From NCBI GenBank assembly GCA_903847205.1, contig CAINDA010000062.1:1-64000 (forward strand): a DNA stretch of 64,000 nucleotides, read 5' to 3'. Below, one piece after another: positions 1 to 64,000 of the stretch. The stretch is from an uncultured Bacteroidota bacterium. Lineage in GTDB: Bacteria; Bacteroidota; Bacteroidia; 2-12-FULL-35-15. A program made the translations under genes and the position numbers. The notes beneath the pieces were generated by a model, which was given only the letters and a program-made list of their open reading frames with translations, was not told the DNA's origin and made no database searches. How positions within the stretch are numbered: the stretch's first letter is position 1; the number at the start of each line of letters is the position of its first letter.

Positions 1-1315
1 TAAACTTTTTGGTAAATAAACTTCTAAAATAGCAAGCTAATAACAAACATATATTTTCAATAAAAAATTTGAGTCCTTGTTTCCAAAGGTTCATCACACG
101 TTTAAAATTCATTGAAGCAGCTGACAACATCACATTCATTTCATCACCAATGGCACCTTTTAGGTAGTTTCGTATCATTCTGTAATCATATTTCAGGTGT
201 CCTATTATAGGTTCTATTGCCGCTCTTCGTTTGTGTCTTTTTCGTTTCTCTTTTGTTATGTTTGGATTTGGTTTTGGTGTATGTAAGTTGGTTTGATTTA
301 TTGTTTTGGGGCCTCTATAGCCTCGGTCTAAAAAAACATCCTTCGCTTGTTTTCCCGTAAGCCGTTCATATTGCTGCAATGCATCTGGTAATGTTTTTGA
401 GTCGTGTAACGTGTCATTAAAATTTAGTGCTCCAACTATTACTCCTGTTGTTTGTGTAAGAAGTATTGATACTTTACTTCCAAATTCAAATTTCTTATGC
501 TCTTTACCTTTGGTGTAGCACTTTACATGAGGCTCATGCAGACTGTAAATTTTATTGCTGTCACTTCTTTTTTGTGCCAGCACTTTGGTAAACAACTCTA
601 AATCCATTGCATATTTATTGAGAATAGCTGCAGATAATTTCCGTTTTAATTCTCGCACCAATCTACCTGCAATGGTTTTTACTTTTTTACTTGCTTTGCG
701 CGCTTTTACATCGCCGCCTTTGTTACGTCTTAGCCCTTGAATAATGCTTAGTTTTTTTACCGTGTATTTGTAACTTTGACGAAGTTCTATTTGTTCTTTT
801 TCTGCAATGGCCTGGCACTTGTCAATAATTTTTTTGTATAACTTATCATCTGTTGGGTAAGTGATGTTTTTTTCTTGAACAGTTGTATCTCCGCTTAATG
901 TATCATCATCTGCATCTTTCCCATTCACCCGAATACTTTCTTTTAAAATTAACTCTATGCCTTTTGAACCAATGCGTTTGCGGAATTCCACCAGTTCGGT
1001 TGCTGCACAAGGTTGCTCTGGTCTGAAAATTTGTTCGCCGCCAAAGTATTGATAATAGGAGTTTTCACTCCATTGTTCAACAATATTTTCATCACTTAAA
1101 TTACGAAGCTGTTTTAAAATAAGCAGAGAAACCATCAGCCTGATTGGCTTTGCTGGGGCGCCCATTGTGGCACTATAATGTTTTGAAAAGGCATCTTCAA
1201 ATACACGCCATTGAATAGTTTTTGCTAACTGAAATAAAGGATGTTGATGATTTAACTGGTCTTCAAATGTGATGAAAAAACCAAGTTGAGAATTGTTTTT
1301 CGGTTTTAATAGCAT
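1..1315 (-). CDS. IS5-type DDE transposase (3' end beyond window)
   Basis: An open frame starts at ATG 1315 and runs leftward for 438 codons without a stop, leaving the window at base 1. It encodes a cut-and-paste transposase. An N-terminal DUF772-like region (about residues 30-120) precedes a DDE core: D143 in SGDTTVQEKN, D330 in LDRGYRG, and E368 in RAAIEPIIGH. These motifs are typical of the IS5/IS1182-like group. A basic stretch (KEKRKRHKRR) lies just before the catalytic Glu. Relatives are about 440-450 residues, so probably only a few codons are missing and the copy looks intact. The other IS end lies outside the window, so terminal inverted repeats and target duplication cannot be checked. 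Exact IS family assignment is from motifs only. Confidence 0.88.
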   Translation of the reverse strand, partial: MLLKPKNNSQLGFFITFEDQLNHQHPLFQLAKTIQWRVFEDAFSKHYSATMGAPAKPIRLMVSLLILKQLRNLSDENIVEQWSENSYYQYFGGEQIFRPEQPCAATELVEFRKRIGSKGIELILKESIRVNGKDADDDTLSGDTTVQEKNITYPTDDKLYKKIIDKCQAIAEKEQIELRQSYKYTVKKLSIIQGLRRNKGGDVKARKASKKVKTIAGRLVRELKRKLSAAILNKYAMDLELFTKVLAQKRSDSNKIYSLHEPHVKCYTKGKEHKKFEFGSKVSILLTQTTGVIVGALNFNDTLHDSKTLPDALQQYERLTGKQAKDVFLDRGYRGPKTINQTNLHTPKPNPNITKEKRKRHKRRAAIEPIIGHLKYDYRMIRNYLKGAIGDEMNVMLSAASMNFKRVMNLWKQGLKFFIENICLLLACYFRSLFTKKF

Positions 1316-1540
1316 GCACAAAGCTGCAAGTTTTATGAATAACTTAATTCATTTCTTGCAGATTTTTACAACGACTTTTTAACCTTTTTTGTTGATACCA
1401 TTATCGTAGGCGACTTATTGAGGATCGACTAGATAGGAATTTTTGAACAGGAGGAAAATTATATTTAAAAAGAAAACTATAAATTGATTTTTAATAAAAT
1501 GATTTTTGAAATAACAAACCTGATAGTGGCAGACAAAAGA
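1316..1540. other. IS upstream flank and spacer to MarR gene
   Basis: This AT-rich spacer lies between the transposase start and the end of the MarR gene. It should contain the right end of the insertion sequence, probably somewhere around 1380-1430. I cannot fix the boundary because the matching left end is not in the window. Confidence 0.3.
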
Positions 1541-1996
1541 TTATCTTCTCAGTTTATCAAGCAGAAAATTGAGCTTTTCTATCTCCTTTTTATCCAGAGT
1601 TGTAAGGTATTCATCCATCTTCTCATTTTCTTTCTCATCCATTTTTTCAAGCAGTTTGATTCCACTAATAGTGATCACAACATCCATGCTTCGCCTGTCA
1701 GTTTCGCGGATAGATCTTTCTAACAAGCCTTTTTTGCGAAGCACTTCAATTATTCTTGAAGCATCACTCATGCGGTCAAGCATGCGTTCACGGATTAGTT
1801 TTACTTTAACGGGCGCAGGATATCTGCCTCTTAAAATGCGCAGGATATTATATTGCTGAAGAGTTAATTTATATTTTTTGAAAACATCGGAATGAAATTG
1901 AAGAATCCATTTGCCAGTAAAAATAAGATTTACCGCAGCTTTATGATACTCATTCCTGAAGGGTTTGACCTGATGTATTTCTTTTTCGAGTTCCAT
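1541..1996 (-). CDS. MarR-family transcriptional regulator
   Basis: The protein has 151 residues, a usual MarR length. A winged helix-turn-helix is visible: the KLTLQQYNILRILRG helix (about 43-57), the recognition part RMLDRMSDASRIIEVLRKKG (about 71-90), and a wing ending in the family signature LLERSIRETDRRSMDV (DxRs motif, about 91-106). The C-terminal helices are charged and would form the dimer interface. Members bind palindromic operators and are usually released by small phenolic or oxidant ligands. Neither ligand nor target can be read here. The nearest genes are the IS on one side and the PKD adhesins on the other, so no obvious target operon is adjacent. Confidence 0.85.
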   Translation of the reverse strand: MELEKEIHQVKPFRNEYHKAAVNLIFTGKWILQFHSDVFKKYKLTLQQYNILRILRGRYPAPVKVKLIRERMLDRMSDASRIIEVLRKKGLLERSIRETDRRSMDVVITISGIKLLEKMDEKENEKMDEYLTTLDKKEIEKLNFLLDKLRR

Positions 1997-2293
1997 ATTA
2001 CAACAATTTTAAGATGCTTTCGATAAAACCGTTTGGCTTTCAAAAATGCGCAGGATTTTATTTAATTTATCTGCCCCAAAAATTTTACCAAAAGTCGGCA
2101 GGAAGTTAAAATTAAAACATGATAATTATCAGGATTGCTTAACTGAAATCATATTTCTTATTTTGCAATATTCATTTTCTTCCCCTGTTATTTTTATACA
2201 TGAGGGAAAATTTTGATTTGTCACTTATTTTAAGGAAGGTGGGGTTCTACCCATTTGCTCGGGGAATTCAAGCAACCAAACTTGTTTTGGAAA

Positions 2294-4792
2294 TTATCTT
2301 AGTAATGTTACAATCCCTTTATAACTATGTTTTTTTTTCTTAAAATCTGTAACATTTATAACATAAATATATACGTCTCTTTCTGCTGTAGCACTGCTTT
2401 GATTTATTTTCCCATCCCAAGGCTTATCAATATCTTCTGTTTTGTAGATAAGATTTCCCCATCGGTCAAAAATCATCATTTCATATTGGCTTATAAAAAC
2501 ACCTTTTCCTGAAAAGGTTTCGTTTTTGCCGTCTCCGTCAGGCGAAAATGCATTTGGAATATAAAATATAAAATCCGCCTCAATTACAATGGTTTGATGA
2601 GCTGTATCTGAACATCCGAATTGATTTGGGGTAATCAAGGTTATAACATAAGTGCCGGTATCGGCATAAGTATGCGGCGCAGGATTGGAGACCGTTTCCG
2701 TATGAAGATCCCCAAAATTCCAGCTCCAAAAGTCAGCACCTTTTGATAGATCAGTAAAAGAAATAACCGGATTTACAATAGATGCTGTTCCCGGAAGGAC
2801 CTCAAATATGGCTTTGGGATTAGGATACACAGTTATATAATTAATTTTTGTCTTTGTGCTTGCGCATCCGCTGTCAGAGGTCACAGTTAATGTAACATTA
2901 AAAATATTAGACGCATCAACAGAATCATTATTATAACAATGATCAAAACTCTGTGAATTACCAGCCGGACTGCCGTCGCCGACATTCCAGAGCCAATTGG
3001 TATTGATACCTCCAGATGGGATAGTAGATTGATCCTGAAAAAAAATGCAAAGCGCCTCGCAGCCCGCTGTATCATTTGCCGCAAAATTTACAATCGGATT
3101 TGGATTGACAATAACTGTTTTTGAAACAGAATCAGGACACCCGAAACTGGAGAAAACAAGTAACTGGACATTATGCTGGCCTATTCCCGAATATAAATGC
3201 GACGAAGTTTGATTGGTGCTGAAAGGGCTGCTGTCACCGAAATTCCACCGCCATGAATGTATCGTATCTGTTGGAAGGATGTTTGATAAATCGCTGAATT
3301 GAACTGACGTTCCATCACAGACATTGGCAGCAGCAATATGTGCCTGAGGGAGAGGATGAACAACTGCATTTTTTGCCACTGTATCTTTACACCCATTATT
3401 GCTTGTAACAATCAGGGAAACCGGGTAAGTACCAGGACTGTTATAAGTGTGTATTATATTTTGAGCACTCCCCAATGGGCTGCTATCAGAGAAACTCCAT
3501 GACCAGCCTGAAATCGTACCAACAGGAACAGAGGAAAGATCATTAAAATTCATCGGCTGCTTAGAACACACATCGGCAAAACTAAAGTTGGAAACCGGCA
3601 TTGAATAAACTTGCACTGAATCGATGTAAGTGTTACTCAAACAGCCATTTTTGACAAATGTCATAGTAACTGTTTGATAACCGGGATTGACAAAAACGAT
3701 TCCAGATGGGTTTTGGAGCGCAGAGGAGGAAGGAGAGGCATTTGCCCCAAAGGTCCAAATAAATGTGGAACTTGGAATAAAATTACCTGCTGCAGTAAAA
3801 CTGAAAGTATTCCCTCTCTTGCACTGGCCTCCAGGAGGAGTGAATGTTGCAATTGGAACTGGACTCACTATTACTGAATCTGTTTTGAGCGGTGATGAAC
3901 ATCCGTTTTCATCCACCAATAGTGTAACAATTTTTGTACCTGCCGAAGCCCAGTTAACGCTGTAAGGTCCTTGGCCTGTGCCGGAAGCAATTGTTCCCCC
4001 TCCAAAAGTCCAGGTATAAGTGTCGCCTGCTGCGCCGTTTCCTGTATAGGTTATCAACGCATTGGCACCAACACAAGCAGGAGAAGTCGATGTGAATGAA
4101 GCTGTCGGCGGTATTGATATGGTCAGCGGCGTCACTGTGGGCCCTGCATGAACATTACATTCTGATGTTATATCCAAAGAAACATTAAAGGTTCCAGGGT
4201 TTGCATAGGTATGGCTTGGACTCTGAACATGACTCACAGGAGAGCCGTCGCCAAAATCCCAATTATAAACCGCGGTGTTTGAAGCATTGCCGGTGTATGT
4301 GAAAGTAATACTATTGCCAGCGCATGCTGGAGAGCTGATAGTGAAAGTTAAAATGGGCACAGTGCTCGTGGGGCAAAAAGTAAAATTAATTTTATAGTTA
4401 TGTGCGCCGCTGGGTCCGCTGTCGTCAAACGCATATATAGTTTCCCAGCCGTTACTACCGCTTGGCGCCTGAATAAGATTACATACATTCGAGCATTGCG
4501 TAACAGAGGATGTCATTGTCATACAGGTAGTAACACCTGAAAGAGTATAAGGGGTACTCCAGTTACCCCAGGAACTGCCATTAACAGAGAGCACATCACC
4601 AGAGCAATCGGAATGCTGCCCGGGGTTTGAACCGCCATGATGCACCCACCACATATGGTTTCCCTGCACATGAAGGTCGTCTATAACATCAATGCAGGCA
4701 TGAACATCGTAAGAAACACATTGTGAAAAACCACTTAAAGCTGGGAAGCAGAAAATGACAGTAAAAAAGAAAAAAAATGTTTTTATTTTCAT
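2294..4792 (-). CDS. Secreted PKD-repeat protein, T9SS type B tail
   Basis: An 832-residue exported protein with a signal peptide of about 24 residues (hydrophobic run ending FSQ). The first ~130 residues are a Cys-containing region of unknown fold. At least six PKD-like beta-sandwich repeats follow, each with the W.FGD(G/S)SP and H.Y...GTYPV signatures. The last ~90 residues, from FYIPNAFSPDGDGKNE through YEMMIFDRWGN to YKGIVTLLR, are the gliding-motility/T9SS type B sorting domain. It should be secreted by T9SS and stay at the cell surface. It lies 12 bp downstream of the paralogous 1193-residue protein on the same strand, so both are probably one transcript. A role in adhesion or surface matrix is inferred from the repeats. 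Confidence 0.85.
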   Translation of the reverse strand: MKIKTFFFFFTVIFCFPALSGFSQCVSYDVHACIDVIDDLHVQGNHMWWVHHGGSNPGQHSDCSGDVLSVNGSSWGNWSTPYTLSGVTTCMTMTSSVTQCSNVCNLIQAPSGSNGWETIYAFDDSGPSGAHNYKINFTFCPTSTVPILTFTISSPACAGNSITFTYTGNASNTAVYNWDFGDGSPVSHVQSPSHTYANPGTFNVSLDITSECNVHAGPTVTPLTISIPPTASFTSTSPACVGANALITYTGNGAAGDTYTWTFGGGTIASGTGQGPYSVNWASAGTKIVTLLVDENGCSSPLKTDSVIVSPVPIATFTPPGGQCKRGNTFSFTAAGNFIPSSTFIWTFGANASPSSSALQNPSGIVFVNPGYQTVTMTFVKNGCLSNTYIDSVQVYSMPVSNFSFADVCSKQPMNFNDLSSVPVGTISGWSWSFSDSSPLGSAQNIIHTYNSPGTYPVSLIVTSNNGCKDTVAKNAVVHPLPQAHIAAANVCDGTSVQFSDLSNILPTDTIHSWRWNFGDSSPFSTNQTSSHLYSGIGQHNVQLLVFSSFGCPDSVSKTVIVNPNPIVNFAANDTAGCEALCIFFQDQSTIPSGGINTNWLWNVGDGSPAGNSQSFDHCYNNDSVDASNIFNVTLTVTSDSGCASTKTKINYITVYPNPKAIFEVLPGTASIVNPVISFTDLSKGADFWSWNFGDLHTETVSNPAPHTYADTGTYVITLITPNQFGCSDTAHQTIVIEADFIFYIPNAFSPDGDGKNETFSGKGVFISQYEMMIFDRWGNLIYKTEDIDKPWDGKINQSSATAERDVYIYVINVTDFKKKKHSYKGIVTLLR

Positions 4793-4804
4793 GAAATTAA
4801 AAAT

Positions 4805-7800
4805 TTATTTCAGCAAAGTTACAATTCCTTTGTAACTGTGCTTTTGCTTTTTTGTATCAGTAAGATTTATAACGTAAATATAAACATCTGCTGCTGCGAT
4901 CTCTGAACCATGGTTTGCTCTGCCATCCCATCCATCGAGAAGATCATCAGTAAAGAAAATTAAATTTCCCCAACGGTCAAATATCATCATGTTATATTCG
5001 CTTACAAAAATACCCTGCCCAGAAAATGTATCATTTATACGATCGTCGTTAGGTGAAAAAGAACTAGGAATATAAAAGAAAAATTCCGGTTCAATTGTAA
5101 TGATCCTAGAGGCGGAATCTCTGCATCCGTGATGAGTAGATACTATAACTGTAATTAAAAAAGAACCTGTATCGGCATACGTATGCGATACTTGATTATA
5201 GAATGACGAAGTATCATGATCGCCAAAATTCCAATTCCAAAAATCAGCTCCTTTGGGAAGTTTTGTAAAATTAATTACGGGATTTGAAATCAATGCGCTG
5301 GCTGGATCTACCGAAAAAGAAGCCTGCGGAAGGGGATAAACAGTAATGTAATTATTTTTTGCATTTGAAGCAACACAGCCGCTGTCGGATGTAACTGTTA
5401 ATTTTATATTAAAGGATTTTAGAATATCGGACGAGTTTATATCAAAACAATGAACAAGGTTATCTGAGTTAGAAGCCGTATTTCCATCACCAAAATTCCA
5501 CAGCCACGCAGCATTTGTACCGGAAGCAATATTTGATAAATCTTGAAAATGTGCACAGAGGGGCTGGCATCCGGCAGTATCGGCTGTTGTAAAATCCACA
5601 TACGGTTTTGGATTAACAGTCACTATTTTTGTAATTGAATCGATACATCCAAATCCAGAAAGTGCTGTAAGTTTAACATTGTAAGAGCCTGAATGTGCAT
5701 ATAAAGCTGAATCATCAACACTATTAACACCAGATGAGCCGCTGCCAAAATTCCAAATCCAGCTTTGTATATTATCAGGAGAAGCAATAACAGTTGAGTT
5801 ATGAAAATGCATATAACCTCCATCGCAGACATTCGAGTAACTAAAATGTATATCCGGAAGCGGATGAACCTGGGTGTTTTTAATGACAGTATCCTTACAT
5901 CCCATATCAGTGGTGACAATTAATGAAACGCTGTAGGTTCCAGGACTTGAATAAATATGAGGAGGATTTGTAACCGTATCTGCCGGAGTGCTGTCGCCGA
6001 AATTCCATACCCTTCCCAAAACCAATCCCGATGCTACTCTTGACGAGTCGTTGAAGCTGACGGACTGATGTAAGCATACATTAGCAAAATTAAAATCAGA
6101 AACCGGCAGCGGGAATATAGTAACTGAAGAAGAAGCAGTATCAGCACAGCCAAGATTAGTAGAATGTGTAATTAAGCTCACCTGGTAATTTCCGGGAGCA
6201 GCATATTTGTGAACTGGATTTAATACAGAAGTTTCCAAAGGAGAAGCATCGCCAAAATTCCAAGACCATCCTGCAATGCTTCCCATTGAAGGGTTTAGCG
6301 AATTGTTAGTAAAAAAAACAGAATCCAACAAGCAGGCATTATTTCGGGCAAAAGCACTTACCGGGGCATCAAAAACTTTTACGGAAATATTTACAACACC
6401 AGAGCAGCCATCAGCCGTATTAGCTACCAATGTTACATTGTATGTATTCGAACTCGAATAATAATGGACAGGATTTTGTAAAGTACTTGAAGCCCCGCCA
6501 TCTCCAAAAATCCATAAAAAGCCTGAGATTGAAGCGGGCGGACTAATTGAGGATGTATTAATAAAATGCATGGTATCTCTAATGCATACATCATTATGAG
6601 TAAAACCTGTTGTCGGCACATAATGCACCTGCACAGGTTTTGTAATTGTATCGGCGCATCCAAAATTATTAGTTACAATTAATGATGCATTATACGTTCC
6701 CCCGCCGGCATACGTATAAGCCGGGCTGGGCGCAGTATTTAAAGGGCTAGCATCGCCGAAATTCCAATTTCTGGTGCTGATTGTTCCCGGAGAAGTTGTT
6801 GAGTTATCATTGAATTGACTTACAGTTCCGCTGCATACTGCAGCGCAGCTGAAAGCCGCAACGGGTTTTGGTTTCAATGTTACAATAACAGAATCAGAAC
6901 TTACGCATCCGTTAGGATCGGTGAGAATAACATGGTACACTGTAGTGACAGCAGGCGATGCAGCAGGATTAAATACAGAAGCATTGTTTAAACCGGCAGC
7001 GGGATTCCAGCTATATGTATATCCAGTGCCGTTTGGCGCAACGTTCAATGCAGCTGCAAAACCAAGGCATATCGAGTCATCCGGGCTGGATGTTATTGGT
7101 AAAGGCACATAAGTGAAAGGTGTTCCGATAATTGTTAATCCGCTCAATGTATCTCCGGGCTGACCGTCCTGAGAACCATTCCCGTGAATTCCCCTGACGC
7201 CCTTGCTGACATTGAAAGACACATTTACCGGCAAAGGTGTTTTACTCCAGACCACACCTCCCCCGCCGCCACCGGAAGCACCTTGTAAATAACATGTAGG
7301 AAAAGCACCATCTCCGCCTTTTGCATTGACATTTAAAATTCCGCTAATCGTGTTCACATCAAGCAAAACACTGCCGCCTCCCCCGCCACCGCCAGTGCCG
7401 TCGCATCCGCCTGTAAGAACATCAAAGGTGCCGGCATTAATTGTATTCCCATTCCCATTTATTCCTGCAGCCCTTATAATCACAATACCTCCGCCGTTTG
7501 TTCCAGGTGTTGCCTGAAGATTATTCTGCTGGCCCCCGCCGCCGCCACCGCCCAAAAACACTTTTTTCAAGGTATTCGAATATGTCAAACCCTGGCCGCC
7601 TCGTCCCCCGATATCCATAATTGGACAGCCTTCCCAGGAATAACCGCCGTTGCCACCGCCTCCGAAATTTCCACCTCCTCCGCCTCCTGCATTCACATTA
7701 TTGCCTCCCCCGCCGCCGTTGCCAAGTTTCCCCATTCCATTGCGTTTGGCGAAACTCAGGACAGAAATTCCTTTCCCTTTTTCGCCACCAAAATAAGATG

Positions 7801-8386
7801 AAGCAGGATAAAAATAATCGAAGCTTCCAGGACAGCTGTACCCCGTTGGAGATACGTTACCTAAAGCAAATCCTTTGCCTTTCGCATCAATGCTGTCGTT
7901 AAAAGTTAATGTACCGCTGCATTCAATTACAATTACACCGCCAGTAATGTCGTTCCAGTTTGGACATGTAAGAGGAGAAGTAATAACTGCATTTGTATAT
8001 TGAGGCACCTTGATAAGCTGCACAGAGCCCGATATATCATAAGAACGCTGCAAAGGAGCATTCAAAAAAACAGTATTCCCTGAAACAGCCGATACATGAG
8101 CGAATTCATAATTGCCGCAATTATTAAGGTTCAGTATATCGCCAAAATTTACAGTGTTGCTTGTGTCAACTAAAGCACCTTTCATCTGAATTATCATTAC
8201 TCTATTGCCCGCAGAAAAAGCAGAAGCATCAGAAACATCAATAGAACAGCTTGAAATAAGAGTTACCGGGGCATAGGAATTTACTATTCCTGAAATATTA
8301 ACTGTTTGGGAAAAAGCAAAAGATACAGCGAATAAAAAAAGAAAAACTGAGAAAGCAAATTGTGCACGTAAAGTATTTAAGATCAT
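4805..8386 (-). CDS. Large secreted Gly-rich/PKD protein, T9SS type B tail
   Basis: A 1193-residue exported protein with a signal peptide (cleavage near SFAFSQ). Residues about 25-165 form a beta-rich N-terminal domain. About 200-400 is an extremely glycine-rich segment with several runs of five to seven Gly, alternating with hydrophobic strands. An Ig/PKD-like array follows (roughly seven W.FGD repeats, about 510-1090). The end is a type B sorting domain (FYIPSSFSPNDDRIND, YNMMIFDRWGN, YKGIVTLLK) almost identical to that of the next gene, indicating duplication. First gene of a two-gene operon with the 832-residue paralogue. Probably a long surface adhesin or matrix fibre; no enzymatic motif was seen. 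Confidence 0.83.
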   Translation of the reverse strand: MILNTLRAQFAFSVFLFLFAVSFAFSQTVNISGIVNSYAPVTLISSCSIDVSDASAFSAGNRVMIIQMKGALVDTSNTVNFGDILNLNNCGNYEFAHVSAVSGNTVFLNAPLQRSYDISGSVQLIKVPQYTNAVITSPLTCPNWNDITGGVIVIECSGTLTFNDSIDAKGKGFALGNVSPTGYSCPGSFDYFYPASSYFGGEKGKGISVLSFAKRNGMGKLGNGGGGGNNVNAGGGGGGNFGGGGNGGYSWEGCPIMDIGGRGGQGLTYSNTLKKVFLGGGGGGGQQNNLQATPGTNGGGIVIIRAAGINGNGNTINAGTFDVLTGGCDGTGGGGGGGSVLLDVNTISGILNVNAKGGDGAFPTCYLQGASGGGGGGVVWSKTPLPVNVSFNVSKGVRGIHGNGSQDGQPGDTLSGLTIIGTPFTYVPLPITSSPDDSICLGFAAALNVAPNGTGYTYSWNPAAGLNNASVFNPAASPAVTTVYHVILTDPNGCVSSDSVIVTLKPKPVAAFSCAAVCSGTVSQFNDNSTTSPGTISTRNWNFGDASPLNTAPSPAYTYAGGGTYNASLIVTNNFGCADTITKPVQVHYVPTTGFTHNDVCIRDTMHFINTSSISPPASISGFLWIFGDGGASSTLQNPVHYYSSSNTYNVTLVANTADGCSGVVNISVKVFDAPVSAFARNNACLLDSVFFTNNSLNPSMGSIAGWSWNFGDASPLETSVLNPVHKYAAPGNYQVSLITHSTNLGCADTASSSVTIFPLPVSDFNFANVCLHQSVSFNDSSRVASGLVLGRVWNFGDSTPADTVTNPPHIYSSPGTYSVSLIVTTDMGCKDTVIKNTQVHPLPDIHFSYSNVCDGGYMHFHNSTVIASPDNIQSWIWNFGSGSSGVNSVDDSALYAHSGSYNVKLTALSGFGCIDSITKIVTVNPKPYVDFTTADTAGCQPLCAHFQDLSNIASGTNAAWLWNFGDGNTASNSDNLVHCFDINSSDILKSFNIKLTVTSDSGCVASNAKNNYITVYPLPQASFSVDPASALISNPVINFTKLPKGADFWNWNFGDHDTSSFYNQVSHTYADTGSFLITVIVSTHHGCRDSASRIITIEPEFFFYIPSSFSPNDDRINDTFSGQGIFVSEYNMMIFDRWGNLIFFTDDLLDGWDGRANHGSEIAAADVYIYVINLTDTKKQKHSYKGIVTLLK

Positions 8387-8690
8387 TTTAACAATTATTA
8401 AGGATGACTTTGTTTATTGTTTTCCTGATCAATTATTCGTAACCTGAGGACAAGGCTTAATATTAATTATAAAAAAACTGCCTTTTAATTTCCCAACTAA
8501 ATTATCGTTTGAAGTGCAGACAAATTTAATAATCGAAATTAACATTAAAGGTACTTATAGTTTCCGATTATTATTAAAACCGAACCACAAGCTGGATCAG
8601 AGTGTCCTTTATGTATAGTTCTACTAATTTTCAGTTTTATATTCTCTGGGAAAACAAAAGTAAATCAGGCATAAAATCTATATCTCCTGC
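8387..8690. other. Intergenic, nothing recognised
   Basis: AT-rich DNA between the divergent PKD operon and the DUF3108 gene. I see no gene, RNA or strong terminator. The promoter of the PKD operon should lie near 8400-8470, but no clear TTTG/TAnnTTTG pair is present. Confidence 0.3.
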
Positions 8691-8774
8691 TTATATTACA
8701 TCAGATGTATAAGCGGCATGACAAGTTGCACAGCTTTGATGATTTTCATTTGAAGACAGCGGAAGTAATGTCAT
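8691..8774 (-). CDS. Tiny or decayed c-type cytochrome peptide (CxxCH)
   Basis: From ATG 8774 a 27-residue peptide contains HQSCATCHAAY, a perfect CxxCH heme c attachment motif, and stops eight residues later. Upstream of the ATG the frame stays open for eleven codons and reads RLVSVFLLII, which would look like the hydrophobic core of a signal peptide, but no ATG/GTG/TTG start is available there. It may be the 5' remnant of a cytochrome c gene, a tiny heme-binding peptide, or chance. Chance is possible because the motif is short. Confidence 0.25.
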   Translation of the reverse strand: MTLLPLSSNENHQSCATCHAAYTSDVI

Positions 8775-8831
8775 AATTATTAATAAAAAAACAGAAACTA
8801 ATCGGTTTTAGTTCCGTAAAACGAGTTGAAG

Positions 8832-8860
8832 TTTGGCATAGCAATTGACAGAGTATAAAT
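8832..8860 (+). promoter_or_regulatory. Candidate Bacteroidota-type promoter for DUF3108 gene
   Basis: TTTG at 8832-8835 is followed after 18 bp by TATAAAT at 8854-8860, 17 bp before the ATG of the next gene. The -33 element matches the phylum consensus; the -7 element is only partial. Confidence 0.3.
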
Positions 8861-8877
8861 AACAAAATCAAGAGAAA

Positions 8878-9708
8878 ATGAAAAAGATCATATCAATAGG
8901 AACAGCATTAACGTTAGCGGGCTTAGCTTGTTTATCGTTTCGGAGCGGTATGAGAGAATTACCGCTGATAGAAAAAGAAGGTCCTGTAAAAGAGCTTCCG
9001 GTTCTAAAAAATGAATCGTTTAAACGCGGTGAGATGTTATCATTCCGTCTGCATTACGGTATTATTGATGCCGGAATCGCAACCCTTGGAATCACCGATG
9101 AAGAAAGAGAAGTGGGAGGACGCAAAACTTTTCACGTAGTGGGCATCGGCAAATCGCAGGGAGCATTCGACTGGTTTTTTAAGGTACGCGACCGTTATGA
9201 AACATATATAGATGAAAAAGCTATTGTTCCCTGGTTATTCGTAAGAAGGATTTCAGAAGGAAGTTATACCTGCAGTCAAGATTATATTTTTAATCATTAC
9301 AGTGAAAAAGTGAATGCAGGCAGTAACCAGATTTATGACATCGGACCTAATATGCAGGATATGCTTTCCGCCTTTTACAATGCCCGTACAATGGATCTTT
9401 CAGGAGCTAAAGAAGGCGACATTTATGCGATTAATGCCTTTGTTGACAAAGAAATATTTCCTGTAAAAATAAAATTCATCGCAAGAGAAACGATAACAAC
9501 CAGCCTTGGAACCTTTAAATGTTTGAAGTTTCGCCCGATTATTCAAAAGGGACGGGTATTTAAACACGAAGAAGATTTGAACGTTTGGATCAGTGATGAT
9601 AAAAACCATATCCCGATTTTAGGTCAGGCCGAGGTGCTGGTTGGTTCAATAAAAGCAGAATTAACAGCTTATACCGGACTTGCAAACCCAGTGTCGAAAG
9701 TCAATTAA
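8878..9708 (+). CDS. DUF3108 domain protein, exported
   Basis: A 276-residue protein with an N-terminal hydrophobic segment (residues 4-22), probably a signal peptide or anchor. The body matches the DUF3108 family of periplasmic/outer-envelope beta proteins: it opens with the FKRGEMLSFRLHYGIIDAGIATLGI pattern (split here, about residues 49-73) and closes with the strand pair GTFKCLKFRPIIQKGRVF and LNVWISDDKNHIPIL. The family is widespread and its function is unproved; lipid or lipoprotein handling in the envelope has been suggested from its fold. The gene is monocistronic, bounded by a candidate promoter and a strong hairpin terminator, and converges on the polyprenyl synthase gene. Confidence 0.8.
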   Translation: MKKIISIGTALTLAGLACLSFRSGMRELPLIEKEGPVKELPVLKNESFKRGEMLSFRLHYGIIDAGIATLGITDEEREVGGRKTFHVVGIGKSQGAFDWFFKVRDRYETYIDEKAIVPWLFVRRISEGSYTCSQDYIFNHYSEKVNAGSNQIYDIGPNMQDMLSAFYNARTMDLSGAKEGDIYAINAFVDKEIFPVKIKFIARETITTSLGTFKCLKFRPIIQKGRVFKHEEDLNVWISDDKNHIPILGQAEVLVGSIKAELTAYTGLANPVSKVN

Positions 9709-9738
9709 AAAAAAGAGCGGAATTTCCGCTCTTTTTTT
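9709..9738. terminator. Bidirectional intrinsic terminator
   Basis: A perfect stem AAAAAAGAGCGG / CCGCTCTTTTTT with loop AATTT sits directly after the DUF3108 stop codon. A-tract and T-tract on the two sides let it work for both convergent genes. Confidence 0.85.
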
Positions 9739-9763
9739 ATTCCCTAAAACAATTTCTTTTCTC

Positions 9764-10744
9764 TTATAATTCCCTTCCCATCAAACTGTCAGTAAAAATA
9801 GTGAGGCTGTGTTTTTTTGTTTCATCAGCCGGTATCTCCTTTAGTGATTTCAGAGCGGCATCGTAGTGTTTTTTTATTTCGATGCGGGTAAGATCGGGGA
9901 GCTGTAAAAAATTATAAATACCGGTTACTGCTTCTACTTTTTCTTTTACCTCAAAGTGAGGGGCATTGATCCATTGATGCAGTTCTTCTTTTATATAACG
10001 GCTGCTTTCGGCCATTTCTATTGCTTTTAAGAGGAGATAGGTTTTTTTGTTTGCCACAATGTCACCGCCTTTCTGCTTGCCGAACTTTGCAGTATCCGCG
10101 TATACATCAAGCAGATCATCCTGCAGTTGAAATGCCATGCCAATATGACGGCCGAAATCATACAGCAATGCTGCATGAGCTTTATCTGCTCCTGCTGCAA
10201 CTGCTCCCATCTTAAGGCTTGCTCCCAATAACACAGCGGTTTTTAATTCTATCATTTTTAAATACTGGGCTATTGAAACTTTTTGAAGTTTTTCGAAATT
10301 CATGTCAAACTGCTGTCCTTCACACACTTTAATTGCTGTATCGCTGAATATATCGAGCAACTGGGGAAGTGCTTCTTTATCGGACTTGCAGAGTTCCTGA
10401 TAGGCTCTAACAATCATTGCATCACCGCTTAGAATGGCAGTGCTGTCGCTCCACTTTTCATGTACTGTGATTTGATTTCTCCGCAAGGGGGCTTTATCCA
10501 TTATATCGTCATGCACCAAAGTAAAGTTGTGAAATAATTCAACGGCAAGTGCCGGATGAATTGCTTTTGCGGTATCTCCGCCGAAAAAATCGCATCCTAA
10601 AAAAACTAATAAAGGGCGCAGGCGTTTGCCACCAAGGGACATAATGTATTCGATAGGCTCATACAGCTCTTTTGGGTTAGTGCCGTAGTTTTTATTTTTA
10701 AAAGCCTCATCTATTAACTGCTGGTATTGGATGATGGTATTCAA
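9764..10744 (-). CDS. Polyprenyl (geranylgeranyl-type) diphosphate synthase
   Basis: A 326-residue trans-isoprenyl diphosphate synthase that condenses IPP with allylic diphosphates in the cytosol. Both Asp-rich Mg-binding motifs are present: DDIMD (D79, D80, D83) followed by the RR pair (APLRR), and DDLLD (D209, D210, D213). The GGKRLRP motif at about 38-44 binds IPP. The residues before the first DDxxD determine chain length; with FTLV there, a C15-C20 product is plausible, but this is inference. Length is normal. The gene is single and converges on the DUF3108 gene across a shared terminator. The 298-bp region upstream holds a dispersed repeat copy rather than an operon partner. Confidence 0.9.
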   Translation of the reverse strand: MNTIIQYQQLIDEAFKNKNYGTNPKELYEPIEYIMSLGGKRLRPLLVFLGCDFFGGDTAKAIHPALAVELFHNFTLVHDDIMDKAPLRRNQITVHEKWSDSTAILSGDAMIVRAYQELCKSDKEALPQLLDIFSDTAIKVCEGQQFDMNFEKLQKVSIAQYLKMIELKTAVLLGASLKMGAVAAGADKAHAALLYDFGRHIGMAFQLQDDLLDVYADTAKFGKQKGGDIVANKKTYLLLKAIEMAESSRYIKEELHQWINAPHFEVKEKVEAVTGIYNFLQLPDLTRIEIKKHYDAALKSLKEIPADETKKHSLTIFTDSLMGREL

Positions 10745-10893
10745 TAGTTTAATGAATTAAAAAAGCTGTATTGTTTATTGGTACTAATTTTTTATTTAAA
10801 CTTTCAAAAAAAAACTTGTTTCTGTCACACTGTCCCGCTCAAACAGCCACCGGCGGTTTGCCGTCTTTTTTCTTAAAAAAAAAGAAATAGGAT

Positions 10894-10912
10894 AAATGTA
10901 CAGTGTACATTT
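10894..10912. promoter_or_regulatory. Perfect 19-bp palindrome (AAATGTACA-G-TGTACATTT)
   Basis: A perfect 9-bp inverted repeat with one central base lies between rfbA and the polyprenyl synthase gene, about 150 bp upstream of the latter. It could be an operator or simply a hairpin carried by the adjacent dispersed repeat. A differently sequenced palindrome sits at the equivalent place in the repeat copy at 18436. Confidence 0.3.
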
Positions 10913-10932
10913 GGGCCAGCCCGTGTTGAGCT

Positions 10933-11015
10933 TTCAAGAACAAACGATTGCTCCCCTCAGGCAGCACGACATTGCGTTTGTTCAATCCTCACGCGCGTTT
11001 TCATAAAATGATTTT
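10933..11015 (+). repeat. Dispersed intergenic repeat, copy A
   Basis: An 83-bp element that begins TTCAAGAACAAACGATTG and ends CGCGCGTTTTCATAAAATG plus ATTTT. Its two inner arms, GAACAAACGAT and AT.GCGTTTGTTC, form an imperfect inverted repeat around a variable loop. A short A/T hairpin (TCTTTTTTCTTAAAAAAAAAGA) lies upstream near 10868-10889. The same element recurs four more times in this window. Confidence 0.8.
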
Positions 11016-11042
11016 TCAGAAAAAAGATTAAAAGATTTTTTT

Positions 11043-11906
11043 CTAGTGCTCAGTAAGCTTCATTAAATAATTGCCGTAACCGCTTTTCATTAAAGGCTGG
11101 GCAAGTTTTTTTAACTGTTCTTTATCGATATAATTCATTCTATAAGCTACTTCCTCAATACAGCCGATACGCAATCCCTGACGCTCTTCAATTACCTGAA
11201 CAAACTGGCCTGCCTGCATCAGCGATGCAAATGTTCCTGTATCAAGCCATGCGGTGCCTCTGTCTATTATTCCAACTTTTAATTTTCCCTGCTGCAGGTA
11301 ATGTTTATTTACATCTGTAATTTCATATTCTCCGCGGGAACCCATCTTTAGATTTTTTGCAACATCTACTACACTGTTATCATAAAAATATAAACCGGGT
11401 ACTGCGTAATTTGATTTTGGCTCCTTTGGTTTTTCTTCAATGGAAATTGCTTTTCCGTTTTCATCAAACTCAACAACTCCGTAGCGTTCAGGATCTGAAA
11501 CGTGGTATGCAAACACCACACCGCCTTCTGGATTCTGATGCTGCTGCAGGAGCCTTCCTAAGCCTGCACCGTAAAAAATATTATCACCGAGCACTAATGC
11601 TACTTTATCTTTGCCGATAAATTTTTCGCCGATCACAAAGGCCTGTGCAAGTCCGTTTGGAATTTCCTGAACGGCATAACTGAATTTACATCCTAAACTT
11701 TTTCCATCGCCAAGCAGGCGTTCGAAATTAGGCAGATCGTAAGGGGTGGAGATTATTAATACTTCTGAAATGCCCGCCATCATTAATACTGATAGCGGAT
11801 AGTAGATCATCGGCTTATCATATACGGGCATTAACTGTTTGCTTACTGCAAGTGTTAATGGGTGAAGGCGGGTTCCTGAGCCTCCGGCTAGTATTATTCC
11901 TTTCAT
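11043..11906 (-). CDS. rfbA: Glucose-1-phosphate thymidylyltransferase
   Basis: A 287-residue nucleotidyltransferase that makes dTDP-glucose from dTTP and glucose-1-phosphate, the first step towards dTDP-rhamnose and related sugars. The nucleotide-binding signature [13 protein letters not shown] is at residues 6-18 and is followed by [17 protein letters not shown], diagnostic of RfbA/RmlA. The Mg-binding [11 protein letters not shown] (about 106-116) and the sugar-site [24 protein letters not shown] region (split here, about 150-173) are intact. Length is typical (286-293). rfbB, rfbC and rfbD are not next to it. A polysaccharide locus lies 16 kb away, so this gene probably supplies that pathway from a separate transcript. 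Confidence 0.94.
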
Positions 11907-12157
11907 TTTAAAAAGAGTTTGTTTTTTGTAAATATGTTATTAATTAGTACTTGTTTCTAAAATAAAACTCTGTTTCAGATTCACAGATTCTTAAAATTGT
12001 TTTCCTTTAAAAAACTGTTTAAAGGAAAACAAAGTATTGTTATGCCCAATCCACATTCTTTGATAAGCTCTAACTGACCGGATCGCAGGCAATTCAATCA
12101 AATTAGAGTTTTAAAAACTGTGTGCTTTCTTTTTTCTTGAAAAAAAAGAAACAAAAA
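11907..12157. other. Intergenic upstream of rfbA
   Basis: AT-rich DNA with no recognisable gene. At about 12128-12152 there is a hairpin TTTCTTTTTTcttgaAAAAAAAGAAA, the same position relative to the following repeat as TTTCTTTTTGTcttgaaACAAAAAGAAA in copy C. The stem bases differ in a compensatory way. Confidence 0.4.
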
Positions 12158-12228
12158 TTCAAGAACAAACGATTGCTTCCCACAGGCAGCCCGGCATCGC
12201 GTTTGTTCAAGCCTCACGCGCGTTTTCA
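12158..12228 (+). repeat. Dispersed intergenic repeat, copy B
   Basis: Same element as copy A: TTCAAGAACAAACGATTGCT at the left and CATCGCGTTTGTTCAAGCC then TCACGCGCGTTTTCA at the right. It diverges from the other copies after GTTTTCA, where an 87-bp tandem repeat begins. Confidence 0.8.
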
Positions 12229-12470
12229 CCAGTTAATTCTGCTAATGATTAACAAGTTCCCTCCCGGCGAAAAGCCAATCGGGATGACATTGCTGGTAAA
12301 AAATACGCGTTTTCACCAGTTAATTCTGCTAATGATTAACAAGTTCCTTCTTGGCGAGAAGCCAATCGGGATGACATTGCAGGGTAAAAAAAATATTTAT
12401 ATATTAGTTTAAATTTTTATTTCTTTAGGCTGTTCCCTCATTGCAAAAAGCCAATCAGGATTATATTCCT
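12219..12470 (+). repeat. 87-bp tandem repeat, two full and one degenerate copy
   Basis: Units start at 12219 and 12306, each beginning CGCGTTTTCACCAGTTAATT and containing AGCCAATCGGGATGACATTG. A third, degraded half-unit (GTTCCCTC...AAGCCAATCAGGATTATATT) lies at about 12432-12468, again 88-89 bp on. The first bases of unit 1 are the last bases of dispersed repeat copy B, so the tandem array appears to have grown from that element's edge. A short frame reads through two units only because 87 is a multiple of three. Confidence 0.75.
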
Positions 12471-12492
12471 GTTATTTAATTATCCTTTAAAA

Positions 12493-14937
12493 TTATATTT
12501 GTTTTTCCTTTTTATTTTTATGCTTTGTTCTTTGCTTCGGTGCAACCTCTAATCCGTCATCATCCATATCAATAAGGGGTTCCTGAAGAAACTCTTTATT
12601 GGTAAGGCGTTTTTCGAGTGAGAGCAGGAAGCAGGGCAGCAGCACAAGGTTTGAACAATAGGCTATAAGCAGGGTGCCGGAAATTAAGATACCCAGAGCT
12701 GCTGTGCCGCCGAAGCTTGATGCTGCAAAAATACCGAAACCGAAAAATAAAATAACAGCTGTGTAAATCATGCTGACGCCGGTTTCCCTGATGGTGAGCG
12801 ACACTGCATTGGAGATAGTCATATTCCCGCTTCTCATTTCCTGCCTGTATTTGGTGAGGAAATACATGGTGCCGTCGGATGAAATTCCGAATGCGATGCT
12901 GAATATTAAAATGGTGCTTGGCTTTAAATAAATGTGGAAAAAGCCCATCAGTCCTGCTGTTATAACAAGCGGTACCAGGCTTGGAATCACTGAAATTAAA
13001 ATCATGCGGGGCGACATAAACAGTGTGTACATCACAATAGCAATAAGTAAAATTGCAAGCAGCACACTCTCTAATAAATTCTGAACCAAAAATAAATTCC
13101 CTTTCAGAAACATAAAGCTGTTACCGGTTAATGATACTGTATAATTTTTATCTGCTGCAGCCCAGGCTTTGGTTTCGTAATCGTAATTAAAGATGCTGTC
13201 AACACGGGGTTTTAGCTCATCCATCAATACTTTCATCCGTATAGAACCGACATCTTTCATTTGAATACTTATGCGTGTGTAACGCTTTGCGGAATCAATG
13301 AAAGGAACAAACTGATCCTGTTTATCTTTTGCGCTGGTGCCGATAAACTCGGCAATTTTCTGCAGATCCATTGCTCCCGGCAGACGGTATTGTTTTTCTG
13401 CGCCGTTATTAAAAGCCTGGTTGGCAAATTTAATTCCTTCGATAATTGATACTGCTTTTGAAAATTCGGGATAGCCCTGAAATAATTTCTGCAGTTTATT
13501 TATTTTATAAAGTGTGCGGCCGCCATCGGCAAAAACACCGTTGGGCTTTTTTGTATCAATACTGATTTCGAAAGGGAGAACGCCATGATAATTTTTTTCG
13601 AAATATTTCAAATCCAATAAAACAGGGTCTTTGGCAGGCAAATCATCAACTACATAACCGAGGGGCAGTAATTTTGTGATTCCGAAAACGGAAATTATTA
13701 TTATCAGCACAACCGCAATATAAATACGCGGCCGGTAATGATGAACCCAGTAATCGAGGTGTTCGAGGGCATTTGAAACGCGTTTGCTCTGCAGGTGTTT
13801 TGTATGTCTTACGGTAGGCGGAGGCAGAAAGCTGAAAACAATAGGCACCAGCATTAAGGATATTACATAGGTTAAAATTACGCTGACAGAAGAGATTAAT
13901 CCAAACTCAAAAAGCATCTGCGTATCGGTAGAGCAGAACACAGCAAAACCAATAGCTGTGGTGATATTGGCGAGGAATAAAGAAATACCGACCTTTTCAA
14001 TTGCGTAGGAGAGCGCCTGCATTTGATTGGCAGATTTTTTGAATTCGGTATGGTATTTATTTAAGAGCATTATGCAATTCGGGACACCGATAACAATGAG
14101 CAACGGTGGTATTAATCCTGTTAAAGCAGATATTTTATACCCAGCTAAAACAAGCAGTCCGATTGACCAAATAACGCCGACAATAACCACGGCAAGTGAA
14201 AAAATAACCGGTAAAAATGAACGGAAAAACACAAACAGAATAATGGCTGTTACCAAAATAGCGAGAAGCATAAACAAGGCCATTTCATGCTGTATTTTGC
14301 GGGCAACGGAGGTTCTTATATAAGGCATGCCCGAATAATGAACTTCAATTTTATTTTTGAGTGCAAATTTATCAACCTCTGCTTTCACAGAATCTACAAT
14401 AACGAGGCGGTGTTTTGTGTTCAGCTCTTTGTTTTCAAAGGTGATTGCCATCAAGGTAGAATGGGTGGAATCGTTGTAGATGATACCGCGGTAGAAAGGA
14501 AGGTGAAGAATTGTTTTTTTGATACTGTCAACTTCCTGCTGGGTTTGGGGCTTTGAAGCAACAAGGGGCTTTTTTTCGAATATGCCTAAACTGTCGTTCC
14601 TGACAATATTCTGGAGCCTTGCAACAGACACAACTGCTTTAACGCCGGCAACTTTTTTTACTGCATTTCCTAAATCGTACCAATCGCCGAAACGCTGGAG
14701 GGTATAAAGGTCTTCGTCCTGAATGCCGATAACCATAACGCTTCCATCGAGCCCGAATAATTTTTTGAACTGTGCATATTCAATTGTTGTGCTGTCGTCG
14801 TCGGGTAAAAGTTTGGGGCTTTCATAGAGGATGTCGGCCTTTTGGGCATAAAAACCCATAAAGACGGTTATTGCACCCAGTACAATAATTATTGCCAGCC
14901 TGTTTCGAAAAATAAATCGTGCTATTGAAGCCCACAT
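12493..14937 (-). CDS. MMPL/RND-family membrane transporter
   Basis: An 814-residue inner-membrane protein with the RND two-fold plan. TM1 is at about 10-28, a soluble domain at ~30-215, and a TM bundle at ~218-372 (FMLLAILVTAIILFVFFRS and following). A second TM start is at ~400-420, a second soluble domain at ~425-620, and a last bundle at ~625-790. The motif GVPNCIMLLNKY and the later FSIAFGISSDGTMYFLTKY carry the polar/charged residues used for proton relay in MMPL/HAE-3 proteins. Relatives export lipids or hydrophobic molecules; the substrate here is unknown. No membrane-fusion partner or outer-membrane factor is adjacent. The C-terminal tail is Lys-rich and cytosolic. Confidence 0.86.
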   Translation of the reverse strand: MWASIARFIFRNRLAIIIVLGAITVFMGFYAQKADILYESPKLLPDDDSTTIEYAQFKKLFGLDGSVMVIGIQDEDLYTLQRFGDWYDLGNAVKKVAGVKAVVSVARLQNIVRNDSLGIFEKKPLVASKPQTQQEVDSIKKTILHLPFYRGIIYNDSTHSTLMAITFENKELNTKHRLVIVDSVKAEVDKFALKNKIEVHYSGMPYIRTSVARKIQHEMALFMLLAILVTAIILFVFFRSFLPVIFSLAVVIVGVIWSIGLLVLAGYKISALTGLIPPLLIVIGVPNCIMLLNKYHTEFKKSANQMQALSYAIEKVGISLFLANITTAIGFAVFCSTDTQMLFEFGLISSVSVILTYVISLMLVPIVFSFLPPPTVRHTKHLQSKRVSNALEHLDYWVHHYRPRIYIAVVLIIIISVFGITKLLPLGYVVDDLPAKDPVLLDLKYFEKNYHGVLPFEISIDTKKPNGVFADGGRTLYKINKLQKLFQGYPEFSKAVSIIEGIKFANQAFNNGAEKQYRLPGAMDLQKIAEFIGTSAKDKQDQFVPFIDSAKRYTRISIQMKDVGSIRMKVLMDELKPRVDSIFNYDYETKAWAAADKNYTVSLTGNSFMFLKGNLFLVQNLLESVLLAILLIAIVMYTLFMSPRMILISVIPSLVPLVITAGLMGFFHIYLKPSTILIFSIAFGISSDGTMYFLTKYRQEMRSGNMTISNAVSLTIRETGVSMIYTAVILFFGFGIFAASSFGGTAALGILISGTLLIAYCSNLVLLPCFLLSLEKRLTNKEFLQEPLIDMDDDGLEVAPKQRTKHKNKKEKQI

Positions 14938-15234
14938 AATTCAACCTGAATTGGGGAAGTAACGGCGTTCATCCTTATTTATTGGATATTGATTTCCGTT
15001 AGTTCTGAATTTGATCTGCGAAATTAAACATTATACCAATACTGCGGACAAAAAGGATGGATTAGGGGGCAAGAGTGCCAGATTGTTAAATCCTTTGAGA
15101 ATAGCGGTTTGGCTGAATTAACAAAGGGAAGGAAAGTATAAAAAATGTTAAAAAGGGAGAAAACATTGAGGCTTGTCTTCCTGGCGACAAGTAACAAAGC
15201 AGGTCAGCCCGTTTGATAATATATCTTGCTTATC
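14938..15234. other. Intergenic, degenerate start of minisatellite
   Basis: This is the upstream region of the MMPL transporter. From about 15190 decayed versions of the 21-bp units seen to the right are recognisable (for example AACAAAGCAGGTCAGC). No gene is seen. Confidence 0.35.
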
Positions 15235-15793
15235 AATAAAATGCTCATTTTGAGCAGCATAACCGCATTGCTTATCAACAAAACCAGCATGTTGATCAAC
15301 ATTACCTCCTTGTTGATGAACAAAGCCTGCTTGTTGATCAACAAAGTCAGCTCGTTGAAGAACAATGCCATTTTGTTGAAGAACATTGGCTCGATGTTGA
15401 TCAACAACGTCGGCTTGTTGAAGAACATTGGCAATATTCATTAACAAAGTCAGCTTGTTGAAGAACAATGCCGTTTTGTTGATGAACATTGGCTCCATGT
15501 TGAACAACAACGTCATCTTGTTGAAGAACAAAGTCATTTTGTTGATGAACATTGGCTCCATGTTGATCAACAGTGTCTCCATGTTGAAGAACAATGGCGC
15601 TTTGTTGAAGAACATTGTCACTTTGTTCATCAACATTGTCTCCTTGTTGAAGAACGATGGTGTTTTGTTGAAGAACATTAGCATTTTGATGAAGATCACT
15701 ATCATTTTGATGAAGACCATTGTTATCATGTTGAAAAACATTACACCTTTGTTGAAGAACATTGATTCCTTACTGAAAAACATTAATACTATG
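15235..15793. repeat. 21-bp palindromic minisatellite, about 27 units
   Basis: The array is strictly periodic at 21 bp, for example AACAAAGTCAGCTTGTTGAAG at 15443-15463 and AACATTGGCTCCATGTTGATC at 15548-15568. One 19-bp unit at 15424-15442 breaks the phase. Across unit junctions a near-perfect palindrome forms (TTGTTGATCAACAA or TTGTTGAAGAACAA), leaving a variable 7-base spacer. Blocks of four units recur as a higher-order repeat: 15340-15423 resembles 15443-15526. Ends are more diverged than the centre. Because 21 is a multiple of three, both strands stay open. The plus strand reads as a seven-residue repeat (NKVSLLK-like), the minus strand as FFNKxxx or VDQQAGF-like repeats. I see no convincing start signal on either strand. 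Confidence 0.9.
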
Positions 15794-15831
15794 TAAATAG
15801 ACCAATCGATTTCATTACTTACCTTCGTAAC

Positions 15832-16011
15832 ATGGCTGATGTACATAATAAAAAAACGAGAAGTTATAATATGAGCCAAATCAAAAGCAAGGATACAAAG
15901 CCGGAGATGTTTCTTAGGAAATTTCTATTCTCAAAAGAGTTTGAAATAAATTTATCTACGTACATTGTTTCCAAATATTTAATTCAAGGGATTCAACTTT
16001 TAAGACTATAA
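15832..16011 (+). pseudogene. vsr: Truncated vsr (very short patch repair endonuclease) remnant
   Basis: From ATG 15832 the frame encodes 59 residues. The first ~36, MADVHNKKTRSYNMSQIKSK then DTKPEMFLRKFLFSKEF, match the start of Vsr endonucleases (the MSxIKxKxTKPEMxxRKxLxxxGF signature). The rest (EINLSTYIV onward) does not resemble Vsr. The catalytic Asp, the zinc-site Cys/His residues and the FxHGCFWHxH region are absent. Intact Vsr is about 130-150 residues, so the gene was cut after its first helix. Vsr repairs T:G mismatches made by deamination at C5-methylcytosine and normally sits beside dcm. A C5 methyltransferase gene exists 27 kb away, but nothing intact is adjacent here. Confidence 0.75.
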
Positions 16012-16020
16012 AATTATCTA

Positions 16021-16857
16021 ATGGCAAACTGGTCGGAAATAGAAGATGAATTAATAATTGCAGATTATTTCCAAATGCTACATGCTGAAATAGCTGGGAT
16101 TAATTATAATAAATCTGAACATAGAAAAAAGTTGCAAAAGCAATTAAACAATAGAACAGACAGTTCTATAGAATTTAAACATCAAAATATTAGTGCTGCT
16201 CTAATCAATAATGGTCTGCCTTATATAAAGGGCTATAAACCAAGATGGAATTATCAGCAATTATTAGAAGACAAAATTTCTATCTACGTAAACCGAAATA
16301 AAGATTTAGAAAAAGATTTTACCACTTTTTCAAATGTAAAGATTGAAGTTCCATTAATGGAAATTCAATATGAAAACTGGGAAGTCCCTCCCCCGCCTCG
16401 AGAACCAGCACTTTTAAAAGAACCAAAAGTCAAATATTATAAACCTATAAAAAAAAATTATTTGGAGCAAGAGCAACAAAACCGTTCAGTTGGTGAAGCT
16501 GGAGAAAGGTTGGTTTTTGCATATGAAAAGTGGAAATTAATTCAGGCTGGTCAATCTAAATTAGCCAAAGAGATAAAATGGGTTTCTAAAGATGAAGGTG
16601 ATGGTGCTGGTTTTGATATTCTTTCAAAAGATTTAAAAGGATCTGATATTTTTATTGAGGTAAAAACTACCACACTAGGAAAAGAAACACCTATTTTCTT
16701 TTCTAAAAGAGAAAATGATTTCTCAAACGATAATAAGATTGCCTTTTATTTATATAGAGTTTTCGATGCAAGACATCAGCCAAAAATGTTTCTTAGAAAT
16801 GGTTGTTTCCAAGATATTTGTCATATTCTTCCAATTAATTTTAAAGGAATTTTTTAG
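16021..16857 (+). CDS. DUF3883 (NO VEIN-type) nuclease-like protein
   Basis: A 278-residue cytosolic protein. The N-terminal ~75 residues (WSEIEDELIIADYFQML, EFKHQNISAALINNGLPYI) resemble the N-terminal helper domain found in restriction-type proteins with HNH or DUF3883 tails. A Pro-rich linker (VPPPPREPALLKEPK) follows. The C-terminal DUF3883 domain (about 160-275) starts SVGEAGERLVFAYEKWKL and shows a PD-(D/E)xK-like arrangement: GAGFDILSKD (Asp) then IFIEVKTTT (Glu-x-Lys). This fits a restriction-like nuclease. It starts 9 bp after the vsr remnant and is more AT-rich than its neighbours, suggesting a horizontally acquired restriction-type island of which only this gene survives. Cleavage activity is inferred. 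Confidence 0.72.
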   Translation: MANWSEIEDELIIADYFQMLHAEIAGINYNKSEHRKKLQKQLNNRTDSSIEFKHQNISAALINNGLPYIKGYKPRWNYQQLLEDKISIYVNRNKDLEKDFTTFSNVKIEVPLMEIQYENWEVPPPPREPALLKEPKVKYYKPIKKNYLEQEQQNRSVGEAGERLVFAYEKWKLIQAGQSKLAKEIKWVSKDEGDGAGFDILSKDLKGSDIFIEVKTTTLGKETPIFFSKRENDFSNDNKIAFYLYRVFDARHQPKMFLRNGCFQDICHILPINFKGIF

Positions 16858-16939
16858 TGAACTTTTGGTTTTAATAGGAAATGTTTGATTGTTGAACGAG
16901 TTCAGTCATGAAAAATTTTAAATAAAAGCAGAGTAATCA

Positions 16940-17674
16940 ATGAATTTCAAACGCCTAACAAAATCCTTAATAATCGGAGTCCTGCTCACTGCAGGACTTT
17001 CTGCATTTATATCAAATAAAACTCAAACTGATAATATACTCAGTTATACTGCTTCAGCAAAAACACAAGACCTGAAATTATATTGGAAAGACGCGAAGGG
17101 TGTGCCTTTTAAATCTATTGCAAATTTGAAAACAGAACTTGAAACAAAAAAACAAAAACTGATTTTTGCAATGAATGCCGGGATGTATAAAAAGGATAAT
17201 TCACCTCAGGGGCTTTTTATAGAACACTTTGAAACTAAAGCCCCGATTGATACTTCAGCAGGCAAAGGAAATTTTTATTTAAAGCCTAACGGTGTGTTTT
17301 ATATTGATGCCGATATGAAATCAGTTATCTGCAAAACGGAAGAATTTAAGAATGACGGTAAAATTAAATATGCAACACAGTCGGGACCGATGTTAGTTGT
17401 GGATGGGCATATAAATCCGCTCTTTACAAAAGGCTCAAAAAATTTAAACATCAGAAACGGCGCGGGGATTCTGCCTGATAATAAAGTTGTGTTTGCAATG
17501 TCGAAAACAGAAATTAATTTTTATGACTTTGCTGAATACTTCAAAAATCTAGGATGTAAAAATGCTTTGTATCTCGATGGTTTTGTTTCAAGAACTTATT
17601 TACCGGAGCAGAAATGGGTGCAGACTGATGGGGATTTTGGAGTAATGATAGGGGTAACGGAAGAGGGGAAATAA
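16940..17674 (+). CDS. Phosphodiester glycosidase (NAGPA-like) domain protein
   Basis: A 244-residue exported protein with an N-terminal signal or anchor (LIIGVLLTAGLSAF, residues 10-23). The rest is the NAGPA domain (DUF2233), named after mammalian N-acetylglucosamine-1-phosphodiester alpha-N-acetylglucosaminidase. Family marks are visible: FAMNAGMYKKDNSPQGLFI (about 69-87), ATQSGPMLVVDG (about 143-154), SKNLNIRNGAGI (about 164-175) and LYLDGFVSRTYLP (about 214-226). It resembles YigE-type bacterial members, which are thought to hydrolyse sugar-phosphodiesters or act in the envelope. No operon partner; 82 bp separate it from the DUF3883 gene. Confidence 0.85.
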   Translation: MNFKRLTKSLIIGVLLTAGLSAFISNKTQTDNILSYTASAKTQDLKLYWKDAKGVPFKSIANLKTELETKKQKLIFAMNAGMYKKDNSPQGLFIEHFETKAPIDTSAGKGNFYLKPNGVFYIDADMKSVICKTEEFKNDGKIKYATQSGPMLVVDGHINPLFTKGSKNLNIRNGAGILPDNKVVFAMSKTEINFYDFAEYFKNLGCKNALYLDGFVSRTYLPEQKWVQTDGDFGVMIGVTEEGK

Positions 17675-17796
17675 TTTTTGTGATGTTATAACTGTGGATG
17701 TTATTTCAAAAACACTGTTCCACCAGTTGTTTGCACTTTTTTTCCTAAAACAAAGAAACAAGGCAGATGTCTATTAATGAATTTATATTTTTTATA

Positions 17797-17990
17797 ATGA
17801 TTCCGTTTCAAAAGCTTGATTCTTTCTTTTTGTCTTGAAACAAAAAGAAACAAAAAATTCAAGAACAAACGATTGCTCCCCGCGGACAACACGGCATCGC
17901 GTTTGTTCAAGCCTCACGCGCGTTTTCATAAGATGATTTTGATACGAGGAAATTAAACAGAGGTGTGGCTGCGAAGCTGCGGAATTATAT
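17797..17990 (+). repeat. Dispersed intergenic repeat, copy C (long form)
   Basis: The core at 17858-17940 matches the other copies. Upstream it carries TGATTCCGTTTCAAAAG and the perfect hairpin TTTCTTTTTGT-cttgaa-ACAAAAAGAAA (about 17823-17850). Downstream it carries GAGGAAATTAAACAGAGGTG, shared with copies D and E. The long-form unit is therefore about 190-270 bp. Confidence 0.82.
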
Positions 17991-18000
17991 TATTTATTGT

Positions 18001-18220
18001 CATTCCGTTTCAAAAGTTTAATTCTAAAAAAAATCAAGAACAAACGATTGCTCCCCGCAAGCAACGCGGCATCGCGTTTGTTCAAGCCTCACGCGCGTTT
18101 TCATAAGATAATTTTGTTTTCGAGGAAAATAAACACAGGTGCGGTTGGCGGCCGCGAAAAGTGCGAACCGCAAGTTTCGTGGCGTAGGGCGTTAGGTTTT
18201 TGTGCGAAAACGAAAGCTTG
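18001..18220 (+). repeat. Dispersed intergenic repeat, copy D (long form)
   Basis: The core is at 18033-18115. Upstream, the CATTCCGTTTCAAAAG arm is kept but the A/T hairpin is deleted. Downstream, GAGGAAAATAAACACAGGTG and GCGAACCGCAAGTTTCGTGG match copy E. It lies directly after copy C in the same orientation, so C, D and E form a loose cluster. Confidence 0.82.
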
Positions 18221-18250
18221 GGGTTGGTTTTCGTGGGCTCTTTTTCTTTC

Positions 18251-18282
18251 TTTCTTTCTTTTGGAGAAGCAAAAGAAAGAAA
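18251..18282. terminator. A/T-rich hairpin
   Basis: A perfect 12-bp inverted repeat TTTCTTTCTTTT / AAAAGAAAGAAA with loop GGAGAAGC. It is not next to a gene end and more likely belongs to the repeat cluster than to a transcription unit. Confidence 0.35.
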
Positions 18283-18337
18283 AATCATGATGAGGAGCTG
18301 AATTGATATTATTAATGGTCTTTCTTATTTTTTATAG

Positions 18338-18599
18338 TGATTCCGTTTCAATAATTTAATCCTTTCTTTTTGTCTTGAAACAGGGCATACTGCCAGTGGC
18401 AGTGTGAGCCAGCTGGAGTGCAGGCAAACAAAAAATTCAAGAACAAACGATTTCTCCACACCAGTAACGCGGCATCGCGTTTGTTCAAGCCTCATACGCA
18501 GTTTCATAAGATGATTTTATTGGGGAGGAAAATAAACACAGGTGCGGAGATGGCCGCGAAATTGCGAACCGCAAGTTTCGTGGCGCAGGGTGTAAAGTT
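18338..18599 (+). repeat. Dispersed intergenic repeat, copy E (long form, interrupted)
   Basis: The core at 18436-18518 matches, with more substitutions (CTCATACGCAGTTTC). The upstream hairpin is interrupted after CTTGAAACA by about 45 bp that hold a perfect palindrome ACTGCCA-G-TGGCAGT. The downstream part (GAGGAAAATAAACACAGGTG, GCGAACCGCAAGTTTCGTGG) runs up to the stop codon of the small gene on the other strand. Confidence 0.8.
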
Positions 18600-18770
18600 T
18601 TACGCCTGAAGCTCAGCCCTTTTTTTACCTGTCTTTTTCACAATCTGCTTGATTGATTTTTTAACAGCCCTTTCAATTTTATTTGTAAGGTCAGCTTTAT
18701 TCTCCTTTAGAACATTATTAACAGCGGCAAGAAGTTTTTCTTTCAGCGCTTTGCTTTCATTTTTTTTCAT
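18600..18770 (-). CDS. Small basic protein, 56 residues, unknown
   Basis: ATG 18770 to TAA 18600-18602 encodes a Lys-rich helical peptide of 56 residues (about 17 Lys). It begins MKKNESKALKEKLLAAV and contains the segment NKIERAVKKSIKQIVKKTGKK. It has no signal peptide, Cys or Trp. The composition is amphipathic and strongly positive, as in small nucleoid- or RNA-binding proteins, but I recognise no family. Its stop codon abuts dispersed repeat copy E. Upstream lies the terminator of the BON gene. Coding bias (regular codons, no rare runs) supports a real gene. Confidence 0.55.
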   Translation of the reverse strand: MKKNESKALKEKLLAAVNNVLKENKADLTNKIERAVKKSIKQIVKKTGKKRAELQA

Positions 18771-18830
18771 AATTTATTAATTGATTTTGAAAATATGTTC
18801 AAATTATTATTTGGATGTTTGGGATATTAT

Positions 18831-18862
18831 AAAAACAGGAGGTGATTCCTCCTGTTTTTTTT
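18831..18862 (-). terminator. Intrinsic terminator of BON-domain gene
   Basis: Stem AAAAACAGGAGG / CCTCCTGTTTTT with loop TGATT, immediately past the stop of the BON gene. On the minus strand the A-run at 18831-18835 reads as T-tract. Confidence 0.8.
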
Positions 18863-18863
18863 A

Positions 18864-19535
18864 TTAATCAACTAATTCATGAGCATATTCAATATGCAAT
18901 TCATTTTCTACAGCCCAGACACCAGGCGTGTTCCAGGCAATACGGCCTGCTTCCTCTTTTTGATATAAAGAACTTACGGTTCCGGTAAGCGTTACTTTGG
19001 TACCTGCCACTTTAACCCTTACCTCCTGGCTGCAAATAGCCCAGCTGCGTGAAAGTGCATTTTCTAAATCTCTTTTTTCAATGGCCTCTTGTATCTCCGC
19101 TTTAATTTTGATATTGCTTGTAATGCCTTTTATCCCAAAAATATGGCGTATTGCAGCCTTTGCAGATTCTCTCTGATAATCCCATGATACAGCACCTTCC
19201 AAAACAACCCATCCATCTTCCACCTTCACTTTAATTTTTTCGTGAGGAACATCCCATCGCTCTTTTAAAGCCTTTACTACTTCAATTGCAATTTCGTTAT
19301 CGCCCTTTTGCCAGGATCCATTGTACTTAATTTCAATTTTTTCAACTACGGCTTTTACGCCGGCAGTGTTTTTGGCAGCATCTTCGGCTTCAATTTTTTT
19401 TGTATAGCTGTCAACAATCCCGGTTAAGGTAATAACACCGTCTTTAGCAGTAACGCCTATTTCAGCTGCATTTAATAAAGGCTCCCATTTGATAGCGTCC
19501 TGAACGTCTTTCTGCAGCATTTCATTTGTTTTCAT
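18864..19535 (-). CDS. Protein with three BON domains
   Basis: I place the start at ATG 19535 (MKTNEMLQKDVQDAI), because relatives begin there; an upstream in-frame start at 19568 would add 11 residues. The 223-residue product is three tandem BON domains (about 5-75, 80-150, 155-223). Each has the VTLTGxV...A...GV..V pattern, for example GVITLTGIVDSY, WVVLEGAVSWDYQ and KVTLTGTVSSLYQ. BON domains bind phospholipid or outer-membrane surfaces. OsmY-like members respond to osmotic or envelope stress. No signal peptide is evident, so a cytoplasmic or non-classical location is possible. Monocistronic, with its own terminator. Confidence 0.88.
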   Translation of the reverse strand: MKTNEMLQKDVQDAIKWEPLLNAAEIGVTAKDGVITLTGIVDSYTKKIEAEDAAKNTAGVKAVVEKIEIKYNGSWQKGDNEIAIEVVKALKERWDVPHEKIKVKVEDGWVVLEGAVSWDYQRESAKAAIRHIFGIKGITSNIKIKAEIQEAIEKRDLENALSRSWAICSQEVRVKVAGTKVTLTGTVSSLYQKEEAGRIAWNTPGVWAVENELHIEYAHELVD

Positions 19536-19871
19536 TTTTTTAAATTTATGCTGTAAAAGAATTTTCACAACGCAGCAAAGGTGGCAGCGTTAATGTCAGC
19601 AGGTGCTGCACAATTTTTTAAAAATGTTATAAGATTCACACATTTAATAGTGCATTTTTTTTGTTCAATTGCAGAAGCCGGGCTGTTAGTTAATTTCTTT
19701 GAAAGATTATTTATTTGTTAGTTTTTTAATTCTTTTTTAATCTAATTTTATATTTATTCTCATCTTTGCGCTCGTTCTTTATTAAAAAATTTCGTTCGAT
19801 TTAATAAAGATGATTTAAACCGAAGAACCTGAACTTAAAAATATCATTACGAATATTAACTAAAAATAAAA
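19536..19871. other. Divergent intergenic region with one -7-like site
   Basis: This region separates the BON gene from the exported-protein operon. CATCTTTG at 19761-19768 is one base from TAnnTTTG and lies about 100 bp before the operon's first ATG. No matching TTTG is at the right distance. Nothing else recognised. Confidence 0.3.
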
Positions 19872-20435
19872 ATGAAGACAATTAAGAAAAATTATTTAAA
19901 GTTTTTAATACCTGCGAAGAGCGCAGGAAGTGCAATGCATTTTACCAAACTTTTGTTTGCTGCTATTTTACTTTTCGGCATTGTTACGGCTGACAGCGGC
20001 TGTAAAAGCCACAAAAAGATTGTTGCTGCACCAAGAGATTTAGCAAAAGAAAAAGCAGATGCGGAAGCCAAGAAGAAAAAAGAAATGGAAGAACAGGAAG
20101 CCGCACGGAAAAAAGCCGCCGATGAGGCTGCTGCTGCCGCAAAGAAAGAGCCTTATGACAGAGTAGAAAAACAATTTCAGACTATAGCTTCCGCTCCAAG
20201 CGTGACTGCAGCTAACGATGCTATTGCCGATGCTTTGAAATCATATACATCTGCCGACCTTCCTTTGCTTATTATTATATTCAGAGAAGGCGCTACGGTT
20301 GATTATGACAAACCAACAACTGTAGGCAATTACCTGGCATTTATTAAAGATCAAAAAAAGAGTATTAATAAAGTAGATCATCTTGAAATGGATGCGAACG
20401 GAAAAATTAAACAAATAATATTAATAAAAAAATAG
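19872..20435 (+). CDS. Predicted lipoprotein with charged coiled-coil stretch
   Basis: A 187-residue protein. A lipobox-like DSGC follows the hydrophobic run LLFAAILLFGIVTA, so the mature protein would begin at Cys44. If the internal Met22 (position 19935) is the true start, the signal peptide has a normal lipoprotein length of about 22 residues; this start is attractive. Residues about 58-95 are nearly all Ala, Lys and Glu (KEKADAEAKKKKEMEEQEAA), a single helix or coiled coil. The C-terminal ~90 residues form a small compact domain (ADLPLLIIIFREGATVDYDK). No family recognised. It begins a run of four same-strand genes for exported proteins (5 bp to the next gene). Confidence 0.65.
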   Translation: MKTIKKNYLKFLIPAKSAGSAMHFTKLLFAAILLFGIVTADSGCKSHKKIVAAPRDLAKEKADAEAKKKKEMEEQEAARKKAADEAAAAAKKEPYDRVEKQFQTIASAPSVTAANDAIADALKSYTSADLPLLIIIFREGATVDYDKPTTVGNYLAFIKDQKKSINKVDHLEMDANGKIKQIILIKK

Positions 20436-20440
20436 GTCCC

Positions 20441-21019
20441 ATGTTTAAACAATCAATCATCATCACAGCATTATTAATTGCGGGAACAGTTCAAAGCACC
20501 TTCGCACAGGATAATATAACTCCGCAGAGAAAACATGCAATAGACTCCCTTGCTATTGAAAAAGTAAGGGATTTGAGTAAGTACATAAGTATTATCGGAG
20601 ATAAGGCCACTTCTTTTTCTGAAGCTTCGAGAGTAATAAAAAGAGCAGAAGAACTTTTTGAGCCCGGCAGCAAATTAGGTGTATCATCGCTTGAAAGCAA
20701 GGATGTGAACTACTTTACCGTTGATAAATATTTTCAGCGTTTAATGGCGCTGAATTATCTCAAAGTTAAAATTGACTGGTACAATGTTCATTATATAAGC
20801 GACCTTGAAAAACAACCTGACGGAAAATATGTGGGCGTTGTTACTATCTATCAGCGTTTCGAAGGCTTCGGCGGAGAAGGGCTTAAATATACTGATGTCA
20901 CAAAAAAGGATGTTACTATTTATGTGGAGAAAAAACAAACCCAGATAAACGGTATGACGATTGATTTTTGGGATGTTATTCTTGGTGATATAAAAGTATC
21001 AGAAACTAAAAAAGTATAA
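20441..21019 (+). CDS. Exported protein of unknown function
   Basis: A 192-residue protein with a clear signal peptide (MFKQSIIITALLIAGTVQS, cleavage after TFAQ). It starts 5 bp after the lipoprotein gene and must be co-transcribed with it. The mature part has a helical first half (DSLAIEKVRDLSKYISIIG) and a strand-rich second half (YVGVVTIYQRFEGFGGEG, KDVTIYVEKKQTQINGMTI). The second half looks like a small beta domain also seen in the next gene (VTAVFIWEGKEVDATLF). No catalytic motif or named family is recognised. Periplasmic or secreted. Confidence 0.65.
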   Translation: MFKQSIIITALLIAGTVQSTFAQDNITPQRKHAIDSLAIEKVRDLSKYISIIGDKATSFSEASRVIKRAEELFEPGSKLGVSSLESKDVNYFTVDKYFQRLMALNYLKVKIDWYNVHYISDLEKQPDGKYVGVVTIYQRFEGFGGEGLKYTDVTKKDVTIYVEKKQTQINGMTIDFWDVILGDIKVSETKKV

Positions 21020-21228
21020 TGCTTTAATTTCTATGCGGGGCTGTAAAGGTTTTAACCGCATAGAAACATAGTTTTATGAAACTGTAAAAAAACACAGCTT
21101 GAACTTTTAGCACTGGCTGCGTAAAAAAATAATTTTCTATAAACCTTCTTTTACCTGGGTTCTGTAATGTTAACTGCCAGCCGGATTTTAATTATTAATT
21201 TTGGATGCTGCATTCTTAAAAACAAAAC

Positions 21229-22101
21229 ATGTTTGATTTTTTCCGGTTCAGAACAATAAAAAAAAACATTCTCATTTCTATTCTGCTCTCTCTTCCGGGG
21301 CTCTCCTCCTTTCAGGCTTCTGCACAGTCTTTTCCAATTACTGCAGATGATGAAGTTTCACTTTATGCCTCCACAAAACAAGTAAACCAATTTTTCAGCC
21401 GCTTTAATAATGAGGAATCTATTGACGGTATTAAATATTATGATAAGGACAGCTTATACAGAAGCTCAAAAACAAGAAGCCGGTTTTTGAATATCGTTTT
21501 CGACAATGCAAACCAAAATATAACTGATGATCTGAAGCAGGAATTTATTAAAACCGTAACTAATCCTGCCCAGCCTTCATTTCTTAATTTCCACGGAGGC
21601 AACTGGATTGCACAGGTTACAGCGGTTTTTATCTGGGAAGGAAAAGAAGTAGATGCAACATTATTTTTAAAACTCCAGGAAGAAAAAATCGGATCGAAAT
21701 GGGTGATAAGCAAAATTAAGTTTAAACCTTTCGATGAAAACTTTGTTAAAGACACAAACGACACAAAACATTTTCTTCATCCACTAAGCCATGAGCTTGA
21801 GTTTATGAATCTTTATAAAGTTTTTCACGATGATAAAAATGTACTTCAGGATTATACTGAGCGTAATTACGAACCGGACTTTCTCACGCTTTTTTTCTAC
21901 GAAATAAAAAAAGGAAACCTGAAATTTAAAACTGTTCATGAAGTAAAGTTTCACTTTTTTCAAATTGAAGGCTGGTATTTTGAGCTTTCGGAGTTCAATA
22001 GAATTGGCAATAATACGGGATGGTTAATTTCAGATTTGATTAAAATAAGTCCTAAAGAAAAAAAATTATTACTGAAGAACATTTATCATAAATATGACTA
22101 A
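21229..22101 (+). CDS. Exported protein of unknown function, coupled to LRR gene
   Basis: A 290-residue protein with a signal peptide (ILISILLSLPGLSSFQASAQ, split after residue ~33). The mature part is mixed alpha/beta, rich in aromatic and charged residues (FLNFHGGNWIAQVTAVFIWE). Its stop codon overlaps the next start by 8 bp (22094-22101), so translation of the LRR protein is coupled to it. No family recognised. The conserved coupling suggests the two products work together in the periplasm or at the surface. Confidence 0.65.
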   Translation: MFDFFRFRTIKKNILISILLSLPGLSSFQASAQSFPITADDEVSLYASTKQVNQFFSRFNNEESIDGIKYYDKDSLYRSSKTRSRFLNIVFDNANQNITDDLKQEFIKTVTNPAQPSFLNFHGGNWIAQVTAVFIWEGKEVDATLFLKLQEEKIGSKWVISKIKFKPFDENFVKDTNDTKHFLHPLSHELEFMNLYKVFHDDKNVLQDYTERNYEPDFLTLFFYEIKKGNLKFKTVHEVKFHFFQIEGWYFELSEFNRIGNNTGWLISDLIKISPKEKKLLLKNIYHKYD

Positions 22102-24487
22102 GTTCAATAAAGCATCTATCCGAATCCTCTTTTTAATTATTGTTTTTTCTCCTCAGTTTATCTTTTCACAGAATAAAACCGTTCAGGAAAAAGTTTCACC
22201 TGCTGATGTTGACCGGTACAAGCAGGATGCAACGAGGCTGATTTCTTTTCTGGAATATTCGATGAACATTGTGGGCAGCGACAGCACCAGTGTGGAAGAT
22301 AAAGAATCAGTTATTTATTCGAGCTACTTAAAAATATTTCAGGATAAAAAAGTTCTTATTGAAGATGACCTTGATGTCAACCGTAAAACGCCCTCCTGCA
22401 AGCCTGTACAGGCCTATCTGCAGGACATTGATTATTTTTACAAAAAAGTGCTGTTCACACTTGATATTGAAAATATAGAATTTTCCGAGACCGATACCCA
22501 GCCGCCCTTTTTCAAAGTGACACTCACAAGGCATTTAAAAGGGATAGATCTAAACGGTATTGCAGTTGAGAATTCCCTGAAAAGATATATTGAGCTGAAT
22601 ATTGATACACACAGCAAAGAGCTGAAAGTGGTAAGTATTTATACTACAAAGCTGAATGAAAAAGAAGATCTTTTTGCCTGGTGGAACGGTCTCTCTGCCG
22701 ATTGGAAAAAAGCATTGACCAAAGCGGCAGGAACTAGTGATTCAGTGCATTACGACCAGCTGAAACAAATTATAGTTTTAGAAAAATTAGATCTTTCTAA
22801 CTTTAAAAAAATTACTGACTTCAGTCCGCTTGATAAATTAACCGAATTGAAACAGCTTGATTTATCAGGAACTTCCATTGCTGATTTGGATGTTATCAGA
22901 AATCTCACCCAGCTTGAAGTATTAAAACTGAATGACACGCCGCTGAATAACGCCCCGCCTTTAAAATACCTGCACAAACTCAGCACGCTTGAAATCAGCA
23001 ACACATGGCTGTCGAGCCTGGACTTTATTAAAAGTTTTCCTGAGCTGAAAAAATTATCCTGCTCAGCAGCATTGATCTTCAGCCTTGCACCTGTTTCAAG
23101 TTTAAAATATCTTGAAGAGCTTGACTGTTCTTACACGCCGATAAAAGATATAAATGCTCTTTCTCAGAACCACAGCCTTATTAAGCTTTCAGTAAATGAT
23201 ACAAAAATTGATAACATAAAAGCAATCAGCACACTCACTGATTTGCAGTCGCTCAACATTTCCAATACATTGGTAACAAGCCTCAAGCCAGCTGCATCCT
23301 TAAAAAAATTAAATATTTTATCTTTTGATAATTCTCCTGTTTCAACACTGGATGATCTTTCGAATATGCCAGCCTTAAAAAAAATACACTGCGATAATAC
23401 TTTAGTGGGCGCCGAAGAAGCTGTCCAATATATGAATCGGCATAAAGATGTACTTGTTCTTTATCAATCAGGCGGACTTGTGAAATGGTGGAACAGCCTG
23501 AATACAGACTGGAAAAAAGTTTTTTCACGCAGTGTACAGATAAGCGATGTGCCTGCCAAAGAACAGCTTGCGGCATTGGTGAATATTGATTCGATTGACA
23601 TTTCAGGCAATCAAAAAATAACCGACCTAGCCCCGCTGAAAATGGTTTTGAATCTTAAAGTTCTCCGCATCAGCAATACTGCGGTAACACAGCTTGATCC
23701 GATTGCTGAGCTTGTATCTCTGCAGATGATAGATATTACAAATACCAAAATTAAAAACATCAATGCGCTTGGAAAGCTCCGCAGATTGTCTCTTTTGAAA
23801 TGTGACGACACCCCGATTGACAGCTTAACACTTGCCCTGTTTATCGAAGACAACAGCCGCTGTACTGTTGTATATAAATCAGCTGAATTAAAAAAATGGT
23901 GGGGCGGCCTTAACAGCGAATGGAAATCAGCATTCCGAAATTATACCCGCCTTGACCCGGCACCAACAGCAATTCAGCTGCATAAATTAATAAAATTAGA
24001 TTCGATTAATATTTCAGGCAGAAATTTTAAAAAACTGGATCCACTGAAAGAGTTCAGCTCCCTGCATTATTTGAACATTTCAAACACTGACCTTGCTGGC
24101 TTAACTGATTTAGTCATGTTTAATCAGCTACGGACATTGGATATTTCAAACAATCCTTTTATTGATCTCACACCAATCGGAAGTATGAGCAGTTTAAAAA
24201 ATATTAATTGCAGCAATACTGCTGTGAAAGATTTAACTCCTTTAATTAAGATCAGCAAATTAGAAATTTTGAATTGTTCCGGCACGCATGTAAAAAACAT
24301 TAAACCACTTGCCAGTCTTATTAACATTAACTATCTGAACATTTCAAACACTTTGGTGAAAAACATTTCTTACTTAGAAAATCTTAAAAAAATTAAAACA
24401 TTAATCTGCTTTAACACAAAAATTTCGAAAAGAAAAATAGCTCAGTTCCAGTTAAAGTCGCCATCCTGCAAAGTTTCTTATTTTTAA
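22094..24487 (+). CDS. Exported modular leucine-rich-repeat protein
   Basis: A 797-residue exported protein (signal peptide ending IFSQ at ~25). After an N-terminal domain (~30-190) it has three modules. Each opens with a Trp motif, WWNGLSADWKKAL at ~196, WWNSLNTDWKKVF at ~465 and WWGGLNSEWKSAF at ~601. Each then continues with a helical linker and a series of 22-residue LRRs (LxxLxxLDISxTxIxDLxPL type, the bacterial internalin/SDS22 class). Roughly 24 LRRs in all. LRRs bind proteins; the partner is unknown. It overlaps the previous gene and ends an operon of four exported proteins before a strong terminator. No T9SS tail or anchor is visible, so it is probably periplasmic. Confidence 0.85.
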   Translation: MTKFNKASIRILFLIIVFSPQFIFSQNKTVQEKVSPADVDRYKQDATRLISFLEYSMNIVGSDSTSVEDKESVIYSSYLKIFQDKKVLIEDDLDVNRKTPSCKPVQAYLQDIDYFYKKVLFTLDIENIEFSETDTQPPFFKVTLTRHLKGIDLNGIAVENSLKRYIELNIDTHSKELKVVSIYTTKLNEKEDLFAWWNGLSADWKKALTKAAGTSDSVHYDQLKQIIVLEKLDLSNFKKITDFSPLDKLTELKQLDLSGTSIADLDVIRNLTQLEVLKLNDTPLNNAPPLKYLHKLSTLEISNTWLSSLDFIKSFPELKKLSCSAALIFSLAPVSSLKYLEELDCSYTPIKDINALSQNHSLIKLSVNDTKIDNIKAISTLTDLQSLNISNTLVTSLKPAASLKKLNILSFDNSPVSTLDDLSNMPALKKIHCDNTLVGAEEAVQYMNRHKDVLVLYQSGGLVKWWNSLNTDWKKVFSRSVQISDVPAKEQLAALVNIDSIDISGNQKITDLAPLKMVLNLKVLRISNTAVTQLDPIAELVSLQMIDITNTKIKNINALGKLRRLSLLKCDDTPIDSLTLALFIEDNSRCTVVYKSAELKKWWGGLNSEWKSAFRNYTRLDPAPTAIQLHKLIKLDSINISGRNFKKLDPLKEFSSLHYLNISNTDLAGLTDLVMFNQLRTLDISNNPFIDLTPIGSMSSLKNINCSNTAVKDLTPLIKISKLEILNCSGTHVKNIKPLASLININYLNISNTLVKNISYLENLKKIKTLICFNTKISKRKIAQFQLKSPSCKVSYF

Positions 24488-24529
24488 AATAGATTGTTTT
24501 TTTCTGAATAAAAAAAATAAACATCCGAT

Positions 24530-24567
24530 AAATAAAACAGGCGCAATAAATGCGCCTGTTTTATTTT
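24530..24567 (+). terminator. Strong intrinsic terminator after LRR operon
   Basis: A perfect 16-bp stem (AAATAAAACAGGCGCA / TGCGCCTGTTTTATTT) with loop ATAAA, 42 bp past the LRR stop codon. Confidence 0.88.
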
Positions 24568-24574
24568 ACATTTT

Positions 24575-24795
24575 AAAAGCTGCCATTTATCTGATTTTTC
24601 CATTTCAGGAATTGCACCAATACTCTACATTATGCCGAGAGCATCGATTTCATCCCACTCTTCAACTATTTTGCCTTTTACAATATGCTGTAAAGAAAGT
24701 CCTGTAGTTTTTGTTTTTTATTGCTTGCAGGAATTCGGCTGAATTAGCCTCGAACGATTGGCGGGCAATTTTTTTGTCTGCCTTAAGCGTTTTTG
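24575..24795 (-). pseudogene. SnoaL-like polyketide cyclase remnant
   Basis: On the minus strand, one frame reads ADKKIARQSFEANSAEFLQ, like the N-terminus of SnoaL-type ester cyclases. A shifted frame then reads SLQHIVKGKIVEEWDEIDAL and GIM, the family's C-terminal signature. It meets an in-frame TAG (24625-24627) and continues SIGAIPEMEK. The central part of the domain is missing (intact proteins are about 130-140 residues), so this is a gene decayed by internal deletion, a frameshift and a stop. Assignment rests on the GKIVEEWDE motif. Confidence 0.45.
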
Positions 24796-24822
24796 TTTCT
24801 ATTGTTTCTATTGTTTCTATTG
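24796..24822. repeat. Three perfect copies of a 9-bp unit (TTTCTATTG)
   Basis: Three head-to-tail TTTCTATTG units followed by a T/C-rich run to about 24840. It adjoins the SnoaL remnant and may mark slippage within decaying DNA. Confidence 0.7.
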
Positions 24823-24840
24823 TTTTTCTTTTTTCTTTTT

Positions 24841-25368
24841 TTATCCCTTCTATTTTTGTTCATCCTGAGAGCGGGGAATTAAACTCCAGTCCGATGTAAT
24901 AAGGTAAGGAAATAAAAGCACTGCAGGCAATTCAGTATATTTTTATCCCTTTAATAAATTCCTATCAATAATTTGATTTTTTCAAATGGAAAGTACACTT
25001 ACGTTCTTTTTCAATTCTTATTCTTTTATTTCAAAATTAGGCAGTCTGATTAACTCTCAATTTATTACTCTGGAATTATTTTGTTTTATTTATTGGATTT
25101 TTTGCTGGAAGACGTCGGCAAAAATAAATCTGTACGAAAATCTTTGCATTGATAACAATCATAGAAGACTGTGATACAAATCTCAACATATTTTTACAGC
25201 ATATACCAATCATTCTAACAGAACTTTGGTTCAAACAAAACAAATCAAACTATATTAATCCAGCGGAGGGACGTGCTGCTAGTCAATCCTTTTGTATCAA
25301 GGAAAATAATTGATTTTTAAAATCAATGCGGCCCTCAAAATGGATAGAATCTAAATAACAGAGGTCTC
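24841..25368. other. Intergenic, nothing recognised
   Basis: AT-rich DNA before the endonuclease gene. Short open frames here have no coding character. No RNA or terminator was identified. Confidence 0.3.
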
Positions 25369-25398
25369 TTGAGGAAAGGATATAATTGTATAATTTTG
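25369..25398 (+). promoter_or_regulatory. Bacteroidota-type promoter of endonuclease I gene
   Basis: TTG at 25369-25371, a 19-bp spacer, then TAATTTTG at 25391-25398. This matches the TTTG-N19-TAnnTTTG consensus of the phylum's primary sigma factor, except that -33 is CTTG. The ATG follows 31 bp later. Confidence 0.6.
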
Positions 25399-25429
25399 CT
25401 GTCTCTTATTAATCTCCCAAAATCAAATT

Positions 25430-27709
25430 ATGAAAAAAATTATTTACACCTTATTATTTGGAGCGGCAATTAATGTTTCGGCATTTGCCCAGGCCATACT
25501 TCCCACTTCATGGGATTTTTCAACAACTCAGACTCCCGGGCCTTATCCTGCAGGCTGGACTCCTTCCGGTACAGCATTTTATACCACATCCGGCAACCCC
25601 GGCATTGCCTGCAAATTTGCAGTTACCGGTAATACACTTGTAATAAATTTCACAACGCCTCCGGGAAATTTAACATATGATATTAAAGCAAACACTGCCA
25701 ACTCAGCGGCCTATACAAGTGTGTTTTTAGTTGAAGAATCTGCAAACGGCACATCATGGACAACCCTTCATTCGCATACAGCGCTTTCTATCACGGCTTT
25801 CACTTCCTTTACTGATACGCCTTTAAGCACCAGCCGTTATATCCGTTTTAATTTATCGGTTAAGGCAAGCGGTAACATCGCTTTAGATAATGTTGCAATA
25901 GCAGCAGCTGCTGCAGGCCCAGCACAGCAGATAAACGTTAAACAGGGTTCCGCTGTTGTACTTACAGGAGGTATTTTCAGCGTAAGTTCTCCGGTGGGAA
26001 CAATGACTCCCACAACATTTACAATTCAAAATGTTGGGACTGTAAATGCATTAAACATTTCTGCAGCAGCGCTTACAGGTGCTGCTGCCGGCGATTTTTC
26101 AGTAACTACTGCCACACCATTTTCAGTCGCATCAAACAGCAGTTCCAGCCTTATAGTCGATTTTACCCCTTCTGCAATAGGTACACGCAATGCTGTTTTA
26201 ACTATTACTAATGATGATCCTAACAATGGTTCTTTTATTATTAATTTGAATGGTATTGGAGGCAGCTATGCAACAGAGCCGACCGCCCAAGCCACAAGCA
26301 TGACTTTCACTGCAATAAAATCTTACACTGTTACCGGCCATTTTACAGGCACTTCCCCTTCTCCTGACGGATACCTTGTTTTAAGAAAAACAGGATCAGC
26401 AATATCCGATGTGCCCGCCGACGGTACTATTTACGGCGCTGGTGATGTAATCGGAACTTCAAAAGTTGTTTACAGTTCAACAGCCTCAGCTTTTTACCTG
26501 AAAGAAGTGATTGCAAACACTTCTTATTATTTTGCGGTGTTTGCATATAATGGAACAGGCATCTACCGTAATTATTTAACTGCTGCTCCCTTAACGGGGA
26601 ATGTTACCAGCGCGGGTTCTATGCAGCCCGCAGGTTATTATACAGGTGTTTCTTCAGCGGCCAGTACATTTGTTACTGACCTGCACAATAAGATTAATCC
26701 TCATACCATACAATTCTACAGCAGCTACGGGCCTTTGATGGTTTCTGCTTTTTATGCGCGTGATACTGCCGCCGGCCAGCGTGTTTTAACATGTGTTTAC
26801 AGCGGCGAAAATAAAGTTTATACAGAACCGTTTGACTGGACAAACGTCGGCTACAGCCGCGAACACACATTCTGCCACAGCTGGATGCCGACTACCAATG
26901 ACCCTGCATTTCAAAACCGTCCGGAATATAACGATTATCACATGCTTACTCCTACTAATCAAAACCAGGTAAATGCACCACGCAGCAATAATCCTTTAGG
27001 AGAAGTTGTAGGCACGCCTATTTCGACGTATCTGGGCGACAAAATAGGTTTGGATGCCAATGGCAACAAAGTATTTGAGCCCCGCGATTCCGACAAAGGA
27101 GATGCTGCACGCTGCATGTTATATCAGTGTATCTGTTATACAGGCGTTGCTTACACAGGACCCGTAAACACTGATGCAACTTACGGCGGAAGCTGGTCGC
27201 TGCCAAGCAGAATCAGCAATGCAATACCTTACGGACAAGATCAAAATGTTTTGAAAAAATGGAATTACCAAGACCCTCCTGATAATTTTGAAATTGCACG
27301 TAACGATTATGTCGATTCGCTTCAGGGAAACAGAAACCCATTCATTGACAGCGCTCAGTTTATCTGCTATATCGATTTTACTACTATGACAAAAATTGCA
27401 GGCCCTCATCTTCCATGCAATACAGAGGTTTTAGGAGTAACAGAAAATCCAAAAAACAACAACGCATTTATGCTTTCTCCTAATCCCAATAATGGAAATT
27501 TTGTTTTGAATTATACAAGTTCAAAAGAAGAAAAAGTAAGCCTGAAACTAGTTGATATTGCAGGACGTACAGTTTACAGCAGCGAACTGCTTATGAACAG
27601 CGGTTCTCACCCAATTGAATTGAGTATGCCGAATCTGAGCAAAGGTGTTTATATTTTTGAATTAACTAGTCCGAAAATGAAACAGACACAAAAAATGGTA
27701 ATTGAATAA
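25430..27709 (+). CDS. T9SS-secreted endonuclease I family nuclease
   Basis: A 759-residue secreted protein with signal peptide MKKIIYTLLFGAAINVSAFA. Residues ~25-155 form a beta-sandwich domain. Residues ~165-280 are an ASH-like choice-of-anchor D domain (FTIQNVGTVNALNISAAALT, GTRNAVLTITNDDPNNGSF). About 290-390 is an Fn3-like domain. The endonuclease I (EndA/NucM) domain spans ~400-660, with its His-metal core YSREHTFCHSWMP (REH motif) and the DYHMLTPTNQNQVNAPRSN block. The last ~75 residues (LSPNPNNGNFVL to KMVIE) are a T9SS type A sorting domain. Secreted DNA/RNA degradation for nutrient phosphate or biofilm DNA is the likely role. Monocistronic, with its own promoter and terminator. Confidence 0.9.
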   Translation: MKKIIYTLLFGAAINVSAFAQAILPTSWDFSTTQTPGPYPAGWTPSGTAFYTTSGNPGIACKFAVTGNTLVINFTTPPGNLTYDIKANTANSAAYTSVFLVEESANGTSWTTLHSHTALSITAFTSFTDTPLSTSRYIRFNLSVKASGNIALDNVAIAAAAAGPAQQINVKQGSAVVLTGGIFSVSSPVGTMTPTTFTIQNVGTVNALNISAAALTGAAAGDFSVTTATPFSVASNSSSSLIVDFTPSAIGTRNAVLTITNDDPNNGSFIINLNGIGGSYATEPTAQATSMTFTAIKSYTVTGHFTGTSPSPDGYLVLRKTGSAISDVPADGTIYGAGDVIGTSKVVYSSTASAFYLKEVIANTSYYFAVFAYNGTGIYRNYLTAAPLTGNVTSAGSMQPAGYYTGVSSAASTFVTDLHNKINPHTIQFYSSYGPLMVSAFYARDTAAGQRVLTCVYSGENKVYTEPFDWTNVGYSREHTFCHSWMPTTNDPAFQNRPEYNDYHMLTPTNQNQVNAPRSNNPLGEVVGTPISTYLGDKIGLDANGNKVFEPRDSDKGDAARCMLYQCICYTGVAYTGPVNTDATYGGSWSLPSRISNAIPYGQDQNVLKKWNYQDPPDNFEIARNDYVDSLQGNRNPFIDSAQFICYIDFTTMTKIAGPHLPCNTEVLGVTENPKNNNAFMLSPNPNNGNFVLNYTSSKEEKVSLKLVDIAGRTVYSSELLMNSGSHPIELSMPNLSKGVYIFELTSPKMKQTQKMVIE

Positions 27710-27726
27710 ACACTTTTACCTTTAAC

Positions 27727-27769
27727 AAAAACGCCCTGATGAATGTAAACATTTATCAGGGCGTTTTTT
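27727..27769 (+). terminator. Intrinsic terminator of endonuclease I gene
   Basis: A stem AAAACGCCCTGAT / ATCAGGGCGTTTT, with a further small stem AATG/CATT in the loop, lies 18 bp past the stop and ends in a T-run. Confidence 0.85.
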
Positions 27770-28139
27770 CTTGATGCGGCATATTGAATTTTACGTTTCA
27801 GTATCTTGTTCCAAAAAGTGCTTAAATATGACATTTATAAATTATATCAATGCACTATTTTTTGACCTGAATGATTTTGGGAGGCGCTCCAAATGGCTCT
27901 GTGCAGTGACCTTTCAAGCGAAGTATAAAAAGTCTGGCTATACACAGCTCCGATCGGATTATTTGAATGTATGGCAGTAACTAATCCGATTTTGCATCAT
28001 TGTTTTAAATGCGGTCTATTATAATATCTTTGTGTAACTGATTTTAAAACGCAGTTTCTATAACCTGAAAATTCAGACAGCAGTGAAAACTTTTTATTTC
28101 TATTTTCAAGATTTAAATAAAATATAATTTATACAACAA
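27770..28139. other. Intergenic leader of the polysaccharide locus
   Basis: No gene is seen. The only signal is the -7-like site at 28025-28032, so transcription of wzz probably starts near 28040 with a leader of about 100 bases. Confidence 0.35.
28025..28032 (+). promoter_or_regulatory. -7-like element (TATCTTTG) before wzz
   Basis: TATCTTTG matches TAnnTTTG exactly. An ATTG at 27999-28002 lies 22 bp upstream, slightly too far for an ideal -33 element. The start codon of the Wzz gene is 107 bp downstream. Confidence 0.45.
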
Positions 28140-29141
28140 ATGGAACAAGCACAAAAATTTGAAACTCCGGAAAACAAAAATGTAAGTTTCGAAGAGTTTA
28201 TTTTATTATTACTAAGCAGAAAAAAATTAATTCTAAGTTCATTTTTCATTGCTCTTATCGCAGCAATTATTTTCACATCACCGGCTTTTCTTCCGCCGGA
28301 GTTTAAATCTGAAACTATTTTTTATCCTCCTTCTAATTATTCAGGCAAGTTAATGTTTGATAACAATTTATATTTCGGCGTTGACAAAGAAGTTGATGAA
28401 GAGATTCAAATACTTAAATCAAGCATATTAAGAGACTCGCTGATTGCAAAATATAAATTAATGATGCATTACGGGATTGATGCTGCGAATAAATACAAAT
28501 TGAATGAACTTTATGAGAAACTTAACAGCTGTATAAAAATTGAAAGAACACGTTACAATTCAATTTCAGTAATTGTTTATGACACTGATCCTGCTTTAGC
28601 CGCCAACATGGCTAACGATATGGTAAAAATAGGAGACGAAGTTAAATTACTGATTTTAAAACACAATTTAAAAATCAGCTATGCCAGCACCGAAAAAGAA
28701 AATTTAAAACAATTAAAAAAACTGGATTCGCTGGCAAAACAAATTAACAGCATTGACGGCAGCTTATTTAAATCGAAAAGTTTTACTGCTTTTGAATCAG
28801 ACAAATTGGATCTTCTTAAGGAGCAGATTGATATAAGAGGTATGATTAAAGATGCAGTTGAGAATAAAAATAAAATTCTGACAGATATGCTTTATGATTA
28901 TGAAACTAAATTCAACCAGTTTATTGATATCAAAGAAAGTTTAAGAGATATAAATAAAAAATTGAACAGCGAAAACATTAATTCTTTTATAATTACACCC
29001 GCCGAACCGGCAGATAAAAAATCCTTTCCTATCCGATCGCTGATTATCATACTAGTCGGCATCTGCGATCTTTTAATCACTATTTCGGCTGTTTTAATAC
29101 TTGAAAAATATAAAGAAATAAGGATTAAATCCATAAAATAA
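28140..29141 (+). CDS. Wzz-type polysaccharide chain-length determinant
   Basis: A 333-residue inner-membrane protein with the Wzz/PCP plan: TM1 at ~32-50 (LILSSFFIALIAAIIF), a large periplasmic helical domain (~55-300) and TM2 near the C-terminus (~303-324, LIIILVGICDLLITISAVLI). A Pro-rich segment sits before TM2 (TPAEPADKKSFPIRS), as in the family. No cytosolic tyrosine kinase domain is fused. Wzz sets O-antigen or capsule chain length together with the Wzy polymerase. The next gene, 15 bp downstream, is a ligase/polymerase of that type, so the pair is one operon. Confidence 0.84.
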   Translation: MEQAQKFETPENKNVSFEEFILLLLSRKKLILSSFFIALIAAIIFTSPAFLPPEFKSETIFYPPSNYSGKLMFDNNLYFGVDKEVDEEIQILKSSILRDSLIAKYKLMMHYGIDAANKYKLNELYEKLNSCIKIERTRYNSISVIVYDTDPALAANMANDMVKIGDEVKLLILKHNLKISYASTEKENLKQLKKLDSLAKQINSIDGSLFKSKSFTAFESDKLDLLKEQIDIRGMIKDAVENKNKILTDMLYDYETKFNQFIDIKESLRDINKKLNSENINSFIITPAEPADKKSFPIRSLIIILVGICDLLITISAVLILEKYKEIRIKSIK

Positions 29142-29156
29142 TTTTTACCGGAAGCA

Positions 29157-30644
29157 ATGGTTTTAAAATTATCGAAAACTCAAATTTTTATTTTGCTGAT
29201 ACTTGTAACTATAGGTATCATTTTTATCATTTTGAACCAGGGATTATTTAATCCTCTTATCGGGCTTTCAGTAATTTCAGTTCTGATGCTGGGAATTATC
29301 TGCTCTTTTTTTAAGATCAATTTTCTGTTTTCTTTATTAATTCTTTTTATTCCATTTTCCATAAATATTAATATTGCTGGGACGGAAAGCAATATCATGT
29401 TTCCATCCGAACCGCTGACTGCGGTACTCACAGTCGCAGTATTAAGCAAATTGATTTTTTTTTCAGAGTTCAGTGTCAAATTTATCAAACATCCTCTAAC
29501 CTGCTTAATCATTATTTATTTTTCGCTGCTGGCTGTAAGCGCTTGTTTCTCGAATCTGCCTATTGTATCCTTAAAATTTCTGCTCGTCAGATTTTGCTAC
29601 ATTTTAGTTTTTTATTTTTTGACACACTTATTTATAAAAAATTCGATAATTAACGGCATCAAAATTTATTTATATTACTGCTATGCATTGGTCCCGATAA
29701 TTATTTATGCCCTATACAGGCATTCACTTTTTCATTTCGAAAAAACAGATTCACCATTTATGTCTGAACCTTTTTTTAATGACCACACTATTTACAGCGC
29801 CTGTCTTGCATTTGTTCTCCCGGCAATTACAGCATCGTTTCTATTCTCTGATAAATTAGGATTAAGTTTATTCAAGAAAACAGCTTCCTTTTTTCTCATG
29901 TCGCTGTTCTGCATTGCAATATTTTTTTCATATTCCCGTGCTGCATGGATAAGCATTATTGTGTCACTTCTCTTTGTTTTGATTTTAATGTTAAAAATTC
30001 GCGGTCGATTTATCTTGTTTATTTTTATTATCCTTGGTGCAATTGCAATTGAAAATAAGGATTCAATTATAGATAGTTTTAATCTGAATACTTCCGATTC
30101 AAATGTCAGAAATGCCGATGCAGAGCAGGTTGCAAAATCAATAACAAATGTGAGCAACGATATATCAAATGCAGAGCGGTTAAACCGATGGAGCTGTGCT
30201 GTCCGTATGACAGAAAGTAAGCCGCTGTTTGGTTTCGGACCCGGCACTTATCAATTTAATTATCTCTCATTTCAGTTAGCCTCGGAAATGACCCGTATCA
30301 GTGTCCATTCATCTTATAATGTAGAAAAAGGCAGAGGCGGAACAGCTCATTCAGAATATCTGCTCTTACTTTCTGAATCAGGTATTTTTACGTTCATCAG
30401 TTTTTTAGGAATTATTTTAACAGCGGTTTATACCGGCGCTAAAATATTTTACAACACCAAAAATGTACAGTTGAAAATAGTCACCGCATCAGCTCTCCTT
30501 GGGCTTGTTTCTTATGTTACACACGGCATATTTAATAATTTTTTAGATACTGATAAAGCGGCATTTCTTTTCTGGAGTTCATTAAGTGTAATAACAACTT
30601 TAGACTTATACAGGATCCAGACAGGAAAGCCAAAGGAAGTTTAA
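29157..30644 (+). CDS. O-antigen ligase/polymerase (Wzy/WaaL-like)
   Basis: A 495-residue polytopic membrane protein with about 12 hydrophobic segments. The Wzy_C/O-antigen ligase domain is recognisable by the large periplasmic loop between late TMs. The loop holds the conserved FGFGPGTYQFNY (near residue 360) and HSEYLLLLSESGIF (near 400), whose His is the typical catalytic base. It either polymerises repeat units or transfers glycan to lipid A or a protein; sequence alone cannot say which. It follows wzz by 15 bp. Confidence 0.82.
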   Translation: MVLKLSKTQIFILLILVTIGIIFIILNQGLFNPLIGLSVISVLMLGIICSFFKINFLFSLLILFIPFSININIAGTESNIMFPSEPLTAVLTVAVLSKLIFFSEFSVKFIKHPLTCLIIIYFSLLAVSACFSNLPIVSLKFLLVRFCYILVFYFLTHLFIKNSIINGIKIYLYYCYALVPIIIYALYRHSLFHFEKTDSPFMSEPFFNDHTIYSACLAFVLPAITASFLFSDKLGLSLFKKTASFFLMSLFCIAIFFSYSRAAWISIIVSLLFVLILMLKIRGRFILFIFIILGAIAIENKDSIIDSFNLNTSDSNVRNADAEQVAKSITNVSNDISNAERLNRWSCAVRMTESKPLFGFGPGTYQFNYLSFQLASEMTRISVHSSYNVEKGRGGTAHSEYLLLLSESGIFTFISFLGIILTAVYTGAKIFYNTKNVQLKIVTASALLGLVSYVTHGIFNNFLDTDKAAFLFWSSLSVITTLDLYRIQTGKPKEV

Positions 30645-30758
30645 ATTTTACTTTTAAAAACCTGAAAAGCTTTCTGTACAAGACTTTAAGCCCGGCAAAG
30701 CATCTTAGATGATTTTTTAATATTAAATAATTTACAATTTTTTTAAAAAAGAATTTCT

Positions 30759-32333
30759 ATGCTGAATACAAAGGACCGATATATTTATTTGCTTCCTTTG
30801 TGCTGCCTGATGATTATTTTCATTCTTAAATCAGCCAACAGGCCGGCAGATGATTATGCAGGATATTATTTCGGAAGCAGATTTTTTTTAGAAGGACTAT
30901 TCAACGCTCCGACTATATATGAAACGTATGCATTCAACCATAAAATATTTGCTGAGGGGTATAATAATCTATTAGTAAGTTATACTCCTTTCCCGCCGAT
31001 CACTTCGTTATTTTTTATTCCATTTACTTGGTTTGATCTTTATACATCTAAAATTATTTTTAATTGTTTGAGTTCTTTCGTTTTCCTTTTTTCGCTTCTG
31101 CGGATTATGAAATTTTTGAATATCCCTAATTGGGTTTACATGATTATTCCCCTTGTTTTTTTAATTCCGATAAGAAATAATATTTACTTCGGGCAGGCCT
31201 ACCTGATATTATTTTCAATGATGATTGAAGGATTTATTTTTTATAAAAAAGGCCGTTATTTTTATGCATCCTTATTGTGGGGGCCTGCAATTGTATTAAA
31301 AATATTTCCATTGATCTGCCTATTTTTTCTTCTCTTCAAAAAAGAATGGAGGCAGATGCTTTATCTGGCAGGAGTGACTTGCGGTCTATTAGTTTCTTCA
31401 TTTTATTTTAACGGCCTGGACGTGTGGAAAACATATATGTTTGAGATATTTCCAAGAGTAAGCAACGGTGAACTGAACGACGCATTTACCCCGCAGTTTC
31501 AATCCATGTTTATGTTCTTAAAAAATATTTTTGTTGCTGATGAACTGCAAAACCCTTTTCCACCCTTTGATAATCCACAGTTATTCATATTGCTGAATCT
31601 TTGTTTTAAAATTATTGTCTTATCATTTTGCGCTTCAGTCTCACTCAACAAGCGAATTGAAGATCTTGAAAAATTCGGAATTTGGGTGATCGGAAGTATA
31701 TTGATTTCTCCAAACGGCAGTACTTATTCATTGATTTTACTTATGATTCCTTTTTTTGGCTTTTGCCGGATAGAAAAAAACAATTCCTTAAAAGGATTTC
31801 TGATTTTGATATTATTATTAATAAGCAATCTCCAGGTGAATGCGTTTTTCAGCCTCCCCGCAGTATTTCAATTTCCAAGACTAATTCTGACGCTGGGCTT
31901 ATTTATTTTTTTAATCTATTTATATAGCACATCTCTCAACTATAAAGTTCTGCTGGGTTTTTCATTGCTATTTGTAATCGCATCAATTCCCGCATTACAA
32001 AAAAAAGACAATGATAACAGCACTTATTTTTTTCACAAAAATAATTATACTCTGATATATGATTACATCATAAAAGATAATAAACTGGCAGTGTTTTATT
32101 ACAATGATGACAAAGGTGCCAAGTCTGACACCTTGAATTTTGAACAGCCGATTAAGCAGGATGAAAATATATATCTTAAAAACCATCAGATATATTGGAG
32201 AGACGATCAATTAACAGATACTGATGATAGAAAAATGAAACCCGTTCTGCTCAGCTCCGGCAGGCTGCTTTACCTTTCGGATAAAAACAGGGGAGTGGGG
32301 TTTTATACTCTGAGAACAAAAAAAATATTTTAG
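30759..32333 (+). CDS. GT87-like (DUF2029) membrane glycosyltransferase
   Basis: A 524-residue polytopic protein of the GT-C superfamily. The first periplasmic loop has the acidic pair SANRPADDYAGYYFGS (D35, D36), the position of the catalytic Asp in polyprenol-phosphate-sugar-dependent transferases. FNAPTIYE and YTPFPPITSLFF follow, as in GT87/DUF2029. About ten TM segments lie between residues 10 and 415. The last ~100 residues are soluble and beta-rich (LAVFYYNDDKGAKSDTL). Substrate unknown; it should add a sugar from a lipid-linked donor on the periplasmic side. Same strand as wzz and the ligase, 114 bp further on. Confidence 0.75.
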   Translation: MLNTKDRYIYLLPLCCLMIIFILKSANRPADDYAGYYFGSRFFLEGLFNAPTIYETYAFNHKIFAEGYNNLLVSYTPFPPITSLFFIPFTWFDLYTSKIIFNCLSSFVFLFSLLRIMKFLNIPNWVYMIIPLVFLIPIRNNIYFGQAYLILFSMMIEGFIFYKKGRYFYASLLWGPAIVLKIFPLICLFFLLFKKEWRQMLYLAGVTCGLLVSSFYFNGLDVWKTYMFEIFPRVSNGELNDAFTPQFQSMFMFLKNIFVADELQNPFPPFDNPQLFILLNLCFKIIVLSFCASVSLNKRIEDLEKFGIWVIGSILISPNGSTYSLILLMIPFFGFCRIEKNNSLKGFLILILLLISNLQVNAFFSLPAVFQFPRLILTLGLFIFLIYLYSTSLNYKVLLGFSLLFVIASIPALQKKDNDNSTYFFHKNNYTLIYDYIIKDNKLAVFYYNDDKGAKSDTLNFEQPIKQDENIYLKNHQIYWRDDQLTDTDDRKMKPVLLSSGRLLYLSDKNRGVGFYTLRTKKIF

Positions 32334-32342
32334 CTGCCCCCG

Positions 32343-33506
32343 TTATAAATTCCCAATCATCTCTTTGATGAGACCAGTGATGCTTGCTTCTTCTATATTT
32401 TTCATACAGGCATTATTTCCGCCGCACGGCAGACTCCTTGTATGATGGACGCATGGAGAACATTGCACATTTGAATAATAATATAAATGTCTTTGTTTTT
32501 CCTCTTCATAAATTTTCAAGTAACTCTTAGGGTTGGTGGGACCCCATAATGAAATGGTCGAAAGACCCAGTTTTTTAGCTATATGCAGCGGAGCGCTGTC
32601 GATGCTTATTATAAATGCAGTCTGCACAGATAAAAAATTATAATACGCATCAAAACCATCTTTCCCGGTATAATTAATAACTTTTATTTTTTGTTCACTT
32701 GTAAGTTTATCATTAATAAAAAGTTCATTTGCCATTTGATCAATAGGTGCGCCAAGCAAAGCTATTTTATAATTTGTGTTCTCTAAAATCCAAACACATA
32801 ATTTCTGAAGCAGTTCATCAGGCATTTTCCTGACTAATGCAAGATCGCTGCATGTATTGTTAAGCGCTATGTATGTTTTATCAGATTCGCTCGTTCTTTT
32901 TCCGGAATTGATTTTATACCCTTGGACCCCAAGACTGTTCTCACCCGTTACAGCTTCACTCATATTAATATAATTATCTTCGAGGCATAAAAACTGGTTA
33001 AAATACACATTGTGGGTGTTGAGATATTTTCTGAAATATACTGGAAAGAGCTGAAATCCGAACCTGTTAATGGCCAATGTGAAGAGCGAAAAAAGGGTGG
33101 TTAGTTTTGAATAAACTTCAAGATCTGCAACCCATAAATTATGAAGTTTCCATGATTTTAATAAATGCATTGCGGAGCCCAAAAACACAGAAAACAAATT
33201 GGACGATTCTATAGTCCATATTTCATCAAAAACTTTAAAGGGGCGGATTCCATCTGCAATATTGGTCTCCGTGAGGAGAATTAATTTTGCTTCAGGATAT
33301 TTTTTTTTGATTGCAGCAATTGAATCCAAAGCAGTGATGAGACTTCCCAATCCTAAAATTTTGATAAATAGTATATTCTCAGGCGACACCTTAAGCTTGT
33401 GATTTCTTTTTAGAACAATTCCAAACAAACGAGTAATAGGTATAAAAAAAGCAATGAGGGCATATCCAAGGCATCTGTCGGCTAATTGTTTTTGAGAAGT
33501 TTGCAA
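32343..33506 (-). CDS. GT9-family (heptosyltransferase-like) glycosyltransferase
   Basis: A 387-residue protein. The only suitable start is TTG 33506. An N-terminal hydrophobic segment (ALIAFFIPITRLFGIV) could anchor it to the inner membrane. GT9 features: the Rossmann start ILFIKILGLGSLITALDSIAAIKKKYP (split here, ~46-72), the central DLEVYSKLTTLFSLF, and the nucleotide-sugar site ISIDSAPLHIAKKLGLSTISLWGPTNP (split here, ~305-331) with the D-S-x-x-x-H arrangement of ADP-heptose transferases. A Cys-rich tail (CSPCVHHTRSLPCGGNNAC) resembles metal-binding tails of some GT9 members. It is on the opposite strand to its neighbours and converges on the GT87 gene (9 bp apart). Confidence 0.84.
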   Translation of the reverse strand: MQTSQKQLADRCLGYALIAFFIPITRLFGIVLKRNHKLKVSPENILFIKILGLGSLITALDSIAAIKKKYPEAKLILLTETNIADGIRPFKVFDEIWTIESSNLFSVFLGSAMHLLKSWKLHNLWVADLEVYSKLTTLFSLFTLAINRFGFQLFPVYFRKYLNTHNVYFNQFLCLEDNYINMSEAVTGENSLGVQGYKINSGKRTSESDKTYIALNNTCSDLALVRKMPDELLQKLCVWILENTNYKIALLGAPIDQMANELFINDKLTSEQKIKVINYTGKDGFDAYYNFLSVQTAFIISIDSAPLHIAKKLGLSTISLWGPTNPKSYLKIYEEEKQRHLYYYSNVQCSPCVHHTRSLPCGGNNACMKNIEEASITGLIKEMIGNL

Positions 33507-33634
33507 TGCTGAATATTTTTTTAGAATAATAAGATTTGACGAATATTATAAAATTAAGTATATTTCACAAATCAGTCGGCAATTTGTTCGATTTACTTTT
33601 TCGAAAATTTTCAGTAACAGACAGAAAATAAAAA

Positions 33635-34855
33635 ATGAGTCTTTCGGCATACTATAATTTTCTATCTGGCAAAAGGCTGAAACTTATATTTCTGAATGTA
33701 ATCAATAATTTAGCATCGCAGTTTTCTACTCTATTTATTTCTTTACTTGTTGTACGACTCATTTCTATCGGAATCTGGGGCGACTATTCTAAAATAATAC
33801 TTTTGATAACACTCTTGGGCCAAATTCCAGCGTGGGGCAGCAGGGATTATCTTGTCCGCGAGTTCAGCCGTGCGCCCGGCTCGATAAATCCCGTCTGGAT
33901 GAAAAGCATTGTTTCAAGGAGCGTACTGCTTCTGCCAGTATTTATTTTTGTTCTATTCACATCCTATAATCTCTCCATTCAATCTTACATAATTTTAATT
34001 TTATTTTTAAGATTTCTTTTTCAATCCTATGACAGTTTGATTTTATATCAAAGAAATTATTCATTAAAAATAATTCTTGAATTTTCCTGGGGACTGTTAT
34101 TTGCACTGATAGTTGTGCTCTTTAAAGACAAGCTGACGATTATCACTCTTTTGCTCCTTACTGCAATTTTGGATCTTGCCAAAGCGACCGCAATGGTAAT
34201 TGTAATGAACATTTCTTTTAAACCGAATTTCAGCTTTTTTGAAATTGACTATTTAAAAAAATCTTTTTTGTTCTTTTTACTCGGTTTTACAGGCCTCATT
34301 ATTTCAAGGATTGACCAGGTAAGTGCAGCATTATTCCTCGAGTCCAATGAAATTGGCAAGTACCAGATTATTATGAGTTTTCTTCTGATTATTCAGGCCT
34401 CTTCAAACTTCATAATACAACCCTTTTTAAAGATTATTTATCGATTAAAATTTACCACTGCTAAGAGAATTTCTTTAAAATTATTTTTGTTTGGAATTGT
34501 TATTGGCGGAATAGGAATAATCTGCATGAATTATATTCTACAGTTTTTTTATCATATAAAAATTGATTTTTTATTGCTGCTTTTGAGTTATCTATTTGTA
34601 TTGCCCATTTTTTATTATACTATTTATATTTTTAGTTTGTTAAAGATTAAAAGAGTGGCCTTTATTATTAAATTGAATATTGCAGGAGCGCTATTTACCT
34701 TTTTACTTTCTTTTATAATTATGAATATATATGGCAAGAGTATATATGTAATATTTTTTTCATCAACTTTAATTCAATACGTTTTATTAATTATTTATAC
34801 ATTTTATGGCAATTCAAAATTGAAGCACCCAGGGGATTTCCATGATATAAATTAA
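33635..34855 (+). CDS. Wzx-like oligosaccharide flippase
   Basis: A 406-residue polytopic protein with about 12 TM helices and the MOP/PST fold signature. The N-terminus LIFLNVINNLASQFSTLFIS, the loop LVVRLISIGIWGDYSKI and GLIISRIDQVSAALFLESNEIGKYQIIMSFLLI (split, ~225-255) are typical of polysaccharide biosynthesis flippases (aSYEDYG-like pattern). It would turn undecaprenol-linked repeat units across the inner membrane, the step preceding the Wzy/Wzz pair at 28-30 kb. Slightly short for the family (usual 410-500), but the hydrophobic pattern is complete. Confidence 0.8.
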   Translation: MSLSAYYNFLSGKRLKLIFLNVINNLASQFSTLFISLLVVRLISIGIWGDYSKIILLITLLGQIPAWGSRDYLVREFSRAPGSINPVWMKSIVSRSVLLLPVFIFVLFTSYNLSIQSYIILILFLRFLFQSYDSLILYQRNYSLKIILEFSWGLLFALIVVLFKDKLTIITLLLLTAILDLAKATAMVIVMNISFKPNFSFFEIDYLKKSFLFFLLGFTGLIISRIDQVSAALFLESNEIGKYQIIMSFLLIIQASSNFIIQPFLKIIYRLKFTTAKRISLKLFLFGIVIGGIGIICMNYILQFFYHIKIDFLLLLLSYLFVLPIFYYTIYIFSLLKIKRVAFIIKLNIAGALFTFLLSFIIMNIYGKSIYVIFFSSTLIQYVLLIIYTFYGNSKLKHPGDFHDIN

Positions 34856-34880
34856 ATCAAAACTTTAATAAAAAACTATT

Positions 34881-36413
34881 TCACGATAAATGAGGCCAAA
34901 CATTACATTTGTTCTGTTCCGGTTTTATTTCATAAACAGTAAACCCGCCGATGCGTCTAATTGCAATACATGGGTAATGCTTTCGAATCCACCAATATGT
35001 TTTACCAGCCGGGTAATTACTCCACTGAGGAATAAATTTTTCATCATCAATTACAAGAAATGTTTTTTTTCCATCAGCAAGTATTGCCTCTGCTTCAGCA
35101 ATGCTCAGTGTATATATGCTCATTGGTTCAACCTTCATTGGATAAGCAAGGTAAACCGCATAAAGCGACGTAGAAATAATACGTGAATTTTCTGTCGCGG
35201 CAGCCACTTTCATAGCCGCTTCTCTAAGCTCATTTTTGGCAGTTGAGAGTTTATTAATATATCGCACACCGAACGCAGCTGAAACTATAGTGAACACCAA
35301 TACGCATATCATCACACGTTTTGCATTCCAGCGCCGCAGGCACCATAAAATACCAAGAACAGCAAAAATAGAGAGGGGCTGGTATAAGCTGAATGCTATA
35401 CGCGGGTTTTGAATAGGAATGCCGCACAATAAAAAATAAAAAGTCAGATACCAAAGTACCAATGATAACAATACCCATCGGGGTAATTCATGTATACAAT
35501 AATAAAACCCTAAAATTACTAATACTAAACCTACAGGTGTAAAATCTTCCCATCTGAATGGGAGTACTGCGTAATAGAGAATACTTGGCAGCTGAGATGT
35601 TTGGTGCCCGTCAACCGATTCGAATGAACGGGTAAACAAATTTTTAAAACTCCAGTCATTTATAAGATCATAACTGATGCCGGCGGCTGTTCCTTTGTGC
35701 ACGATTAATATTTCGGGAAGCAAGGCAATGAGAAAACAAAATCCAAAAATAAAAACGTAAAAAAATGTTTTTCTTAATGAAAATCCGGAGAGCAAAACAA
35801 TTGCAAGAGGAACCAGCATAAGTATATCAACATATCTTGTAGAAACAGCAAGCCCTATTGAAATACCCGCAAAAGCAAGCGGGAAAGGACTTTTTGAAAC
35901 TTTCCATTTCCAAATCAAAAGAATCAGGAGCATTGCCCAAAATGCACCCATCATATCAGACATTATCAGAAGCTGGTATTTGAGCATTATTCCCCGCCCA
36001 AACAATAGCAGCATCGCACCAAGCACAACTAAAATAGTTTTTTCCTGATCTAAATTTTTTATTCGCGCTATGAATAATGCCATGCCGCCTGCGGCTGCAA
36101 TAAGACCTCCGCCGGCAATAAAGTTTATCCATTGTGCAGCTTTAAATGTTTCGCCGATAAAAAATGTTATTGAAAGCAGTGCCGGGTAACCATAGGGCCA
36201 ATGCTGATGACTGGGTAATGCTGCATTTGAAATAGCCTGCTTAAAATGTTGAGCCATCCGAAAATATACATAGCTGTCACCATTGAAATCAATGCCGTCA
36301 AAATCAATTAAACGATTGACAAACACAGCAAAGACAACAGAAAAAAGTGAAAAGAATACAATGTGCTTCGCCGGCGATATTTTAATAACTCCACTCCAAA
36401 TGTTAAACTTCAT
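34881..36413 (-). CDS. GT-C membrane glycosyltransferase (PMT/ArnT-like)
   Basis: I choose ATG 36413 (MKFNIWSGVIK) over an in-frame TTG 30 bp upstream. The 510-residue product has about 11 TM segments and a C-terminal soluble domain of ~120 residues. The first periplasmic loop carries DFDGIDFNGDSYVYFRMAQHF, an acidic motif placed like the catalytic Asp of GT39/GT83-type enzymes, followed by HWPYGYPALLS. It should use a polyprenyl-phosphate sugar donor. Acceptor unknown. The promoter region is shared with the divergent B12-radical SAM gene (64 bp between starts). Confidence 0.72.
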   Translation of the reverse strand: MKFNIWSGVIKISPAKHIVFFSLFSVVFAVFVNRLIDFDGIDFNGDSYVYFRMAQHFKQAISNAALPSHQHWPYGYPALLSITFFIGETFKAAQWINFIAGGGLIAAAGGMALFIARIKNLDQEKTILVVLGAMLLLFGRGIMLKYQLLIMSDMMGAFWAMLLILLIWKWKVSKSPFPLAFAGISIGLAVSTRYVDILMLVPLAIVLLSGFSLRKTFFYVFIFGFCFLIALLPEILIVHKGTAAGISYDLINDWSFKNLFTRSFESVDGHQTSQLPSILYYAVLPFRWEDFTPVGLVLVILGFYYCIHELPRWVLLSLVLWYLTFYFLLCGIPIQNPRIAFSLYQPLSIFAVLGILWCLRRWNAKRVMICVLVFTIVSAAFGVRYINKLSTAKNELREAAMKVAAATENSRIISTSLYAVYLAYPMKVEPMSIYTLSIAEAEAILADGKKTFLVIDDEKFIPQWSNYPAGKTYWWIRKHYPCIAIRRIGGFTVYEIKPEQNKCNVWPHLS

Positions 36414-36477
36414 GGGTAAAAATTTGGATTTAATAATCGCCAAATATTATAAATATTTTTTTATATTTATAACTTAA

Positions 36478-38001
36478 TTGTCAAAAAACAATCATCCTTT
36501 GAATAAAGTTCTTCTTTTCAATCCACGCAGTGCCGATTCCAAACCGCGGATTCCAAACTCCATTTTATCCATTGCAGCATCTATCGATTCCAGCTATGAT
36601 TATGTAATAGTTGATGGAAATATGGAGAATAATCCTGAAGAAAAAATTTTATCCTATCTGGCATCAGGCGGTTTTGGTTACTTCGGATGCACGGTAATGC
36701 CCGGCCCGCAATTGAGACAGGCCATTCCTATATCTGAAAAAGTAAGAGGAAATTTTCCGGAAATAAAAATTATCTGGGGGGGGTACTTTCCTTCCAACCA
36801 TCCAAAGGTGGTTTTAAATTCCGGTTATGTTGATGTAATTATCAACGGCCCCGGCGATATGGCTTTTCCCGCACTATTAAATGCAATGGATTCCGGGCAG
36901 CCTTATGATCAAATAAATAATTTAATTTTCCCCGATAAAGGTGAAATTGTAAAAACCGGAAAGGATGAACTCTATGATCTGGATAAACTGCCTCCTCTCC
37001 CTTATGAAAAGCTGAATGGCTTTTACCCTATTCACAAATATCTTGGAAAAACATACTTAGGCACAAAAACTATTGCTTATCATTCCAGCTTCGGATGCCC
37101 TTTTACATGCTCATTCTGCGCTGTAGTTCCTATTTATAATGCAAGGTGGAAAGGCAAGTCGGCAAAAGGGATATATGACGATATCCGTTTTTTGAAAGAA
37201 AAACATCAAGGTAATGCGATTGAATTTCATGACAACAATTTTTTTGTTTCTGAAAAAAGAACTGCAGAGTTTGCTTCACTTATCAAAAACGATAATATGG
37301 TATGGTGGGGAGAAGGCCGTATAGATACAATCAATAAGTACAAGGATGAAACATTGGCGTTGATGCGCGAATCTGGCTGTAAAATGATTTTTTTCGGTGC
37401 AGAAACGGGCAATGATGCTATTCTAAAGAAAATGGATAAAGGTGGAACCCAGACTGCTGAACAAATTCGAACCTTCGTAAAACGTATGGCATCGTTTGAT
37501 ATTATACCCGAATACTCTTTTGTACTGGGAACTCCAGGCGATTCACCCGAACAGGTCATGTCACAGATTGATGATGACATCAGATTTATTAAGGAGATTA
37601 AAGAAATAAATCCTAAGACTGAAATTATTATTTATCTCTACAGCCCGGTTCCTACTGAAGGTTCTGAAATGTATAAACAGGTTTTGGCAAGCGGTTTTCG
37701 TTTCCCTGAAAAGCTCAGCGACTGGCTCAATCCGGCATGGGAAAATTTCGACCTTCGTAAAAACCCTTTAACACCGTGGCTCACAGCAGAAATGGTTGAT
37801 AAAATCAAGAATTTCGAAACCGTATTAAACGGCTACTATCCCACTATTTCGGATGTAAAACTGAGCCCGTTTCAGCGGAGGGCAATCCGCAGCATTTCTT
37901 CAATACGGTATAAAAATAACTGGACAAGTTATCCTTATGAAATTAAAATACTGCAGAAATTTTGGTTAAAATACCGGCAGCCTGAAATACAAGGGTTCTA
38001 A
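36478..38001 (+). CDS. B12-binding radical SAM protein (first)
   Basis: A 507-residue protein. A stop codon lies just upstream and the conserved KVLLFNPRSADSKPRIPNSI start begins at residue 9, so TTG 36478 must be the start. The N-terminal ~150 residues form a Rossmann-like cobalamin-binding domain (NPR.ADSKPRIPNSILSIAA; IIWGGYFPSNHPKVVLN). No DxHxxG motif is seen, so B12 binding may be base-on or lost. The radical SAM core has CPFTCSFC (C207, C211, C214) and the downstream GAETGNDAILKKMDKG and SFVLGTPGDSPEQVM motifs. Such enzymes do methyl transfer, ring formation or C-C coupling. First of six same-strand genes of a putative modification pathway. Confidence 0.86.
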   Translation: MSKNNHPLNKVLLFNPRSADSKPRIPNSILSIAASIDSSYDYVIVDGNMENNPEEKILSYLASGGFGYFGCTVMPGPQLRQAIPISEKVRGNFPEIKIIWGGYFPSNHPKVVLNSGYVDVIINGPGDMAFPALLNAMDSGQPYDQINNLIFPDKGEIVKTGKDELYDLDKLPPLPYEKLNGFYPIHKYLGKTYLGTKTIAYHSSFGCPFTCSFCAVVPIYNARWKGKSAKGIYDDIRFLKEKHQGNAIEFHDNNFFVSEKRTAEFASLIKNDNMVWWGEGRIDTINKYKDETLALMRESGCKMIFFGAETGNDAILKKMDKGGTQTAEQIRTFVKRMASFDIIPEYSFVLGTPGDSPEQVMSQIDDDIRFIKEIKEINPKTEIIIYLYSPVPTEGSEMYKQVLASGFRFPEKLSDWLNPAWENFDLRKNPLTPWLTAEMVDKIKNFETVLNGYYPTISDVKLSPFQRRAIRSISSIRYKNNWTSYPYEIKILQKFWLKYRQPEIQGF

Positions 38002-38095
38002 CCAAATGCCCTTTATTATTGGTGTAGCAGCAGAATTTCAAAACAACCTTCAATTATTTTTTGAATTAAAATATTAGAAATTATATTTTTTTATA

Positions 38096-38788
38096 ATGAA
38101 ATTTATTAAATATTTTCTAAACAAAACATATAAACCATTATTAGAAAAATATTTAGCTAAGCCCCGCAAGTACCGTTACAAAGGCAACACCTTCCTGATT
38201 GAACCGGGAGTATTTCACCCAGGATTTTTTTTCAGCACAAAATTTCTCTTGAACTTTCTAATGTCATTTCCATTAAAAAGTAAAACCCTTTTGGAGCTTG
38301 GCGCCGGCAGCGGTTTTATTTCATTGCATGCTTCCCGCGCAGGAGCGCATGTAACGGCCTCAGACATCAGCCTCCAGGCCTTCCATACTATTCGGGTGAA
38401 TTCAGAACTGCAGTCTGAAAAAATTCAGATAATTCATTCCGATCTTTTCATGAGCATCCCGCGGCAAGACTTCGATTTTATTGTTATTAATCCTCCGTAT
38501 TATAAAAAAGATCCCATCGCAGAAGCAGAATATGCCTGGTACTGCGGAAAGAACGGCGAATATTTCACACGCCTATTTGCTGTGCTCTCATCCTATATGC
38601 ATAAGGATTCTATAGTATTAATGGTTCTTTCCGAAGACTGTGACATTGAAATGATAAACTCCGCAGCATTAAAAAATTCGTTCCTCCTGAATAAACTTAA
38701 AGAGAAACGCATTTTATGGGAAAACAATTTTATCTATCAAATTTGTTTTGATGATGATTACATCTCACAGAGTTCTAAAAAAACATAG
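38096..38788 (+). CDS. HemK/PrmC-like SAM methyltransferase
   Basis: A 230-residue class I methyltransferase. The SAM-binding loop LLELGAGSGFISLHASRAGA (about 64-83) is followed by the acidic VTASDIS, and at ~128 by VINPPYYKKDP. The NPPY tetrad is the amide/amino N-methyltransferase signature of the HemK/PrmC, TrmN6 and DNA adenine classes. The N-terminal ~55 residues are basic (YLAKPRKYRYKGNTF). Target unknown; transfer to a nitrogen is likely. It lies 94 bp after the first radical SAM gene. Confidence 0.82.
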   Translation: MKFIKYFLNKTYKPLLEKYLAKPRKYRYKGNTFLIEPGVFHPGFFFSTKFLLNFLMSFPLKSKTLLELGAGSGFISLHASRAGAHVTASDISLQAFHTIRVNSELQSEKIQIIHSDLFMSIPRQDFDFIVINPPYYKKDPIAEAEYAWYCGKNGEYFTRLFAVLSSYMHKDSIVLMVLSEDCDIEMINSAALKNSFLLNKLKEKRILWENNFIYQICFDDDYISQSSKKT

Positions 38789-38854
38789 AACATCGTTTCT
38801 ATTTGGATATTTATTTTATCTTTAACATATAAATATTTCGAAAAGCAGATCTGA

Positions 38855-39946
38855 TTGATAATTTCATCCCTTCAAAAAAAACTCAATGTAAAGTTTTTAC
38901 CCCAAAAACTTTTCTATACTCCGGAATGGCTGGTATTAGGGGTTAATAATGTATGCAATCTGCATTGTAAAATGTGTGATGTTGGTACCTGTTATACTGA
39001 AAGTAATTTTGCTGTTAACCTGATCGGCACACATCCATTAAACATGCCATTGGAGCTTATCAAAAAAATAATAGATGATGCTGCCGCAAATTTCCCATCC
39101 GTTAAACTGGGCTATGCTTTTACAGAACCTTTGGTTTATCCTCATTTGATCGAATCCTTATTTTATGCGCAGTCTAAAAAATTATATACTTCTGTTACAA
39201 CCAATGCGCTGACGCTTCCTAAACATGCGAAACAGCTGTGTGAATCAGGCTTAGATCATCTTTTTATATCGCTCGACGGCCATGAGGAAATTCATAATAT
39301 GATAAGCGGCCATAAAAGCTCCTTCCAAAAAGCAATCGAAGGCATTGAAAAATTAATCGCTGAAAAACACCGCCCCAAAATTTCTGTTTTCTGTACAATC
39401 ACAGAATGGAATATCGGCAGTCTTAAAAGATTTGCGGATTTTTTTAAAAAGTATCCGCTGGAAGAATTAGGGTTTATGCATACCAATTTTACTCCCGACA
39501 ACATTGTTATCGCGCACAATCAGTTATACGGTCATAATTACCGGGCCACTATTTCCAATGTCACGAATGTCACGGAAACGCACATAGGGGAAATGAATCT
39601 GCAAATTTTGTGGGAGGAAATACAATCGTTAAAACGAGATTCCTTTCCCTTCCGCCTGAGCTTTTCTCCGGAAATAAAGAGTTACGAAAGCCTGAAATTT
39701 TTTTATAACAAACCTGATGTTTTAATAGGCAAAAAATGTAACGATGCTTTTAGAAATATCATGATTAAATCGGACGGTTCTGTAATTCCCTCACACGGCC
39801 GATACTATAATATTAACCTGGGCAATGTTTATGACAGCTCAATAAGTGACATTTGGAACAGTACGGCTGCTGCAATTTTTCGTAAAGATTTGATCAAAGC
39901 TGGAGGCTTATTGCCTGCCTGCTCCCGATGCTGCAGCGCTTTTTAA
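38855..39946 (+). CDS. Radical SAM/SPASM protein
   Basis: A 363-residue protein starting at TTG 38855 (no ATG fits). The radical SAM cluster CNLHCKMC lies early (C34, C38, C41). It is followed by LGYAFTEPLVYPHLIESLFYA (split, GxxEPL motif) and TTNALTLPKHAKQLCESGLD. The C-terminal SPASM-like region (~295-363) contains CNDAFRNIMIKSDGSVIPSHG, GNVYDSSISDIWNS and a terminal CSRCC, enough Cys for one auxiliary Fe-S cluster. SPASM enzymes modify peptides, sugars or cofactors. No small precursor-peptide gene is seen nearby, so a peptide substrate is not favoured. Confidence 0.84.
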   Translation: MIISSLQKKLNVKFLPQKLFYTPEWLVLGVNNVCNLHCKMCDVGTCYTESNFAVNLIGTHPLNMPLELIKKIIDDAAANFPSVKLGYAFTEPLVYPHLIESLFYAQSKKLYTSVTTNALTLPKHAKQLCESGLDHLFISLDGHEEIHNMISGHKSSFQKAIEGIEKLIAEKHRPKISVFCTITEWNIGSLKRFADFFKKYPLEELGFMHTNFTPDNIVIAHNQLYGHNYRATISNVTNVTETHIGEMNLQILWEEIQSLKRDSFPFRLSFSPEIKSYESLKFFYNKPDVLIGKKCNDAFRNIMIKSDGSVIPSHGRYYNINLGNVYDSSISDIWNSTAAAIFRKDLIKAGGLLPACSRCCSAF

Positions 39947-39988
39947 AATAATTAATTTTAGTAAATCTGCTTTGTTGTTTTGAATATA

Positions 39989-40957
39989 ATGGAACCATCT
40001 GATACATCTGTATTAACAAATAAAACAGCTCTTGAAAATGATCTGGAAGCAGGTGTTTTGAAAACGCTTTTGTATTTCGATGTTTTTTATTATCCGCTCA
40101 CACTGCAGGAAATCAAGGACAACTGCCGTCAGATTTACAACTCACCGCAGGATTTGGAAGCTGTATTGGAGGAGCTGGTTTCTAAAAAAATAATAAAAAA
40201 ACAAAATGATTTTTACTTCATAAATGAAGATAATTCTATTGTTGAAAGAAGGCAGAATGGAAATCTTATGGCCGATAAATTTTATAAAGCAGCTTTTTTA
40301 TTCAGCCGCTTGATCTCCTGGTTCCCGTTTGTAAAAGGCGTCTGCATTTCCGGTTCATTATCCAAAGGGTATATGGAGAAAGACAGTGATATTGATTATT
40401 TCATTATAACTTCTCCATCCAGATTGTGGTTATGCCGTACGTTATTGGTTTTATTCAAAAAAGTTTTTCTGTTGAATTCTAAAAAATACTTTTGTGTGAA
40501 TTACTTTATCGATACCGAACACCTTGCGATTCCGGATAAAAATCTTTTTGCTGCAACGGAACTTGCATTCATTCATCCAACTTATAACCATGAATTATAT
40601 ATGCAGTTCATGAAGACCAATTCATGGTTTAAAGAATTTTATCCTAATAAAAAAGAGCAGGAAAATACAAAAACATTACCTCAGCATAAATTTTTCCTGA
40701 AGCATTTTTTAGAAATTTTATTCAACGGAAAAGCCGGCGAAATGCTTGATAATTGGTGCTTCCGCTTGACACTGAAGTATTGGAAGAAAAAATTTAAAAA
40801 TTTTGATGCTGCTCAATTTGATCTTCATCTGCGTTCAAAAAAAGAAGTTTCAAAACATCATCCTAATGGATTTCAAATAAAAGTTTTAGCAGCTTACCAG
40901 ATTAAAATAAAAGAGTTTCAAAGCAGACACAGCATTAGTCTTGATAATACGATATGA
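39989..40957 (+). CDS. Nucleotidyltransferase-fold protein with N-terminal winged helix
   Basis: I take ATG 39989 (an in-frame TTG at 39980 is possible). About 322 residues. Residues ~18-85 look like a winged helix (VLKTLLYFDVFYYPLTLQEI, LEELVSKKIIKKQNDFYFI). The polymerase-beta type nucleotidyltransferase motif GSLSKGYMEKDSDIDYFII follows at ~116-134, with the two metal-binding Asp of SDID. The remaining ~190 residues are helical and basic. It ends with an ATGA overlap with the second B12-radical SAM gene, so the two are translationally coupled. It may transfer a nucleotide to a small molecule, lipid or protein. No close characterised relative is known to me. Confidence 0.75.
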   Translation: MEPSDTSVLTNKTALENDLEAGVLKTLLYFDVFYYPLTLQEIKDNCRQIYNSPQDLEAVLEELVSKKIIKKQNDFYFINEDNSIVERRQNGNLMADKFYKAAFLFSRLISWFPFVKGVCISGSLSKGYMEKDSDIDYFIITSPSRLWLCRTLLVLFKKVFLLNSKKYFCVNYFIDTEHLAIPDKNLFAATELAFIHPTYNHELYMQFMKTNSWFKEFYPNKKEQENTKTLPQHKFFLKHFLEILFNGKAGEMLDNWCFRLTLKYWKKKFKNFDAAQFDLHLRSKKEVSKHHPNGFQIKVLAAYQIKIKEFQSRHSISLDNTI

Positions 40958-42429
40958 ATAAAAAGGCAGTTAAAATTCTTTTTTCCCATTCCTATTTTAT
41001 GCGCTTCGACAAAAAGCAATGGGAATTGGGGCAGCCCTATGCACCTCTGGGGACTCTATTTGCGGCCTCGTTGCTGCGAAAAAACGGATATGATGTCTCC
41101 TTATTCGACAGCATGTTTGCAGAAGGTCCTGATGAAGTAATCAACATACTCGATAATTACAAACCGGACTTCTTTGTGATTTATGACGATGGGTTTAACT
41201 ACCTCACCAAAATGTGTCTCACCAACATGAGAGAAGCAGCCTTCCGTATGGCTGAATATGCAAAACAAAAAGGATGTACAGTGATTGTTTCCAGCTCTGA
41301 TTCCGCAGATCATTACGAAAAATATTTAAATCATGATGCAGATATAATCATAAAAGGTGAGGCGGAGCAGACTTTATTAGAATTGATTAATTCTTTCAAA
41401 AACGGAGTCGCTGATTTGGATTCAATTAAAGGATTGATTTACAAAAAATCAGGAAGTATTGTCAATACACCTAAACGTGAAGTGATGCGCGATCTTGATG
41501 CGCTTCCCCTTCCCGCCTGGGATTTGGTTGACATGGCAAAATACAAATCGGTATGGAAAAACAAATACAATTATTTTTCAATAAACATTGCAACAACAAG
41601 GGGCTGCCCTTTCAAATGCAACTGGTGTGCAAAACCCATTTACGGGAATCGCTATAATACACGGTCGGTTAAACAAGTGGTTGAAGAATTAATTTATTTA
41701 AAAACTAATTATCAATTCGATCATGTTTGGTTCTGCGATGACATATTCGGCCTGAAACCTGGATGGGTAAATGAGTTCGCAGATCACTTGAAAAACGCCC
41801 AATTAAAAATAAAATATAAAATTCAATCACGTGTTGATTTATTACTGGAAGAAAATAACATTACCGCATTAGCTGAATCGGGCTGCGATACAGTCTGGGT
41901 AGGCGCAGAATCAGGCTCACAGAAAATACTGGATGCAATGGATAAGGGCACCAAGGTGGAACAAATTTATGAAGCAAGCAGATTATTAAAAAAAAATGGA
42001 ATTAAAGACGCCTTCTTTTTGCAGTTTGGTTATCCGGGCGAAACAATGGAGGACATAAAAAAAACCATTCAAATGCTGAATGACCTGCTGCCCGTAGATA
42101 TCGGAGTATCCATTTCTTATCCCCTGCCTGGCACACTATTTCATGAAAATGTAAAAGAGCAGCTTAAAGAAAAAACAAACTGGGTGGATTCGGATGAATT
42201 AATAATGATGTTCAAAAACACGTATTCGCCTGAATTTTATAAGGCTTTGCATCGTTACATTCATAAAAATTACCGAAAGAAACAAGCGATTCAATTTCTC
42301 AAAAACGGAATCAAAAATCCGATGCTGCTGCAGAAACATTCTATAAAAAAAATCACCTCTCTTCTATATTACATTCCTGTTACGTTTTGGGAGCGGATGC
42401 GTGTAAACAAACTGACAAAAACACAATGA
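40954..42429 (+). CDS. B12-binding radical SAM protein (second)
   Basis: A 491-residue protein overlapping the nucleotidyltransferase gene by 4 bp. The N-terminal B12-binding-like domain (~8-150) has APLGTLFAASLLRKNGYDVS, LFDSMFAEGPDE and IIIKGEAEQTLLEL, as in BchE/HpnP/OxsB-type proteins. The radical SAM motif CPFKCNWC gives C218, C222, C225. VWFCDDIFGLKPGWV, VWVGAESGSQKILDAMDKG and FFLQFGYPGETMEDI follow. Only ~25% of motif wording is shared with the first B12 enzyme, so the two probably act at different steps. Length is normal. The stop overlaps the start of the next methyltransferase (ATGA). Confidence 0.88.
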   Translation: MNKKAVKILFSHSYFMRFDKKQWELGQPYAPLGTLFAASLLRKNGYDVSLFDSMFAEGPDEVINILDNYKPDFFVIYDDGFNYLTKMCLTNMREAAFRMAEYAKQKGCTVIVSSSDSADHYEKYLNHDADIIIKGEAEQTLLELINSFKNGVADLDSIKGLIYKKSGSIVNTPKREVMRDLDALPLPAWDLVDMAKYKSVWKNKYNYFSINIATTRGCPFKCNWCAKPIYGNRYNTRSVKQVVEELIYLKTNYQFDHVWFCDDIFGLKPGWVNEFADHLKNAQLKIKYKIQSRVDLLLEENNITALAESGCDTVWVGAESGSQKILDAMDKGTKVEQIYEASRLLKKNGIKDAFFLQFGYPGETMEDIKKTIQMLNDLLPVDIGVSISYPLPGTLFHENVKEQLKEKTNWVDSDELIMMFKNTYSPEFYKALHRYIHKNYRKKQAIQFLKNGIKNPMLLQKHSIKKITSLLYYIPVTFWERMRVNKLTKTQ

Positions 42430-43241
42430 TTCCGATCGGCACAGCACAAGAGAACAATGTAAGTAATGCTTTTTCAAGGCAGGCGGCTGAATTCGATGAA
42501 ATGGATAGGTTAAACCCCGTTATTCAAAGGATGAGAAACCAGGTGCATACACATCTGCTGTCACTACTCAAACCAGGTGACCGGATTCTGGAACTCAATG
42601 CGGGAACAGGAATTGATGCTATTTTTCTCGCACAGCACGGATTTGAAATACTTGCCACAGACAACGCCGGCGGCATGCTGGCTGCCGGCGCTGAAAAAAT
42701 AAAAGCACTCGGTCTCGAAAAAAAAATACAATTACAAAAATGCTCCTTTAACAATCTCGAAGATTTAAAGGCTGGAACTTTCGATCATATTTTTTCTAAT
42801 TTCGGCGGATTAAACTGCTCAGAAAATATTGAAAATGTAATTAAACAATTTGACCGGCTTCTTAATTCCGGCGGCAAAGCCACCCTGGTGATTATGCCTC
42901 CTGTATGTCCTTGGGAGATGCTCTTAGCGCTGAAAGGAAATTTTAAAATTGCTTTTAGAAGATGGAATAAAAAAGGAATCCGTTCTCATCTTGAAGGAGC
43001 TTATTTTAATACATATTATTATTCTCCAAAAAGATTGTACAATGCTTTTGATAAAAATAAATACAGTAAAATTGCTGTAAAAGGCTTAGGTATTTTAAGC
43101 CCTCCCCCCTACCTTGAAAAATTTCCGGTTCAGCATCCCAAAATTTTTAATGCCCTTTGCAGAATGGAAGAAAAGATTGATCTCCGTTCTCCTTTTAATT
43201 CCTGGGCCGATCATTTCATAATCAGTATGAAAAAGAATTGA
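42426..43241 (+). CDS. UbiE-type SAM methyltransferase
   Basis: The start is ATG 42426, forming an ATGA overlap with the preceding stop; a longer TTG start at 42387 lies inside the radical SAM gene and is unlikely. The 271-residue protein has a methyltransferase_11-like core: ILELNAGTGIDAIFLAQHG (motif I), EILATDNAGGML, FDHIFSNFGGLNC and LLNSGGKATLVIMPP. The C-terminal ~100 residues (FRRWNKKGIRSHLEGAYFN) are a cap or substrate domain. It closes the six-gene set. The small-molecule substrate is presumably made by the radical SAM enzymes. Confidence 0.82.
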   Translation: MIPIGTAQENNVSNAFSRQAAEFDEMDRLNPVIQRMRNQVHTHLLSLLKPGDRILELNAGTGIDAIFLAQHGFEILATDNAGGMLAAGAEKIKALGLEKKIQLQKCSFNNLEDLKAGTFDHIFSNFGGLNCSENIENVIKQFDRLLNSGGKATLVIMPPVCPWEMLLALKGNFKIAFRRWNKKGIRSHLEGAYFNTYYYSPKRLYNAFDKNKYSKIAVKGLGILSPPPYLEKFPVQHPKIFNALCRMEEKIDLRSPFNSWADHFIISMKKN

Positions 43242-43296
43242 AATTTATTCCCGCTTCAATTTCCGCTTTAAATTTTAATTTCATAACAGCGAAAAA

Positions 43297-44322
43297 TTAA
43301 GAATTGTTTCCCGGTTTTTTCTTTTCCACCGAAACTTTTTTCTTTTCTTCCTGAGATCCTTTATTAAGTGCTTCAATAACGTTTCTCGCAATTTTTTCAA
43401 TTACAGGAACAGTAACTGAATTACCAGCCTGCTTATAAAGCTGGGAAGCACCCATGTTTTCAGGTAGTTTATATTTTTTAGGGTAACCTTGAAATAAAAA
43501 ACATTCGCGCGGTGTTAATTTTCGAATACCGAAGTCGGTTAAAATTAACGGAACATTATGTCCGCCTGTTCCCATATTGGCAGTTAATGTAGGACATACA
43601 TCGCTTTTGTTTTCGCGAACATAATGTCTGCGCCATTGATAAATTGTGTCTTTCCTAGTGATGGTTTTTAAAAGTTCGGAATACATGTATTTATCTTTTT
43701 TATAATAAAATCTTTCTTCTTCTTCCTCCTTGCTTATTATGTCTTTAACTGATTTGGTAAGCTTAACCGCAGGAGGAAATTTAAAATGATCAGCGTATTT
43801 ATTAGTGCCGTCTTCTTCATTTCTGAAGCAGACAATATAAACCCTTTCCCTATTCTGCGGAATATTACCGAAGTCTTTAGAGTTCAAAACAGCTGATTGA
43901 AAAGAGTAGCCGTTAGCTGCCATCGCTTCTTTAATAATCCTGAATGTTTTACCCTGATCATGTCCGTAAAGATTTTTTACGTTTTCAAGAAAAACAGCCT
44001 TTGGTTTATTCAAGGCATTAATGAATTCAATAATTCTAAAAAAATGATTTCCTCTTTGGTCATTAAATCCCTTCCTGTAACCCGCTACAGAAAAAGGCTG
44101 ACACGGAAAACCTCCTGCCAGAATATCTACTTTTTCGAGAAGCAGAGGATCGAGTTTCCAGATATCTTCTTCGTGAAGAGGGTGTTTAAAATTTAACCTG
44201 TAAGTAATACAGGCATTTTTATCGTATTCATTTGCCCATGCTAATTCTGCTCCTGAATTGATGAAGCCCTGGCATATCCCGCCGACACCCGCATATAAAC
44301 TGCCTACTTTATACATTTTCAT
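43297..44322 (-). CDS. dcm: DNA (cytosine-5) methyltransferase
   Basis: A 341-residue C5 methyltransferase. Conserved motifs in order: I, GSLYAGVGGICQGF (7-20); IV, GGFPCQPFSVAGYRKGF with catalytic C74; VI, FLENVKNLYG with E113; VIII, NIPQNRERVYIVCF; IX-X, LTPRECFLFQGYP and QAGNSVTVPVIEKIA. The target-recognition domain (about 175-265) is of ordinary size. Its sequence specificity cannot be read. No restriction endonuclease or vsr is adjacent; the DUF3883 nuclease and vsr fragment are 27 kb away. It therefore looks like a solitary methylase or the remains of a split restriction system. The extreme C-terminus is Lys/Glu-rich. Confidence 0.93.
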   Translation of the reverse strand: MKMYKVGSLYAGVGGICQGFINSGAELAWANEYDKNACITYRLNFKHPLHEEDIWKLDPLLLEKVDILAGGFPCQPFSVAGYRKGFNDQRGNHFFRIIEFINALNKPKAVFLENVKNLYGHDQGKTFRIIKEAMAANGYSFQSAVLNSKDFGNIPQNRERVYIVCFRNEEDGTNKYADHFKFPPAVKLTKSVKDIISKEEEEERFYYKKDKYMYSELLKTITRKDTIYQWRRHYVRENKSDVCPTLTANMGTGGHNVPLILTDFGIRKLTPRECFLFQGYPKKYKLPENMGASQLYKQAGNSVTVPVIEKIARNVIEALNKGSQEEKKKVSVEKKKPGNNS

Positions 44323-44589
44323 TTATTTTTAAGAGCTGTAAAATTAGTAAAGTAAAACTAAACGCCTCCTCTAAATATACTTTTGGTTTTGTTTTTTTGA
44401 TTTTATTTTTCAACAGCCCTGTGCCTGACGATTTTGGAAGGATTCTTTTACCAGACTTTCCGAGCTTGCTGCGTGGTCATTACTTCATCGTTTCATTGTA
44501 AAATCAAAAAAATTTAGAGACAGCGGCAACACTCTTATAGTTCATCTGACTATTTATAAATAAACAATCCATGAACCCTCATTACTGGT

Positions 44590-45489
44590 TTATTTAACGA
44601 CATTAAATTTACCAGTTGTAAGAATTTTATTTTTCTTATCACGTATTTCGTATAAATAAAAGCCTTCCGCAAATTGGCTTGTATTTATATCTGTTTTATC
44701 ATTCTGAATTTTATAACCTCCCGCCGGCTTACCAGAAGCATCAACCACTTGAATGTTATCCGCTTCCTTAATTTTTGCAGAAATAGTTACAGACTCCTTT
44801 GCTGGATTTGGAAACACTTTTACCTTTTCTTCAAAATTATTATGTTCGTCAACACCTACCCATCCTGTTAATGCTACATCATCAATATATAATGTGCTGC
44901 CAACCCGTGCGTTCGCTTTTTTTAAACTGGAGGCGAAAGTAATTACAAGGGTATCTGGTAAGACTGTTGAATAGTAAAAGAGGTTAACCTGAAAAAAAGT
45001 ATATGTCATCGTTGTATCAATAACAAGATAACCGTCAGCAATGGTATCTGTATTTGTTCCATTCCATTTTTGCAGAACAACCGTTGCCCCGCCAACATCA
45101 GCTCCAACAGGAATATATTTAGCCCAGAACTCTAACTTTTCGGGACGCCCGGTATATGGTGTTCCCATCTTTGTTGAAGGAGGGGAAACATTTATTTTTC
45201 CTAAAAAAGCATAACCCATAGTGTCCCATAATAAATTGGGGACAGGATTGTTACTAAAAAAAATCGTTTTTATTTTTAACGCATAATTACCAGAATGTTT
45301 ATCTATGCCAGTTGCTTTAAACGCTGAAACAGGATTAGAAATCGTTGAGGCTATATTTAAAGTTTCCCAGTAATCAGGGTTTTCATAAGTATTCTGTGAA
45401 GTCCAGTTTTCAAACCCTCCGTTGGACTGAGCCCTTGAGCCCAAAACTACCCAAATAAAAAACGCGGATAATATTACGGACTTTTTCAT
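44590..45489 (-). CDS. Secreted PCMD-like protein with T9SS type A tail
   Basis: A 299-residue secreted protein (signal peptide ending GSRAQ at ~20). The body (~22-215) opens with NGGFENWTSQNTYENPDYWE, has RPEKLEFWAKYIPVGADVGG and ends GSTLYIDDVALTG. This is the jelly-roll arrangement of the putative carbohydrate-metabolism domain PCMD, common in Bacteroidota surface proteins. The last ~75 residues (VKVFPNPAKESVTISA to TTGKFNVVK) are a T9SS type A sorting domain. Carbohydrate binding is likely, catalysis not evident. It stands alone with 457 bp upstream. Confidence 0.82.
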   Translation of the reverse strand: MKKSVILSAFFIWVVLGSRAQSNGGFENWTSQNTYENPDYWETLNIASTISNPVSAFKATGIDKHSGNYALKIKTIFFSNNPVPNLLWDTMGYAFLGKINVSPPSTKMGTPYTGRPEKLEFWAKYIPVGADVGGATVVLQKWNGTNTDTIADGYLVIDTTMTYTFFQVNLFYYSTVLPDTLVITFASSLKKANARVGSTLYIDDVALTGWVGVDEHNNFEEKVKVFPNPAKESVTISAKIKEADNIQVVDASGKPAGGYKIQNDKTDINTSQFAEGFYLYEIRDKKNKILTTGKFNVVK

Positions 45490-45946
45490 TTTTTGCGCTT
45501 TTTAAAATCTTTCATATTTAAATTTCATACTATTTATTGATATTATCATAGCCCATTGGTTCCTTTTTTCTTTGGAATCTGTAACACTAAAATTAAATTC
45601 TGTCGATTATCAAAAATAATCATTTCAAATAGATTAATAAAAAATACCTTCCATAAAAAGTATCATTTATGTCAACTAATTTAAGGAAAAGGCATTTGAA
45701 ATATTTAAGACATAGTCCTATTCAACTGTGATATTTTGCTTCAAAGGATCACAATGACAAAATCGAATAGATAATCATTGGTTTTATGTAAAAGGCGCAT
45801 CCTTATTGCTGCTTAAGCAAGAGCGGGAACGAAAGAAGAATTAAAATGAAACTTCGGTCAGAAGGAAATCTATAGACAGAATTACAAAGCACTTGAATGA
45901 AAAAGCGAACGATTTAAAATAAAAACTCTGACGGGATGATACTTTA
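45490..45946. other. Intergenic, nothing recognised
   Basis: Spacer between the PCMD gene and the lytic-enzyme block. No gene, RNA or clear terminator was seen, and no promoter fitting the consensus could be placed confidently. Confidence 0.3.
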
Positions 45947-48781
45947 TCACTTCACCACAATAATTTTAGTATAACGGCTGCTGCCTGAAAGGCCTGTAAT
46001 CATATACATTCCAGGCTTAATATTATACTCTGAAAAAGAAATTGAAAAACTTTCTTCATTTAACAATACCTCTTTTGATGCAATTTCCCTGCCCATCATA
46101 TCATATACTTTTATCACCAAATTTTTATTTTCTGTATTGGTAAGACGGCCGTATAGAACGGCACCGTCAAAGGGATTTGGGAAAATTTCAAATTTCGCTT
46201 TGTCAACAGCATCAGGGTTAGAAACCGGCGGTACAATCAAACTTCTTTGCTGTCCGCCCTCAAAAGTATTCGCCTGAGCAGATGATGAAAAAGTAAGTTT
46301 AGCATTCGGGCGGTAATAGCTTTGAGTGCCCGCAGTTTGACTGCAAACATCGCCATTGCTGATATTTGCTCTGTAGTATAATGCCATGTAATCAGAATAA
46401 CTATTTGCAAGTACCGATGAATTTGCAGAAAAACTGCTGTTGTTCCAGCAGATAGTAATTAGCAGGTTGCTGGTTCCGTCGTAAACAAACGAGGTATTGA
46501 AGTTGAAGGAATTCCATCCAGTTGTTGTTGTATAAGTTCCCGAATAAACCGTAACAGCATTTGCTCCTGCTAAAAATGAAGTACCCGCAAATGAAGCAGC
46601 TGCCGTATGTGCGATTGTGATTGTGAAATTTCCAAGAGGCTGAGATGTTGCTGCACTCGAAACATTGAAAGCAATTGAATTTAAATAGGATGAAGAAGAG
46701 CTCCAGCCGGAAGCAGCCAGTTCGGATTTTTTCATAATGTATGATGCACGTTCATCTGAATTTGCAGAGCCGAAAGGATGCGCCGAATAAGGGCTTGCAG
46801 CCGTTCCTATTGTCAAAGTTGAACTTGTTGATGCAGCAGCAGATGTTGTGAAAGATACTGCTGATGAATAGCTTCCCGCTGATGAGCAGACTGCCTGCAC
46901 TTCAAACTGGTACACAGTTGCTGCACTTAAACCGCTGATGGACATTGATGCTGATGTGGCTGTAACAATTGTCCACGCTGATGAAGACGAAGGCTTATAC
47001 TGCACATTATAACTGCCGGCTCCTGAAACTGCTGTCCAGCTTAATACAGCGCTGCCGGATGTTATTGAACCTGCACTAAGCCCCGACGGCGTTCCGCAGA
47101 ATGATACGGCAGCTAATGTTGTGAATGATACTGCAGAAGAATAGGCGCCTGCGACTGAGCAGACTGCCTGCACCTGAAACTGATAAACAGAAGATGCATT
47201 TAAACCGCTTATTGATTTTGATGGAGTGCTTGATGCAACAGTTGTCCATGTTGAGGAAGACGAAAGTTTGTATTCCACATTATAACTTGCTGCACCGGGA
47301 ATAGCTGTCCAGCTAAGCAAAGCGCTGTTATCGCTGATTGAACCCGCTGTGAGTCCGGATGGTGTTCCGCATGATGCCGGTGCCCCGCAAACAGTCATAT
47401 TACCGATTGTATAATAATGAGAAATAATCCATGAAAAATTTTGTCCGCTCTGCGACCAGCGCTGTGTACCCCATTGGCACATACCGCGTCCATGGCCAAA
47501 CCGGGCTTTGCCGCAGCATACATTGTCAGAAAAACAAGGATAACCGCTTCCTGTACCGCTAAAGCAGTTGCCGCAGGAAACACCGCTTGCGGCACCCTGC
47601 CCGTTGTTTTCCGATGAAAATTCGGCTCTTGCCGGATTGATACCGTCTGAGGTAAGCACCATCCCAGCGGTCGCAAGCGCAGCAGCCTGACAGTTGGCAT
47701 ATACATTAGCCCCCCAAACCTGGTTGCAGGTGGTAGATGCAATATCGAAATTGGGTTTTACAGGATGGTTTACGTACCAGGCACCGTATGTTCTATAGGC
47801 TACCGAGCCGGCCGAGATGGAGTTTGACTGCCAGCTTGAAATCCATTCGTTGTCAATCCCCGTTTCAGTATAATGCTGTAAACTCATAACACTGACTCCC
47901 GAACAATTAGTGCACGAACAGCCGGTTCCAACACGGATAGTTGTTGGAACAATGCATCCTGAAGCTGTGCTTACAGAATTATTACTTTTATTTTGTGCAT
48001 TATTATTGCTTTCGGGAATATTTTTTTCGTATAAATCCACATCCTCCTGTGTACCATCCAAAACATGCTGAAGGTATTTTTCTGTTTTCTGCCCCTCCCC
48101 TTTTTCCAGTGTAATATTCATAGAAATTTTTGTCGGAGAAAGAAGAAGGTTGTTTACTTTATAAGAACGATAACCCGGTGAAGAAAAGGTGAACGATTTT
48201 CTGACCGGTAAATCCTCAGTAGAATTTATTACTGAATATTCTGAAGAAAAAACAGAAAAGTGTCCCTTTTCATCAGACTTCGTTTTGTCATCTGAGCCCA
48301 TTGAAACAGTAACGCCTTTCATTGGTTTTCCTGAATCAGAATCAATTATATATCCCTCTACCAAAGCACCGGAAAGATTCAAATCCCGTATTGGTGTTCT
48401 GTTAATTCTATCCATATTAACCTCCGCATTTACTGTATTACCTTTTTCAATGAAAAAATAAGTATTTAACGGTAAATGTCCGGCCGCTGAAAAAGTAACA
48501 TCGTAACGGCCTTCACTGTTGATGAATAAAATATGGCCGCTTTCATCTGACTGAACTAAAATGCTTTTCCCTTTACTGCTGATTTGTATTTCTGATTTTA
48601 TTCCATATCCATTTTCGGCATCACGCATAAAAAAAGAAAGGGTTCCGGAATTTTCAGATGCTGCCTCTTCGATGTATTCTGAGCTGGCAGCATGCGGTAT
48701 ATTCTGTGCGGTAATTGACGTCGAAACTATGCTTAGTGCAGTAAACGCTGGAAGAATGAATGACAAACTAAATTTTTTCAT
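45947..48781 (-). CDS. Secreted SpoIID-like peptidoglycan hydrolase, Fn3 x2, T9SS type A
   Basis: A 944-residue secreted protein (signal peptide ending TAQ at ~26). There are two CarboxypepD-type regulatory beta domains (~45-115, ~140-215). A SpoIID domain (~275-480) carries GIDNEWISSW (the Glu matching the SpoIID catalytic position), AGSVAYRTYG, ASTTCNQVWGANVY and GHGRGMCQWGTQRW. Two Fn3 domains (~488-655), the shared 170-residue module (~663-830) and a type A sorting tail (~868-944, FEIFPNPFDGAVLYG to KIIVVK) follow. SpoIID proteins are lytic transglycosylases acting on stem-peptide-free glycan. Here the domain is Cys-rich, suiting an extracellular site. It is the last gene of a five-gene same-strand block. 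Confidence 0.86.
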   Translation of the reverse strand: MKKFSLSFILPAFTALSIVSTSITAQNIPHAASSEYIEEAASENSGTLSFFMRDAENGYGIKSEIQISSKGKSILVQSDESGHILFINSEGRYDVTFSAAGHLPLNTYFFIEKGNTVNAEVNMDRINRTPIRDLNLSGALVEGYIIDSDSGKPMKGVTVSMGSDDKTKSDEKGHFSVFSSEYSVINSTEDLPVRKSFTFSSPGYRSYKVNNLLLSPTKISMNITLEKGEGQKTEKYLQHVLDGTQEDVDLYEKNIPESNNNAQNKSNNSVSTASGCIVPTTIRVGTGCSCTNCSGVSVMSLQHYTETGIDNEWISSWQSNSISAGSVAYRTYGAWYVNHPVKPNFDIASTTCNQVWGANVYANCQAAALATAGMVLTSDGINPARAEFSSENNGQGAASGVSCGNCFSGTGSGYPCFSDNVCCGKARFGHGRGMCQWGTQRWSQSGQNFSWIISHYYTIGNMTVCGAPASCGTPSGLTAGSISDNSALLSWTAIPGAASYNVEYKLSSSSTWTTVASSTPSKSISGLNASSVYQFQVQAVCSVAGAYSSAVSFTTLAAVSFCGTPSGLSAGSITSGSAVLSWTAVSGAGSYNVQYKPSSSSAWTIVTATSASMSISGLSAATVYQFEVQAVCSSAGSYSSAVSFTTSAAASTSSTLTIGTAASPYSAHPFGSANSDERASYIMKKSELAASGWSSSSSYLNSIAFNVSSAATSQPLGNFTITIAHTAAASFAGTSFLAGANAVTVYSGTYTTTTGWNSFNFNTSFVYDGTSNLLITICWNNSSFSANSSVLANSYSDYMALYYRANISNGDVCSQTAGTQSYYRPNAKLTFSSSAQANTFEGGQQRSLIVPPVSNPDAVDKAKFEIFPNPFDGAVLYGRLTNTENKNLVIKVYDMMGREIASKEVLLNEESFSISFSEYNIKPGMYMITGLSGSSRYTKIIVVK

Positions 48782-48935
48782 TTTATTATTATAATTAAAT
48801 TACCATGCTTTCTGATTTATTTTCCATCCGAATTAATTTTTCAATCCTGGGTTCCCAATAGTCTATTCTTCTAAATTCTTTAGATTCAGGAATTACAATA
48901 ATGCAGGAAGTAGTCGCGAAGGATGTATTGGTTTC

Positions 48936-51137
48936 TTACTTTACAACTATCTTTTTTGTGAAAAGATTTGTACTTGTCATTCCGGCAAGTGTGTAGATGC
49001 CAGGTTTCAGAAGCTCGTCAGAAAATATTAAAGAAAAATTTCCGGACTCTGCAAAAATTTCTTTTTCAAAAACTTCCCTTCCAAGCAGATCATAAATATG
49101 TATAGCTATTTGTTTGTCTAATTGGCCGCTGAATTTTCCATACAACACATTTCCATCAATAGGGTTTGGATAAACGTCCAATGTCTCTTTGCTAAATTGA
49201 GATAAAGGGCTTGCTGTTTCTTGATCAGGAACCTGGAAACTTCTTTCTTGTCCCCCATTAAAAGTGTTTGCTTGCGCTGAAGAAGAGAAAGCAAGTTTAG
49301 CATTCGGGCGGTAATAGCTTTGAGTGCCGGAAGTTTGACTGCACACATCCCCGTTGCTTATGTTTGCTCTGTAGTATAATGCCATGTAATCAGAATAGCT
49401 GTTTGCCAGTACCGATGAGTTTGCAGAAAAACTGCTGTTGTTCCAGCAGATAGTAATTAACAAGTTGCTCGTTCCGTCATAAGCAAACGGGGTATTGAAG
49501 TTGAAGGTATTCCATCCTGTTGTTGTGGTATAAGTTCCTGAATAAACCGTAACAGCATTTGCTCCCGTTAAAAACGAAGTGCCCGCAAATGAAGCGGCTG
49601 AAGTGTGTGCAATAGTGATGGTAAAGCTTCCGAGCGGCTGAGATGAAGCAGCGCTTGAAACATTAAATGCAATTGATTTTAAATAAGTCGAAGAGGAAGA
49701 CCACCCGGATGAAACCATTTCAGATTTTTTTATAATGTACTCTGCACGTTCATCAGAATTTGCAGAACCGAAAGGATGCGCAGAATATGGAGAAGTCGCT
49801 GTTCCAATGGTAAGTGTAGTGTTTGTTGAGATTGAAGCCGATGTTGTGAAAGAAGCTGCGGAAGAGAACAAGCCTGAAATTGAGCATACCGCTTGAACTT
49901 GAAACTGGTAAGTTGTAGAAGCACTTAAACCGCTTATTGATGTTGAAGCCGAACTTGAGGTAATAGTTGTCCAGACAGAAGATGATGCCTGTTTATATTG
50001 TATGTTATAGCTGTTCGCTCCTGAAACGGCGTTCCAGTTTAAAACTGCACTGCCTGATGTTACAGAACCTGCTGTCAGCCCCGAAGGCACACCGCATGAT
50101 GAAGTTCCTGCCGAAGTTGTGAATGATCCCAGTGAAGAATAAGAACCGGTAACAGAGCAGACGGCTTGCACTTGAAACTGATAAACAGAAGATGCATTTA
50201 AACCGCTTATTGATTTAGACGCCGAAGTTGATGTAACGGTGGTCCATGTTGAGGAAGAAGAAAGTTTGTATTCAACGTTATAACTTGTAGAACCAGAAAC
50301 CACTGACCAGCTAAGCAAAGCACTGCTTTGAGTAATCGAACCTGCTGACAAAGCAGATGGCGTACCGCAAGAAGACGAAGGACTGATGCAGGAAGTAATA
50401 CCTGTGCCCCCGACTGTATTGATTTGAGCGGTACCGATAGAATTTATCTGTGAAATAGTTGGAATAGTACCTTGTCCTAAACCTGAATTCGGGAAAACGA
50501 TATAATCTATAACACCTTGCGATGTACCGCCAGTCCTGGCATTCGAATTGATGCCTAATTGATTGGCAAGATAAATTGAACCTTCTCCTAAAGAACCTGC
50601 TGGGCCTCCGTCAGCAAAAACAGCATAACAGCCCTGCCCGTTCAAAGTATTATACACATAGCCGATATCACCAAGATGAATGCTTCCTAATGATGTCACT
50701 GCTGAAGGCAGAACAAAAAAAGGAATAGCTTCTGAATTAACATAATGTGAAGGGCTGGTGGATGGATATGCACTATTAGTTAATGATGTCGTGGAAACGT
50801 ACATTCCCGGATAAGGTCCGCTGGAGCCCTGAATAATGGGATTACCGCTGTTGTTTGTAACTACTCCCCACCAGTTGCCTGGATGACCTCCATTAGCGGT
50901 ATAATCTAATCCGCTGTTATTAGGGCCGTAGGCGCGGGGGCTTCCATCAGCGTCAATATACATTTTAGCTTTGAACAATATTGCCCCTGAAGGATTATGT
51001 TTATAAACATTAAAAGTTTCGATAGTGGTTTTTAGTGTTAAATCGCAATTGACAGAGCTCTGAGCTTTAACAGAAACGCCATTAAAAATGGTGCCTGCTG
51101 CCATTAACAGTAATAAATAATTGTAAAAATTTTTCAT
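48936..51137 (-). CDS. Secreted GH75 chitosanase-like enzyme, Fn3 x2, T9SS type A
   Basis: A 733-residue secreted protein (signal peptide ending VKAQ at ~25). The catalytic head (~28-245) fits the GH75 chitosanase pattern: AKMYIDADGSPRAYGP, SGLDYTANGGHPGNWWGVVT, EAIPFFVLPSAV, YAVFADGGPAGSLGEGSIYL and IDYIVFPNSGLG. The D-G-G-P...G-E-G-S segment holds the catalytic acids. GH75 cleaves beta-1,4 glucosamine polymers. De-acetylated peptidoglycan glycan is a possible alternative substrate. Then two Fn3 domains (~258-430), the shared module (~440-610, nearly identical to that of the SpoIID protein) and a type A sorting tail (~650-733). Confidence 0.82.
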   Translation of the reverse strand: MKNFYNYLLLLMAAGTIFNGVSVKAQSSVNCDLTLKTTIETFNVYKHNPSGAILFKAKMYIDADGSPRAYGPNNSGLDYTANGGHPGNWWGVVTNNSGNPIIQGSSGPYPGMYVSTTSLTNSAYPSTSPSHYVNSEAIPFFVLPSAVTSLGSIHLGDIGYVYNTLNGQGCYAVFADGGPAGSLGEGSIYLANQLGINSNARTGGTSQGVIDYIVFPNSGLGQGTIPTISQINSIGTAQINTVGGTGITSCISPSSSCGTPSALSAGSITQSSALLSWSVVSGSTSYNVEYKLSSSSTWTTVTSTSASKSISGLNASSVYQFQVQAVCSVTGSYSSLGSFTTSAGTSSCGVPSGLTAGSVTSGSAVLNWNAVSGANSYNIQYKQASSSVWTTITSSSASTSISGLSASTTYQFQVQAVCSISGLFSSAASFTTSASISTNTTLTIGTATSPYSAHPFGSANSDERAEYIIKKSEMVSSGWSSSSTYLKSIAFNVSSAASSQPLGSFTITIAHTSAASFAGTSFLTGANAVTVYSGTYTTTTGWNTFNFNTPFAYDGTSNLLITICWNNSSFSANSSVLANSYSDYMALYYRANISNGDVCSQTSGTQSYYRPNAKLAFSSSAQANTFNGGQERSFQVPDQETASPLSQFSKETLDVYPNPIDGNVLYGKFSGQLDKQIAIHIYDLLGREVFEKEIFAESGNFSLIFSDELLKPGIYTLAGMTSTNLFTKKIVVK

Positions 51138-51257
51138 AATATTTTAACTAAATGTGATTCTTTGTTTTGTCTTTTACCTGATGCGAAGCTTTGAGATTTT
51201 ATTTTTTTTCCGATTCGGCTCTCTCGCTGCTGCTTAATAAAGAAGTCTCCAAAACTT

Positions 51258-53399
51258 CTATTTCTTAACCACTATCCTCTTTGTAAAGCGCTTACTGTCG
51301 CTGATGCCGACAAACAGGTAAATCCCTGATTTAAGATTCTCATCAGCAAAAGAAAGTGAAAACTCACCTCCCTCAACAACTATTTCTTTTGAAAAAACTG
51401 CTCTTCCAAGCATATCATAAATTGCTGCAGTCATTTTTTTATCACCCGCATCAGCGAATCGGCCGAATAAAGCAGTGCCGTCTAAAGGATTCGGGAAAAC
51501 TTCGAAATCATTTTGGTTTGCAGCATTCAAATCAGAAGGTGCCGGAACAACAAGGCTTCTTTGCTGTCCCCCTTCAAATGTGCTCATTGAAGCTGATGAA
51601 GAAAAAACAAGTTTCGCATTGGGACGGTAATAGCTTTGTGTGCCTGTGGTCTGGCTGCACACACCGCCGCTGCTAATATTTGCCCTGTAGTATAACCCGA
51701 CATAATTACTATAACTGTTTGCCAGCACGGCCGAATTTGCAGAAAAACTGCTGTTATCCCAGCAGATGGTAATTAGCAGGTTACTTGTTCCGTCATAAGC
51801 AAAAGGTGTCCCGAAGTTGAATGTATTCCAACCCGCTGCAGCAGTAAATATTCCTGAATAAACAATTGCTGCATCCGCACCTGTTAAAAAGGATGAACTT
51901 GTAAATGATGCGGCTGATGTATGAGCAATTGTGATGCTGAAGTTTCCAAGAGGCTGGGCTGTTGCAGCATTTGAAACATTAAAAGCAATTGACTTCAGAA
52001 AGGATGCTGAAGAACTCCAGCCCGAAGCTGTCAGCTCGGCTTTTGTTATAATATATTCCGAGCGCTCATCTGAATTTGCTGAGCCGAAAGGGTGTGCCGA
52101 ATAAGCGGAAGACGCTGTTCCAATTGTAATTGTTGAACCTGTTGATGTTGCAGCTAAGGTTGTAAACGATGCTGCTGAAGAATATACACCTGTTGAGGAA
52201 CAGACTGCCTGTATTTGAAACTGGTAAGAAGTGGATGCGCTCAACCCGCTGATAGATTGTGTTACAGTTGTTGATGAAATAGTTATCCACGTGGATGAAG
52301 TTGATGGTTTGTACTGCACATTATAACTTACAGCTCCTGAAACTGCTGTCCAGCTAAGCATTGCACTGCTTGAAGTAATGGAGCTGGATGATAGTCCCGC
52401 AGGAATCCCGCAAGGAGTCGAAGATGGCAATGTTGTAAATGATACAGCGGAAGAATAAGAGCCAGCAGATGAGCATACTGCCTGTACCTGAAATTGATAA
52501 GATGTTGATGGGCTTAAACCGCTTATAGACTGCGATGTAGCGGTTGCTGTAACAGTTGTCCATGTTGATGAAGACGAAGGTTTATACTGCACATTATAAC
52601 TTACAGCGCCGGAAATTACGCTCCAGTTTAATACTACACTGCTTGATGTTACTGAACTTGCAGTAAGTGATGACGGCGTTCCGCAGGAAGCAGTGTTTGT
52701 AACATTCACATATTTTCTTGGAGTATAGGATGAAAGCTGACTTGCAGTATACGTATGGTAAGCAACATGCCAGCCGTTAGCCGATGATTCAATAACACGG
52801 TAATTTCCGTTTGCATAATTTGTTTCAACCAGCCTGACATGAGATCCGGCATGATTAAAAATATCACCAGGCTGAACGAGTGATGCACTGCTCAATGCAG
52901 TTGATATATTAGGCAGTGATGAGGTACTTTCTTTTGAAGCCCTCCCCCATGTTCTTGAAACAAAACCTGAGCAGTCTACCCCTAAAGCACAGCTTTCTGA
53001 GGCATCGCCTCCTGTTGTACAGTCATCATCACCTGCGGATTTTCCGTTAGTAAGCCCGGTTGTAAATGATGCAAGAGTTGAAAAACCTCCCCAGCAATAT
53101 GGCATCGAAGTATTACTGCCAGTTGTTACCCAGCTGGGTGTTATTATATTTCCTACACCAGAACAGGAAACACCGTGCTTAATATTGCTTGAAGCTGCCG
53201 TAAACGTATAAGTAGTATAGGGCACGGCATTGCTTATTATCTGTGTTCTTGAAATTGACTGCCCAACTCCCCTGTATGAGCATAAAACAAATAACATAAA
53301 AGCCGACAGAATAATTAAAGATTTAAGATTTAAGCTTTTGTGTGACACCCCCTTATTTCTTAACCTTGATTCTTGAAATGTTGTAAAAAATTTTTTCAT
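51258..53399 (-). CDS. Secreted NlpC/P60-like peptidase, Fn3 x2, T9SS type A
   Basis: A 713-residue secreted protein with a long N-terminal extension before the signal core (LIILSAFMLFVLCSYRGVG, ~28-46). The true start may be an internal residue near 1-20. The catalytic head (~60-230) shows the NlpC/P60 arrangement. The nucleophile Cys is in ALGVDCSGFVSRTWG, and the His is in DIFNHAGSHVRLVETN, followed by an ESSANGWHV strand. Such enzymes cut D-Glu-mDAP type bonds in peptidoglycan stems. Two Fn3 domains (~240-412), the shared module (~420-595) and a type A tail (~630-713, DFEVFPNPLDGTALFG to RIVVKK) follow. It starts 26 bp after the propeller protein's stop, in one operon. Confidence 0.84.
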   Translation of the reverse strand: MKKFFTTFQESRLRNKGVSHKSLNLKSLIILSAFMLFVLCSYRGVGQSISRTQIISNAVPYTTYTFTAASSNIKHGVSCSGVGNIITPSWVTTGSNTSMPYCWGGFSTLASFTTGLTNGKSAGDDDCTTGGDASESCALGVDCSGFVSRTWGRASKESTSSLPNISTALSSASLVQPGDIFNHAGSHVRLVETNYANGNYRVIESSANGWHVAYHTYTASQLSSYTPRKYVNVTNTASCGTPSSLTASSVTSSSVVLNWSVISGAVSYNVQYKPSSSSTWTTVTATATSQSISGLSPSTSYQFQVQAVCSSAGSYSSAVSFTTLPSSTPCGIPAGLSSSSITSSSAMLSWTAVSGAVSYNVQYKPSTSSTWITISSTTVTQSISGLSASTSYQFQIQAVCSSTGVYSSAASFTTLAATSTGSTITIGTASSAYSAHPFGSANSDERSEYIITKAELTASGWSSSASFLKSIAFNVSNAATAQPLGNFSITIAHTSAASFTSSSFLTGADAAIVYSGIFTAAAGWNTFNFGTPFAYDGTSNLLITICWDNSSFSANSAVLANSYSNYVGLYYRANISSGGVCSQTTGTQSYYRPNAKLVFSSSASMSTFEGGQQRSLVVPAPSDLNAANQNDFEVFPNPLDGTALFGRFADAGDKKMTAAIYDMLGRAVFSKEIVVEGGEFSLSFADENLKSGIYLFVGISDSKRFTKRIVVKK

Positions 53400-53425
53400 C
53401 TTTTTAGATTTTAATACTTTGGAAA

Positions 53426-54427
53426 TTATTTTGTTTCAGCTTGAATAAGGTGGTCATTGAAATGATATTTTACTGCTGTTAATAATGCTGGATAACCTGC
53501 TTTCTTCGCCTTATTAGTTTCTGTCAGAGAAAAAACAAAAACACCCTGCGGTGACGTTACCATATTTAAAATACTGTTATCAGCCGAAACATGAAAATCA
53601 TTATTGGAAAGCACATAATAACAATCCGGAACTTTAATGCTGTTAACAATGTTTCCCAAGCCGCCTGCATGTAATTCTACAGCAATAATATTCCTTTCAA
53701 CGCTGATAGGGCTTTCAGAAATATAAGTTTGAACATCCAAAAAAACACGGCTGTCAGTCGCTCCAGTAACATATACTCCTGCAATTGTTTTTTCTGAGTT
53801 CAATGTTTTTTCATAAACCTTACCGCCGGCCGTAATTACCTTAATTGAATAAGAATTATCTCCCGTAAGTTTTGTTATCACAAAATTACCTGATGCAGTA
53901 ATCCAGCCTTCAGATTCCCTGGATAATTCAATATTCAGGCTGTTTCCAGAAGGAAGTAATAGGTAAGTTGCATTGTTAAAACGTGTAATCCTTTCAACAC
54001 CGAGATAGGAATTTGGAAAAGTCAATTTCTTAACAAATGCTCCGGATTCACTATAAACATTAACAAACTGCTCATCCAAAACATAGAAAAAACCTTTATC
54101 ATAAACAAAATCCTGAGGAGAGAATGAAACCGGAAATTTTTTTACAACTTTTCCGCTTGCTTTATCAGTTATCAAAATTTCATTTGAAGCGTTAGACAAA
54201 AAAGCAATTTTGTTTTCAGAGATAACCTCAAAAGATACTGCTCCAAGGTTAACTCCCGGCAATTTAGAATAAGGAAGCCCATTCTGTTCGTTCCATTTAG
54301 TCATTGAAATCTCTTTGACATTCCAACCGGCGGACTGTCCCTGTCTGCTTTGCGCGTTAACAGTTACTGAAGCTATTCCTGCAGCTGCGATCATTAAAAG
54401 GAACAAATATTTTTTTTTCGTTTTCAT
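53426..54427 (-). CDS. Secreted propeller-like protein of unknown function
   Basis: A 333-residue protein with a signal peptide (YLFLLMIAAAGIASVTVNAQ, ~7-26). The mature part shows repeated beta-blade-like strands with a ~45-residue period, for example FEVISENKIAFLSNASNEIL, DFVYDKGFFYVLDEQFVNVY and RITRFNNATYLLLPSGNSL. This suggests a six-bladed NHL-like propeller. It has no Fn3, no shared module and no T9SS tail, unlike its neighbours. Lying between the amidase and NlpC/P60 genes with 26-34 bp gaps, it is co-transcribed with them and is probably periplasmic. It could be an immunity-type inhibitor, a regulator or a chaperone; this is speculation from position. Confidence 0.65.
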   Translation of the reverse strand: MKTKKKYLFLLMIAAAGIASVTVNAQSRQGQSAGWNVKEISMTKWNEQNGLPYSKLPGVNLGAVSFEVISENKIAFLSNASNEILITDKASGKVVKKFPVSFSPQDFVYDKGFFYVLDEQFVNVYSESGAFVKKLTFPNSYLGVERITRFNNATYLLLPSGNSLNIELSRESEGWITASGNFVITKLTGDNSYSIKVITAGGKVYEKTLNSEKTIAGVYVTGATDSRVFLDVQTYISESPISVERNIIAVELHAGGLGNIVNSIKVPDCYYVLSNNDFHVSADNSILNMVTSPQGVFVFSLTETNKAKKAGYPALLTAVKYHFNDHLIQAETK

Positions 54428-54461
54428 TATTAAAATATTTTGAAGGTTATAATTTTGTTTG

Positions 54462-57173
54462 TTAATTTTTGGAAATCTCCTTCACAACAACCCTCTTCGT
54501 AAAACGATTACCGTCGGTTGTTCCAACAAAAAGGTAAACTCCCGATTTAAGATTTCCTTCTCCCAATGAAAGAGAAAAACTTCCCCCTTCAACAGCGATT
54601 TCCTTTGCAAACACTTGCCTCCCCAGCAAATCATAAATCTGTATTGTCATTTGTTTATTAGCGACGTCTGAAAACTTTCCATTCAATAAGTTTCCATCAA
54701 ATGGATTCGGAAATACAGTAAACTCCGGCTGGCTTCCATTTGCAGTTGAGGAGGATGAAGGATCTATTAAACTTCTTTGCTGCCCGTTGCCGCCATCAAA
54801 CGTTTCAATTGAAGAGGATGAAGAAAAAGCAAGTTTTGCATTTGGCCTGTAATAGCTCTGGGTACCTGTGACTTGGCTGCATACCCCGCCGTTTGTAACA
54901 TTTGCCCGGTAGTACAATGCCATAAAATCAGCATAACTATTTGCAAACACGGATGAGTTTGCAGAAAAACTGCTGTTGTTCCAGCAGATGGTAATTAGCA
55001 GGTTGCTTGTTCCGTTATAAGCAAACGGCGTATTAAAGTTGAACGTATTCCATCCTGATGTTGTTGTATATGTTCCTGAATAAACAACAGAAGCATCTGT
55101 GCCTGTTAAAAATGAAGTGCCGGCAAATAATGCCGCTGAAGTATGAGCAATAGTGATAGTGAAATTTCCAAGAGGCTGCGCAGTTGCTGCATTTGAAACA
55201 TTAAATGCAATTGATTTCAAATAAGGAGAAGAGGAACTCCAACCGGAAGCGGCCAGCTCTGAATTTTTTATAATGTATTCAACCCGTTCATCTGAATTTG
55301 ATGAACCGAAAGGATGCGCCGAATAAGGTGTTGTTGCTGTTCCAATAGTCACTGTTGAGCTTGTTGATGAAGGAGCCGATGTTGTAAATGCTGCTACTGA
55401 AGAATAAGGCCCTGCAGATGAGCACACAGCCTGAACTTGAAACTGGTAAGCAGTAGATGCACTTAAACCACTGATTGATTGTGACACGGCCGTTGTTGTA
55501 GCCGTTGTCCACGAAGAAGAAGATAATGACTTATATTGCACATTATAACTGAGTGCGCCTGAAACTACAGACCAGCTTAATACAGCGCTGTTTGAAGTAA
55601 TGGAACCTGAAGACAAACCAGCAGGAGTGCCGCAACCTGATGAAGATGCAGTTGTTGTAAATGAAGCTGCTGAAGAATATGAACCGGTTGATGAGCATAC
55701 AGCCTGAACCTGAAACTGGTATATTGTGGATGCAGTTAAACCGCTTAAAGATTGAGACAGAGCGGTTGAAGTAACAGTTGTCCAAGAGGACGATGTCGAA
55801 GGCTTGTATTGAATGTTATAGCTTGCTGCACCTGAAACTGCACTCCAGCTCAAAACTGCACTGTTTGATGTAACTGAGCCGGCAGTAAGCCCTGAGGGCG
55901 TTCCGCATGAAGAGCTTGTATTATTAATCAAGTTATAATAAGTCTGCCAGTTCCAATGAGGCCCCGGATCATCGTGTGTTTGATTCGGATAGTGCTGATG
56001 CCCTTTAATTTTATAAATCGAAGACAAAACACAGCTTCCGCTGCAGGATACTCCGCTCCAGCATGTTGTTGGGTTAATCCCATAACCGCTGTTACAGATG
56101 TCCTTCACTAAATTTGCTGAACTTTGGTACAATGCCGGTGTATACCATCCAGTCTGTGCCTGGTAGCCTTCGTGTTCAATACCGATTGTATAACCGTTTT
56201 CGCTGCCTACGTGCCATGCTTTTTTTGATTCCAAAACCATCTGGGTAATTTGTCCGTCAGATGAACGAACTACATAATGCGCTGAAACAGCAGCACTGCA
56301 ATTCTGAAACCAGGAAATGCAGCCAGCATAACTTCCTTCTACATCATGGATAACAACTGCTGTAACAGCAGCGGTGCGGGAGCTGTAGTTGCAGGATGCT
56401 GCAGGATTCCAAATAGCTGATGCGTAATCCGCTGATTGAACTGAAGGCGGTATTCCCCCTCCCATAGATTTGTATGTATTACCATTTGAATCAGTGATTT
56501 TTTCGTCAGATACCGTTACCTGTGCTGAACTTAATACTTTATAATTATCTTCTCCGAAATAAGAAGGAAGATCAAAATTGTAAGCAGGGAAATTATATTT
56601 TGCTTGAAATTCCGCGTTGTTAAGAAAAGTGAAGTATGAATATAGCTGTGTATTAAGAGCAAATGTCTGTCCAGCATCCTGGTGAGGAAGTTCGCTGAGG
56701 GCAGTAAATGTGCCGGCAATAATATCAATATCTTTTGCACTTAATGATTTTTGTGTCGCAGATATGGTCATTACAGCATTATACGCCTTCGCAAATGCCA
56801 GAATGTTTTTTTTAGGATCATTTATGATTAAATTTGCTGATACGCCAGAAAGGTTTGAAACATAAGCCAGATTATTATTAAAATAATTTTTGCCATCCAA
56901 TACAAGCCCCATTACTCCGTAAGCTTTAGGAAGCCCCATACAGCTTTCTGCATCGCCTGGATTGTGTGTAAGATGATAAAGATGAGTATTGGTATATGAA
57001 ACCGCTTCAAGCACACCGCGGGGAATATCTGGATTCGACTGATACGCCTCTTCGAAAAAAGCGGTGTAATCTGGACCTGCCGAAAAATTTCGGTTTGAAT
57101 GCTGCATCATTTGCAGCTGCTGGGAGAATGCAATTACAGGGACTGCCGCTAATAGTAAGAGTATTTTTTTCAT
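54462..57173 (-). CDS. Secreted Amidase_2 peptidoglycan amidase, Fn3 x2, T9SS type A
   Basis: A 903-residue secreted protein (signal peptide ending AFSQ at ~18). An N-terminal helical domain (~25-215) contains EEAYQSNPDIPRGVLEAVSY and MGLPKAYGVMGLV, like a glucosaminidase/transglycosylase-type accessory. The Amidase_2 domain (~265-425) follows: TAVVIHDVEGSY (zinc His), NGYTIGIEHEGYQ (Glu) and IKGHQHYPNQTHDDPGPHW (zinc His and Asp). It removes stem peptides from MurNAc. Two Fn3 domains (~432-605), the shared module (~615-790) and a type A tail (~820-903) follow. First gene of the lytic block, with a promoter at 57267-57299. Confidence 0.87.
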   Translation of the reverse strand: MKKILLLLAAVPVIAFSQQLQMMQHSNRNFSAGPDYTAFFEEAYQSNPDIPRGVLEAVSYTNTHLYHLTHNPGDAESCMGLPKAYGVMGLVLDGKNYFNNNLAYVSNLSGVSANLIINDPKKNILAFAKAYNAVMTISATQKSLSAKDIDIIAGTFTALSELPHQDAGQTFALNTQLYSYFTFLNNAEFQAKYNFPAYNFDLPSYFGEDNYKVLSSAQVTVSDEKITDSNGNTYKSMGGGIPPSVQSADYASAIWNPAASCNYSSRTAAVTAVVIHDVEGSYAGCISWFQNCSAAVSAHYVVRSSDGQITQMVLESKKAWHVGSENGYTIGIEHEGYQAQTGWYTPALYQSSANLVKDICNSGYGINPTTCWSGVSCSGSCVLSSIYKIKGHQHYPNQTHDDPGPHWNWQTYYNLINNTSSSCGTPSGLTAGSVTSNSAVLSWSAVSGAASYNIQYKPSTSSSWTTVTSTALSQSLSGLTASTIYQFQVQAVCSSTGSYSSAASFTTTASSSGCGTPAGLSSGSITSNSAVLSWSVVSGALSYNVQYKSLSSSSWTTATTTAVSQSISGLSASTAYQFQVQAVCSSAGPYSSVAAFTTSAPSSTSSTVTIGTATTPYSAHPFGSSNSDERVEYIIKNSELAASGWSSSSPYLKSIAFNVSNAATAQPLGNFTITIAHTSAALFAGTSFLTGTDASVVYSGTYTTTSGWNTFNFNTPFAYNGTSNLLITICWNNSSFSANSSVFANSYADFMALYYRANVTNGGVCSQVTGTQSYYRPNAKLAFSSSSSIETFDGGNGQQRSLIDPSSSSTANGSQPEFTVFPNPFDGNLLNGKFSDVANKQMTIQIYDLLGRQVFAKEIAVEGGSFSLSLGEGNLKSGVYLFVGTTDGNRFTKRVVVKEISKN

Positions 57174-57266
57174 AATTTAACTGCTGTACTTAATGTGTGA
57201 TTAATTTTATTTTTCGATTTAAGCAACCTTATTTTTTAATTGCCGTATTACAACCTTTATTTACTT

Positions 57267-57299
57267 CAAATGTACTTTGAGGCACCCTCTGCATGCAAA
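57267..57299 (-). promoter_or_regulatory. Promoter of the secreted lytic-enzyme operon
   Basis: On the minus strand, TTTG (57299-57296), a 21-bp spacer, then TACATTTG (57274-57267). Both elements match the phylum consensus exactly. Transcription should start near 57260, giving a leader of about 85 bases before the amidase ATG. Confidence 0.55.
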
Positions 57300-57560
57300 C
57301 CAAAATTACCCTAAGTGTAGGAGTCTGATTTTAAAAAGCACATCCATTTTTATATCGGCCCCCTTCAAAACCAGCTGTTATAAAGCATGATATCCTTTTT
57401 TTATTCCTAAAAATGAAACAATGTCATAAGGGAGTCCTGATTCAAAAAAATCCTTAAATTATTTTCATACTTTTGTAATAATCACATTCTAATTAACAAA
57501 ATTTTGTTTTTGAAGAATGAACAGTATTAAAAAAAGTATTAAACCCAGAACATCTTTTTT
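57300..57560. other. Divergent intergenic region
   Basis: Spacer between the lytic operon and the helical-repeat gene. TACTTTTG at 57468-57475 fits TAnnTTTG on the plus strand and could serve the right-hand gene, but no TTTG lies at the correct distance. Otherwise nothing is seen. Confidence 0.3.
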
Positions 57561-59171
57561 ATGAAGCCTTCCGATACACTGTTTGAGCTTATAAAATCGC
57601 TGAGTCCATCAGAAAAAAGGCACTTTAAACTTTATGCTCAAAGGCATATTGTAGGAGAGGAAAATAATTATTTAAAGTTATTTGAAACGATAGATAAACA
57701 GGAAGAATACGAAGAAGAGGCTTTGAAAAAAAAGTTTCGCCACGAAAAATTTATTCAGCAGCTTCATGTTGCTAAAAATTATCTTTATACACTTATTCTA
57801 AAAGCCCTAAATGAATTCCACACGGCCGATTCTGCCAACATACAGCTGAGAGAACAGCTTAACAGCGCAGAAATACTTTTCGGAAAAGGACTCTATAAAC
57901 AGGCTTCAAAAATTTTGATCAAACTGAAAGAGCAGTCCTATAAATATGAAAAGCAGGTTTATATTTTAGAGGTAATTCTGTTAGAGAATAAAATTGCCTT
58001 TGCCCTGCAGGATATGGAAGTTGCCAAACAAGTTATAACCCAGAGTGCAAGAGAAGAAGAACAGCTGCTAAGTGATTACCAGGAAGCAAGGCGGTATAAA
58101 CATTTGTCCGACAGGCTCAAAATTTTTATTACAACAAGGGGCACCGCAAGAAGAGCCGAGGACACCCGCGAATTAGAAAGCATTATAGAGCATCCGCTTT
58201 TAAACAATGAACAAAAGGCGATTTCGTTCAGCACCAAATATTCTTTTTTTAATGTTTATTGTAAATATTTCACAATACAGGAAGACTATAAACATGCATA
58301 TCCATACAGCAGTAAGCTGGTTCTTTTAATCGAATCTCACCCGGAACGTATTCAGAAAAAACCGCAGTCCTACCTGCTGGCCCTGAATAATCTCCTTGCA
58401 ATATTGAAAGAACTCCGGAAATTTGATGAGTTTGAAATTGCTTTACAAAAACTGAAATCAATTCAATGCAAAACTGTACACTTTCAATCCAGAGCTTTTT
58501 CTTATATTTTTATACACGAATGGAATTTTTCTTTTTATACCGGCGGGTATCAAAAATGCCTCGCCCTTATTCCATTTCTGGAGAAAGGATTGCAGCAATA
58601 TGATAAGCAGATTACTCGCGATTTAAAACTCCTGTTTTATTTTAATGTATTTTATGTGCATTTTGTTCTTGATCAGTTTCAGCATGCAGCTAAATGGCTG
58701 AACAAGATATTAAATGATAAACGTACAGAGGTCCGCCAGGATATTCGCAATTTCGCAACTGTCACCAATATTATCCTTCATTATGAAACGAAAGATTATG
58801 ATTTATTGGAGTATCTTATCCGCTCAACCCAGCGGCTTCTTGAAAAAGAAAAAGACTCACATGAATTTGAACTTTTAGTTCTTACACATATTAAACAGCT
58901 TATAAAAAAAGATTCCGCTGAGGAAAAGCGAAAGATATTTATTAAACTGCGCAACAAATTACTTTTTGCAAATCTCGAAAACTACCTGATAGCTTTCTCG
59001 AGAGGCTCTTCTGAAAAAATTATATTAAATTCATTTGATATTCTGGCCTGGCTCGAAAGCAAAATTGAGGATCGGTCTTTTGCTTCTGTGTTATCTGAAA
59101 AAGAAAAAGACAAACAAGCCAAAGTTCATCCTGCTTTGAGTTATAAAAAGAAACAAGAAAAGAATAAATAA
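57561..59171 (+). CDS. Cytosolic all-helical repeat protein, unknown
   Basis: A 536-residue protein with no signal peptide or TM. It starts MKPSDTLFELIKSLSPSEKR, a beginning found in a broad Bacteroidota family of uncharacterised proteins. The whole sequence is helical, with TPR-like pairs (LNSAEILFGKGLYKQASKIL, LALNNLLAILKELRKFDEFE, LLFYFNVFYVHFVLDQFQHA) and a Lys-rich C-terminus. A solenoid scaffold for protein contacts is the reasonable reading. The next gene, siaC, lies 95 bp on and may or may not be co-transcribed. Confidence 0.7.
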   Translation: MKPSDTLFELIKSLSPSEKRHFKLYAQRHIVGEENNYLKLFETIDKQEEYEEEALKKKFRHEKFIQQLHVAKNYLYTLILKALNEFHTADSANIQLREQLNSAEILFGKGLYKQASKILIKLKEQSYKYEKQVYILEVILLENKIAFALQDMEVAKQVITQSAREEEQLLSDYQEARRYKHLSDRLKIFITTRGTARRAEDTRELESIIEHPLLNNEQKAISFSTKYSFFNVYCKYFTIQEDYKHAYPYSSKLVLLIESHPERIQKKPQSYLLALNNLLAILKELRKFDEFEIALQKLKSIQCKTVHFQSRAFSYIFIHEWNFSFYTGGYQKCLALIPFLEKGLQQYDKQITRDLKLLFYFNVFYVHFVLDQFQHAAKWLNKILNDKRTEVRQDIRNFATVTNIILHYETKDYDLLEYLIRSTQRLLEKEKDSHEFELLVLTHIKQLIKKDSAEEKRKIFIKLRNKLLFANLENYLIAFSRGSSEKIILNSFDILAWLESKIEDRSFASVLSEKEKDKQAKVHPALSYKKKQEKNK

Positions 59172-59266
59172 TCGCAGTTTTTTTTCTAGTCCGAATTCAG
59201 ATTAAAATGACAAATAGTAATTGAAATAATATTTTACTATATTCGTGTTCTATTTATAGTTTACAG

Positions 59267-59674
59267 ATGAACCCTCTGATAGTTAAGAGCACAGAATATT
59301 CGCCGAAAGTTACTTTCAACCCCGAGGAATCGAAATTTGAAATTGCAGGAGAATCAAGGCCTGAAAATGCAGGAAAGCTTTATGGAATAGCCATGGAATG
59401 GCTTAAAGAATACCTTTCATCTGATGAGGCGGAAAAGAAAACAAAATCAGGTGCAAAAGGCTCCCAGCTGTTATTTGAATTTAATTTAATGTACTTCAAT
59501 ACCGTTTCCGCAAAATATATTTTAGAAATATTAAGACTTCTCCACTTCTCTTATTCAAAGGGATTTGATATCAAAGTTCAATGGCATTATAAAGTAAAGG
59601 ATGAAGATATGAAAGAGTCCGGCGAAGAATTTTCCAGGCTGGTTAATATTCCATTTGAATTCATCCAGGACTAA
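59267..59674 (+). CDS. SiaC-family regulatory phosphoprotein (DUF1987)
   Basis: A 135-residue cytosolic protein matching the DUF1987/SiaC family through its whole length: IVKSTEYSPKVTFNPEESKF, GESRPENAGKLYGIAMEWL and EFNLMYFNTVSAKYILEIL. In the Pseudomonas homologue a Thr in the YFNTSSAK motif is phosphorylated by SiaB and dephosphorylated by SiaA. The equivalent here is T79 in YFNTVSAK, so the switch residue is kept. Partners SiaA, SiaB and a diguanylate cyclase are not in this window. The gene converges on the S9 peptidase with only 6 bp between stops. Confidence 0.86.
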   Translation: MNPLIVKSTEYSPKVTFNPEESKFEIAGESRPENAGKLYGIAMEWLKEYLSSDEAEKKTKSGAKGSQLLFEFNLMYFNTVSAKYILEILRLLHFSYSKGFDIKVQWHYKVKDEDMKESGEEFSRLVNIPFEFIQD

Positions 59675-59680
59675 AAAAAG

Positions 59681-61588
59681 CTATAGCGTTTCCTTCAGCC
59701 ATTTATAAAATTCGTGCTGCCATACAAGCCCGTTTTGATCTTTCAACACCCAATGATTTTCATTCGGGAAATAAAGCAGTTTGCTTTTTATACCTTGAAG
59801 CTGCGCTGCCTGAAATGCGCCCAATCCCTGCTCAATAGGAACTCTGTAATCCTTCCCTCCTTGTATAATTAAAATGGGGGTATCCCATTTTTTCACAAAA
59901 TTAACCGGATTGAATTGGTTATAACTTTTCTGTGCCGCTACATTATCTTTATCCCAATAAGCGCCTCCTAAATCCTGGTTTACAAACCATACTTCTTCGG
60001 TGGTACCATACATACTTCTCCAGTCAAAAATTCCATCGTGTGCTATAAAAGTTTTAAAACGTTTTTCGTGCATACCGGCTAAAAAATAAACTGAATAACC
60101 GCCATAGCTGGCTCCAACACAGCCCAAACGGGTTTTATCAACAAACGGTTCTTTTGAGAGTTCATCAATTGATATTAAATAATCTTTCATGTTCTGCCCG
60201 CCGTAATCCCGGCTTATCTGCTCATTCCATTTTACACCATGTCCCGGCATCCCCCGGCGGTTGGGTGCTACAACAATATATCCGTTGGCTGCCATCAGCT
60301 GAAAATTCCAGCGGTAAGAATAAAATTGTGTTAAGGGCGACTGCGGCCCGCCCTGACAGTAAAGCAAAGTCGGGTATTTTTTTGAAGCATCGAAATTCGG
60401 GGGATAAATTACCCAAACAAGCAGCTGTTGCCCGTCAGTGGCAGTTAAATAGCGCTTTTCAATTTTACCAAGAACAATTGAATTATAAACCGCATCATTT
60501 ACATGTGTCAGCTGTTTCATTAAACCCGCTGTTAAATCAACAGTATAAATTTCTGCCGCATGGTTCATATCGGTTCTCTCTACAATCATTGTATTACCAA
60601 CCTGTCCGACCATTCTATGAATGTCAAAATCTCCTTTTGTTATTTGTTTTACTTCGGGTATTTTTTTTCCATCGACAGGATAGTCAACCGAAAAAAGCTG
60701 CACAGTTCCGTCTGAAGCTGCTGTAAAAAATATTTTTGTACCGTCGGCACTCCAGATAAAATCATCAACTGTACCATCCCAATCCTTTGTGATATTTAAT
60801 TTCGCTTTACCATTATCAACTATTATATCATTTTTATCCGCTTCATATCCGTCTGTTTTCATACTTAAAAAACCTAAATATCCTTTAGATGAATAAGAGG
60901 GTTTGATATCGTACCCCTCCATTCCGGCAGTAAGATTAATTGTTTTAGCCGTTTCAATATTGTAAGAAAATATATCTGTATTGGTGCTCAAAGCATAATC
61001 TTTTCCGAATTTCTTTTTGGTAACATAAATAATTTGTTTCCCGTCCGGACTCCAAATAAAATCTTCATCTCCGCCGGAAGGCTTCTGAGGACAATCATAA
61101 GGCTCATTGGGCATTATATCAATGCTGTCGGTAATTTTTTTATCTTTTAAAGTATTTAAAAACACATGGCCGAAAGCCCCGTCTTCCCATGTATCCCAAT
61201 GACGGTAGTCAAGATTATCATAAATCATAACATCCGATTTACCGAACTGCGGATAAACATCTTTGCCGTATATATTTTTCACTTTAATGTCATTGCTGCT
61301 GATGCTGTGTTTTCCATCAGGAGAAATACGGTCGTTTAAGAGCATGTCATCCGTCTTATCTATTTCCACTGCGCTTCCGCCAGCTATTGGAATAATATAT
61401 TTTTTTACAACAGCCTTATCTTCGGCAACATTGTATCTGCGCACAGTATAGATTACGGATTTCCCGTCTTTTGTTATTCCATTGGTATTCACTTTCCCCA
61501 TCTGTATAAGCATTTCGGGGGTCATTGTCTGCTGTGCTGATGCAGTAATCAGTAATATTCCGAATGTCAGTGTTGTAATTATTTTCAT
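59681..61588 (-). CDS. Secreted S9-family serine peptidase (prolyl oligopeptidase type)
   Basis: A 635-residue protein with a signal peptide (MKIITTLTFGILLITASAQ). The N-terminal ~360 residues form a WD40-like (TolB/DPP) beta-propeller with repeats such as DFIWSPDGKQIIYVTKKKFG and DDFIWSADGTKIFFTAASDG. The C-terminal ~260 residues are the alpha/beta-hydrolase domain: oxyanion region YCQGGPQSPLTQFYSY, nucleophile in GCVGASYGGYSVY (Ser ~493), Asp in IQGGKDYRVPIEQG and His in NENHWVLK. It is an oligopeptidase of the periplasm or surface for peptide utilisation. Single gene. Confidence 0.92.
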   Translation of the reverse strand: MKIITTLTFGILLITASAQQTMTPEMLIQMGKVNTNGITKDGKSVIYTVRRYNVAEDKAVVKKYIIPIAGGSAVEIDKTDDMLLNDRISPDGKHSISSNDIKVKNIYGKDVYPQFGKSDVMIYDNLDYRHWDTWEDGAFGHVFLNTLKDKKITDSIDIMPNEPYDCPQKPSGGDEDFIWSPDGKQIIYVTKKKFGKDYALSTNTDIFSYNIETAKTINLTAGMEGYDIKPSYSSKGYLGFLSMKTDGYEADKNDIIVDNGKAKLNITKDWDGTVDDFIWSADGTKIFFTAASDGTVQLFSVDYPVDGKKIPEVKQITKGDFDIHRMVGQVGNTMIVERTDMNHAAEIYTVDLTAGLMKQLTHVNDAVYNSIVLGKIEKRYLTATDGQQLLVWVIYPPNFDASKKYPTLLYCQGGPQSPLTQFYSYRWNFQLMAANGYIVVAPNRRGMPGHGVKWNEQISRDYGGQNMKDYLISIDELSKEPFVDKTRLGCVGASYGGYSVYFLAGMHEKRFKTFIAHDGIFDWRSMYGTTEEVWFVNQDLGGAYWDKDNVAAQKSYNQFNPVNFVKKWDTPILIIQGGKDYRVPIEQGLGAFQAAQLQGIKSKLLYFPNENHWVLKDQNGLVWQHEFYKWLKETL

Positions 61589-61822
61589 ACGTTCAATTTA
61601 AATTCAATAGATAAAAAGATCCTGCCGTAAAGATAATGACTATTTCTATTGAGTTTTCAGCAAATAAAAAAGCGGACAACAATTCGAAAAATGCTTTTGC
61701 CCGCTCCTTGGAAAAATAATATCAAGGCTGTTTATTATCCCTTAACCTCTTTCAATAAATCGATTAAAAAATAGACAATAATTATTTTTTGAATGCTTTT
61801 AATGATAGAAAAAGTGATAAAA

Positions 61823-62464
61823 TTAAACATCAAATGAAAGTATTTCTTCGGATGCTGAAAGAAGGGACTCAAACTGTTCGTGTTTATGAATATCTCCCGA
61901 AACTTTAAATGTATATCGAAGCCTGTCATCCATCTTACTCAAATTAACCTGCCGCGATTTTAACTGGCATTCTTTTATGAAATTTTTTATTATAGAAGGA
62001 GATTCATTTTTATTTTTAACACTTATTTTATAATATTTTTCAGCATTTCTGTTATCTATTACGGATTGAATCTGAGAAAACACAAGCAAAATTATCATAA
62101 CTGCAACAAGGGTAATGAAAGCCAAAGTATATTCACCTGCACCTATGGCCATTCCAATTGCGGCGCTTACCCAAATTGTTGCTGCTGTTGTTAAACCCGA
62201 AACATTTGAGCCGTCTTTAAAAATAGCTCCTGCACCTAAGAACCCCACCCCTACAACAATATTACCTACAACGTGAAAGTCCTTCCCCAAAGCTATTTCT
62301 TTTGATATTAATGTAAATAACGTTGCTCCGATTGTAATCAGAGTGATGGTTCTAAAGCCGGCGTTTTTACTTTTATATTCTCTTTCCGCCCCAATTATAG
62401 AACCAGCTGTCATTGCAGCCAAAATTTTTAAAATATCCTCATTAATAAAATCCAGAATAACCAT
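61823..62464 (-). CDS. MgtC/SapB family membrane protein
   Basis: A 213-residue inner-membrane protein. It has four to five TM segments in the first ~130 residues, with the family core GSIIGAEREYKSKNAGFRT (~21-39, ER and acidic residues), VVGVGFLGAGAIFKDGSNVSGLTTAATIW (split, ~70-98) and SAAIGMAIGAGEY. The C-terminal ~80 residues form a soluble ACT-like domain (YYKISVKNKNESPSIIKNFI). MgtC proteins support growth at low Mg and inhibit F-type ATPase in Salmonella. The role here is inferred. Monocistronic. Confidence 0.9.
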   Translation of the reverse strand: MVILDFINEDILKILAAMTAGSIIGAEREYKSKNAGFRTITLITIGATLFTLISKEIALGKDFHVVGNIVVGVGFLGAGAIFKDGSNVSGLTTAATIWVSAAIGMAIGAGEYTLAFITLVAVMIILLVFSQIQSVIDNRNAEKYYKISVKNKNESPSIIKNFIKECQLKSRQVNLSKMDDRLRYTFKVSGDIHKHEQFESLLSASEEILSFDV

Positions 62465-62644
62465 GCTGTTGTTTAAATTAAAAAATGCTGTTTCAAAATT
62501 AACCTTATTTCAATTAATATCTAAAAAATTTAGAATAAGGTATGCGGTAGTTAAAATATAAAGTTTGAGTATGCAGGTTTCTAATTTTTCTGTATACATT
62601 CCCGGAAAAATTCGAATGCCAATTTACAGGCCAAACTCAGGGCT

Positions 62645-62878
62645 TTATCCTCCTGCAAACGGCGGCAATAAGGCTGCAGTGTCGCCGTCATACAGCTTTT
62701 GTGTTTTAGTAATTAAATTTTTATTTACTGCAATCCGGTACGATTTATTTTTTAATAAAGGATATTGCCGAAGAAGCACTTCCTTCAATTTTTCAGTATC
62801 TTCTATATTTTGTAATTCAATTTTTTCGGCGCCAGCGATGTCTGCGAGTGCCCCGAAAAACATTATATATATTTTCAT
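62645..62878 (-). CDS. moaD: Molybdopterin synthase small subunit
   Basis: A 77-residue beta-grasp protein. The MoaD/ThiS marks are the N-terminal KIYIMFFGALADIAGAEKIE and the C-terminal DTAALLPPFAGG, whose final GG becomes a thiocarboxylate that donates sulfur to precursor Z. Length fits MoaD (75-85). It is divergent from moaA with 93 bp between starts, so the two share a regulatory region. moaE, moaC and moeB are not seen in this window and may lie to the right. Confidence 0.9.
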   Translation of the reverse strand: MKIYIMFFGALADIAGAEKIELQNIEDTEKLKEVLLRQYPLLKNKSYRIAVNKNLITKTQKLYDGDTAALLPPFAGG

Positions 62879-62909
62879 AAAAACAATCTGTACTTCTTTA
62901 ACAGTATAA

Positions 62910-62917
62910 CAAATTTA
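62910..62917 (-). promoter_or_regulatory. -7-like element for moaD
   Basis: TAAATTTG on the minus strand (exact TAnnTTTG), 31 bp before the moaD ATG. A -33 TTTG is not found at the right distance. Confidence 0.35.
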
Positions 62918-62953
62918 GAAAATTATTCATGGTTTTGAATGAAGAATAAGCCT

Positions 62954-62961
62954 TAACTTTG
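62954..62961 (+). promoter_or_regulatory. -7-like element for moaA
   Basis: TAACTTTG (exact TAnnTTTG) lies 10 bp before the moaA ATG, with TTTG at 62934-62937, 16 bp upstream (shorter than ideal). If used, the moaA leader is nearly absent. Confidence 0.35.
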
Positions 62962-62971
62962 AATTTATAAA

Positions 62972-63961
62972 ATGCTTACAGATCAGCTATTCGATACTTT
63001 TGGACGCCGTCACGATTATTTGCGCATCTCACTTACAGATGCGTGCAATCTGCGCTGCGTTTACTGCATGCCCAATGAAAAAATGCTGGTTACGCCTTCC
63101 GCAGCGCTTATGCAGGCCGATGAAATAGAAAACATAGCGAGTGTTTTTGCTGCTCTTGGAGTAAAAAAAATTCGGTTAACAGGCGGTGAGCCTCTATTGA
63201 GAAGGGATACTGAGGAAATTATGCTACGGCTTTCAAAACTTCCAGTGGAACTTACTATTAGCACCAATGCTGTTCTGGCTGATAAATACATCGAAACATT
63301 TAAAAAAGCCAATATACGCTCAGTAAATGTAAGCCTGGACACATTGAATCCTGAAGAATTTTCAGCCATTACCAAACGCGGTGATTTTGAAAAAATCTTG
63401 GATAATATTTACCTTTTGCTATCGCAGGATTTTAAAGTGAAAGTAAACATGGTGGTGATGAAAGGCATTAATGAACATGCGATTTTTGATTTTATTAACT
63501 GGACTAAAGATTTTCCGCTCGACGTACGTTTTATTGAATTTATGCCTTTTGCAGGAAATGCATGGCTACCTGAAAAAGTTTTTTCATACGCTGAAATGCT
63601 TAATTTGATTGGTTCGAATTATGAATTTTTAAAACTAGAAGATTCATTGAACGACACATCAAAAAAATATAAGATAAAAGGTTACGCAGGCACTTTTGGG
63701 TTTATAACAACCATCACAGAACCTTTTTGCGGCACATGCAACCGCCTGCGGCTGACCGCTGACGGCAAAATGAAAAACTGTTTACTCTCCTCAGCTGAAA
63801 CTGATTTGCTATCAGCATTGAGAAGCGGAAAAGATATTAAGCCTTTAATCTTATCCTGCTTAAAAAGTAAAAAACTTGAACGCGGAGGGCGCTTCGATTT
63901 CGACAGCAATATAAGTTCAAGCGCTGCAGAGAACAGAAGTATGATTAAAATCGGCGGCTGA
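62972..63961 (+). CDS. moaA: GTP 3',8-cyclase
   Basis: A 329-residue radical SAM enzyme for the first step of molybdopterin synthesis (GTP to 3',8-cyclo-H2GTP). The N-terminal cluster DACNLRCVYCMP gives C25, C29, C32. KIRLTGGEPLLRRD, LTISTNAVLADKYIETF and RFIEFMPFAGNAWLPEK are family blocks. The C-terminal cluster FCGTCNRLRLTADGKMKNCL (C-x2-C-x13-C) binds GTP. The protein ends in the functionally required GG (MIKIGG). Complete and normal in length. Divergent from moaD. Confidence 0.96.
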   Translation: MLTDQLFDTFGRRHDYLRISLTDACNLRCVYCMPNEKMLVTPSAALMQADEIENIASVFAALGVKKIRLTGGEPLLRRDTEEIMLRLSKLPVELTISTNAVLADKYIETFKKANIRSVNVSLDTLNPEEFSAITKRGDFEKILDNIYLLLSQDFKVKVNMVVMKGINEHAIFDFINWTKDFPLDVRFIEFMPFAGNAWLPEKVFSYAEMLNLIGSNYEFLKLEDSLNDTSKKYKIKGYAGTFGFITTITEPFCGTCNRLRLTADGKMKNCLLSSAETDLLSALRSGKDIKPLILSCLKSKKLERGGRFDFDSNISSSAAENRSMIKIGG

Positions 63962-64000
63962 AAATAAACTGTTGAAAAAAAGCCGTTAGATTACTTACAA

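Follow-up and report, generated by a model that had tools for sequence, protein, structure and literature searches.

Four of five consecutive genes in a 64,000-nucleotide stretch of a soil-type Bacteroidota genome (the window) join different wall-degrading enzymes to nearly the same C-terminal carrier. Do they form one concerted system, as a preliminary description of this DNA proposed, and what would such a system serve? We compared the heads and tails of these proteins with profiles, solved structures and relatives' genomes, and asked what the fifth gene contributes.

Five genes and their shared carrier

The preliminary description placed the cluster correctly, in both coordinates and strand, and its claim that four of the five genes encode different wall-type enzymes was borne out, since Amidase_2, NlpC/P60-like (divergent), GH75 and SpoIID-like heads were all found. 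The features are the following.

45947-57173 (-): five-gene cluster, in transcription order amidase, orf4, NlpC/P60-like, GH75, SpoIID-like
54462..57173 (-): amidase gene, 903 aa (signal peptide, N-terminal domain, Amidase_2, Fn3, Fn3, module, T9SS CTD)
56430..57095 (-): AmiN, a domain of ~220 residues, ahead of Amidase_2 in 24/24 homologues
55959..56372 (-): Amidase_2 catalytic domain (profile and residues H276, E333, H392, D402)
55374..55907 (-): Fn3 pair, amidase gene (Pfam and copy comparison)
54819..55373 (-): shared module, amidase gene, 185 residues (copy comparison, module tree)
54465..54719 (-): T9SS type A CTD, amidase gene (profile above cut-off)
53426..54427 (-): orf4, Sec signal (by inspection), no T9SS tail, predicted beta-propeller-like
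51258..53399 (-): NlpC/P60-like gene, 713 aa, shared chassis (profiles for Fn3 and tail)
52704..53255 (-): NlpC/P60-like catalytic head (C143, H187, E204 invariant)
52152..52685 (-): Fn3 pair, NlpC gene (Pfam and copy comparison)
51597..52151 (-): shared module, NlpC gene (copy comparison, module tree)
51261..51503 (-): T9SS type A CTD, NlpC gene (profile above cut-off)
48936..51137 (-): GH75 chitosanase-like gene, 733 aa, shared chassis (phmmer)
50472..50987 (-): GH75 catalytic head (D62, D64, D176, E185 against the acidic residues of V-Csn)
49836..50369 (-): Fn3 pair, GH75 gene (Pfam and copy comparison)
49281..49835 (-): shared module, GH75 gene (copy comparison, module tree)
48939..49178 (-): T9SS type A CTD, GH75 gene (profile above cut-off)
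45947..48781 (-): SpoIID-like gene, 944 aa, shared chassis (profiles)
48248..48361 (-): CarboxypepD_reg-like part of the SpoIID N-terminal region (below the Pfam cut-off)
47408..47899 (-): SpoIID/LytB-like catalytic head (profile; E312 against the catalytic Glu)
46838..47371 (-): Fn3 pair, SpoIID gene (Pfam and copy comparison)
46283..46837 (-): shared module, SpoIID gene (copy comparison, module tree)
45950..46189 (-): T9SS type A CTD, SpoIID gene (profile above cut-off)

The intergenic gaps are short (34, 26, 120 and 154 bp in transcription order; range 26-154) and no terminator-like site was found between the five genes, which makes a single transcript plausible. Four of the proteins end in the same order, two Fn3 domains, a 185-residue module and a type A T9SS CTD, over a shared tail of ~475 residues; both Fn3 domains and the Por_Secre_tail scored above curated cut-offs in all four (Pfam and TIGR04183 profiles). 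Pairwise amino-acid identity among the four copies is 65-75% for Fn3, 76-89% for the module and 41-64% for the CTD. The module had neither a Pfam match nor a credible PDB match, and the Fn3-Fn3-module part may act as a spacer or a binding unit common to the four proteins. The common order had been recognized in the preliminary description, which gave the module ~170 residues and overlooked the amidase's ~220-residue N-terminal domain and the CarboxypepD_reg-like N-terminus of the SpoIID protein. Its claim of type A tails on four enzymes stands, as all four are above cut-off and the genome encodes SprA (SprA_N, 538 bits, E 2e-161), so that such tails are usable. We infer that the four tailed hydrolases, whose Sec signals, like those of the cluster's proteins generally, were assigned by inspection, are exported via T9SS.

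The heads differ in how readily profiles recognize them. Amidase_2 is clear (Pfam, E 7e-26), and the zinc or catalytic residues H276, H392 and D402 together with glutamate E333 are kept in 10/10 amidases aligned. AmiN carries an invariant YGVMGL motif and had no match in Pfam or PDB profiles; a lysozyme/SLT-like motif noticed in it by eye was unsupported, and its fold was not so assigned. The GH75 head was missed by Pfam and was found by phmmer through the solved chitosanase V-Csn (E 5.8e-44). The four family-conserved acidic residues of V-Csn, D34, D36, D148 and E157 (PMC9485262), align with D62, D64, D176 and E185 of the window protein. Among 396 genomes scanned across the class, 15 besides the window's own contain GH75, one of them only as a weak broken fragment; the enzyme is uncommon, yet present in several families. 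A phage origin of this gene was rejected, with no match in phages, PHROGs or viral contigs. The SpoIID head passed PF08486 (30.8 bits against a cut-off of 23, E 5e-7) and matched TIGR02669 at E 7.5e-15, yet under that model's cut-off; its E312, present in 4/4 homologues, aligns with E101 of C. difficile SpoIID, which is catalytic in an enzyme that needs prior amidase action on the glycan (PMC6221140).

The NlpC/P60-like head is divergent. The window head scored below the Pfam cut-off (14.4 bits against 23, E 0.03-0.04), and 13 of the 19 members of its family matched NlpC/P60 weakly (best E 0.001), yet the Cys143-His187 dyad and a third polar residue, E204, are invariant in 19/19. A structure model was too poor (pLDDT 47) to use for a papain-like fold. 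The earlier NlpC/P60 call thus holds for the Cys-His catalytic residues and fails the curated profile cut-off, and we name the head NlpC/P60-like only. Loss of active-site residues on full alignment had been put forward as evidence against a concerted system; they are kept in the amidase, GH75 and SpoIID heads, and the NlpC Cys/His pair is invariant.

Around the cluster, a PCMD-domain protein with a T9SS tail lies directly downstream (44590-45489, minus strand) and has a look-alike near the amidase locus of relative G002 (L077:15246-16001); a C5 cytosine methyltransferase is found nearby (43297-44322, minus strand), and two adjoining PKD-repeat proteins with CHU_C T9SS tails occupy 2294-8386 (minus strand). 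PADLOC gave no defence-system link for the cluster.

Recurrence of the heads and exchange of chassis

The heads were searched in 59 relatives' genomes and the loci were then read. All four heads on one chassis were found in the window genome only, and the full four-enzyme set in no other of the 59 genomes. Sub-sets recur: the amidase adjoins GH75 in three genomes (G002, G020, G022), the order amidase-orf4-NlpC is repeated in G022 (C342), and amidase, M23 and SpoIID heads are consecutive in G002 (C27) on a chassis other than the window's. Outside the window, 7/13 GH75, SpoIID or NlpC loci lie <=10 kb from an amidase, where ~1% each would be expected (P about 4e-10, even using the largest single chance); this is a rough binomial that allows 10 kb to the left and right of every amidase, and the short contigs of draft assemblies push the observed count down. 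Solitary GH75 and SpoIID genes exist too. The idea of a concerted system whose enzyme set would recur across Bacteroidota therefore survives as repeated co-localization of wall-hydrolase heads and not as a fixed set, and the scattering that would speak against it applies to part of the GH75 and SpoIID loci.

The divergent gene that flanks the cluster (57561-59171, plus strand; it starts MKPSDTLFELIKSL and has no Pfam match) is likewise found beside the amidase locus of three relatives, G002, G020 and G023 (L077, L081, L083). Its retention beside the amidase in relatives indicates a syntenic locus that has gained genes. The locus may have grown at an ancestral amidase site, with heads recruited onto the local chassis.

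Two unrelated chassis are used in the genus, I (Fn3, module, CTD; the window type) and II (about 500 residues). They carry, respectively, 6 and 18 amidase heads, 4 and 5 GH75 heads, 1 and 2 SpoIID heads (2 on others) and 1 and 1 NlpC heads (8 on others), all four head types being found on both. The head trees split chassis I from II by a single change (amidase, 100/100; GH75, 98/94), and the window genome itself uses I at the cluster and II for a GH75 (C6) and for an amidase beside GH18 (C41). The four window modules form one clade (98/96), and AU tests reject monophyly both for the modules of GH75 genes (p 2e-4) and for those of amidase genes (p 0.001). By these trees the tails do not follow the heads; tails came to be shared within the locus once the heads had joined it, or as they did so. 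Synonymous divergence of the module is already about 0.75-1.5, which rules out recent gene conversion of the module as a simple account and, together with low dN, points to tail sharing that is not recent and to strong purifying selection on the module. In G002 (C27), three unrelated heads have tails 83-88% identical over 818 residues. What emerges is a mix-and-match kit: wall hydrolases destined for secretion swap export tails and then share one within a locus.

Other arrays were seen along the way. The amidase-GH18 pair on chassis II in the window's own genome (C41, L091:6076-12242) has tails 52-58% identical, and seven other genomes from the genus have such a pair (L124, L126, L129, L130, L131, L135, L137). 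The second GH75 (C6, L090:4419-10452) stands beside a C39-like/Golvesin_C protein whose tail it shares, an arrangement also seen at L084. Tandem C10 proteases with I69 inhibitor prodomains use the module chassis in G002 (L078:5509-10237).

The module is also found on C10 and M43 proteases and on a beta-helix protein, so the chassis is a general T9SS carrier and not specific to lysis. Together with the heads that occur alone, this would suit a locus that merely tolerated duplication of T9SS cargo genes and swapping of their heads, and whose mix is accidental. We consider such an absence of joint function decidedly unlikely, as co-localization of the heads outside the window is far above chance and the consecutive amidase-M23-SpoIID genes of G002 use another chassis.

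orf4 and the NlpC/P60-like enzyme

The fifth gene, left unexplained by the preliminary description, lacks a T9SS tail yet is tied to the NlpC gene. Its product, of the ~330-aa size class, had no match in Pfam, PDB sequences, PHROG or PADLOC. A structure model (pLDDT 83) returned 546 PDB matches at E <= 0.001, mostly beta-propellers among the best matches listed, with TM scores of only 0.33-0.55, and a beta-propeller-like fold is predicted. A scan of 84,980 species' genomes recovered orf4 at nine loci, each in a MAG that bears the name Bacteroidetes bacterium (isolates palsa, nzgw, BWOrg), and the NlpC gene is directly downstream in 9/9; with the window, this split arrangement holds in 10/10 loci. 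More distant Bacteroidota have a single T9SS-tailed protein with a central NlpC domain that begins around residue 290-350, and the N-terminal ~280 residues of these fused proteins match the orf4 profile in 10/10. The reverse profile gave all orf4 proteins 31-46 bits and everything else <=9 bits, while a whole-genome scan of 394 genomes with the orf4 profile returned the own gene, four fusions and one short marginal match. Adjacency at all split loci and fusion in ten others indicate that the two forms are one functional unit, strictly linked and sometimes fused, for which the literature and libraries searched hold no name.

We propose that orf4 is the cognate partner of the NlpC enzyme. It may keep the enzyme inactive in the periplasm or position its substrate. 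Folding of T9SS cargo precedes export and takes place in the periplasm, where gingipains fold as zymogens held by an N-terminal prodomain (PMC10202324); papain-like proteases with linked inhibitors exist in Bacteroides (PMC3462683). A peptidoglycan hydrolase in the periplasm would threaten the cell's own wall. By linkage and precedent, orf4 is perhaps a periplasmic safety catch; an N-terminal or adjoining propeller would suit this role, and substrate positioning equally. The strict linkage, the Sec signal, the missing export tail and the linked inhibitors of Bacteroides (PMC3462683) could also be read as an effector-immunity pair, with orf4 protecting against an antibacterial NlpC toxin. We find this doubtful, since other lineages fuse the orf4-like domain to the enzyme, with predicted co-export, and immunity proteins differ in this respect.

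The cognate partner proposed here has possible counterparts on the other peptidoglycan-type heads examined in the genus, which also carry a non-catalytic partner: AmiN in 24/24, an N-region in 5/5 SpoIID proteins and ~300 residues in M23, next to the adjoining or fused orf4 of NlpC. The GH75 and GH18 heads (glucosamine/chitin) begin shortly after the signal peptide, without an N-terminal partner. This pattern lends weak support to a role in self-protection. It seems unlikely to us that these partners belong to one broad class of safety catches, guarding exported wall hydrolases in the periplasm, and that orf4 is a new propeller-type inhibitor among them; the resemblance of the SpoIID N-region to a carboxypeptidase-regulatory fold argues against an inhibitor role for that region. 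The set nevertheless offers a testable case of how peptidoglycan hydrolases are exported through the cell's own peptidoglycan space without self-harm.

Proposed role and comparison with known systems

It seems fairly probable that the locus encodes T9SS-exported hydrolases that break down microbial wall material outside the cell. After folding in the periplasm, the enzymes would be exported by way of the SprA translocon; the amidase would then strip stem peptides, SpoIID would cut the denuded glycan, the NlpC/P60-like enzyme would trim peptides, and GH75 would cut glucosamine-rich chitin or chitosan. The order amidase first, SpoIID next is established for SpoIIP/SpoIID (PMC6221140). GH75 being a chitosanase family, the substrate range would be wider than peptidoglycan, and a chitosanase alongside the complementary amidase and SpoIID activities suggests that mixed wall material, of bacterial and fungal origin, is degraded. 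Elsewhere in the window, a T9SS-tailed Endonuclease I (25430-27709, plus strand) is a second kind of secreted degradative enzyme, and it fits scavenging of dead cells. Wall degradation and peptidoglycan-fed growth are reported for the Cytophaga-Flavobacterium group (PMC11205867).

The preliminary description left the choice between a bacteriolytic or predatory system and a scavenger. Surface-bound hydrolases that lyse living neighbours on contact would make use of the same complementary peptidoglycan activities, T9SS and Endonuclease I, and predatory Bacteroidota are known (PMC10385382, PMC11205867). A search of the own genome for the T6SS sheath gave no VipB/TssC match (one family searched; a divergent Bacteroidota T6SS could escape it) and so lends no support to ixotrophy-type predation, which uses T6SS together with T9SS. 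An intact outer membrane shields Gram-negative prey from peptidoglycan hydrolases, which counts against such a weapon, and GH75 points to chitosan besides peptidoglycan. Predation is thus possible but unsupported, and in our estimate unlikely. Remodelling or recycling of the cell's own wall, on which amidase and SpoIID cooperate elsewhere in bacteria (PMC6221140), is highly improbable here, as T9SS tails direct proteins outside, no GH75 substrate is known from the cell's own wall and the genes are missing from many relatives. Scavenging of microbial walls is the best reading of the locus.

Several known systems resemble parts of it. The tailed proteins have the layout of T9SS type A cargo (Por_Secre_tail/TIGR04183), with Sec signal, catalytic head, accessory domains and type A CTD, a class that includes cellulases and chitinases (PMC10202324). 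They differ from usual cargo in that four unrelated wall-hydrolase heads ride nearly one ~475-residue tail at one locus and that elsewhere in the genus the same head types ride a different tail. The polymorphic TANFOR/BaCT toxins of Bacteroidota (PMC7073777) are likewise modular and lie in T9SS-rich neighbourhoods, but there the TANFOR trunk is N-terminal and bears variable C-terminal toxins, whereas in the window a C-terminal trunk bears variable N-terminal enzymes and no nuclease toxin is present in the cluster. Among GH75 chitosanases, V-Csn (PMC9485262) is the closest solved, by the E value given above and 4/4 conserved acidic residues; unlike it, the window enzyme, for which chitosan cleavage is predicted only, rides a T9SS chassis beside peptidoglycan hydrolases. 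As in the SpoIIP/SpoIID pair of C. difficile (PMC6221140), an amidase and a SpoIID-like protein are encoded together and the catalytic Glu is aligned, with Amidase_2 in place of SpoIIP, predicted T9SS export and no sporulation context.

The orf4-NlpC unit recalls the linked protease-inhibitor pairs SpeB-Spi, Staphopain-Staphostatin and Bacteroides C10-Bfi/Bti (PMC3462683), each a cysteine hydrolase with a linked partner, and in its fused form the gingipain prodomain zymogens (PMC10202324), where the partner is N-terminal. Unlike in these, orf4 is a ~330-aa beta-propeller-like protein, the enzyme is NlpC/P60-like and inhibition is only proposed. T9SS cargo arrays themselves are already known; what is new here is the orf4-NlpC unit and the exchange of chassis between heads.
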